Assembly (NCBI GenBank): GCA_947462815.1
Contig: CANHQR010000037.1
Location: 1 to 35,934, forward strand
Direction of reading: 5' to 3'
Length of the DNA stretch: 35,934 nt
DNA from: Pseudobdellovibrionaceae bacterium
GTDB taxonomy: Bacteria; Bdellovibrionota; Bdellovibrionia; Bdellovibrionales; JAMPXM01
Made by a program: the position numbers and the translations under genes
Notes under the pieces: model-generated
What the model was told of the DNA's origin: nothing
Database searches by the model: none
Seen by the model: the letters and a program-made list of their open reading frames with translations, nothing else
Part shown: one piece after another, positions 1 to 35,934 of the stretch
Layout of the letters: every line of letters starts with the position of its first letter
Numbering within the stretch: the stretch's first letter is position 1

Positions 1-166
1 CACAGGAGTCGGCACAGGTGTCGGCACAGGTGTCGGCACAGGAGTCGGCACAGGTGTCGGCACAGGTGTCGGCACAGGAGTCGGCACGGGAGTCGGCACA
101 GGAGTCGGTACAGGTGTGGGCACGGGAGTCGGTACAGGAGTCGGTACAGGTGTGGGTACCGGCGTT
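1..166. repeat. 12-bp tandem repeat (about 13 copies) in a lipoprotein gene
   Basis: The unit is GGCACAGGTGTC with small variants (GGAGTC, GGGAGTC, GGTACA). It is repeated head to tail from the window edge to about position 166. A higher-order 36-bp pattern (two GTGTC units, then one GAGTC unit) is visible at 11-82. The period is a multiple of three. On the minus strand each unit reads Val-Pro-Thr-Pro, so copy-number change would lengthen or shorten a protein spacer without breaking frame. The array continues beyond the left edge, so its full length is unknown. Confidence 0.93.
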
Positions 167-435
167 GGGCTCGGCTCCATATCGGGGTCACGAGGCAGAG
201 GCGTGGGTGCAGGGGTCGGAGTTGTGCCGGGAGGAGGCTCGTTCGGTGTTGGCAGCGGCACCGGCGTCGGTGTCGGTGTCGGAGTGGGCTGCGTGAGGCG
301 CGTGTTTCTCTCTTCGGAATTTTGTCCCTCGAAGGCGGGCTGACTGCAAGCGGTCAAGCTCAGCGCAAAAAATGTCGAACTCGCGAGGACGCGCAACGTG
401 GGAAGAACTTTGAACAACAAATTGGGCACGAGCAT
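1..435 (-). CDS. Lipoprotein with Pro-Thr-Pro-Val repeat spacer (C-terminus outside window)
   Basis: Reading down from the ATG at 435, the protein starts [19 protein letters not shown] and has a hydrophobic stretch ending in the lipobox LTAC, with the lipidated cysteine at residue 30. The +2 residue is Ser, which in the E. coli Lol rule would send it to the outer membrane. A Glu/Asn/Arg-rich patch follows, then a long (Pro-Thr-Pro-Val)n region that is still open at position 1. A GGAGG lies 4 nt before the start, supporting it. No catalytic domain is visible in the 145 codons present. Such Pro/Thr spacers usually hold a C-terminal domain away from the membrane, and that domain would lie outside the window. 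It is transcribed divergently from the hydrolase gene at 574. Identity of the full protein is unknown. Confidence 0.85.
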
Positions 436-573
436 GAGGCCTCCGCAGGCGTGGCGCTCCGTGCCGGGATCGCGAGTTCTCCGAAACCTTGGTGAACTCG
501 ATCTTTCTCTTGTTTAATTATCGGACGATGCGAGAAAGTGTTTCACGAGACTTGAGTCGAGTTCGGAGGCCTG

Positions 574-1548
574 ATGAACAACATGAATATGAAGACCTTC
601 TCCAAAGATCTTGCGAATCCCCAAGCCAACTCGAACCCATGGTCCAGCGAATTGCGCGAGTTGCGCGAATTGCGCTTGGGCGATTGGCGTGTGTTGGCTC
701 TGCCGACGGGAATCTTTGGTTTGGACGGTGGCGCCATGTTTGGAACAGTCCCCAAAGTTTTGTGGCAAAAGACCAATCCTCCGGATGCAGAAAATCGAAT
801 TGCGATGGAAGCGCGTGCGCTTCTGCTTCTGAACGAGACACTCGGACATCGCGTTTTGGTTGATTGTGGTGTGGGCGGTGACTTTGTCGAGAAGTATGGA
901 CCAAAGTTGGGTCCCAAGTTCGCCGAGATGTACGCGATCGAAGCGGGCCAGTCGGGTTTAGAGAGAGCCTTACAGCGAGTGGGCGTGGAGCCCGAGCGCA
1001 TCACGGATGTGGTGCTGACGCATTTGCATTTTGATCACGCGGGTGGCGCGACAAAGTGGGATGGTCAGCGCCTCGTGCCGACATTGCCGCGCGCGACCTA
1101 TCACGTGCAGAAGCGAAATCTAGAGACCGCGACTTCACCCAACGTGCGCGAACGCGCGAGTTATTTTGCGGCGAATTTTGAACCACTTCGTCAAGCTGGT
1201 GTTTTGAATCTGCTTGATGGTGAAGTGAAGGACCTCTTGCCGGGACTGAGTTTGTGGGTCTCCGATGGTCACACTTCGGGCCAGCAGGTGGTTCGCATCG
1301 AGGGCGGCGGCGAAGTTCTCTATTACTGTGGAGATGTGATTCCGACGTCGACGCATGTGCGATTGGCCTGGGTTATGGGTTATGACTTGCGTCCACTTGA
1401 TTTGATCGAAGAGAAGCGTCGGCTTTTGGCGCAAGCCTCGACGGAGTCAGCGCTGCTCTACTTTGAACATGATCCTTACATGGACTGTGCTCGAGTTGCG
1501 GCGGATCGGGACGACTTCAAGGTTTCGGAGCGCTTTCGTCTGAGCTGA
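574..1548 (+). CDS. Metallo-beta-lactamase-fold hydrolase
   Basis: The 324-residue protein carries the complete MBL zinc-site set: H150, H152, D154 and H155 in HLHFDHAGG, then H233 (SDGHTSGQ), D254 (YYCGDVIP) and H299 (FEHD). This arrangement is typical of binuclear-zinc hydrolases in the MBL superfamily. The N-terminal layout (FGLDGGAMFG, then a conserved LLL..GHRVLVDCGVG strand) resembles the lactonase/quorum-quenching branch, but the substrate cannot be read from sequence. There is no signal peptide, so it is probably cytoplasmic. Start chosen at 574 because GGAGG sits 4 nt upstream; in-frame ATGs at 583 and 589 are alternatives. Its 3' end overlaps the convergent acyltransferase gene by 32 bp. 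Confidence 0.9.
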   Translation: MNNMNMKTFSKDLANPQANSNPWSSELRELRELRLGDWRVLALPTGIFGLDGGAMFGTVPKVLWQKTNPPDAENRIAMEARALLLLNETLGHRVLVDCGVGGDFVEKYGPKLGPKFAEMYAIEAGQSGLERALQRVGVEPERITDVVLTHLHFDHAGGATKWDGQRLVPTLPRATYHVQKRNLETATSPNVRERASYFAANFEPLRQAGVLNLLDGEVKDLLPGLSLWVSDGHTSGQQVVRIEGGGEVLYYCGDVIPTSTHVRLAWVMGYDLRPLDLIEEKRRLLAQASTESALLYFEHDPYMDCARVAADRDDFKVSERFRLS

Positions 1549-2275
1549 TCACGTCCTCGCGGAAGGCATTCGGATTGATGCTCATGACCCAATCTCGATA
1601 GCGCTCATAGATGAGCTCAATGTTTCCGGGTGGACAGACCGGGCCCACGTGAAGCGTGAGTTTGCCCGGAACGGCGAAAATTCGCCCCTTTGGCCATAGA
1701 TCGGCGTTGCCTTCCAAATACAAAAACAGCAAAGGCGTCGTCGTGCGTTCGCTAAAGAGGCTGACGCCGCGTTTGAATTGACCGATAAATCCATCCGGTG
1801 ATCGCGTCCCTTCCGGAAAGATAATCAACCAAATAGCTTCGAGCTTTGAAAGCAAGGTGAGGCAAAGCTGTACGGCCTCGCCCTTCTTGTCCTTTCGATC
1901 AATAGGTATCGCGCCCAAACAGTGCTTGGAAAAGAACGTGAAGAGCGGATTGGTGAAAAAGTAGTCCTTCGCTGCGGCGATGAATAGGTCTCCCCAATAT
2001 CGAAAAGGAATGGCCGCCGCGATGGATACCGCATCCAGGTGAGAGGCGTGATTCGCGATCACCAAGAGCTTGGGATAATTCTTATGAATTTCATGGAAGT
2101 CGCCGACGACTTTGAGGCGAATATAGAAGCGAAAAAACCAGTATTTTAGGATCAGCGACCACAAGAGGCGAAAGAACTTGGAAGTGAGGTCAAACTGCCG
2201 TGTGAAGAGAGGCAAGTGCTTCAGGTAGCTTGGCAGGCGAGTCCACTGTTCGTTTTCGTAATCCCAGTTCTTCAT
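1517..2275 (-). CDS. plsC: 1-acyl-sn-glycerol-3-phosphate acyltransferase (PlsC-like)
   Basis: This 252-residue protein has the two landmark motifs of glycerolipid acyltransferases: NHASHLD (NHx4D, H76 and D81) and FPEGTRS (residues 153-159). The family transfers an acyl chain to lysophosphatidic acid to make phosphatidic acid at the inner membrane. A hydrophobic stretch at about 36-55 could anchor it. The start codon overlaps the stop of the CdsA gene by 4 bp (ATGA), so the product, phosphatidic acid, is the substrate of the enzyme encoded immediately upstream. The motifs do not separate PlsC from other lysophospholipid acyltransferases, so the exact acceptor is inferred from the neighbour. 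Confidence 0.87.
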   Translation of the reverse strand: MKNWDYENEQWTRLPSYLKHLPLFTRQFDLTSKFFRLLWSLILKYWFFRFYIRLKVVGDFHEIHKNYPKLLVIANHASHLDAVSIAAAIPFRYWGDLFIAAAKDYFFTNPLFTFFSKHCLGAIPIDRKDKKGEAVQLCLTLLSKLEAIWLIIFPEGTRSPDGFIGQFKRGVSLFSERTTTPLLFLYLEGNADLWPKGRIFAVPGKLTLHVGPVCPPGNIELIYERYRDWVMSINPNAFREDVISSDESAPKP

Positions 2276-3246
2276 GGTGATCCCGGCAAGGCTCCGAGAG
2301 GCAAACTTGAGGTCTCAAGGTACCACATCACGTAGTAGAAAATAGGAGCGACGAAAATCAAGCGGTCCATCACCGAGAGCAAGTCACCTCGGCCGATGAT
2401 GAAGACACCCACATCTTTGATGCCGAGATCGCGGCGAATCACGGATAAGACAAGATCGCCGAGGCTACCGCCCAGAATGGCCACCAGACCTGAGGCGATC
2501 CAAAACGTTTCGGAGCGCTCTGGTAAAAGATGTCGGAAGCTGAATGCGATAACGAGAGTGAGAAGTGCCGCGACGCCGAAGCCTTCCCAGCTTCGTCGTG
2601 GCGTGATGCGCGAGAACATCTTGGTTGGCACATACTTTGTGCGCGATGTGATGAACTGCGAGACGGCCATGGAGATGTTGTCGAAGGTCTCCGTCAGGAT
2701 CGTGATGTAGATCACCATATAGGCGCCTCGCTCAAGCCGCCAGATCCATCCTAAGTGCATGAAGCTCCAGCCCAAAAACAGAAAGCACATCAGCGTGAGA
2801 GCAAGGTACTGGATCATCTGTTTGTGGGAGTTACGCAAAATGGGAATTAGACAAACAACTCCGAAAAAAGCCATGGGCGCAAGGTTGTAAAGTTCGCGGA
2901 TGCCGTAATGAATCGAGGCGGCCAGTGCGAAGATCCCCAGGTAAGTTGCCCAGACGAAGTTGGATCGGTGATACATCCCCATGAGCTGGAAGAAGATTTT
3001 CGAGCCAAAGATCGCGATGATCGACAGCACGATGAGAGACCAGGGACGCGGTAGTGAATTCGCAACAAAGAGAAATGGCGTCGCAATACACCAGCTGATG
3101 AGTGAAGCAAAACCCGCTTGTGTGAATGGGCCCTGGTGACGGATGAAAAAGAAGAAGACGCTGAGAAGGATCAGCACGCCCATGACGATACCGAAGGTCT
3201 GCAAATAGACCGGCTCGTTGAGAAGTGAGGAATCGAAGAGGTTCAT
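2272..3246 (-). CDS. cdsA: Phosphatidate cytidylyltransferase (CDP-diacylglycerol synthase)
   Basis: A 324-residue polytopic membrane protein with about eight hydrophobic segments. The C-terminal part has the CdsA pattern: TPRRSWEG, then GDLVLSVIRRDLGIKDVG, then a GRGDLLSVMDR segment in place of the usual HGGxxDRxD. These are the binding regions for CTP, phosphatidate and metal. The last motif is looser than in E. coli CdsA and looks like a divergent subgroup. The enzyme makes CDP-diacylglycerol, the branch point for phosphatidylethanolamine, phosphatidylglycerol and cardiolipin. It shares 1 bp (TGATG) with the upstream regulator gene and 4 bp with the acyltransferase gene downstream, so all three are probably co-translated. 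Confidence 0.88.
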   Translation of the reverse strand: MNLFDSSLLNEPVYLQTFGIVMGVLILLSVFFFFIRHQGPFTQAGFASLISWCIATPFLFVANSLPRPWSLIVLSIIAIFGSKIFFQLMGMYHRSNFVWATYLGIFALAASIHYGIRELYNLAPMAFFGVVCLIPILRNSHKQMIQYLALTLMCFLFLGWSFMHLGWIWRLERGAYMVIYITILTETFDNISMAVSQFITSRTKYVPTKMFSRITPRRSWEGFGVAALLTLVIAFSFRHLLPERSETFWIASGLVAILGGSLGDLVLSVIRRDLGIKDVGVFIIGRGDLLSVMDRLIFVAPIFYYVMWYLETSSLPLGALPGSP

Positions 3247-4640
3247 CAGGGTGCTCCGATGGAATAATCTTTCATCTTCTTGTAGATGCTTGAGCGTGAA
3301 ATTCCAAGTAGTTCGGCGGCCTTGTCGACATCCTGAGTTTGTGTCAGCGCATGCCGGATGGCTTGGGCTTCGACTCGTTCGAGCAGGGACGTGAGGCCTC
3401 GACTGAGGTCGAGTGAGACGTGTTCGCCATCTTTTGCGGGCGACCTCAGATTCAGTTGTGGAAGAACGAGGTGGACATCTTCGGAGCGAATCAGCGGCAG
3501 GGGGGAAACGAGGGCAAGTTGCTCACAAATTCGTCGCAGTTCACGAGTCTGGCCGGGCCAAGTGTGCTTTTTCAAAGCCTCGATGGCGTCGGGGGCCAAA
3601 GTCTTGTTGAAGCGCGGGCGCTCGAGGCTCAAAAAATGTTCGGCCAAGGCGGGCAAATCCTCGATGCGATCTTTAAGCGCTGGTAAGCGGAGGCGGTGGC
3701 CCGAGAGGCGAAAATAGAGATCTTCGCGAAACTCGCCCTGGCGGACCATCTCTTCAAGAGAGCGATTCGTCGCGGCAATAACTCGCGTTTTGATCTTCTG
3801 CGTTTGTGAGCTGCCCACGCGACGAACCTCGCCGCTTTCGAGAAAGCGCAAAAGTTTGGCTTGTTGAGTTTCGGGGAGAGCTTCGACCTCGTCGAGAAAG
3901 AGATCGCCGCCTTGCGCGCACTCGGCAAGCCCCATCTTATCGCGATCAGCTCCGGTGAAAGCGCCCTTTACGTGTCCAAAAAACTCCGACTCGAACACAC
4001 TCTCGGGCAAGGCCCCGAGGTTCACTGCAACCCAAGGTCGAGTGGGATCATGGCGGCGCTCCTGAGTGTGCAGAAGTTGCGCGACAACTTCTTTGCCCGC
4101 ACCTGAAGGGCCTTCGATAAGAACAGGGGCGTTCTCGCCTCGCAAAGACGCGACGTCGCGAAGAAGTCGCTCGCTGGCTGGGCCTGAGCCGATCCATCGG
4201 AGTTCACTCAAGTGCTGGCCCGTACGAACTTGCGGACGAAGCTCCAGCAAAGCTTCGATTTTTTCCAAGGTGATCTGTAGCTCATCGCGACCGATGGGTT
4301 TGGCGAGAAATCGTGTGGCTCCCGCTTTGAGGCCCTGCTCCATGAATTCACGGCGCAGATCCCCGCTCATGGCGATCAGCTCCATTTGAGGTCGTTGCTC
4401 TCGGAGTCGGCGCAGGACATCCAGACCTTCGGCCTGGGGGCTCGGGCTGAGATGCAGATCGACGAGCGCCGCAGAGCAAGCGTCGGTGTCGATGGGAGTT
4501 AAGCCATCGACGGCGATGAGGCTCCAGTTGTTCGGCAGAATCCGGCGAAGGCTCGCGATGATCAGATCATCATCATCAACCACGAGGAGCTTGAGCTTTT
4601 GCTCCTCATCGGAGGAGAGCGAAGGAGAGCCACGTTGCAT
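3246..4640 (-). CDS. Sigma54-dependent response regulator (NtrC family: REC-AAA+-Fis)
   Basis: Three domains are visible in 464 residues. The receiver domain (about 16-130) has the acidic pocket D22/D23, phospho-acceptor D61, S92 and K114. The AAA+ domain (about 145-380) has Walker A GPSGAGKE (177-184), the sigma54-contact loop GAFTGA (226-231) and Walker B ending D250-E251. A Fis-type helix-turn-helix occupies the last 35 residues (AAELLGISRSSIYKKMKDY). It should activate transcription from -24/-12 promoters when phosphorylated. Its kinase is not obvious nearby. The gene is first in a coupled set with cdsA and plsC, which hints at, but does not prove, a link to envelope lipid synthesis. It diverges from serA. 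Confidence 0.95.
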   Translation of the reverse strand: MQRGSPSLSSDEEQKLKLLVVDDDDLIIASLRRILPNNWSLIAVDGLTPIDTDACSAALVDLHLSPSPQAEGLDVLRRLREQRPQMELIAMSGDLRREFMEQGLKAGATRFLAKPIGRDELQITLEKIEALLELRPQVRTGQHLSELRWIGSGPASERLLRDVASLRGENAPVLIEGPSGAGKEVVAQLLHTQERRHDPTRPWVAVNLGALPESVFESEFFGHVKGAFTGADRDKMGLAECAQGGDLFLDEVEALPETQQAKLLRFLESGEVRRVGSSQTQKIKTRVIAATNRSLEEMVRQGEFREDLYFRLSGHRLRLPALKDRIEDLPALAEHFLSLERPRFNKTLAPDAIEALKKHTWPGQTRELRRICEQLALVSPLPLIRSEDVHLVLPQLNLRSPAKDGEHVSLDLSRGLTSLLERVEAQAIRHALTQTQDVDKAAELLGISRSSIYKKMKDYSIGAP

Positions 4641-4731
4641 TCCAGGACCTTTCTCGGCGTTGCCTCGTCAAGAAAATTGACGCGTTACCAGAATTCTATG
4701 CGTGGCCAAGGGAACGTGACAATATGATCGC

Positions 4732-5973
4732 ATGAGTTCTGCGACAAGCACGGTCAAAAGTTCCGGTCGAAAGATTTTGCTACTTGAGAATATCCACCCT
4801 GTGGCTCACGAGGCTTTGCGAAAAGAAGGTCACGAGGTGACCGCGATCTCGCACTCTCCGGATCGAGAGGAACTCAGCCGTTTGTTGCAGACTCACGAGG
4901 TCGTAGGGTTGCGATCGAAAACTCGTCTTCCCGCTGAACTTTTGCAAAAAGCTCCGCAGCTCTCGCTGATCGGCTGTTTTTGTATCGGTACAGATCAAGT
5001 GGATTTGGCGACGGCGAATTCGCTGGGTATTCCCGTATTCAACGCCCCGTATTCCAACACGCGAAGCGTCGCCGAGATGGTGCTCGCCGAAGTGATCATG
5101 TTGGCGCGACAGCTGGGTGATCGCAATATGGCGGCTCACAAAGGGCAGTGGCTGAAGAGTGCTGAAGGTTCTCGCGAAGTGCGGGGAAAAACCTTGGGCA
5201 TCGTCGGCTATGGACACATCGGCAGTCAGGTGAGCGTGTTGGCCGAGGCCTTTGGCTTACGCGTGATCTACTACGATGTGGTGAAGAAGCTGCCGCTAGG
5301 GAACTCGCAGAGCGTGGAGACGCTTGCTGAACTTTTACGTCGATCCGATTTTGTGAGCCTGCATGTTCCCGATACGCGAGCAACACGCGGCATGCTGGGC
5401 GCGGCTGAAATCAAGTTGATGCGTCCAGGGGCTGCGCTGATCAATGCGAGTCGTGGAACTGTGGTAGATATTCCGGCCTTGGCGGAGGCGATTCGCAGCG
5501 GGCATTTGTCGGGTGCTGCGGTCGATGTTTTTCCGGAAGAGCCGGCCTCGAACTCACAAGCCTTCAAGAGCGAGCTGCAAGGTCTACCCAATGTCATTCT
5601 CACGCCCCACATCGGCGGCAGTACGCTCGAAGCACAGGAGTCGATTGGCTTAGAAGTCGCGGCGAGTTTCATTTCTTATCTGCGTGACGGTTCATCGCTC
5701 GGAGCTGTGAATTTCCCGCCGCTTTCGCTTCCTCAACAGCATGCGGGGGCGATTCGGATCGCCAACGTACATCGCAACGTGCCGGGCGTGTTGGGAAGCA
5801 TCAACTCGATCGTTTCGGATTTGGGAGCGAACATTTTAGGTCAGGCCTTGGCCACGGATGAGCGAATTGGATTTGTGGTGATGGACGTCGAAGTCCAAGA
5901 GGCTCATGAGCTGCTTCGGCGCGTGGAAGATCTTCCGACATCGATTCGCACGAGCTTGCTGGGTCAAGTCTAG
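4732..5973 (+). CDS. serA: D-3-phosphoglycerate dehydrogenase
   Basis: SerA catalyses the first step of serine synthesis, NAD-dependent oxidation of 3-phosphoglycerate. The 413-residue length matches the short E. coli-type enzyme. The Rossmann motif GYGHIG is at 159-164, with an acidic residue ending the next strand (VIYYD). The catalytic triad is R251 (NASRGTVVD), E280 (FPEEP) and H303 (TPHIGGS). Residues 342-413 form an ACT domain (NVPGVLGSINSI), the usual site of serine feedback inhibition. The start has no strong Shine-Dalgarno, so it is tentative. E. coli SerA also reduces 2-oxoglutarate to D-2-hydroxyglutarate, which is relevant to the FAD dehydrogenase encoded at 7548. Confidence 0.95.
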   Translation: MSSATSTVKSSGRKILLLENIHPVAHEALRKEGHEVTAISHSPDREELSRLLQTHEVVGLRSKTRLPAELLQKAPQLSLIGCFCIGTDQVDLATANSLGIPVFNAPYSNTRSVAEMVLAEVIMLARQLGDRNMAAHKGQWLKSAEGSREVRGKTLGIVGYGHIGSQVSVLAEAFGLRVIYYDVVKKLPLGNSQSVETLAELLRRSDFVSLHVPDTRATRGMLGAAEIKLMRPGAALINASRGTVVDIPALAEAIRSGHLSGAAVDVFPEEPASNSQAFKSELQGLPNVILTPHIGGSTLEAQESIGLEVAASFISYLRDGSSLGAVNFPPLSLPQQHAGAIRIANVHRNVPGVLGSINSIVSDLGANILGQALATDERIGFVVMDVEVQEAHELLRRVEDLPTSIRTSLLGQV

Positions 5974-6048
5974 CGTCCGATCTCGGTCCGTGGCGAGACT
6001 CGTTGGGCTTGCCGAGGGTCCGAATGGCGAAGCCGCCGGGCTGACGAC

Positions 6049-6447
6049 TCAGGGCGAGGTTTTGCGGAACTGTTCGTGCAGCTCGATGACAACTTTTCGA
6101 CGATGGTTGAGCAGATCTCCGAGACGATGAATGGCCTCTCGAGCCTTGTTGAGCTTGCGAAGTTGCTCGGGATTGAATTGCCCAGTTCGCGAACCTGACT
6201 CGAGAAGGGCCTCGATCATTCCCGCCGAAATCGCAAGGGGATTTGCCAAGTCGTGAAGAAAGCTGCGCTCCGCAGAGATGTAGTCAAGGCTTTGATGGCT
6301 TGCGAGTGGGGGACGATCTCCGGTGGGCCGACTCGCGATCGAAGACTTCTGCTTCGGCTTTCGCTGGTCACGCGCCGCCACGGATGAGGTGGTGCGGGTT
6401 TTGGATTTCGAAGAGCGACGGCGAACTGTTTGAGCCTTTTTTTTCAT
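6049..6447 (-). CDS. Stand-alone histidine-box (DHp-like) protein with basic N-terminus
   Basis: The 132-residue protein has a Lys/Arg/Ser-rich N-terminus (1-45) and one helical domain (about 50-125). That domain carries FLHDLANPLAISAGMIEALL, which strongly resembles the H-box of histidine kinases and of DHp-type phosphotransferases such as ChpT; H65 is the likely phospho-accepting residue. A second helix (LRKLNKAREAIHRLGDLLNH) would complete the hairpin. No ATPase (HATPase_c) domain follows, so it cannot autophosphorylate alone. It could be a phosphotransfer protein or a kinase remnant. Start taken at 6447, preceded by AGGAAGAAAGGG; an upstream in-frame ATG at 6489 would add 14 residues. It diverges from a response regulator at 6943, a possible partner. 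Confidence 0.7.
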   Translation of the reverse strand: MKKKAQTVRRRSSKSKTRTTSSVAARDQRKPKQKSSIASRPTGDRPPLASHQSLDYISAERSFLHDLANPLAISAGMIEALLESGSRTGQFNPEQLRKLNKAREAIHRLGDLLNHRRKVVIELHEQFRKTSP

Positions 6448-6942
6448 AACACCCTTTCTTCCTGAGCACGATTTTTTGAGTGTGCTCATTCGCGAACTTC
6501 AAACTGAGGTCCACGGAGGCCGGCGACATCACCGCATCGCTCACTTCGATGTCTCGCCCTTGTATGTTCGCAGGGGATTCGTCACAAGTTGAATGAACTT
6601 TCTGTTGAGCTGGCCCATGCCCGGAACTGATGGCCAGAGCTGATGCCCAGAACTGATGGCCAGAACCTATGGATAGAACCTTTAGAGCTTCTTGTCTCAA
6701 CTTGAGGCGGGTCCAGGAATCGACTCAGAAAATGTGGCCACTGGAACGCCAACGAGAATTCAACAGTCTTCTCAGATTAGGACACGAGGAATGAGACATG
6801 ACGTCTCAGCCCCATCAAATGACACCCATCTGAATTAAGATTCGGCGAAGGCGAGAAAGTGACTCAACGTCAGCTCGAATTCCGCCGACTTGAGTAGGTA
6901 TCAACGCATTTGCCTGTTGGGTCCCGAACGAAAGGCTTGTCC
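6448..6942. other. Intergenic region between DHp-like protein and response regulator
   Basis: About 495 bp without a convincing gene. It holds a 13-bp imperfect tandem repeat (6620-6684) and a small inverted repeat, TGAGAC-ATGAC-GTCTCA, at 6792-6808. Both flanking genes read outward, so their promoters must lie here, but I see no clear -35/-10 or -24/-12 pair. The first 42 bp could be coding if the upstream start of the DHp-like gene is used. Confidence 0.6.
6620..6684. repeat. 13-bp imperfect tandem repeat, five copies
   Basis: Consecutive 13-bp units read CCCGGAACTGATG, GCCAGAGCTGATG, CCCAGAACTGATG, GCCAGAACCTATG and GATAGAACCTTTA, decaying to the right. The period is not a multiple of three and no gene covers it, so it is a non-coding minisatellite or a set of iterated sites in the divergent intergenic region. 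Confidence 0.75.
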
Positions 6943-7536
6943 ATGTCGAAGGTTTTTGGCGCCGGTTCGAAATTCAGTTTTCCCAAAAACCCGCGCCTTC
7001 TCATTGTCGAAGATGAGGCAGACATTCGTTTCATTTTGGGTGAGCAGTTGCTGGAACTGCAGGCCACGCATGCAGAGCTTGAGATTTCCTTTGCCGAGAA
7101 CGGACGTGAAGCCTTGAAGCTCGTCGAGGGACAATGGTTTGATGCCGTGGTGAGCGATCTGAACATGCCGGCGATGTCGGGCCTAGAATTTCTCTTCGAG
7201 TTGCGACAGCGAGAGCTGCAGACTCCGGTGATTTTTTTAACGGGTTTTGGCGACAAGGCGAAGGCGATCGAGGCCTTGCGGCTCGGGGCCTTCGATTTTC
7301 TCGATAAACCCTGGAACCATCAACATTTGCTCTCCGTGACCTCGGAGGCTCTGTTCATGGGTCTGAAGCTTCGCGATCTACATGCTGAGCTGGCAATCTT
7401 TCGCGAGAACTTGCAGGGACAGCCTGAGGCCCAGGCTCAGCAGCAATTTGATCGACGTCGGGCTCTCGCTTTGACGAAGCTGACGCGTCTGTTCTTGGCG
7501 GAAGCGAATGCGCGTCATCGCGCTAAAGCCTCCTGA
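6943..7536 (+). CDS. Single-domain-type response regulator with C-terminal helix
   Basis: The 197-residue protein is a receiver domain (about 16-135) with a helical tail of about 60 residues. The acidic pair E23/D24, phospho-acceptor D72 (SDLNMP), T100 and K112 (LDKPW) are all present. The tail (HAELAIFRENLQ onward) is charged and coiled-coil-like and shows no DNA-binding or enzymatic motif, so output is probably by protein contact. The FDFLDKPW signature is common in NtrC/HnoC-like receivers. ATG at 6943 is preferred over the TTG 33 nt upstream, because AAAGG precedes it. It diverges from the DHp-like gene, which may feed it phosphate; that pairing is inference. Confidence 0.88.
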   Translation: MSKVFGAGSKFSFPKNPRLLIVEDEADIRFILGEQLLELQATHAELEISFAENGREALKLVEGQWFDAVVSDLNMPAMSGLEFLFELRQRELQTPVIFLTGFGDKAKAIEALRLGAFDFLDKPWNHQHLLSVTSEALFMGLKLRDLHAELAIFRENLQGQPEAQAQQQFDRRRALALTKLTRLFLAEANARHRAKAS

Positions 7537-7547
7537 CCGCGCGGCGA

Positions 7548-9002
7548 TCAGTCGAAGACCTTGCCGGGGTTCATAATTCCATCGGGATCGAAAACTTTTT
7601 TGATTTGCTTCATCAGCTGAAGCTCAGCCGCGGAGCGCGTGAAGGCGAGGTCCGGTTTTTTCACGAGGCCGACACCATGTTCGGCGCTCACGGAGCCTCC
7701 GAGCTCCTGAATGATCGAAAAGATCACCGGATTTACGCCACGGCATCGCGCGAGAAACTCATCTCGGCCGAGATCCTTGGGTTTCAAAATATTGATGTGC
7801 ATATTGCCATCGCCGATGTGTCCGAACCACACGACTTCAAAGTCGGGGTAGTGCTGTTTGAGGGCGGCATCCGTGCGCGTGAGGAACTCTGGAACTTGGG
7901 AAATGCGAACGGAGACATCATTTTTAAAGGGCGTGTGAGGGGCTGTGGCCTCAGAAATATCTTCGCGTAGTCGCCAGAAGTCTCGAGCTTGGGATTCGCT
8001 TTGAGCCATCGCTCCATCCAGAATCCAGCTTTCGCCCACGCCATGTTCAAAGCACTCGAGTGACATAGCCTCCACATCCGTATTCGACTTCTCGATTTCC
8101 ACGAGCACGTAGTGAGGCGAATTTGTCGCAAAAGGCTTTTGCAGATGAGCGTGATTCACGACATGGCTGAGAGCGAGGTCAGAGAAATACTCAAAAGCGG
8201 TCAGTGGCAGTCGATCGCGGAAATACTGATAGATCTTCATGATACTCGAGAGGTCAGGCACCGCAAATAGCATCACGATCGTTCCTTGCGGTGGCGAGGT
8301 GAGGCGAATTTTGGCCTCGGTGATGAAACCCAGAATACCTTCGCTGCCGATGAAGAGGTGACGGAAGTCGAGACCCGTCGCGTTCTTAACGAGACCGGAG
8401 TTGAGTTGGAGGACCTCTCCCATGCCCGTCACCACCGTGAGGCCAGTGACCCACTCTCGCGTATTTCCGTAGCGAATGACCTTCACGCCGCCGGCATTGG
8501 TCGCGATATTGCCGCCGATCTGACTGGAGCCGCGAGCGGCAAAGTCGACGGGATAGAGATAGCCCTTATCGCGTGCAAACTGCTGGAGCTGCTCCGTCAC
8601 GACACCAGCTTGGACGTCCACGCAGCGATCGACAGCGTCGAAGTTTAGAATTTGATTCATTTTTTCGAAGCTCACGACGATCTCGCCCTGAAGCGCACAG
8701 GCGCCGCCGGAGAGTCCGGTGCGGCCACCACTCGGCACAAGTCCGATCTGATGCTTTCGAGCCCACTTCACAACAGCGACGACCTCGTCGGTGGAGAGCG
8801 GAAAGGCGACGGCGCTGGGATGAATTTCATAATGTTTCGTCCAATCCCGACCATAATGGTTCAAGGACGCAGGATCCGAGAGCACGCGGTCCACACTCAG
8901 AAGCGATTGCAGTTCCGCGAGGTGTTGGGGCGAAACTTGATAGCTGGCGGAAGTTGAGGCTTGGGCCGCGGTCGACGATGAGGGCTGTGAGGGCGTGTTC
9001 AT
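7548..9002 (-). CDS. FAD-binding D-2-hydroxyacid dehydrogenase (GlcD / D-2-hydroxyglutarate dehydrogenase type)
   Basis: The 484-residue protein has the PCMH-type FAD domain (about 50-230), with VPSGGRTGLSGG and SSQIGGNIATNAGG contacting the cofactor. The FAD-oxidase C-terminal domain follows, with WFGHIGDGNMHIN and AEHGVG as its conserved His-containing motifs and the family-typical end DPDGIMNPGKV. Family members oxidise glycolate, D-lactate or D-2-hydroxyglutarate. The GNIATNAGGVKVIRYG form and the single-subunit layout favour the D-2-hydroxyglutarate/D-lactate branch. serA, a source of D-2-hydroxyglutarate, lies 1.6 kb away, which fits a recycling role. No GlcE or GlcF partner is present. 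Substrate remains inferred. Confidence 0.88.
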   Translation of the reverse strand: MNTPSQPSSSTAAQASTSASYQVSPQHLAELQSLLSVDRVLSDPASLNHYGRDWTKHYEIHPSAVAFPLSTDEVVAVVKWARKHQIGLVPSGGRTGLSGGACALQGEIVVSFEKMNQILNFDAVDRCVDVQAGVVTEQLQQFARDKGYLYPVDFAARGSSQIGGNIATNAGGVKVIRYGNTREWVTGLTVVTGMGEVLQLNSGLVKNATGLDFRHLFIGSEGILGFITEAKIRLTSPPQGTIVMLFAVPDLSSIMKIYQYFRDRLPLTAFEYFSDLALSHVVNHAHLQKPFATNSPHYVLVEIEKSNTDVEAMSLECFEHGVGESWILDGAMAQSESQARDFWRLREDISEATAPHTPFKNDVSVRISQVPEFLTRTDAALKQHYPDFEVVWFGHIGDGNMHINILKPKDLGRDEFLARCRGVNPVIFSIIQELGGSVSAEHGVGLVKKPDLAFTRSAAELQLMKQIKKVFDPDGIMNPGKVFD

Positions 9003-9068
9003 GCCGACAATTTAGCGACAATTTATTGGATGAGACAAGCTCAGCTGTGCCGTATGAAACGCTTTGAT

Positions 9069-9494
9069 CTAGCGCTGAGGGCCTAGGCCCTTGCCCAGAG
9101 CGGCGCGTAGGCGCTCGAGTTGCTGAAAGTCGGCCTCTTCGCGCAGGTCGAAGCGAAGAGTCTCGGACGCTGTTCGCAACTGATGGACCTTGCGTAAAAG
9201 CCTCACCGCCAAAGGCAGAGCTTGCGCCAAAGTCTCGATATTGGCCTCGCAAAGAGCTTCTGCAACTTCACCGACTTGGGAGATTTCGGGAAGACCGTAG
9301 GTTTTGCCTGTGCCTTTGAGCTTATGGAACTCAGTTTCAATCTCTTGAATTTGTTTTTGTGCCCAAAGCTTTTCAATGTTGTCGGCTTTGCCGGGGAGTC
9401 CTTGAATGTACTGTTTTTGGAGATCCGCGAGGACTTGCGCGATGCCGTGCGGGTCGGAGCTTGAGCCTTTTCCGGATCCGGAGTTGGAGCTCAT
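9069..9494 (-). CDS. Histidine phosphotransfer (Hpt) domain protein
   Basis: The 141-residue protein consists of a Ser/Gly-rich N-terminus and one helical-bundle Hpt domain. The motif EFHKLKGTGKTYGLPEIS is the classic HxLKGxG/S phosphotransfer site, with H57 as phosphohistidine. A charged helical tail follows. The ATG at 9494 overlaps the kinase stop codon by 4 bp (ATGA), so I use it rather than the longer frame starting at 9524. It is the last gene of a four-gene two-component operon and would shuttle phosphate between the kinase or one receiver and another receiver. Confidence 0.9.
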   Translation of the reverse strand: MSSNSGSGKGSSSDPHGIAQVLADLQKQYIQGLPGKADNIEKLWAQKQIQEIETEFHKLKGTGKTYGLPEISQVGEVAEALCEANIETLAQALPLAVRLLRKVHQLRTASETLRFDLREEADFQQLERLRAALGKGLGPQR

Positions 9495-10825
9495 GCCGCC
9501 AGCCGATCTGCATTTTCGCGCCAATGCGGCAAAGTGAACCAGAAAGTCGAACCGACGCCCACTTCAGAATCGACGCCGATGCTGCCGCCGTGTTCCTCGA
9601 CGAGGGCCTTGGCGATGGCCAGTCCCAGGCCTGTGCCTTTGACGAGCGGATTTTCTTTTGTGGTGCCTTGGCGGAACTTTTCGAAAATCAATTCTCGGTC
9701 TCGTGGAGGAATGCCGGGGCCCTGGTCAATGACGCTCACGATCAGTTCACCGCTTCGGGCTCGCGAAACGCTAATGCGAACCGTGCCACCTTTGGGGGAA
9801 AACTTAATCGCGTTGGATACGAGATTGGTGAGCGCCTGCTGCAAGCGGTCCGAATCGATGTTCACTTCCAGTTGCGGCAATGACATCTGTTCGAGTCGCA
9901 CGTCGGCATTGACGGCCAGACCGGCAAGACCTTCAAGCGTGCGACGACAGAACTGATCCCAACTTGTCCACTGACAAGCCAAGGGAAGATTTCCAGATTC
10001 GATCTTGGCTAAATCGAGAAGATCGTTGATGAGGCGGATGAGACGATCTGTTTCGCCCTCCGCGATCTTGATCAGGCGCAGTGAGTTGGTGTCGAGTTGC
10101 CCAACGACGCCAGAGGCGAGGAGAGACAGAGATCCTTTAATCGATGTCATCGGCGTGCGGAGTTCATGGCTAGCGATGGAGAGGAATTCGCTCTTCGCGC
10201 TATCGAGGCGCTTGAGGTCGTCCATGGTGTTAATGACCTTTTGGGCGAGCGAGTTGAAGGTTCGCTGCAAGTCGCCGAGTTCGTTCGCCTCTGGGTTTGA
10301 GAATTGGTAGGAGTAGCGATCGACCAAGAAGTCCAACATGCGACGCGAAAGGTGACGTAGTTGTCGGAAGATCAGCGTGTTGACCGCTAAGAGCGACCAC
10401 ACCAGTCCAGCCGCGAGGATACCCCAAGCGAGTCCAGCGAATTTGACCACACGGTCTTCAATGACGGCGCGCTGGCGGCGAAGCTCTTCGTGATACTTGC
10501 TCTCGGCGCGCAGGGCGCTGCGAATCGCTCGCTTGAGCTTGTCGGGTTTACGTGCCGCATAGGCATCGAGTGCGTCTTTAAAGGCAATACGTCGCTCGTC
10601 ATTATCGATCCGCTGCAGTTCGAGATTCAGCCGACGAAGTGTTTCGTCATAGTAGGGAAGTTCTTCCATCATGAGAAGAATCGTCCGCGTTTCCATCGAG
10701 CTCGTCATTTTCGCTTCGACGGCGAGCACTTGTTGCCGAGCATCCCAGGCGCGCCAAGCCGCGAGAGCGGAGGCACCCAAGATCAGAATCGTCAGCAATG
10801 CGAGCATGCCGCGAATGGACTTCAT
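9491..10825 (-). CDS. Membrane-bound sensor histidine kinase
   Basis: The 444-residue kinase has TM1 (about 6-24), a periplasmic helical sensor region (about 25-128), TM2 (about 129-152) and a HAMP-like linker (153-206). HisKA follows with SIASHELRTPMTSIKG (phospho-acceptor H220), then an HATPase domain with N-box NLVSNAIKFSPKG, G1 DQGPGIPP, F-box FEKFRQG and G2 GTGLGLAIA. All catalytic boxes look intact. The sensor region resembles a four-helix-bundle type, with no recognisable ligand motif. Its ATG overlaps the upstream response-regulator stop by 4 bp, and its stop overlaps the Hpt start by 4 bp, indicating tight co-translation. Confidence 0.95.
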   Translation of the reverse strand: MKSIRGMLALLTILILGASALAAWRAWDARQQVLAVEAKMTSSMETRTILLMMEELPYYDETLRRLNLELQRIDNDERRIAFKDALDAYAARKPDKLKRAIRSALRAESKYHEELRRQRAVIEDRVVKFAGLAWGILAAGLVWSLLAVNTLIFRQLRHLSRRMLDFLVDRYSYQFSNPEANELGDLQRTFNSLAQKVINTMDDLKRLDSAKSEFLSIASHELRTPMTSIKGSLSLLASGVVGQLDTNSLRLIKIAEGETDRLIRLINDLLDLAKIESGNLPLACQWTSWDQFCRRTLEGLAGLAVNADVRLEQMSLPQLEVNIDSDRLQQALTNLVSNAIKFSPKGGTVRISVSRARSGELIVSVIDQGPGIPPRDRELIFEKFRQGTTKENPLVKGTGLGLAIAKALVEEHGGSIGVDSEVGVGSTFWFTLPHWRENADRLAA

Positions 10826-11196
10826 CGTTTGAACCCCGTTCGAACCAGGATCTCATCGATGTGAGCGCAAATCTGCGTGGGCTCAAATGGCTTGGCAATG
10901 TACCCCACGCCGAGTTCCAAGAACTCACGAATGTCGCGTTCATCGCTCTTGGCACTGAGAAAAATGATCGGTGTCGTGACTAAACCCGCGCCACGAATCT
11001 CTTGCGCGGCCTGCAGTCCAGACTTTTTGGGCATCATGCCGTCGAGAATGATCAAGTCGAACGCCTGGCGCGTCGCCAGATCGACGGCGGCCTCGCCATC
11101 TTCGACGACCGTAACTTGATGGCCGCCGATCTTCTCCAGTGAAATGCTGGTGATGAGCGAAACGGCCTGATCGTCTTCCGCGAGGAGGATCTGCAT
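10822..11196 (-). CDS. Single-domain response regulator (CheY-like)
   Basis: The 124-residue protein is a receiver domain and nothing else. It has acidic residues E7/D8/D9, phospho-acceptor D52 (LDGMMPKKSG), a Ser switch residue in FLSAKSD and Lys in AKPFEP. Such proteins act as phosphate intermediates or by binding a target directly. The ATG at 11196 begins 2 nt after the stop of the upstream REC-PilZ-like gene, and the stop overlaps the kinase start by 4 bp (ATGA). A longer frame upstream of 11196 would run into the previous gene and is not used. Confidence 0.93.
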   Translation of the reverse strand: MQILLAEDDQAVSLITSISLEKIGGHQVTVVEDGEAAVDLATRQAFDLIILDGMMPKKSGLQAAQEIRGAGLVTTPIIFLSAKSDERDIREFLELGVGYIAKPFEPTQICAHIDEILVRTGFKR

Positions 11197-11198
11197 GT

Positions 11199-11930
11199 TC
11201 AGGCCGCCTTTCGGCCCGATGAAGGGGCCAGGTTGGCGGTTTTCGCGGCGATGAAAGCGCGCAAGCGTTGCAGCTGACGCACTTCCAGAGCTTGGTACAC
11301 AAAGCGAACTTCCCAGCCGCCGTCTTTCTCTTGTGAATCGATAACTTCGATAGGTAAATGCAGGAAGCCGATTTGTTCGAGAACGGGGGACTTGAGTTGC
11401 AGCTTGAGTCCCTTGCGGGGGCGAACGTCGGCTTCTAGAATCCCACCGTTGTCGGTCAGAGCTTTGAGTCGAAAGTAGCATTCGCCTTGTGCGGGCTCGT
11501 CCAGCTGCACCATCGCAAAGCGTGCGGCACGCTTGGATTGTTGGCGCTTTTCGAGGAGCTCGTCGACTTTCTCGATGAAGGAGGCCGGATCCAAGGGCTT
11601 CACCAGATAGGCTTGCACGCCGAGCTGTACGGCGCGCTCCACATCGCGCTTCTCACGACGACCGGTGAGCATCGCGATCGGTGTGGTGGCCGCTGTCGGT
11701 AGTTGACGTAAGAGGCGTACCAACTCAAAGCCCGAGTGCGGTTTCATGTTCGCGTCGGTGATGATCAAGTCGAACTCTTGATCGCGCGCGCGATCCAAAG
11801 CCGTGATGGGATTGTCGACGGTGGTCACATCGACGTGGGTGCCCATCAGCGCCGGCCGAGGCGAGAGCAAAAGCGCCTTCGCGAAAATTAGAATGTCTTG
11901 ATCGTCATCGACCAAAAGCACACGAAGCAT
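11199..11930 (-). CDS. Response regulator with C-terminal PilZ-like domain
   Basis: Residues 1-130 of 243 form a receiver domain with D8-D10, phospho-acceptor D59 (ITDANMKPHSG), a Thr in MLTGR and Lys in LVKPLDP. Residues about 140-225 are beta-rich: DNGGILEADVRPRKGLKLQL, then LPIEVIDSQ and WEVRFVYQAL. The order and strand spacing look like a PilZ domain, but the c-di-GMP motifs RxxxR and DxSxxG are degenerate, so nucleotide binding is doubtful. It is first in the four-gene phosphorelay operon. ATG at 11930 was chosen because homologous receivers start at the MLRVLLVDDD strand; an earlier in-frame start at 12014 would add a Pro/Ser-rich leader. Confidence 0.82.
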   Translation of the reverse strand: MLRVLLVDDDQDILIFAKALLLSPRPALMGTHVDVTTVDNPITALDRARDQEFDLIITDANMKPHSGFELVRLLRQLPTAATTPIAMLTGRREKRDVERAVQLGVQAYLVKPLDPASFIEKVDELLEKRQQSKRAARFAMVQLDEPAQGECYFRLKALTDNGGILEADVRPRKGLKLQLKSPVLEQIGFLHLPIEVIDSQEKDGGWEVRFVYQALEVRQLQRLRAFIAAKTANLAPSSGRKAA

Positions 11931-12043
11931 ATGGGTTTTATCGGCTTTTTGGTGGGACGAGCTAAGTCGGGTGGGAGCGACGTTGGTCGAGATTTTCGGG
12001 GGTGGCGGGTGCACTCGAATCGCCTCAAGGCCACAACTCGCGT

Positions 12044-12385
12044 TCAGGTGGATTTTGGACCTTGGTCGGGCTCAGGGTTTGAGGTCGGGCTCCGATCGTG
12101 TGCGTGGGGTGACGAAGGCCCAGGCGTTGCCCCAGGTAAGCTTACTGATGAGCTTACTGATGAGCTTGCTGGCGATTCTCCTGTTGGGCTTGAAGGGGCT
12201 GAATTTCCGGAATAGGTTCCGAACCCGAAAACCGCATACACGGGACAAATCCGCCAAGCTCCCGTGGCGAGCAGCACAAGACCGATCCACGACCAGAAAG
12301 GTCCGCCCGCGGCGGCCCAAGCGACGAGCAGTCCGCCGATAAAAAGTCGAATCCAGCGATCCGTGGGAGAGACATTGCAGATCAT
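12044..12385 (-). CDS. DUF2892 (YgaP-like) inner-membrane protein with Ser/Pro-rich tail
   Basis: The first 60 residues match the DUF2892 pattern: NVSPTDRWIRLFIGG, two short transmembrane helices separated by a PFW turn, and a WRICPVYAVFG ending with the conserved cysteine. The remaining 53 residues are Ser/Pro/Gly-rich, hydrophilic and probably disordered; part is encoded by a 12-bp repeat (SSVS) near 12136-12172. DUF2892 domains are often linked to sulfur or rhodanese proteins such as YgaP, but none is encoded beside it. Function unknown. It may be a membrane scaffold. Confidence 0.78.
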   Translation of the reverse strand: MICNVSPTDRWIRLFIGGLLVAWAAAGGPFWSWIGLVLLATGAWRICPVYAVFGFGTYSGNSAPSSPTGESPASSSVSSSVSLPGATPGPSSPHAHDRSPTSNPEPDQGPKST

Positions 12386-12455
12386 ATTTTGAAGCTACGT
12401 TGAACGCCGCGCGCTCGGCAATGACTTGTGCAGAGCTTCGGCGCAGGATGAACCC

Positions 12456-13442
12456 ATGAAAACTAAAATGACCGAGTTGTTGGGAATCTCCTATCCGATC
12501 ATCGGTGCGCCGATGTTTCTGGTCTCCAATGTCGATATGGTGGTGGCGATCTCTGAGGCCGGTGGCATCGGCACCTTTCCGGCTCTCAACTACCGACCCC
12601 TCGAGGCCTATCGCCAGGCTCTTCGTGAAATGAAGTCGCGAACTCAGCGGCCGATCGGCGTGAATGTCATCGTCAATAGGTCCAACACCCGCGCCAAGGA
12701 TGATCTGCACTCAGCGCTCGATGCGGGCGTGGAGTTGTTCATCACCTCGTTGGGACATCCCGGAGAGGTGATTCGCGAGGCTCATGCTCAAGGAGCCAAA
12801 GTCTTTTGCGACGTCACCAATCTCGACCATGCTCGAAAGTGCGCCGACTTGGGTGCCGATGGTCTTGTGGCGGTGGGTTCTGGAGCCGGCGGGCACGCCG
12901 GGCCGATTTCGCCGCTGGTGCTCGTACCCTGGTTGGCCCGGGAGATTCCGCTTCCAATCATCTTAGCCGGAGGGATTGCGCACGGCTCGCAAATCGCCGC
13001 GGCCTTGGCTTTGGGCGCCTCGGGCGTGCACATCGGCACGCGCTTTATCGCATCCCATGAGGCGCGAGTCGACGCAGCCTACAAAGAGGCGGTTGTGAAG
13101 GCCACGCCTGAAGAGATCGTCATGACGACGCGAGTGTCGGGAACTCCCGCAGCCGTGATTCGAACACCCTATATCGATAAAGTGGGCACCGACCTGCCGT
13201 TGGCCCTGGAGATTCTCAAGCGAAATCCACTCACCAAAAAGTACGTGGTGCCGCTCATTCACTATTTGGGAATGAAGTCGCTGGAGCAAGCGGCGGACAA
13301 GCCGACGTGGAAGACGGTGTGGAGTGCAGGTCAGAGTGTAGGACTGATTGATGAGATCGCGAGTTGCCGCGAGATCATTGAGCGCCTGGTTCGCGAAACT
13401 GAAGCGGCGGCCGAGGCCACGTCGCGAGCTGTGCGAGGCTAA
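12456..13442 (+). CDS. Nitronate monooxygenase-like FMN-dependent enzyme
   Basis: The 328-residue TIM-barrel protein has the NMO/2-nitropropane dioxygenase/FabK-family signatures. These are GAPMFLVSNVDMVVAISEAGG near the N-terminus, GVNVIV, a GSGAGGHAGP loop carrying the active-site-region His, and the FMN-phosphate loops PIILAGGIA and GASGVHIGTRF. The family oxidises nitronates or reduces enoyl-ACP; the GAGGHAG form fits nitronate monooxygenase better than FabK, but substrate is not certain. The ATG at 12456 is preceded by AGGATG; an earlier in-frame start at 12426 lacks support. It is convergent with the grxD-bolA pair. Confidence 0.87.
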   Translation: MKTKMTELLGISYPIIGAPMFLVSNVDMVVAISEAGGIGTFPALNYRPLEAYRQALREMKSRTQRPIGVNVIVNRSNTRAKDDLHSALDAGVELFITSLGHPGEVIREAHAQGAKVFCDVTNLDHARKCADLGADGLVAVGSGAGGHAGPISPLVLVPWLAREIPLPIILAGGIAHGSQIAAALALGASGVHIGTRFIASHEARVDAAYKEAVVKATPEEIVMTTRVSGTPAAVIRTPYIDKVGTDLPLALEILKRNPLTKKYVVPLIHYLGMKSLEQAADKPTWKTVWSAGQSVGLIDEIASCREIIERLVRETEAAAEATSRAVRG

Positions 13443-13487
13443 AAAGCAAAGAGCTCTCCGCTGAATTTGTACCAGCGAGCGCTCTTG
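13441..13487 (-). terminator. Putative terminator for the bolA-grxD unit
   Basis: An imperfect hairpin pairs AAGAGC (13450-13455) with GCTCTT (13482-13487), and CGCTG with CAGCG inside, separated by a small internal loop. Read on the minus strand it is followed by TTTGCTTTTTAG, a T-rich tail. It lies between convergent genes, just beyond the grxD stop. Confidence 0.55.
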
Positions 13488-13516
13488 AACTTTTCGATCT
13501 CGATGGGAACGTGGGC

Positions 13517-13822
13517 TTATTTTACCATAGGCTGCAGCTCGCCAGCCTCAAACATCTCCAGCATGATGTCACTGCCACCGACAAGTTTCTTGTCGACGTA
13601 GAGCTGCGGGATTGTTGGCCAGTTGCCGTAAGCCTTGATGCCTTCACGAATTTCGGGATCTTGGAGAACATCGACGGACGCGAACTTGGCTCCGCACTCT
13701 TGCAAAATCGCAACGGCTCGAGCTGAGAATCCGCATTGTGGAAATTGCGGCGTGCCCTTCATGAACAAGACAATGCGGCTATCGCCTAAGAGTTTGTCGA
13801 TGCGTTGGTGAACTTCGGCCAT
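13517..13822 (-). CDS. grxD: Monothiol glutaredoxin (Grx4 type)
   Basis: The 101-residue protein has the CGFS active site of class II monothiol glutaredoxins (C30, with K22 in FMKGTP, and the WPTIPQLYV and GGSDIMLEM glutathione-binding segments). These proteins bind a shared [2Fe-2S] cluster with glutathione and work in Fe-S trafficking rather than general disulfide reduction. Length equals the typical single-domain bacterial form. AGGGAG precedes the ATG. It lies 26 bp downstream of bolA, its known heterodimer partner in many bacteria. Confidence 0.97.
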   Translation of the reverse strand: MAEVHQRIDKLLGDSRIVLFMKGTPQFPQCGFSARAVAILQECGAKFASVDVLQDPEIREGIKAYGNWPTIPQLYVDKKLVGGSDIMLEMFEAGELQPMVK

Positions 13823-13834
13823 GAGATCTCCCTT

Positions 13835-13846
13835 CGTTTCGAAACG
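13835..13846. promoter_or_regulatory. 12-bp perfect palindrome in the bolA-grxD gap
   Basis: CGTTTCGAAACG is a perfect inverted repeat without spacer. It lies in the 26-bp gap, between the bolA stop codon and the grxD Shine-Dalgarno. It could be an operator or a small RNA hairpin. With only one copy and no recognised regulator motif, its function is unknown. Confidence 0.35.
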
Positions 13847-13848
13847 TT

Positions 13849-14082
13849 TCAGTTCTGAGGTGTCGCGGTTTTAATGGTGAGGGCGTGGACCTCGCCCGTA
13901 CGCAACTCATCGGCAAAGACTTTCATCACGTGCTGATGTTGCTCAATTCGGGAAAGGCCTTGGAAGACAGGATGAACAACGACGACTTGGTAGTGGTCTT
14001 CGGTGCCGGTCAGATCCGTCACTTGAATCTGCGCTCCGGGGTAAGCGGCCTGGAGGCGTTCCTGCATCTGTGAGGGTTTCAT
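13849..14082 (-). CDS. bolA: BolA-family protein
   Basis: The 77-residue protein has the BolA/IbaG fold pattern: an N-terminal helix (MQERLQAAYPGAQIQVTDL), a strand with DHYQVVVVHPVFQGLS, then RIEQHQHVMKVFADEL with the conserved His region that contacts the Grx [2Fe-2S] cluster. It ends in a short strand (VHALTIKT). The length is closer to the short IbaG/BolA3-like type than to E. coli BolA (about 105 residues). It partners the CGFS glutaredoxin encoded 26 bp downstream in iron-sulfur cluster handling. It diverges from the HNH gene. Confidence 0.92.
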   Translation of the reverse strand: MKPSQMQERLQAAYPGAQIQVTDLTGTEDHYQVVVVHPVFQGLSRIEQHQHVMKVFADELRTGEVHALTIKTATPQN

Positions 14083-14204
14083 AATTTGGACCTCATCGTC
14101 CTGAAGTTGAAAATCGATGAGACTTCGGTAGCAGAGCCTGAAGCCTCCGGCAAGTCGCCAGTCGAGGCTGGTCGCCCCGGCGATGAAGTGCTAAACTCCT
14201 GCTT

Positions 14205-14585
14205 ATGCCAGATGAGAGTTGGGTCTCCCCGGAACAGATGAAACGCGAGCGAGCGAAAGCTCGGGAACTTCGCCAGTCGCAATGGTGGAAGCAGCAAATC
14301 GGTCCCGGGCGTTGCCATCATTGCGGCGGTCAGTTCCCCAAAACCCAGCTCACGATGGATCATTTGATTCCTATTGCGCGCGGTGGAAAATCCACAAAGT
14401 CCAATGTTGTGCCGGCCTGTCGGCCCTGCAATCAAAGCCGAGGTCATGTCTTGGATGTCGAGCGCACACTGGCGTCTATGGAGGCGGCTGTTGAGTCCTC
14501 GAATGAGTCGCCAGAAAAGTTGCCAGAAGAGTCTTTGGGGGGCCTCAAAAGCCCTTCCACCGACGAAGGGTCTGACGAGACCTGA
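14205..14585 (+). CDS. Small HNH endonuclease
   Basis: The 126-residue protein has a complete HNH (beta-beta-alpha-metal) motif. It consists of CHHC zinc knuckle (C37, C40), MDHLIPIARGG (D52, H53), N67 in KSNVVPACRPCNQ and a second zinc pair C72/C75. N-terminal residues 1-30 are basic and helical; the C-terminus is acidic and Ser-rich. Homologous stand-alone HNH proteins are common chromosomal genes of uncertain role. No toxin-immunity, intron or phage context is visible, so it is best treated as a housekeeping-type or repair-associated nuclease of unknown target. Confidence 0.9.
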   Translation: MPDESWVSPEQMKRERAKARELRQSQWWKQQIGPGRCHHCGGQFPKTQLTMDHLIPIARGGKSTKSNVVPACRPCNQSRGHVLDVERTLASMEAAVESSNESPEKLPEESLGGLKSPSTDEGSDET

Positions 14586-14662
14586 TTGCGGTCGCCGCCG
14601 ATCGGCACGAGGGCTATGAGCGTCGCCACAGCGCAGAGCGCGACCCGAAGACTGGCCGAAGT

Positions 14663-15262
14663 CTAATTGATTTCGACCAACTCGATTTCAAAAATCAAGG
14701 TGGCATTGGGTGGAATCACTTGTCCGGCCCCGCGGTCTCCGTACCCGAACTCAGGCGGAATGATCAGCCGGCGCCGCCCGCCGAGCTTCATGTCCACCAA
14801 ACCCAATTCCCAACCTTTGATCAACGGCGATTCAGGGTCTTGAAGCTTAAAGCGCATCGGCTCTTTGCCTTGCGTGGACTCGAACTGTGGGCCGCGGCCG
14901 AGAGGTTGGGTCGGATCGTAGAGCCAGGCCTGAAAGTGAATGACGAGTTCTTGGCCGGGCTTGGCGCTGCGGCCTCGGCCGGTGAACAAATCGTCGACCA
15001 TCAGACGTGTGACGACTTTGGGAAACTTTGTGCTGATCGCCATGGGTGTGGGCGAGGCCTTCGGCGCCGGAGTGGGTTTCGTCGTCGAGGCGGCCGGCGT
15101 TGGCGTGGTCGAGGGACGCGGGCGATCCGGAGCGGCCGACTCCTGCGATGAAGCAGGGAGTGCGATGACCGCGAGGAGAGCCGCAAGCATCCAACTTCGT
15201 GATCCGCGGGCGAAGAATGTGTACTGAGTTGAAAAGTCGGCCAGGGCCCTCATGATTTTCAT
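14663..15262 (-). CDS. Periplasmic FKBP-type peptidyl-prolyl cis-trans isomerase
   Basis: The 199-residue protein has a signal peptide (hydrophobic core MLAALLAVIALPASSQ, about residues 25-40). A Pro/Thr/Ala linker (about 42-75) follows, then one FKBP domain (about 85-199) with GQELVIHFQAWLYD, KGWELGLVDMKLGGRRRLIIPPEFGYG and a final PPNATLIFEIELVEI. The isomerase accelerates proline isomerisation in folding envelope proteins. Of several near ATGs, 15262 is chosen because AGGATG lies about 6 nt upstream; 15271 has its AGG too close and 15253 is possible. It is convergent with the HNH gene. Confidence 0.9.
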   Translation of the reverse strand: MKIMRALADFSTQYTFFARGSRSWMLAALLAVIALPASSQESAAPDRPRPSTTPTPAASTTKPTPAPKASPTPMAISTKFPKVVTRLMVDDLFTGRGRSAKPGQELVIHFQAWLYDPTQPLGRGPQFESTQGKEPMRFKLQDPESPLIKGWELGLVDMKLGGRRRLIIPPEFGYGDRGAGQVIPPNATLIFEIELVEIN

Positions 15263-15858
15263 GAGCATCATCCTAACGACGCACGGGTCGCGTCGCCAAG
15301 TGGCGACTTAGAGGACGGAGAGGAAATGGGACTGATCCGATCGCATGATGAAGTCTTGCCCGCATTGTGGACCCAGGTTCCAGCGAGGGGTCTTCGAAGT
15401 CTCGTGGGAAGGGGATTTCTGTTTTTTTACTCAAATTTTTGCTCAAAATTTGAACTTCATGATGGCCATCTCAAGCGTCGGCACCTTCCTCAACGCGTTG
15501 CGCATGAGTGGTGATCGAGCGGGCAGTTCGGGGTTTCGTGCCCGGCAAAAGCTCGAAAAGTCGGCGATTTCCGATAAGTGCGGGAAGGCTTTTTTGGATT
15601 GAGGCTTGCGTCGGGGCGAGGCCTAGATTCAAGATGGCGCTCAGAACGTCGCGTCCGGGGACCCTCGTCGGTCGTCGCGTTCCGTGGTCGTGTTCCGCTT
15701 CGATGCCCTCGGTGGCATGAAGGTGAGGGCCGGCCTGCGGCTGGCCCGGTGACTTGCTCAGTCAGCGAGAGACGGGGTTCGTCGGCCTCAGATCGAGGGG
15801 CGAAATTGAATTCAGAAACCTGGGAATTGAGAAATCGGGATCAGGAAAAGGGGAGCTG
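15263..15858. other. Long leader/intergenic region upstream of Topo VI
   Basis: About 600 bp with no convincing gene. It holds two clear inverted repeats: an AT-rich 9-bp stem at 15431-15453 (TCAAATTTT / AAAATTTGA, loop TGCTC) and a GC-rich stem at 15727-15747 (GGGCCGGCC / GGCTGGCCC, loop TGC). Small open frames here have no family-like pattern. The region must contain the promoters for the FKBP gene (minus) and the topoisomerase genes (plus). An unrecognised regulatory RNA is possible. Confidence 0.5.
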
Positions 15859-17757
15859 ATGGCGAAGACAGCAAAGAGCATCACCTCAAGTAGCACAGCT
15901 GAGTATTTTGCAAAAAACTTGCAGCAGGTGGGGTTTTCTTCGCCGCTGAAGGCCGTGCTCACCACGCTCAAAGAGGCCGTTGATAACTCTCTGGACGCCT
16001 GCGAAGAGCACGGCATCTTGCCCGAGCTGAAAGTGGTGGTTCGCAAAATCGGTGCAGGCGCTTCCAAAACTTCAGACTTGGTGGAGATCATTGTCGAGGA
16101 CAATGGTCCCGGTCTCGATGCCGAGGACTTGCCGAAAGTTTTTGGCGAGTATCTGGCGAGTTCGAAATTTGGTCGCGGGCAGTGTACGCGCGGTCAGCAA
16201 GGTATCGGGATCTCGGCGGCGACCACCTGGGCGCAGCTCACGAACGCCTCGGGCGTGCGAGTGACTTCCAAAACGAAGACGATGCGCAAAGCCGTGCAAG
16301 CGGTGATCGATGTCGACATTAAGCAGAACAAAGGCTTGATGAAGGCCAAGGAGACGATCGATTGGGATCGTCCGCATGGTACACGTGTCGAATTTCGCAT
16401 TGATGGCCGCGTACAGTTGAACGGCGACGGGGGCTTGCTCACGTATTTGGAAGGCACGACCCTCGTGAACCCTCATCTCACGATTGAATACACTTTGTTG
16501 GAAGCGGAGCCTGTGCGCATCGAGCGCGTGAGCGATACAGTTCCCGAAATTCCTTCGGCGACCTTGCCGCATCCGCACACCATGAAGCTGGGTGAGTTCA
16601 TCACGCATGCGGGTCTGTACGGAAAAGTCGAGTTCGGAAAGTTTTTGCGCAGCGGATTTTCGCGCGTGACGGACGAAACTTTGAAAGCCTTGGTGAAAAA
16701 CGGCATGCCCAAGGCCTTGCTGCCGCTGCCAACGAACAAGCTGACCGAAGAGCAGTTTAAGACGGCCTTCCAGGTGATCTCCAAGACCGAAATGCAGTCG
16801 CCCTCGACCCGCTCGGTGTTGACGGTCGGCGAAGAGTCTCTGGCGAAATCGATTTTACGCCTCGGCGATGTGGACTTTTTCTCGGTGGTGACGCGAAAGC
16901 CGCGGATCTGCGACTTCAAGCCCGTTGTGGTGGAGGTCGCACTCGCTCGCTTCTTAAATCGCGGCAGTGAAGACGAGTCGATCCAACTCCTGCGTTTTGC
17001 CAACCGTGTGCCGCTGCAGTTCGATAAGTCGGCTTGCGCGATCACGGCCGCAGTTGAAAGCGTGAATTGGCGCTCTTACGGCTTGGCGCAGTCGAAGGAC
17101 TCTTTGCCTTCGGGCCCCTATGTTTTTGCCATCTCGATCGTGTCGCCTTTCATCAAGTTCAAAAACGCGTCGAAGGAAACCATCGATGCTTCAGACGAAT
17201 TGGTCGAGGAGATTCGCCGCGCCTTGATGCAAGCTGGACAAAAACTGTCGCGGCATATTCGTCGCGAAAACAAAGAGGCCGACCTGGAGCGCAAGATCTC
17301 GCATATCGAGCAGTTTGGACCAATTTTGGTCGAAGGCTTGGTGCGAATCGTCGGTGCCAAAGAGTCGCGAAAGCTCAAGGCTGAAGAAGGTTTGAAAAAG
17401 CTTTTGGGTCGCGACACCAAAGAAGCTCAGAAGGACCTCTCGGAAGCTGAGCTTCGTTTGAATGCCTTGAAAGAAAAGCAAGCGAAGGCGGGACTTTTGT
17501 TTTCCGCTCGTCGCCATGAAGAAGTGTCGACGGAAGAGGTGGGTGACGCAGACGCCGATGTGGACTCGGCGGGGTTGGATGACGATGCGGCGGAGCTGAG
17601 CATGGCGCGTGGAACCGACAAGCGTGCAACCGGCAAGCTGGTGGAAGTGAAGCCGGGAACGGCGAAGGATGCCGGTGCGAAAGGCACAGGCAAAGTGGCG
17701 AGCCCTGAAAAGCGCGGCACCGAAAAACGTACGACCGACAAGACGGCACGCAAGTAA
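15859..17757 (+). CDS. top6B: DNA topoisomerase VI subunit B
   Basis: Topo VI B is the ATPase and gate-controlling half of the type IIB topoisomerase, an A2B2 enzyme. The 632-residue protein has the GHKL fold: E39 and N43 in LKEAVDNSLDA, DNGPG (81-85), GQQGIGIS (112-119), and the start SSSTAEYFAKNLQQVGFSSP typical of Top6B. An H2TH segment and the transducer domain follow, with the switch loop PFIKFKNASKETID near 431-443. The core ends near residue 540. An acidic patch (554-579) and a Lys/Ala/Thr-rich basic tail (about 585-632) are extra compared with the roughly 530-residue Sulfolobus subunit. GGGGAG precedes ATG 15859. The A subunit starts 12 nt after its stop. Confidence 0.95.
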   Translation: MAKTAKSITSSSTAEYFAKNLQQVGFSSPLKAVLTTLKEAVDNSLDACEEHGILPELKVVVRKIGAGASKTSDLVEIIVEDNGPGLDAEDLPKVFGEYLASSKFGRGQCTRGQQGIGISAATTWAQLTNASGVRVTSKTKTMRKAVQAVIDVDIKQNKGLMKAKETIDWDRPHGTRVEFRIDGRVQLNGDGGLLTYLEGTTLVNPHLTIEYTLLEAEPVRIERVSDTVPEIPSATLPHPHTMKLGEFITHAGLYGKVEFGKFLRSGFSRVTDETLKALVKNGMPKALLPLPTNKLTEEQFKTAFQVISKTEMQSPSTRSVLTVGEESLAKSILRLGDVDFFSVVTRKPRICDFKPVVVEVALARFLNRGSEDESIQLLRFANRVPLQFDKSACAITAAVESVNWRSYGLAQSKDSLPSGPYVFAISIVSPFIKFKNASKETIDASDELVEEIRRALMQAGQKLSRHIRRENKEADLERKISHIEQFGPILVEGLVRIVGAKESRKLKAEEGLKKLLGRDTKEAQKDLSEAELRLNALKEKQAKAGLLFSARRHEEVSTEEVGDADADVDSAGLDDDAAELSMARGTDKRATGKLVEVKPGTAKDAGAKGTGKVASPEKRGTEKRTTDKTARK

Positions 17758-17769
17758 AAGGGATTGAAC

Positions 17770-18933
17770 ATGGAAAAAGTGATTCGCATTCGCAAATTGA
17801 CCAAAGACATTCCCAAAGAAGTTCGCGTGCTTTGCGACGCTATGCTGGAAGAGCTGGAGAGGGGAAATCGCCCGGTTTTGGAGGCGATCAAATGTTCGCT
17901 CGACAACTCTTTCTACAATCCGAAGGTGGGTTTCCTCACCCCCGGCGATAAGCGTGTGCGGACCGAATTGAATGTGTCGAGCGTTCAAAAGATGGCGCGC
18001 GTGGTGTTCATGCTCGAGATTCTCCTTGCGAACCTGAGTTCCGGCGCGGTGAACACCAAGCGTGAATTGTACTATATCTCCAAAGGTAAAGTGAAAAAGG
18101 ATCCCAAACTGAAGGCTTTGGACTTTGGAGATCAGGATGAGTCCGACGCCATCATCGACTTCGTCGGCGATATGCTCGAGGTCTATCGAGAGGAGCTCAA
18201 CTGCTTTGCTAACGATCGAGGTGGCCAGACCTACTCGCGGCAGCTGGTGGTCACGGAAACTCTCCCGGATGGCACGAAGGCCGTGGTCGATCTGTCCACG
18301 CTGGGTACCACACCCTTTCAGCCTAAGAACAAACCGCAGGCCCTCGCGCTGAAGGCGAAAAAGAAGATCGATTTCTGCTTGGTCGTCGAGTCCGAAGGTA
18401 CGGCCGGCACCTTGGTTGCTAACGGGATGACGAAGCGACACAACTGCATCGTCATGGGCGCACAGGGTGTCCCGTCCAACGGCGTGCGCGGCTGGTGTAA
18501 GCTCATTCAAGAGCAACTCAAAGTGCCGATGTTCTTTTTCGGCGACTTGGATGCCTACACGTTGCAAAACATTTACCGAACACTGAAGGCGGGATCGGCG
18601 GCCTCGCTGATTCGAAATGCCGACTTCTCGGCGCCCGAAGTGCACTTCTTGGGAGTGCTTCCGGAAGATGTGAAGAAGTGGGATTTAGATTGCTATAAGG
18701 TGAACGAACGCGATCCAGCCGAGGCTCGATCTTTGAAAAAGGCCAAAGATACGCTATCGAACGACCCCTTTTTCCAAGATAAGAAAAATCGCAAACTCGC
18801 AGAGGTTCTGGAGTGGTTGATTAAGAATAAGCTTCGCTGCGAACAGCAGTCGTTCTTCGCGGTGGACCCGCGCGATCCGTTGAAAACCGAGAAGATCATT
18901 CTCGAAAAGATTCAGAAAGGCTCTTACATCTGA
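17770..18933 (+). CDS. top6A: DNA topoisomerase VI subunit A (Spo11-like)
   Basis: This subunit makes the double-strand break, forming a 5'-phosphotyrosyl bond. The 387-residue protein has the winged-helix catalytic motif TKRELYYISKG with tandem Y101/Y102. Its Toprim domain has metal-binding E207 (VVESEG) and D259/D261 (FGDLDAYTL). The usual archaeal/Spo11 Toprim form is DxDPxG, so the Pro and Gly are replaced here. The C-terminal part (FLGVLPEDVKKWDL) also follows the family. ATG 17770 has AAGGG 7 nt upstream; a TTG 6 nt earlier is less likely. It forms a two-gene operon with top6B. Topo VI is standard in archaea and plants and scattered in bacteria. Confidence 0.94.
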   Translation: MEKVIRIRKLTKDIPKEVRVLCDAMLEELERGNRPVLEAIKCSLDNSFYNPKVGFLTPGDKRVRTELNVSSVQKMARVVFMLEILLANLSSGAVNTKRELYYISKGKVKKDPKLKALDFGDQDESDAIIDFVGDMLEVYREELNCFANDRGGQTYSRQLVVTETLPDGTKAVVDLSTLGTTPFQPKNKPQALALKAKKKIDFCLVVESEGTAGTLVANGMTKRHNCIVMGAQGVPSNGVRGWCKLIQEQLKVPMFFFGDLDAYTLQNIYRTLKAGSAASLIRNADFSAPEVHFLGVLPEDVKKWDLDCYKVNERDPAEARSLKKAKDTLSNDPFFQDKKNRKLAEVLEWLIKNKLRCEQQSFFAVDPRDPLKTEKIILEKIQKGSYI

Positions 18934-19005
18934 GTCGTGGTCGTCTCGCGTTGAGACGGCAGGCGTTTGTCAGATGAAGTTCAGTTTTCTGTCGAGACCC
19001 ACGAC
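18934..19005 (+). promoter_or_regulatory. Possible antiterminator pairing in the top6A 3' region
   Basis: GTCGTGG at 18934-18940 and GTCTCG at 18943-18948 are complementary to CCACGAC (18999-19005) and CGAGAC (18993-18998), which lie next to each other. The result is a 13-bp stem with a 2-nt bulge. CCACGAC is also the 5' arm of the terminator at 18999-19023, so the two structures exclude each other. A third hairpin, CGTCTC-GCGTT-GAGACG (18942-18958), would favour the terminator. Seen in sequence only. Confidence 0.4.
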
Positions 19006-19023
19006 AATAGTCGTGGTTTTTTT
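18999..19023 (+). terminator. Rho-independent terminator after the Topo VI genes
   Basis: A perfect 7-bp stem CCACGAC / GTCGTGG with an AATA loop is followed by seven Ts. It lies 66 bp after the top6A stop and 90 bp before the metalloprotease start. Confidence 0.9.
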
Positions 19024-19113
19024 GTTGGCTGCATCGGTAAGACGTCTAGGGCTGAGACCCTCGACTTCGAGTTGCTTTGGCCGTGCCTCAAGAGGGCTTA
19101 GACTAAAAGTTCA

Positions 19114-21057
19114 GTGAAAGCTTTCATCCGAAAACTCTTTTGGTATGCGCAGTCTTTATTCGGGGATGGGGTCGCGGCGCGCCTGTCGTGCGGGACTTTC
19201 CTGGCGCTCTCAATCACCGCCTGTACCAATCAGCTCGTGCCCGTCAATAACGGCGGTGGGACGACCGAGGACACGAGCTGCCATGCTTCGAGCTATGGAT
19301 TGTCGACTTCTCCGGGCTCCGGCGTGAGTTTCACACTCAGTGGCACCGCGAGGTACACTTCGGTGCCCGTGTCCGGCGGCCTGGCTTACGGCAGTTCATC
19401 GCTTGTACCGATTCGTCGGGCGGTTTTGCAGGCGCTACAGGGTTCAACAGTCGTCGCGACGACCAATACGAACGACAACGGTGAGTTCAGCCTCGCGGTG
19501 AATGTGAATTCGGGTGGAGTGACTCTGCGTGTGCTCGCGAGATCGACGATCTCGAGCTATGTGGCTGACACGTTGGGGGGCACGGGATTTGAGAATTGCA
19601 ACGGTGCGAGCTGGGATGTGCGGATCCTCAATAATGTCACGAACAACTCGGCCTCGGCGACAAGTGGCTGTCTTCGTAACGTTTATGCTGTGAGTGGCTC
19701 GACGGAGTATACAGCGAATACCAGCGGCATCACCTTGGATGCGGTGACCTCGCACTCGACCAACTACACTTCGCGAAATGGTTCGCCGTTCGCTTTGCTG
19801 GATACAGCGATACGCGGCATTGAGGCGGCTTGTGAGGGCAGTGCTTCTCAGAGTTTCCCACTCTTATTTGTGAATTGGTCTTCGTCCAACACGACCTCGT
19901 CTTCTGGAGGAACGACAGCTGGAGGAATTGGGACCAGCTACTTCACGACCGAGGGCAGCTCTTCGATCGCCAATCTTTATATTCTTGGTCGAGAGGATGT
20001 CGACACGGATGAGTACGATAAGCACGTTGTGGCGCATGAGTTTGGTCATTACCTCGAAAATAAGGTTTTCCGCTCGGACTCCATCGGCGGTGCGCATTCG
20101 ATGGGTGACTCGCTCGATCCGCGTGTGGCGTTTGGTGAAGGTTTCGGAAACGCCTTCTCCGGCATGGTGTATCGAGATCCGAGCTATGTGGACACAAGCG
20201 GCACCAATCAAGGCAGTGCCTTCTCCATCAACGTTTCGACAGCGCCGACGGCAAGTGATCGCGGGCACTACTCCGAGCGATCCATGCAGTATTTGTTATG
20301 GAATCTTTGGGAGAACACCGATGGTTCTGCGAACAGCGGTAGCTTCAATCGTATCTTCAACATTCTCGCCAATTACCAAAAGAATACGCCGGCGCTGACG
20401 ACGGGACATAGCTTCAGTGCGCATTACAACGCGGTGTATGGGGGATCGGCAGAGAGTCTCAACACCTATCTCACGGTTAACTCGGCGACCTTGATTCCCT
20501 ATAACTCGCTTTGCTCAGGGGCCTGCGCCGGTACCGGCGATACGGCCGATGTCTGGGATACTGACAATGATTTTTCGGAGTTTCGGACAGGTGGCTTTGC
20601 GCCACGAGCCTATCGCAGTTCATCGGGAAGCACCTTTGCCGATGGCGAGTTTTGGCGCCTGTATCGTACAGTGACCTCCGGCACCAATACGGCAAATGCG
20701 CATGATGTGATCAACTATGGCGGCTACTCGGTGAGCAGCTCGCTGTGGAATAAGTTTGGTCTCACGCGTTTTTATCGTTATGTCAGCACGATCAACGGCA
20801 ACGTGACGGTGCGAATTGCCAATCCCACGCGAGCCAGCGGTGCCGCGAGCTGTACGGCGGCCGATCTCTTGGATCTCTATGTCTATCGATCTGGGACGTT
20901 GCTCGCCTATGACATCGCCGAGACGGGATCGACGGCGAGCTGCCCGCAAGTGACCTTCAGTGCTTCCAGCGGAACAACCTACGTCTTGACGGTGCGGGGC
21001 TATGGCTCAGCGACCACCGATCAATTGACGGCCTTTGATGTGGTGGTGAGTCCATGA
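19114..21057 (+). CDS. Zinc metalloprotease-like lipoprotein
   Basis: The 647-residue protein starts at GTG and has a signal peptide ending in lipobox SITAC (C37). Residues about 60-160 look like a carboxypeptidase-regulatory/Ig-like beta domain (VVATTNTNDNGEFSLAV). The catalytic part has HVVAHEFGHYLE with H308, E309 and H312, and FGEGFGNAF with E342 as likely third zinc ligand, a gluzincin-like spacing. The C-terminal 120 residues resemble a PPC-type beta domain (DLYVYRSGTLLAYD, TYVLTVRGYG). It probably acts at the cell surface or in the periplasm. Substrate unknown. The Shine-Dalgarno is weak. The next gene overlaps it by 4 bp, suggesting a partner protein. Confidence 0.85.
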   Translation: MKAFIRKLFWYAQSLFGDGVAARLSCGTFLALSITACTNQLVPVNNGGGTTEDTSCHASSYGLSTSPGSGVSFTLSGTARYTSVPVSGGLAYGSSSLVPIRRAVLQALQGSTVVATTNTNDNGEFSLAVNVNSGGVTLRVLARSTISSYVADTLGGTGFENCNGASWDVRILNNVTNNSASATSGCLRNVYAVSGSTEYTANTSGITLDAVTSHSTNYTSRNGSPFALLDTAIRGIEAACEGSASQSFPLLFVNWSSSNTTSSSGGTTAGGIGTSYFTTEGSSSIANLYILGREDVDTDEYDKHVVAHEFGHYLENKVFRSDSIGGAHSMGDSLDPRVAFGEGFGNAFSGMVYRDPSYVDTSGTNQGSAFSINVSTAPTASDRGHYSERSMQYLLWNLWENTDGSANSGSFNRIFNILANYQKNTPALTTGHSFSAHYNAVYGGSAESLNTYLTVNSATLIPYNSLCSGACAGTGDTADVWDTDNDFSEFRTGGFAPRAYRSSSGSTFADGEFWRLYRTVTSGTNTANAHDVINYGGYSVSSSLWNKFGLTRFYRYVSTINGNVTVRIANPTRASGAASCTAADLLDLYVYRSGTLLAYDIAETGSTASCPQVTFSASSGTTYVLTVRGYGSATTDQLTAFDVVVSP

Positions 21058-21710
21058 ACTATCGCGACATGAGTGCGCCGGATCGTCGGCGCTGGTGGAT
21101 CGGCGGCGGCGTAACACTCGTCGCCTTGGTAGTGGGCTTCTGGGCAGCGGTCCGCACGGTCGAAGTGAAAACCGTCGAGCACGGAGTTTCCGTCGATCGC
21201 CATGGGCGACAGATCGCGGCGGAGGGTGGCACCTGGAATCGCGAGAGCTTGGTGAAAGCCGGCGACGGCGTCCATCGACACAATGGCGGCAAGCCACGTA
21301 TTCCTGTCGAGGTCGACTTTGATGGCGAGAAGTTGCTCACGCTGACTGAGACCACGAATGTGATTGTGACGATTCGTGCGGAGGCGGATCTTCGTGAGCC
21401 TCGCGTGCGCATCGAAGGCCTTGATGGGCTTGTGGTCGACTTTGAACCTTATGTGCGTTCGGAAGATCTGCGCCCCGGCGATGTTTGGCGTGTGCCGGTT
21501 GATGTTCCAGCTCGAACCGGTTCTTTGGTGGTCCACGTGTCCGGTTGGGTGGGCGAAGACTATATGGCGGGGGCTTTTGAACTGCCCGTACAGAGGCCCG
21601 GAGAGTCGCGCGTTCGGGCCTCGCAAGGGGATGGCGTAGAGCGGGTGGACTCGGCCGGTGGCCGAGTTTTGGAGTTTCCCGCCGTCGAAGGTTCGGGCCA
21701 GGCCCAATAA
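21054..21710 (+). CDS. Membrane-anchored protein of unknown function coupled to the metalloprotease
   Basis: I do not recognise this 218-residue protein. It has an Arg-rich N-terminus (about 1-13), one transmembrane helix (about 14-33, WWIGGGVTLVALVVGF) and a hydrophilic, strand-rich domain (about 35-195) that would face the periplasm. A Gly/Ser/Glu-rich end follows. The middle (DLREPRVRIEGLDGLVVDFEPY, then WRVPVDVPARTGSLVVHVSG) reads like a beta-sandwich. Its ATG overlaps the protease stop as ATGA, so the two are translated together. It may be an inhibitor, chaperone or anchor for the protease; that is inference only. Confidence 0.75.
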   Translation: MNYRDMSAPDRRRWWIGGGVTLVALVVGFWAAVRTVEVKTVEHGVSVDRHGRQIAAEGGTWNRESLVKAGDGVHRHNGGKPRIPVEVDFDGEKLLTLTETTNVIVTIRAEADLREPRVRIEGLDGLVVDFEPYVRSEDLRPGDVWRVPVDVPARTGSLVVHVSGWVGEDYMAGAFELPVQRPGESRVRASQGDGVERVDSAGGRVLEFPAVEGSGQAQ

Positions 21711-22038
21711 TCCGCGGCAAATTTAGAGCTTGAGCTCGATTCGTCGCCTTTGGGGCTCGGCCCTTAAGGGGCGGCGCGTTGGGCTGTCGGATCAGTCTGA
21801 GGCGGGGCTCTTGGCGGCGTTCCGATGTCGGGCTCGCGGCGGCGTTTCGTTGTCGGGCTCGCGGCGGCGTTTCGTTGTCGGGCTCGCGGCGGCGTTTCGT
21901 TGTCGGGCTCGCGGCGGCGTTTCGTTGTCGGGCTCGCGGCGGCGAGCCTTGTCGCGCGTGGGCATTGGCCGTACATTCTCAGCTACATTTCAGTTGATGA
22001 GCGTCGACTCCGGTTCCCTACCAGAAAGGCATTCGAAC
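21711..22038. other. Aconitase upstream region with tandem repeat
   Basis: 328 bp without a gene. The central part is the 25-bp repeat at 21803-21944. An open frame runs through it only because a 25-bp period can be read in all three phases; the aconitase homology starts at 22039. No clear -35/-10 pair is seen between the repeat and the start codon. Confidence 0.7.
21803..21944. repeat. 25-bp tandem repeat upstream of aconitase
   Basis: The unit TCGGGCTCGCGGCGGCG plus TTTCGTTG is repeated exactly, with starts at 21828, 21853, 21878 and 21903 and a partial copy at 21928-21944. A degenerate copy occupies 21803-21827. The period is not a multiple of three, which argues against coding. There are no spacers, so it is not a CRISPR array. 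GC-rich units ending in TTTCGTTG could be iterated protein sites or simply a minisatellite. Confidence 0.92.
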
Positions 22039-24306
22039 ATGGCGAGCAAAATCGAGACAACGCCGGACATGGTGAAGAAGGTTTATGCGCAGGCACGCGA
22101 GCGCTTGCAGATCGTGCGCGGTCGTGTGAACCGCCCGCTGACTTTGGCGGAAAAAATCGTTTTTGGGCACCTCGATGATCCGAAGAACCAAGAGTTGGTG
22201 CGCGGAAAATCTTTCCTACTCTTGCGGCCGGACCGCGTGGCGATGCAAGACGCGACGGCGCAGATGGCCATGTTGCAGTTTATGCTCGCGGGTCGCGATG
22301 AAGCGGCTGTGCCCTCTACGGTTCACTGCGATCACTTGATTCGCGCTCACGTTGATGGCGTGAAAGATTTGGCGACGGCGAATAATGAGAATCGAGAAGT
22401 TTATGATTTCCTCGCGACGGCGGCCTCGCGCTACAACATCGGCTTTTGGAAGCCGGGTGCAGGCATCATTCATCAAGTCGTCTTGGAGAACTATGCCTTC
22501 CCGGGCGGTATGATGATCGGCACAGACTCGCACACGCCCAACGCCGGCGGTCTGGGCATGATCGCGGTGGGAGTTGGCGGCGCAGATGCGTCGGATGTGA
22601 TGGCCGGCTTGGCTTGGGAAGTGAAGAATCCCGAAATCATCGGCGTGAAACTCACCGGTAAAATGAATGGCTGGACGTCGGCAAAAGACGTGATCCTGAA
22701 GCTTTGCGGAATTCTGACCACCAAGGGTGGAACCGACAAAATCGTGGAGTATTTCGGCGAGGGTTGCGCGTCGATTTCGGCGACGGGTAAAGGCACAATC
22801 ACCAACATGGGTGCGGAACTTGGCGCGACTTGCTCGATTTTCCCCTATGACGATCGCATGAAAGCTTACTTGAATGTGACGGGGCGCTCGGAGCTCGCGT
22901 CGATTGCCGATGCGAATTGCGACCTGTTGTCGGCCGATGCAGAAGTTTTGGCGCAGCCGGAGAAGTACTACGATCAAGTGATTCACATCGATCTTTCGAC
23001 GCTTGAGCCGCACTTAGTGGGCCCGCACTCGCCCGACATCGCACATCCCATTTCCAAAATGGCGGGCAATGCGCGCGACAACAAATGGGGCACTCAGCTT
23101 TCAGCGGCATTGATTGGCTCGTGCACGAATTCGTCGTATGAAGACATCGGTCGTGCGGCCTTTGTGGCTCGCCAGGCTTTGGAAGCGGGCATCAAGATGC
23201 CTCAGCAGTTCATTGTGACCCCAGGTTCCGAGCAGATTAAAAAGACCATTGAGCGCGACGGCTTGATGAAGACCTTCAGCGAAGTGGGCGCCACGCTCAT
23301 GTCAAATGCCTGCGGACCTTGCATTGGCCAATGGAAGCGCGACGATGTGAAAACCGGTACGGCCAACACCATCGTCACATCTTTCAACCGCAACTTCCGC
23401 GGACGCCAAGACGACAATCCGGAAACTTTGGCCTTCATTGGTTCGCCCGAGATGGTCATGGCCTTGGGGCTTGCGGGACGCTTGGATTTCAACCCGATGA
23501 CGGATGAGTTGACCGGCCCCAACGGCAAGAAGTTCAAACTGCAGCCGCCGGTCGCCGATGAACTGCCGACCAAGGGCTTTGTTCCAGATCCCGATGGCTA
23601 TCAGAAGCCGGCGGGTGCCTCGGTCAGCGTGGCGGTCGCTCCGACTTCGGACCGTTTGCAGCTTCTGACGCCCTTTGCGAAGTGGGATGGGTCTGATGAG
23701 TTCGCTGATTGTGTGTTGCTCGCGAAAGCCAAGGGCAAGTGCACCACGGATCACATCTCGCCCGCCGGCAAGTGGCTCAAGTATCGCGGTCACTTGGACA
23801 ATATTTCGAACAACATGCTCTTGGGGGCCGTGAATGCGTTCACGAGCGTCGCCGGTAAAGGCACCAATGCTCTGACTGGTGAAAAAGATGTCGAGTTCGC
23901 GAAGATTGCTCGCGACTATAAAGCGCGCGGTTTGAAGTGGGTCATCGTTGGTGATGAGAACTATGGTGAAGGTTCCTCGCGGGAACACGCGGCGATGTCG
24001 CCGCGCCACCTAGGCGGAGTCGCCGTGTTGACGAAGAGCTTTGCGCGAATTCACGAGACGAACCTTAAAAAGCAGGGGGCCTTGCCGCTGAATTTTGTGA
24101 ATCCGGCCGATTACGACAAGATTCGCGAAGGGGATCGCCTGACGATCAAGGGTTTGAAGAGTTTTGCTCCGGGCGTGAATCTCACCGTGGTCGTGAAGCA
24201 TGCTGATGGCACTTCTGACACCTTCCTCGTCAAGCATTCGTTCAATGCCGAGCAGATCAAGTGGTTCCAGGCGGGAAGTGCGTTGAATTTGCTACGTTCT
24301 AAGTGA
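22039..24306 (+). CDS. acn: Aconitate hydratase (mitochondrial-type aconitase)
   Basis: Aconitase interconverts citrate and isocitrate in the TCA cycle. The 755-residue length and the motif [21 protein letters not shown] match the mitochondrial (ACO2) type rather than the roughly 890-residue AcnA or AcnB. The [4Fe-4S] ligands are C362 (IGSCTNSS), C425 and C428 (ACGPCIG). The swivel domain has the substrate-binding [18 protein letters not shown] 22039 is preceded by GAAAGG and starts the conserved region; a longer in-frame start at 21730 would translate the upstream repeat and is rejected. A hairpin terminator follows. Expression may be influenced by the 25-bp repeat upstream. Confidence 0.96.
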
Positions 24307-24337
24307 GATGACGAAGTGAGCTGAGTTCTGAAACAAG

Positions 24338-24371
24338 AAGGCGCGATGTCATCACGTGGCATCGCGCTTTC
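24338..24371 (+). terminator. Terminator between aconitase and RND genes
   Basis: GCGCGATG (24341-24348) pairs with CATCGCGC (24360-24367), extended by flanking A/G-T pairs. On the plus strand it is followed by TTTCTATTTG. It lies about 30 bp after the aconitase stop, between convergent genes, so it may also help end the RND transcript. Confidence 0.75.
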
Positions 24372-24409
24372 TATTTGCTGCTTGTTCCGAGCGGGCTCCT
24401 GAACCGCGT

Positions 24410-27400
24410 TTAGGGGCGTGTTGAGGGGCTGGGGCGTCCGCGTCCGCCGAGGGTTCGGTTGACCAACGCCTGGAGTGCGCGAAGCCAGCGGCCCGCCACA
24501 TCGCGAGCGGCCTCAAGAATCAGGTACGAAACAGGAATCCAGATCAGGCTCAACACGGTTCCTACGATCATTCCCCACGATAGGGCCAAGGTGATCGGAA
24601 TCAAAAGCGGATCATCGCCTCCCCAGCCGAAGGCTGTCGGGAGCAAGCCAACCACCGTCGTGAGACCTGTGGCCAAAACGGCGCGGAGGCGCTTGCGGCT
24701 CGCCGTAATCAGCGTGTCCACAAGCTTCAGGTTGGGCTGGGAGCGCCGCAATTCCTCAATGAAGTCCACAAGAATGATCGAAGAGTTGATGACGACTCCG
24801 GACAGACCCACGACACCGATGAAAGCCAAGAAGCTCAGTGGCCTTTGCGTGAGTGTGAAAGAGTAGAAGACACCGACGAGTCCGAGGGGAATCGAAGAGA
24901 GAATCAGCAGAGGTTTTGAAAAGCTTTGAAAAGTGAAAACCAGCGTGGCGAAAATTCCAAGAATTGCCAGGACCAACGCAATCCCCAGCGAGCGCAAAGA
25001 GTCCTTCGTGCTTTCGTCGACTCCACCGAAGACCGTTGAGACATCGGGCGCATCGGCGAGCGTACGCGCTAAGATTTTTCGAGCTTCGGCGTTGGCCAGG
25101 CCTGAGCTGGTTTTCTCTTGATCGATATCCGAAGTGATGGTGATCGATCGACGATAGTCATAGCCTCGCACTTGGGGCGGAGCTTGCGCATCGCGAATGT
25201 CGCCGAGCATCTGCAGAGGAGTTTGGTTGCCGGTTGAATTCGTGAGTCGGGTCTCTTTGAGATCGTCGAGGTCATCTCGGTCGACGGCATCGTATTTCAC
25301 TGTGACGTCGTATTCGACCCCTTGCGAAGTGAGCTGAACAATCGGCAGACCTTCAATCGCCGCACGGAGGTTTAAACCGACGTTCTCGAGGTTAAGCCCC
25401 ACAAAGGCCAAGCGGTCGTCCTTGGGCGCGAAGATGAATTCGTTGCCGGTCTCGATTTGATCGGTCTCCACGTTGCGCAGGCCGGGCACCTTCTTGAGTT
25501 CGGCGGCGAATTCATTGGCCTCGCGGACCAAAGCCTTTTCATCCGAAGATCGAAGCGTCACCGTGACCGGTGCGCCCACGGGAGGTCCGCCTTGAATGTT
25601 CGTATAGCTGATCTTCGCGAAGCCCTCTGGGGCCTCGATGGCGCGCAGGCGAGCGAGAGTCTCCTCGATATTCAAATCCATGTATTTATCTTTGCGAATT
25701 TGCACCAGCAAGAATCCCACGTTGTCGCCATTTTTGGCGATGGGGTCACCGGCGCCGACTTGTTGCACGCCGGAGCGCGCGACGATATTCGCGATGAGTT
25801 CATCACCCAAAGCCGACTGCACACGTCGTGAGAGCTCGGCGGCACGTTCATCCGTCCGATGGATCGACGTTTGTGGCGGCGTTTCGAAGCGAACCACATA
25901 GTACTCAACCCCCTCAGCCGGAAACAGCTCGAAGCGATTGAAGACGCCGTTTACGATAAATCCCGAGACGATCAAGCCGGTCATGACGAGTGTGGTCTTG
26001 TACTTGTGTCGAAGCGCAAGACCGACGATTTTTGCAAAGCCCTCTTCGAGGCGCGACGAAGCCGACGGCTGCGATGACTGTCCGTCGGGCTGATGGGCCT
26101 GCGGCTTCTTTGTTTCGAGAAATTGAAGGCGCGCCGGAAGCAGAGTGAGAGACTCGATGAGACTGAGCGTGAGGGCAATACTGACGACAATAGGGATCCA
26201 ACGAATGAACTGACCCAGCACGCCTTCGGTCACCAGCATCGGCAAGAATGCCGAGATGATGGTGATGGTCGAGGCGGTGAACGGGATCCAGAACTGCCGA
26301 GCCGCCTCGGCTGCGGCTTCTTGAGCGGGTCGTCCTTCCTCGCGAAGGCCTGAGTAGTATTCACTCACCACGACCGAGTTATCGACCAGGTTTCCAAGAC
26401 AAATGACGATGGCGATCATGGTGATGATGTTGAAGTTGGCGCCGAGATAGACCATGAGGGCCACGGTGCCGAGGGCGCAGATGGGTAAGCTGGCGGCACT
26501 CCACAGTCCAACCTTGCCGGGCAGAAAGAGGAACAACACCAAAAGCACGACGATCAGTCCCGAGATCGCATTGAACTGGACGATGTTGAGTCGATTTTCA
26601 ATTCGCGCGCCCTCATCGTTGTAGACCAGGACGCGGTGACTCGCGGGGAGGGTTTTGGCAAAGGCTGCGATCTGTTCATTGACGCGTGTGACGACGGAGA
26701 GGGCATCCGCCTCTTCGTTTTTGGTGACAATCATGAGAGTGGCGGGCTCTCCCGAGACACGAGCGAGGACACTTGGGCGTTTCGCGCCGTCAATCACGCG
26801 GCCAATGTCACGCACCCGAATGTTCACTCCGGCATCATTGGAGCGAATCACTATGTTTTCGATTTCGCTGGGGTTCGAACTTTGCCCGAGAAGACGAACC
26901 AGTGTCGTGCGATCTTGTGACTCGAGCGAGCCGGCTGGAATGTTTCGCAGTCGGTTGCGCAGAGCTTGTACGACTTCGTTGACGCCGACATTGAAGCGGG
27001 CAAGCTGCGCCCGATTAAGAAGAATCTGCAGTTCCCTCTCTTGGTAGCCGGAGTAACGAACCGAAGAAACACCTTTCAAGTCTTCGAGACGCTCTTTCAA
27101 TCTTTCGGCTATCTGATCTCTTTGCCGATTTTCGCTGGGCCCTACGACAGCGAGTTCGACCACCGGAATTTCCCGGGCTTTCACCTCGGTCACGAGCGGC
27201 GCATCTAAGACCTCCGCGGGCAAGAGAGCTGCGGCTCGAGATACATTGCGCTGGATTTCGTTGACGATTTCTTGCGAGTCCTTGCGATCAATGTCGATTC
27301 GGATGGTGATGGTCGAGCGTCCACTTTGCGATGTGGATTTCACATCTTTGATGCCCGCCGTACCGCGCAGTTCACTCTCGATCACGCGTGTGACGCGATC

Positions 27401-27583
27401 GTAGACTTCTTCAGGCGATGCGCCGGGGTAAGTCGTGACCACACTCACGGTTGCGAAGTTGACCGGAGGAAAGGATTCGCGCTGGAGAATCCCGAGTCCC
27501 AACAAACCCATCAGAAGCACGATGACTGTCAAGAGCGCACTGAAACGCCAATTGTCGACGAAGAAGCGAAAGATGGGAGTCAT
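24410..27583 (-). CDS. RND-family efflux permease (AcrB/MMPL type)
   Basis: The 1057-residue inner-membrane protein has the RND layout of two halves, each with one TM helix, a large periplasmic loop (porter/docking) and a bundle of five or six helices. The N-terminal RESFPPVNFATVSVVTTYPGASPEEVY is typical. In the proton relay, AcrB D407 is kept (D401), but the next Asp is Asn (N402 in LVDNSVVV) and the AcrB K940 position is Asn (N933, INSSIILVDF). The R971 and T978 equivalents (RLRAVLAT) remain. This DN...N form occurs in a broad RND branch. No membrane-fusion or TolC-like gene is adjacent. Substrate unknown. Confidence 0.92.
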   Translation of the reverse strand: MTPIFRFFVDNWRFSALLTVIVLLMGLLGLGILQRESFPPVNFATVSVVTTYPGASPEEVYDRVTRVIESELRGTAGIKDVKSTSQSGRSTITIRIDIDRKDSQEIVNEIQRNVSRAAALLPAEVLDAPLVTEVKAREIPVVELAVVGPSENRQRDQIAERLKERLEDLKGVSSVRYSGYQERELQILLNRAQLARFNVGVNEVVQALRNRLRNIPAGSLESQDRTTLVRLLGQSSNPSEIENIVIRSNDAGVNIRVRDIGRVIDGAKRPSVLARVSGEPATLMIVTKNEEADALSVVTRVNEQIAAFAKTLPASHRVLVYNDEGARIENRLNIVQFNAISGLIVVLLVLFLFLPGKVGLWSAASLPICALGTVALMVYLGANFNIITMIAIVICLGNLVDNSVVVSEYYSGLREEGRPAQEAAAEAARQFWIPFTASTITIISAFLPMLVTEGVLGQFIRWIPIVVSIALTLSLIESLTLLPARLQFLETKKPQAHQPDGQSSQPSASSRLEEGFAKIVGLALRHKYKTTLVMTGLIVSGFIVNGVFNRFELFPAEGVEYYVVRFETPPQTSIHRTDERAAELSRRVQSALGDELIANIVARSGVQQVGAGDPIAKNGDNVGFLLVQIRKDKYMDLNIEETLARLRAIEAPEGFAKISYTNIQGGPPVGAPVTVTLRSSDEKALVREANEFAAELKKVPGLRNVETDQIETGNEFIFAPKDDRLAFVGLNLENVGLNLRAAIEGLPIVQLTSQGVEYDVTVKYDAVDRDDLDDLKETRLTNSTGNQTPLQMLGDIRDAQAPPQVRGYDYRRSITITSDIDQEKTSSGLANAEARKILARTLADAPDVSTVFGGVDESTKDSLRSLGIALVLAILGIFATLVFTFQSFSKPLLILSSIPLGLVGVFYSFTLTQRPLSFLAFIGVVGLSGVVINSSIILVDFIEELRRSQPNLKLVDTLITASRKRLRAVLATGLTTVVGLLPTAFGWGGDDPLLIPITLALSWGMIVGTVLSLIWIPVSYLILEAARDVAGRWLRALQALVNRTLGGRGRPSPSTRP

Positions 27584-27697
27584 GATGAGTCCTCGGCATG
27601 CGTTGGCCCCACTTGATCGCGGGATGACGACTTCAGTCTACTGCGTGCCTCGAGGGCTGTCCAAAATCGCTTCGCCAGGTCGCGGTCGAGGTCGGTG

Positions 27698-27726
27698 AAT
27701 ATAAAGAATTTTGATCGGCGCAAGTG
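27698..27726 (-). promoter_or_regulatory. Possible promoter of the RND gene
   Basis: On the minus strand TATATT (27703-27698) lies about 115 bp before the RND start, in an AT-rich island (CAAAATTCTTTATATTCAC) unlike its GC-rich surroundings. A poor -35 candidate (ACTTGC) is 16-17 bp upstream. Weak evidence. Confidence 0.25.
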
Positions 27727-27822
27727 CGGAGCCCGCAGGGCGGGGCGCGATGCACGGCCGCCGCGGTCAAAAGTCAGAGTTCAAGCGCTGCTCAAGTCGC
27801 GCCTATGGATTCGCATCAGGTT

Positions 27823-28410
27823 TTAGGGCTGGGTGAAGAAGAAGCGTTCGCCACCCGACTGAACCACATAACCGCTCACCTGTTGTTGGTTGCGTAGGCG
27901 TATTTGGGGTGTGCTCAAAATCTCCATCTCAAAGCTCACAAACATGTTCACGCGTCCGGCGATGAGAAGTGCTGACTCGCCGACGCAGACTCTGCGTACG
28001 GAAATTGTACCTTGGCCGTTGCGCGTGATGCCCGGAGCATCGCCGGCCCGCCAATCGTTGAACAGCTTCATGGTGTTGAGGTCGAGTTGGTATTTGCCGG
28101 CCATGTCTTTTTTGTCGAGAGGCAGAGTTTGGGCGTTCTCGGTCAAGAGAAACCATTTTTGCGTCGTGATGTGATGAAGCGCATTGCAGGAATTCTGTAG
28201 CGCAGGGGTCGTTGTGCAAGTCTGTACGAGATCCTGAGCCATAGCGATACAGCTTTGTGGTGAGCTGCAGCAGATCTCTTGAGCGCGACCTCTGCTTTGC
28301 GCTTGAGCCGAGGCGAGCGTGACGAGGGAGACGGCCAAAGAAAGGCCTGTGAAAACTACAAGGCGGAGTACCTGGTCGGTCACTTTTTGGGAAGGAGAAG
28401 CTTGGCTCAT
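27823..28410 (-). CDS. Secreted protein of unknown function, cysteine-containing
   Basis: I do not recognise this 195-residue protein. It has a signal peptide (VVFTGLSLAVSLVTLASAQAQ, cleavage probably after AQA) and then a helical region with several cysteines (EICCSSPQSC, VQTC, NSC) likely to form disulfides in the periplasm. A second half is strand-rich (GTISVRRVCVGESALLIAG, SFEMEIL, RLRNQQQVSGYVVQSGG). ATG 28410 is preceded by GGAG with 5 nt spacing. It sits between the RND gene and a larger secreted protein on the same strand, with about 200 bp gaps on both sides, so it is probably its own unit. Confidence 0.75.
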   Translation of the reverse strand: MSQASPSQKVTDQVLRLVVFTGLSLAVSLVTLASAQAQSRGRAQEICCSSPQSCIAMAQDLVQTCTTTPALQNSCNALHHITTQKWFLLTENAQTLPLDKKDMAGKYQLDLNTMKLFNDWRAGDAPGITRNGQGTISVRRVCVGESALLIAGRVNMFVSFEMEILSTPQIRLRNQQQVSGYVVQSGGERFFFTQP

Positions 28411-28605
28411 CGTTGCTCCGAATCTGATTTCGAGGTCTGAACCTTGGTCAGTCCTGGTTAGGTTTGAGCTCGGGAGGCGACCTCGATCAGGCTGGTGCCT
28501 GAACGACTCCAGAGAGGTGTTCGCGAGCGGTCTTTGCAATTCGTCAGCCAGAAGAATGAGCCATTCGAAAGAACCAGAAGACTCGACAATCAGGCCCTTG
28601 AATTG

Positions 28606-29973
28606 TCAGCGGATGACGGTGAAGGCGGCGCCGGAACAGCTGGCTGAGGCCAAGTTGGCGAATCCGGCGCGAGCGCGAATTTTATAGGCCGGAGTTGAGC
28701 GAATCGCGTCTTCACAGCTCATGCCTTGGGCGAGCGCGCGCTGCAGCTCGTGCAGGTTATCAAGGGAAAGTGTTGTCGAGATTCGCTGAGTTTGCGGATG
28801 CTGCCGAAGGATCGCTTCAAAAAGCGTTTGCCCCACGCCCTCGCCCGAACGCGCCGAATACATCAAATCGATATGCAATTGATTTTGTGAAACGTCGTAG
28901 GTGCCTTTGATCTGCCCGATGAACGCGTCATCGGCGCCACGTGCCGTGATTTGCGCAGGTACAAAATCTTGACCCCGTACGGGTGTTCCCCCCGAAACGA
29001 TCACACGCGTATCCGGCCCGAGTCTCGCGCGCACCAAATCGCGGACTTCATCGCTGGCCTCGCGAACTACGGCGCGAGCGCCTGGAGGATTCAGAAGAAA
29101 ATCGAGAGCTTCAGCTTCTGTTCGGGCGGCCCCTCCGGCCGCTGTTCGTGAGGCGCGAAGCGCTTGTGCGAGTCGCGGAAGTTTCGCGACACCACCCGCG
29201 ACAAGAGTTGGGTCCACAACGCTGAAGATCGCGTAGCAAGCGAGCTCTGTGGCGGCCTCAGTGTGGAAGCAGCGCAGGCGCTGCATTTGATTTTCGTAGC
29301 CGGTTAAAAGCGCGCGCCAAATTCCGGGGACCTCGGCGTTTGCTGCTTGAGGCGGCGGTGGCTGGGACTCGGGCGGAGTACTCCGCATGCGTGCCAGTTG
29401 TTCACGCCAGCGGCGATTTTGCTCGCCCGAGGAATTCTCGCGAGCGATGGCGTTTCGCCAAAGTACAAAGAGTTCCGAAGTCCTTTGCATGCTGGCGAGG
29501 TTTCGTGTTTCTCGAGCCGTGGGGGCGCGATCATGCGCGCGGCGAAACAGATCCTCTCGACAACCGGCGGTGTCGAGGCAAGTTTGTAAGAAGGCCTCGG
29601 TCTCGTGGGCCGAGCGCTGCAAAAAACGAAGGGGTGAAGCGATCAGCGTGTCGTAAAGATCGCTCCACGAGCCGGTGAAGCCATCGCGGCAACCTCTCCA
29701 AACTTCGTTCCAAGTCCAAGGACGATGGGGGACGCGACAGTCGCGGATGTGCGAACGAAGCTCAGGCGCGCGTTCGATGAGTTCGGTGCAGCCCAGGGCG
29801 TGCTGTTCGATTTCACAAGCTTGTAGATGAAGCGTGGGTGTGTCGGCACAAACTTCGCCAGGCGAGGCCCAGCTCCAAGGTGCACCAACAAAACAAAATG
29901 CGGACAACGCGAACTTAAGGAGCCAGCGGAAAAATATATCGCGTGCGCATGGCATCGGGCCCAAGGATCTCAT
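28606..29973 (-). CDS. Secreted protein with C-terminal GNAT-like domain
   Basis: The 455-residue protein has a signal peptide (LLKFALSAFCFVGAPWSWA) and a cysteine-rich helical N-terminal domain (about 40-250, pairs such as CADT/QAC, RGC, TCLDTAGC). The C-terminal region (about 340-440) reads like an acetyltransferase fold: a strand HIDLMYSA, then SGEGVGQTLFEAIL (GxGxG-type acetyl-CoA loop and helix), strand RISTTLSLDN, and AYKIRARAGF near the end. An exported GNAT domain would be odd, since acetyl-CoA is cytoplasmic. The ATG at 29973 (GGA 6 nt before) overlaps the previous gene by 59 bp; ATG 29955 is also possible. Function unknown. Confidence 0.7.
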   Translation of the reverse strand: MRSLGPMPCARDIFFRWLLKFALSAFCFVGAPWSWASPGEVCADTPTLHLQACEIEQHALGCTELIERAPELRSHIRDCRVPHRPWTWNEVWRGCRDGFTGSWSDLYDTLIASPLRFLQRSAHETEAFLQTCLDTAGCREDLFRRAHDRAPTARETRNLASMQRTSELFVLWRNAIARENSSGEQNRRWREQLARMRSTPPESQPPPPQAANAEVPGIWRALLTGYENQMQRLRCFHTEAATELACYAIFSVVDPTLVAGGVAKLPRLAQALRASRTAAGGAARTEAEALDFLLNPPGARAVVREASDEVRDLVRARLGPDTRVIVSGGTPVRGQDFVPAQITARGADDAFIGQIKGTYDVSQNQLHIDLMYSARSGEGVGQTLFEAILRQHPQTQRISTTLSLDNLHELQRALAQGMSCEDAIRSTPAYKIRARAGFANLASASCSGAAFTVIR

Positions 29974-30493
29974 AGATTTCCATCACAGCGCCGTTTTGCT
30001 TCAGGCCTTCGCGCGCCATGAACTCCCGAGCTTTAGAATACACCTTCCAGGGGCCGATCGCAGGCGAGCCGTCAAAATGCGCCATCAGGGCGCGACGTTC
30101 GCCCAAAGCCTCGAGGCGGAAACCCTTGGGTAATTGGCCCTTGGTCGAGAGGTCCGAGATCAACCCTCGCGCCGGCTCGTCCGTCAACACGCAGCCTCCG
30201 CGACTCTTGAGTCGGTCTTCGTCCACGAGATCTGGATTATCAAAATACTCGCCAAAGCTGAGGCGGCAGGAGTGGCCCTGGCTCTGCGCCCACTTCTCGA
30301 CCTCGAAAATCTTTTGATTGGTGGTGTGATAGGCGCCGAGGTGGTCTTGACTCAAAAGTACCATGGCCTCGGCCGCACCCACTTCAATCTGCACGTCGCG
30401 AAACGCGCCAAGGCGGTGGGCGAGGCTAAAAGCCGCGGCAAAAGCGATCCCCAGTGCGAGTGCGGCTAAGACGGGAATGGAAGGAAGTTTCAC
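29915..30493 (-). CDS. Membrane-anchored GyrI-like domain protein
   Basis: From the GTG at 30493 the 192-residue protein begins with a signal anchor (VKLPSIPVLAALALGIAFAAAFSLAHR). It continues with a GyrI-like ligand-binding fold: AMVLLSQDHLGAYHTTNQKI, then GEYFDNPDLVDEDRLKSRGGCVL, and a C-terminal EIYEILGPDAMRTRYIFPL. GyrI-like domains bind small molecules or hydrophobic ligands in BmrR, Rob and SbmC. A transmembrane helix followed by such a domain with a YFDNP/RSRxG-type segment resembles eukaryotic TEX264. An ATG at 30556 would overlap the preceding gene by 31 bp. The downstream gene overlaps its 3' end by 59 bp. Confidence 0.75.
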   Translation of the reverse strand: MKLPSIPVLAALALGIAFAAAFSLAHRLGAFRDVQIEVGAAEAMVLLSQDHLGAYHTTNQKIFEVEKWAQSQGHSCRLSFGEYFDNPDLVDEDRLKSRGGCVLTDEPARGLISDLSTKGQLPKGFRLEALGERRALMAHFDGSPAIGPWKVYSKAREFMAREGLKQNGAVMEIYEILGPDAMRTRYIFPLAP

Positions 30494-30525
30494 AAGTGAA
30501 TCCCAGTGGCTTGGTGGTTCAGATG

Positions 30526-31101
30526 TCAGATGGCGGGCTCTTGGCCGGGCTTCCATTTGATGGAACACCCCATCGATGACTTTTGATCGCGAGGAGGACG
30601 CATGCCTTGCAAAAGTGCCGTGATCGCTCCGGCGAGATCCCGCGACGTCACTTGTGCCGGTTCTTTCCAAGAGTCATCCAGGCGACCTCGATACGCGAGC
30701 TTGAAATCCGCATCATACAAAAAGAAGTCCGGTGTACAGACGGCACCAAAGGCCTTCGCGACACTTTGCGATTCGTCATACAAGTAGGAAAAGGGGTAGT
30801 TTTTCTCACGCATCTTTTCAAAACCGTCATCGGGATATCGTGAGGCATCATTGCTTGAGATGGCGACGATGCGGACGTCTTTTTGAGCAAACTCTTCGCC
30901 GAGCTCCATGAGACGCGTTTCGATAGCTTTGACGTACGGGCAATGATTGCAGATGAACATCACGAGGATCGCCCGCGTCGGCTGACCGTTCGCCGCCCGA
31001 CGAAGTTCATCGCGGCGCACGCGAGGACCTTGAGTGGAAGGCAAATCAAAATCCGGGCAAAGGCTGCCGAGTTCCCCCGGCGGTGTGTGCGTCAGTGCCA
31101 T
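30526..31101 (-). CDS. Thioredoxin-fold (AhpC/TSA-like) redox protein
   Basis: The 191-residue protein has a peroxiredoxin/thioredoxin-like fold: SLCPDFDLPSTQGPRV at the N-terminus, then FICNHCPYVKAIETRLMEL with a CxxC redox pair, then VRIVAISSNDASRYPDD and a cis-Pro loop AVCTPDFFLYD. Family members with CNHCPYV are widespread, cytoplasmic (no signal peptide here) and of unclear substrate. A clear Shine-Dalgarno (AGGAG, 8 nt before) sets the ATG at 31101, so longer upstream readings are rejected. It lies 29 bp after the lipoprotein gene and 32 bp before the GyrI-like gene, in one run of same-strand genes. Confidence 0.88.
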   Translation of the reverse strand: MALTHTPPGELGSLCPDFDLPSTQGPRVRRDELRRAANGQPTRAILVMFICNHCPYVKAIETRLMELGEEFAQKDVRIVAISSNDASRYPDDGFEKMREKNYPFSYLYDESQSVAKAFGAVCTPDFFLYDADFKLAYRGRLDDSWKEPAQVTSRDLAGAITALLQGMRPPRDQKSSMGCSIKWKPGQEPAI

Positions 31102-31130
31102 AAGTTTGGCTCCTCTTTGTTGTCGCGCTC

Positions 31131-31985
31131 TTAGCGATTTTCGCTGTTGATGACAAGTCCGGCTGCAATCACAGCCTCCGTACTTGTGCCTCGCGCATCC
31201 CCGCGCCCTTGATTCGGCCATTGGCGCTCGGCAGCTCGCAAGTCCAAGGCGCCTTGAACCTGACGGCCGAAGCGGAAACCCAAGATCCCCGTGCGACTGC
31301 GGGCACGAACCTCGCTGAGATCGTAAGTCGCTTCGGGGCTTGAGCCGTTGTCGGACCGCTCATGCTGAATGCGGCCCCTCAAGCTTTGATCCGCTTGCGC
31401 CGCGCCGACAAACATCATGAAGGAGTCATTGAAGCGATAGCCCACAGAGAGGCCCATGCCGGAAGTCTGTCCCGTGGCATCGGCTTTCCAATTGTGACCG
31501 CCGTTTCCGAAAGTTCCATCTTGGTCGCCACTGGCCGAGGCCAAGTGGCCGGCGACGCTCAAGAGAGCACTCGCTTTCCATCCCGGTCCGCTGCCGATGC
31601 CCCAAAGAGCGAACCGAGCTTGCAGGGCACCGCCGCCGATCAAACGCGAGCCCGGAAAAACCTTGGCCCCCACTTCCAACCATTCGGCCATCGAGTAGGC
31701 GCCGCGGCCCGAAGCCAGACGTGAAATTTGCGTTGAGGGATCGTTGAGTGTTGGAGGTCTTCGGCTCGCATCCGCCGTGAATTCGTAGCGCGTGGACTCG
31801 TCATAATGGAATGAAACTTCATGAGCACCCTTGCGACCTGGCAGTTCCGGTGAAGGAACTTCCGCGGAGCTCATGTTGAGATTCAAAGAGGTACAAGCTG
31901 AGCTCAGAAGGGCCAGACTGAGCGACATGGCGATCTGCGCACCTGTGCGCGAACCCTCGCGGGCCCAAGCCTTGATGGACTTCAA
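31131..31985 (-). CDS. Outer-membrane-type lipoprotein, beta-rich
   Basis: The 284-residue protein starts at TTG (GGAG 5 nt upstream; TTGA overlap with the birA stop). Its signal peptide ends in lipobox LSSAC (C31). The body shows alternating short strands rich in Gly and aromatic residues (LEVGAKVFPGSRLIGGGALQARFALWG, LSVGYRFNDSFMMFVGAAQ, TGILGFRFGRQVQG), typical of small beta-barrels or barrel-associated lipoproteins. I do not recognise the family. Its position after birA is probably just operon sharing, not functional coupling. Confidence 0.75.
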   Translation of the reverse strand: MKSIKAWAREGSRTGAQIAMSLSLALLSSACTSLNLNMSSAEVPSPELPGRKGAHEVSFHYDESTRYEFTADASRRPPTLNDPSTQISRLASGRGAYSMAEWLEVGAKVFPGSRLIGGGALQARFALWGIGSGPGWKASALLSVAGHLASASGDQDGTFGNGGHNWKADATGQTSGMGLSVGYRFNDSFMMFVGAAQADQSLRGRIQHERSDNGSSPEATYDLSEVRARSRTGILGFRFGRQVQGALDLRAAERQWPNQGRGDARGTSTEAVIAAGLVINSENR

Positions 31986-32764
31986 AGATCACTCCAATCT
32001 CGGCGCGTTTGACCTTGGATCAAACTGCCATCGGCGGAGATTTCCGTGAGTTGACTGTGCAGAGGATGCAGGCGCAAGGCGCTCAAGAGGGCACGCCGCT
32101 CGTCATCGCTGAACTTTGCATCGAAGGCTCGCGTCGCCGCCGAGTTGATCTCATCTGTGAGAGCCGTCATGAAATGCCGCCAGAGAGTTTCGGTCACGTG
32201 TTTGCTACCGCCCGCGGCTTGGGCCAAGCAAATCGGCGCCGGGGAAAAATGGGCTTCAGCGAGAGGCTTGAGGTCCGGCACACCCAAGACATTAAGTCCA
32301 AGGCCAATCACTAATCGGTGGTCGACACCCAGCGAAACACTTTCCACCAAGAGGCCCCCGAGCTTTCGCGTGGATGAGCCCTCCACAATAATCAAATCGT
32401 TGGGCGCTTTGAGCGCGAGATTCAGTGAGGGCCAAACCTCCTTGAGGGCGCGAAAGACGCCAAGGCCTACGCGGGGCGTGAGCTGGGGCTGAGGTGGACG
32501 CCGGCAAGCATATGAAAAGGAGATGAGGAGTGCTTGTCCAGGTTGCGCCAACCAAACGTGCTGGCCGCGACCACGGCCTGCGGATTGTTGATCGGCCAGA
32601 AACAAGCTGGGAGCTGAAATCTCCTGGAGGGGCTCGAGATGAGGTGTCATCAGATGATCGAGACCCGACTTCGCTTCGTCGTTGGTCGACGTGGTGACGG
32701 ACATCGATTTGGTGCGAAGACCTTTGGCACGGGCCCACTCGCTCGTCCAACTGAAGCAACTCAT
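31982..32764 (-). CDS. birA: Biotin--[acetyl-CoA-carboxylase] ligase
   Basis: BirA attaches biotin to the BCCP subunit of acetyl-CoA carboxylase through biotinyl-AMP. The 260-residue protein has TTSTNDEAK (substrate-recognition start), QQSAGRGRG (biotinyl-5'-AMP loop), KAPNDLII (KWPND variant with Trp replaced by Ala), RKLGGLLVES and GLGLNVLG. There is no N-terminal helix-turn-helix, so it is the non-repressor class. It follows nadC by 18 bp and overlaps the lipoprotein gene by 4 bp. Confidence 0.93.
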   Translation of the reverse strand: MSCFSWTSEWARAKGLRTKSMSVTTSTNDEAKSGLDHLMTPHLEPLQEISAPSLFLADQQSAGRGRGQHVWLAQPGQALLISFSYACRRPPQPQLTPRVGLGVFRALKEVWPSLNLALKAPNDLIIVEGSSTRKLGGLLVESVSLGVDHRLVIGLGLNVLGVPDLKPLAEAHFSPAPICLAQAAGGSKHVTETLWRHFMTALTDEINSAATRAFDAKFSDDERRALLSALRLHPLHSQLTEISADGSLIQGQTRRDWSDL

Positions 32765-32782
32765 GTTTTTGACCTCGAGGTT

Positions 32783-33649
32783 TTAGATTCCAGTCATTTC
32801 GGATTGCTGCCAGTCAAACAGCAAACTCACGTCGGCCACCGGGGCCGAGTGCGTCAGTGCGCCCACAGAGATAAAATTGACGCCGATCTCGGCCACGCGG
32901 CCCACACGTTCCAAATTCATGTTGCCACTCGCTTCCGTGGCGAAGGGCTTGGGGGCTGACTTTGCTAGGCGAACCGCCTCCGCCAAGGTGGCGTCATCCA
33001 TGTTGTCGAGAAGCGCGCGCTCGACGCCGAGAGCGATGGCTTCGCGCACATCATCGAGCGTGGCGCACTCGACCTCGATCGGCTCGGACGTATTGGCGCG
33101 GATGCGTTCGACAGCTTTGCGAAGCCCACCACTGACCATGATGTGATTATCTTTGATGAGAACAGCATCGCTCAGATTGTAGCGATGGTTCTGGCCGCCA
33201 CCGTGGGCGACCGCGCGCTTTTCCAAGTCCCGATAGGCGGGCAAAGTTTTGCGTGTGTCGAGAATTTTCGTCGACGTGTGGCTCACGCGATCCACAAAGC
33301 TTCGCGTGAGAGTCGCGATTCCCGAGAGATGCCCAACGAAGTTAAGCGCAACGCGCTCGGCTTTTAAGATTTGCATCAGGTTACCACTGACGTGGCAGAT
33401 GATTTGCCGATTCAAAATGCGATCGCCCTCACGAAAATGCCACTGAACTTGAATCGATGGATCGAGCGCCGCCATCGTTTGTTCGAAAGGTGCCGTTCCT
33501 GAGAGCACCAAATCTTGTTTAGCGACAAGCCGGGCTTGTCCAAATCGAGGCGCAAGTCCCAAGCTATCCGTCGTGAGATCGCCGTTGGGCATATCTTCGC
33601 GGAGTGCGGCGCGAATCAGGTCGGCTAAGGTCATTTCACCCATGCTCAT
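32783..33649 (-). CDS. nadC: Nicotinate-nucleotide pyrophosphorylase (quinolinate phosphoribosyltransferase)
   Basis: NadC converts quinolinate and PRPP to nicotinate mononucleotide in de novo NAD synthesis. The 288-residue protein has EDMPNGDLTTDSLG at the N-terminus, FVGHLSGIAT, TRKTLPAYRDLEKRAVAHGGGQNHR (substrate and PRPP site), DAVLIKDNH, EVECATLDDV and SVGALTHSAP at the end. All are standard for the family. Its ATG overlaps the stop of the REC protein gene upstream (ATGA). nadA and nadB are not in the window. Confidence 0.96.
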   Translation of the reverse strand: MSMGEMTLADLIRAALREDMPNGDLTTDSLGLAPRFGQARLVAKQDLVLSGTAPFEQTMAALDPSIQVQWHFREGDRILNRQIICHVSGNLMQILKAERVALNFVGHLSGIATLTRSFVDRVSHTSTKILDTRKTLPAYRDLEKRAVAHGGGQNHRYNLSDAVLIKDNHIMVSGGLRKAVERIRANTSEPIEVECATLDDVREAIALGVERALLDNMDDATLAEAVRLAKSAPKPFATEASGNMNLERVGRVAEIGVNFISVGALTHSAPVADVSLLFDWQQSEMTGI

Positions 33650-35445
33650 GCTTGATCCTCAACCAATCTCTGCAGTTCTTGGCGCACCAGGCGCTCGGCA
33701 ATTTCCGGCACGCGCTCGGCCACGAGGCGTTCGATCACTTGCTTGAGAATCGGCTCCATCTGCCGGCGCACAATCGCTTCAAGTCGATCCTGATCGAGTT
33801 CGTCGAGGCTCTTCGTCGCACGAGTGGCTTCAGCCTCGGCTTCATCACGCATCTTCTCGACGAAGGGATCGCGCAAAACTTCTTGGACGAGGGGCGAGAG
33901 CTTCGGCGTCGGTGTCGTGAGATCGTCCAGTTCGAGTTCGAGAGGTTCGATCTGTCCGCTGCCGAGCGCGGGGTCGAGAGGTTCCTTCAAAGCTGCGGGC
34001 TCTTTGAATGAGGGAAGAGAAATTTCGTCCATTTGCAACGGATCTTCCGCCGTCAAAACGATGTCTGACCTCTGCGATGAAGACTTTTTCGGCACAGTTG
34101 TCGTGTCGGCGGGAGCTCGGTCCGGGGACGTGATTCGTAAGGTCGCTTCGTTCGGTTCCTCGCCTTCATCGAAGTTCGTCGGCGGCGCGAGATCGGACGT
34201 TCCGGCGTAGGTCTGAGGAAGCTCGATCTCGTCGAGGGGCTGCGAGTTGAATTCAATGTTGTGGAATTTAGTATCGCCGAGTTGAGTGTCTCGCGAGCTG
34301 GACGTCGGCGCATGTGAAGCTGGAGGTGTAAATTCCAATTCCGTGGGTTGCGTGGGAATTCGAGTCTCTGTGCGAATCACTCGGCTTTGCGCCGAGGAGA
34401 TTGTTTGCGTCGCTTCACGCGAGCGCAAGCGAATGGATTCTTGATCCAGATCATCGGTTGAACTTTCCTGAAGACCTTCCGACATTTCGCCCGTCAATTC
34501 ATCGGCAGCAGCCTGGATTGAAGCATTGATGCTCGCATCCAAGTCGAGAGGCTTAAGTTGATACTTGCTCGCCGTCCGCCACTGGTCGGCCTCATCATCG
34601 TCGTCGAGTGGCGACAAGGTCGAAGTTGGAGGCGGATCAACAGGCGCTGTCGCAGCATTCGAGCCTTGGGCTCGAGCTGGCGTGACCTCGACATCGGGAA
34701 GACGCATCGGCTGAAAGTCTTCGTCCTCGGCCTCGTCATCAAGCCCTGGCACCGGGAGCTCAGGATCTGGAAAGCTATCGACATTCCATTGCGAGGATGC
34801 AGACGCTGCGGGAGCTGAAGCCGACGAACTCATCGTTGCGGACGGAGTCGGAGGCGCATCGTTTGGACCTAAATCGAGAGGCGGCAAAGCGCCGAGGGGG
34901 CGCTCGGTCGCCACTTTCGCCGACGGGGGCTCGGCGGACTTGTTGGCCGAAGTGCTGGCGGCCGGAGTGGGGGATGAGGGCGGCTTGGTCGAGCGGGCGG
35001 CTGGTGCCGGGTCGCTGGGCGGAGTTTTCTTGCTACCTGCGGGAAACTCCAGAAAATGTGCGAGCCGTTGTGAGCGCGTCCTTGGGACAAGTTCCAAAAC
35101 CAACTTGCGCAGTTGCTCGACTTCGAAGGGTTTCTCCAGTTTGCCGTCCGCGCCACAGGAGTTAAACTGGGCGGCGTCGAGCTCCATGAAGGAACTCCAC
35201 ATCAACACCACAGGAATGGCTGCCGTCGAATGATCGCGCTTCAGTTCAGCGCAGACTTCGTAGCCGGATTTTTTTTGCAGCAAGATGTCGGCAAAAACCA
35301 AATCCGGGTTGAAACTTTTGGCGACGTTCATCACGTCGAGACCGACGGGCACAGCCTTCACCTCCACGGCGAAGTCCTGGAGAGCCAGCTGGATCACTTT
35401 TTTGATGGTGACGCTTTCGTCAGCCAATAAGACGCGCAATGCCAT
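33646..35445 (-). CDS. Receiver-domain protein with long disordered linker and helical C-terminus
   Basis: Residues 1-120 of 599 form a receiver domain (acidic D9/E10, phospho-acceptor D53 in FADILLQKKSG, S84, K105 in LEKPFE). Residues about 135-510 are Pro/Ser/Thr/Ala- and Asp/Glu-rich and look disordered, with repeated acidic LPxxE/Lxxxx motifs. The last 80 residues are helical (EPILKQVIERLVAERVPEIAERLVRQELQRL), close to a C-terminal module seen in deltaproteobacterial response regulators. The overall plan resembles the polarity protein RomR of Myxococcus and Bdellovibrio, although family membership is not shown. ATG 35445 is chosen as the start of the receiver strand. It is first in the nadC-birA operon and diverges from lptG. 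Confidence 0.8.
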   Translation of the reverse strand: MALRVLLADESVTIKKVIQLALQDFAVEVKAVPVGLDVMNVAKSFNPDLVFADILLQKKSGYEVCAELKRDHSTAAIPVVLMWSSFMELDAAQFNSCGADGKLEKPFEVEQLRKLVLELVPRTRSQRLAHFLEFPAGSKKTPPSDPAPAARSTKPPSSPTPAASTSANKSAEPPSAKVATERPLGALPPLDLGPNDAPPTPSATMSSSASAPAASASSQWNVDSFPDPELPVPGLDDEAEDEDFQPMRLPDVEVTPARAQGSNAATAPVDPPPTSTLSPLDDDDEADQWRTASKYQLKPLDLDASINASIQAAADELTGEMSEGLQESSTDDLDQESIRLRSREATQTISSAQSRVIRTETRIPTQPTELEFTPPASHAPTSSSRDTQLGDTKFHNIEFNSQPLDEIELPQTYAGTSDLAPPTNFDEGEEPNEATLRITSPDRAPADTTTVPKKSSSQRSDIVLTAEDPLQMDEISLPSFKEPAALKEPLDPALGSGQIEPLELELDDLTTPTPKLSPLVQEVLRDPFVEKMRDEAEAEATRATKSLDELDQDRLEAIVRRQMEPILKQVIERLVAERVPEIAERLVRQELQRLVEDQA

Positions 35446-35498
35446 AAGCCAAGTCAAACCTGCCCCCACAGCGAAGTCAAATGTAGGCTCAGGAAGGC

Positions 35499-35934
35499 AT
35501 GTTCAGTCTGATCGACCGCTACATTTCGAAAATCTTTGTCGGCTATTTTTTGGGCGGCATCGTCGTCTTTGTGACGCTGTTTGTGACCATTGATTACATG
35601 TCGAATTTTGCGCGAGTCGACGCGCCGCTTGAGGCCGTCGGACGCTTCTATGCCCTCAGTCTGCCAGCCCTCATTCACCAAATGGTTCCGGTCGGATGTC
35701 TCATGGCGACCGTCTTTACGCTCAGCAATTTGAGTCGCTCCAATGAGCTCATCGCCCTGTTTGCCAGCGGTATGTCCCTGGCCCGCGTCTGTTGGCCGAT
35801 TCTATTTTGGGTTGTGGCGCTGTCGTCGATGAGTTTCTTCGTCAACGACCGCATGGCACCTGTGCTCAATCAGCGCAAAAACTATGTCTACTACGTTGAG
35901 ATTCTTAAGAAGCCCGGTTTGTACTCGACGGTTA
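35499..35934 (+). CDS. lptG: LPS export ABC transporter permease LptG (C-terminus outside window)
   Basis: The open frame starts at ATG 35499, preceded by AGGAAGG, and is still open after 145 codons at the window edge. The N-terminus MFSLIDRYISKIFVGYF is the YjgP/YjgQ pattern. It continues with a first TM helix (GGIVVFVTLFVTIDYM), LPALIHQMVPVGCLMATVF, then SRSNELIALFASGMSLARVCWPI and NDRMAPVLNQRK. These are LptF/LptG-family landmarks, and LDRYIGK-like wording favours LptG. With LptF and LptB2 it lifts LPS from the inner membrane. It diverges from the REC protein gene with a 53-bp gap. Confidence 0.88.
   Translation, partial: MFSLIDRYISKIFVGYFLGGIVVFVTLFVTIDYMSNFARVDAPLEAVGRFYALSLPALIHQMVPVGCLMATVFTLSNLSRSNELIALFASGMSLARVCWPILFWVVALSSMSFFVNDRMAPVLNQRKNYVYYVEILKKPGLYSTV

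Follow-up and report, generated by a model that had tools for sequence, protein, structure and literature searches.

The window, which is the whole stretch of 35,934 nucleotides that was analysed, carries on its reverse strand at 6049-6447 a gene for a protein of 132 aa that resembles the DHp domain of histidine kinases. Its start was placed at 6447. An upstream ATG at 6489 would lengthen the product to 146 aa, but an SD-like purine-rich stretch (GGAAGAAAGG) was seen by eye upstream of the 6447 ATG only. In the ORF translation, H65 (codon 6253-6255, by position) sits in FLHDLANPLAIS and heads the H-box HDLANP. The basic N-terminal tail that had been predicted is present; it spans about 45 residues modelled at low confidence, and among the 28 aligned members of the family the window protein alone possesses it.

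A search against Pfam gave a HisKA (PF00512) match at residues 65-114 that starts at H65 (E 4.7e-5), sub-threshold at 23.8 bits versus the curated cut-off of 26.9. In the same database no HATPase or HATPase_c match was found for the protein, the whole chain of which is just 132 aa long. The predicted model, calculated for a single chain, is an antiparallel two-helix hairpin with long helices at 49-88 and 93-130, and the chain stops at residue 132, directly past the hairpin. Its mean pLDDT is 82.4, with values of at least 90 in 77 of the 132 residues and high confidence after residue 50. When a profile of 28 relatives was aligned by hhalign with seven genuine kinase DHp domains, a probability of 95.7% (E 9e-9) was obtained with the histidine placed onto the histidine. 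The DHp identity, which is weak on the single-sequence match, is strengthened by this profile-profile match together with the hairpin model and the conservation of the histidine described below. Judged by profile comparison and model, the 6049-6447 protein is a stand-alone DHp-like protein without an ATPase domain, which confirms the original prediction on the H-box and on the missing ATPase domain alike.

General searches were less specific. Among the 28 relatives 19 gave a HisKA match in Pfam at E 0.1 or better, and NCBIfam produced weak and scattered matches, the single one of the window protein scoring 14.8 bits versus a cut-off of 350. The best match of a profile search of solved structures was a ribosomal protein (E 0.069), with SrrB at E 0.18. 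In a fold search the best 50 matches were helical hairpins (best Z 10.6), which may reflect merely a common helical-bundle arrangement. Foldseek placed kinase DHp chains (6lgq, 7n0e and 4mtx) among many unrelated hairpins, all at E 0.5 or worse; as it gave no match to solved structures at E 0.001 or better, the fold match is non-specific.

A shared intergenic region of 495 bases (6448-6942), in which a scan for the sigma-70 consensus found no site, separates the DHp gene from a divergent gene on the forward strand (6943-7536) for a REC protein of 197 aa. The latter matches Response_reg in Pfam (E 2.3e-28) and has the usual active-site residues of a complete receiver (D24, E25, D72, T100 and K122). 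Its C-terminal tail consists of two predicted helices (126-156 and 162-196), so that the predicted REC protein with a helical tail was indeed found across the intergenic region. That this tail is a hidden DHp domain was ruled out, profile similarity being absent.

The pair is flanked on the left by what we take to be a SerA-like dehydrogenase (4732-5973, forward strand) and on the right by what is presumably a GlcD-like FAD-linked oxidase (7548-9002, reverse strand). Both flanks are conserved, as is, within the same block, an NtrC-type sigma-54 response regulator (3246-4640, reverse strand). Beyond the oxidase gene four reverse-strand genes at 9069-11930 form a putative relay. These encode an Hpt protein (9069-9524; Pfam Hpt match at 9174-9419), a histidine kinase of the HisKA-HATPase_c type with a weak HAMP match (9491-10825), a single-domain REC protein (10822-11196; start by position, the listed ORF extending upstream to 11481) and a REC protein (11199-11930; the listed ORF extends upstream to 12014) with a weak PilZ match (E 0.0085, below the cut-off). 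In the source draft genome (3.43 Mb, 96% complete) 23 HisKA, 27 HATPase_c and 33 REC matches were found, and the Hpt match at 9174-9419 was the only one of its kind found. The single Hpt protein found in this genome and its single short HisKA-like protein are thus separated by no more than about 3 kb.

Two further genes of the window were noted. The protein encoded at 15754-17757 is a Topoisomerase VI B subunit (Topo-VIb_trans and HATPase_c matches) and the next ORF on the same strand is 17764-18933; Topoisomerase VI is uncommon in bacteria. At 33646-35469 a 607-aa protein is encoded whose sole Pfam match at E 1e-4 is a REC domain at its N-terminus.

The pair and the adjoining relay in the window's family

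The window's family (f1) comprises 13 genomes, and a single-sequence search detected DHp relatives in seven of these, the window's genome included. All seven loci adjoin a SerA-like gene. At six of them a close REC orthologue lies divergently beside the DHp gene, with a second REC copy in two. Close REC orthologues (eight matches at 228-266 bits, the next match scoring 138 bits) occur in exactly those six of the 13 genomes. At the seventh locus (G001) the DHp gene is present and the paired REC gene is missing at that place; no close orthologue was found elsewhere in that draft genome. Conversely, both genes of the pair are absent from G008 and G009, where SerA and GlcD adjoin and the block is retained. 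Of the six f1 genomes without a DHp match (G002, G004, G008, G009, G010 and G011) the pair site was inspected in G008, G009 and G011, and in G011 no DHp gene was seen on the contig read, which held the SerA side only. Conservation of the pair, proposed originally as a check, was therefore observed at six of seven DHp loci, with two genomes devoid of both genes. From these few independent cases, the f1 DHp and REC genes seem in most instances to have been acquired or lost together.

The pair had also been proposed to be connected to the relay at 9069-11930. In G001, G003, G005, G006 and G007 the gene order REC-PilZ-like, REC, histidine kinase, Hpt, GlcD, (REC, DHp), SerA, NtrC-type regulator is kept, the copy in G001 being without the paired REC, and the relay block adjoins the place of the pair in these five genomes as well as in G008 and G009. 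The two occur without each other, however. The block of histidine kinase, Hpt and REC is present in G008 and G009, from which both pair genes are absent (the G009 contig ends ahead of the REC-PilZ gene). In G012 the pair is present, and a run of REC, CheR and CheW-domain genes, followed by CheD- and CheB-like genes recognized by eye, occupies the place where the relay would be. This indicates that the relay is not required for the pair. Gene order thus leaves the proposed link weak, with the vicinity of the relay to the pair site in seven genomes, and the finding of no other Hpt match in the window's genome, as what speaks for it.

Relatives in other Bdellovibrionota and their neighbouring genes

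With the profile of 28 members at E 1e-6, 153 of 368 Bdellovibrionota genomes gave a match, some of the matches being full-length kinases. The named groups among the relatives are Bdellovibrionales, Oligoflexales and other Bdellovibrionota metagenome bins. A scan of genome contigs with the single sequence confirmed no homologue from 89 stretches. An alignment-based scan of contigs yielded 11 loci from 34 stretches, all in Bdellovibrionota or its subgroups, a result that is no proof of absence elsewhere as a single motif was used. From four candidate stretches in viral contigs no homologue was confirmed.

Neighbouring genes were compared at 86 loci. These are a chosen set and not all matches: 80 are wider regions hand-picked for their spread over families, and the rest are the window and L042, L044, L048, L049 and L050. 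L043, L045, L046, L047, L051 and L052 were excluded because they lie on the same contigs as included loci. Gene calls were mechanical, and a neighbour of L162 that looks REC-like by eye is left unscored. A REC gene is adjacent or fused to 28 of the 86 relatives, whereas about 8% would be expected from the share of REC genes among those further off in the same loci (16 of 398, or 4%). The nominal binomial P of 4e-11 takes no account of kinship. In the tree of the DHp proteins, which is carried by only 77 columns, the REC-adjacency label requires 13 changes, and at least five of these changes are forced by well-supported branches. By group, REC is adjacent at 8/8 loci in f26, 6/7 in f1, 4/17 in f9, 2/3 in Oligoflexales, 1/2 in f23, 2/22 in f12 and 0/17 in f3/g11. 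Of ten groups with a single locus, it is adjacent in f3/g12, f11, f20, f22 and f29 and not in f4, f14, f21, f24 and f27. Since 58 of the 86 relatives have no adjacent REC, the pairing characterizes certain lineages and not the family as a whole.

At six loci DHp, a kinase and one or more REC proteins are encoded in a same-strand run; that these runs are operon-like was judged from strand and spacing alone. The order is histidine kinase, 457-aa REC protein, DHp and REC at L149; histidine kinase, REC, DHp and a 461-aa REC protein at L152; histidine kinase, DHp and two REC proteins at L154; DHp, REC-PilZ and histidine kinase at L145; REC-HK, REC-PilZ, REC-HD and DHp at L067; and hybrid histidine kinase, REC-PilZ and DHp at L064. 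The PilZ domain is shown in the last three. At L142 the run consists of REC, DHp and REC-HD, an intact kinase not being shown. The HD domains of L067 and L142 are HD_5 matches and are taken, from sequence, as HD-GYP-like. At L127, on the same contig as L052, a CheR-REC-CheB protein adjoins the DHp gene. L153 encodes a REC-DHp fusion in one frame of 208 aa (REC at 11-120, DHp at 137-205, E 9.3e-14). Within L153:4190-5712 this fusion lies beside a REC-CheX protein, a vicinity in which a phosphatase and a DHp protein may act on the same receivers.

Other neighbourhoods recur in lineages where REC is mostly not adjacent. In f9, 14 of 17 loci (L053-L063, L065, L068 and L087) hold genes matching those of L055, for which Pfam gives a hotdog thioesterase, an AMP-binding enzyme, an O-succinylbenzoate synthase-like protein, two UbiA prenyltransferases and a polyprenyl synthetase. 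The polyprenyl synthetase was detected by phmmer in 13 of the 14, whereas at L060, where the contig is short, only the thioesterase was detected. From these domains the cluster is read as menaquinone-type; REC stands beside DHp at three of the 14 loci. At several f9 loci the DHp and thioesterase genes overlap by a few bases. A quinone cluster is an unexpected place for a signalling hairpin. At L054 (7859-8440) DHp and a thioesterase without its first residues share one frame, which may reflect a true fusion, a deletion or misassembly.

In f12, where the loci span about 10 kb, 16 of 22 (within L128-L158) encode a small exported protein together with a family-5 solute-binding protein, and 12 of those 16 encode an AMP-binding enzyme as well. 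The DHp relatives there mostly have an HDxSN-type motif, no proline and no adjacent REC. The f3/g11 relatives (L070-L086) form a divergent group with mostly HDVGxxLN, an E-rich segment ahead of helix 2 and no adjacent REC; in one of them (L085) Q replaces the histidine. In the lineages without REC the DHp proteins may do other work, or their REC partners may be encoded elsewhere.

Residues around the histidine and possible modes of action

Conservation of H65, on which the original prediction depended, was found. The histidine is the most conserved position of the alignment (85 H and 1 Q in 86 short relatives), a count that is somewhat circular because the profiles used to detect the relatives include that residue; the histidine is present in all 28 REC-adjacent relatives. 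The position after it is acidic in 73 of 86. In 7 of the 28 REC-adjacent members A, S or R replaces this acid while the histidine is retained, and the acid is also lost in 6 of the 58 relatives without adjacent REC. N, S or T occupies H+4 in 27/28 REC-adjacent versus 43/58 other relatives, and proline H+5 in 25/28 versus 19/58 (0/17 in f3/g11). Also conserved are two adjacent arginines (RR) close to where helix 2 ends (R in 70 and 71 of 84 relatives). Together, these data suggest that the histidine undergoes phosphoryl chemistry and that, in the REC-paired lineages, REC proteins are its partners.

As the best reading of sequences and model, which we hold with a confidence just above even, the 132-aa protein would be a minimal phosphotransfer protein and the divergent REC protein its most likely direct partner. 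Two DHp copies would probably pair into a four-helix bundle, as Spo0B and ChpT do. H65 would then take the phosphoryl group from the aspartate of a phosphorylated REC domain and hand it to another REC domain or return it; in the likeliest partner, the REC protein at 6943-7536, D72 would be the phosphorylated residue. By analogy, the best reading is that the protein works like Spo0B, ChpT or PhyT but without any ATPase remnant. Of the phosphotransfer pair that had been predicted, the partnership stood, being conserved at six of the seven f1 loci, and the transfer is less secure, since a phosphatase of the REC protein fits nearly as well.

According to the main rival explanation, which we think rather unlikely, the protein is a dedicated phosphatase of its paired REC, with H65, D66 and N69 speeding the loss of phosphate and no onward transfer. 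The HDxxN of the window protein fits either activity by its sequence, and the preference for N, S or T at H+4 in REC-adjacent members agrees with a phosphatase, as does the L153 fusion adjoining REC-CheX, CheX being a chemotaxis phosphatase family. Against this, the histidine is kept more strictly than the acid next to it. Roles in phosphatase action and in ATP-dependent autophosphorylation are generally ascribed to that acid, so that its loss from seven REC-adjacent members with the histidine retained favours plain transfer, although the window protein itself keeps the acid. HDxxN does match the HE/DxxN/T phosphatase motif as given in the accessible text of PMC3591291. The history of PhyT, a degenerate kinase that went under the name of a phosphatase before its transfer of phosphate was shown (PMC5898713, in the part available), may by analogy serve both as a warning and as a model for the DHp family.

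A split kinase appears improbable; in such an arrangement H65 would receive phosphate from ATP through an ATPase domain on a different protein, and the DHp protein would go on to phosphorylate REC. A split EnvZ is functional in vitro, and proteins with HisKA but no HATPase have been proposed as possible split kinases (both in the accessible text of PMC3591291), and D66 is present in the window protein. However, the shortest open frame among the 27 HATPase_c matches of the 96% complete draft genome measures 241 aa and also has HisKA, and consequently no small dedicated ATPase partner was found there. Moreover, the Pfam-checked kinases of the related runs have their own HisKA and HATPase domains, and the acid after the histidine is missing in some members. 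More doubtful still is a modulator whose hairpin forms mixed bundles with the DHp of a true kinase and alters its activity, like RetS with GacS: the protein does have the fold of a DHp hairpin, and a RetS-GacS DHp complex is among the Foldseek matches (E 2.0, not significant), but neither the near-invariant histidine nor the repeated REC pairing and the REC fusion would be predicted by it.

Comparison with known phosphotransfer proteins

Spo0B of Bacillus subtilis is the dimeric phosphotransferase of the sporulation relay and receives phosphate from the single REC protein Spo0F. Like the window protein it has HDxxN around its histidine; unlike the window protein, Spo0B carries at its C-terminus a domain akin to the ATPase fold. 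Membership of the Spo0B type was ruled out, no SPOB_a match being found for the window protein and a weak one (E 0.026) for 1 of the 28 relatives. The Spo0B bundle is built from the helical hairpins of two subunits (PMC3433190, accessible part).

The same source, in its accessible part, describes ChpT of Caulobacter crescentus as having a hairpin N-terminal domain without autophosphorylation, in which Pro38, five residues past His33, kinks the helix (PMC3433190). This spacing is that of H65 and P70 in the window protein. ChpT keeps an atypical Bergerat-fold domain, however, whereas such a domain is absent C-terminally from the 132-aa chain; with no ChpT-type family among the Pfam matches either, membership of that type was ruled out. 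The original likening to ChpT is therefore fair for a possible mode of action but not for family (PMC3433190, same part). Hpt proteins such as LuxU and that encoded at 9069-9524 are likewise small phosphotransfer proteins beside REC proteins, but they are usually four-helix bundles of one chain (PMC3433190, accessible part), in contrast to the predicted two-helix hairpin. The Hpt class (PF01627) was ruled out too, as no match was found for the DHp protein in Pfam.

PhyT/PhyP of Sphingomonas melonis, encoded at the phyR locus, has a DHp domain that moves phosphate from the single-domain REC protein SdrG to PhyR; unlike the window protein it is membrane-anchored and has a putative sensor domain, a degenerate ATPase domain and an HRxxN motif (PMC5898713, in the part available). 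The nearest described class is that of HisKA proteins without HATPase, which numbered 1556 of 42417 in a SMART tally of 2013; in the accessible text this is a domain count without families, partners or gene context (PMC3591291). The window protein shares with that class a HisKA-like domain (by profile comparison, below the Pfam cut-off), the lack of HATPase and an HDxxN of the HE/DxxN/T type.

Both this class and kinase-derived dimeric phosphotransferases are already known, and the DHp family is thus a variant within a known class. In the accessible text of the literature searched, no report was found of this family, of its total loss of an ATPase remnant or of phylum-wide REC pairing. More tentatively, with a confidence that falls somewhat short of even, the bare DHp hairpins of about 70-100 aa throughout Bdellovibrionota could be kinase-derived phosphotransferases cut down to the hairpin, which would act as plug-in shuttles for REC-PilZ and REC-HD (c-di-GMP type), chemotaxis and menaquinone-type outputs. 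The family would provide a testable intermediate for the REC proteins of predatory bacteria and their relatives and, if this reading is true, a small, easily made protein for studies of REC recognition. The dimeric phosphotransferases known to us (Spo0B, ChpT and PhyT) all keep a broken ATPase-type domain; a family that persists throughout a phylum without such a remnant would reveal the minimal requirements of a relay.
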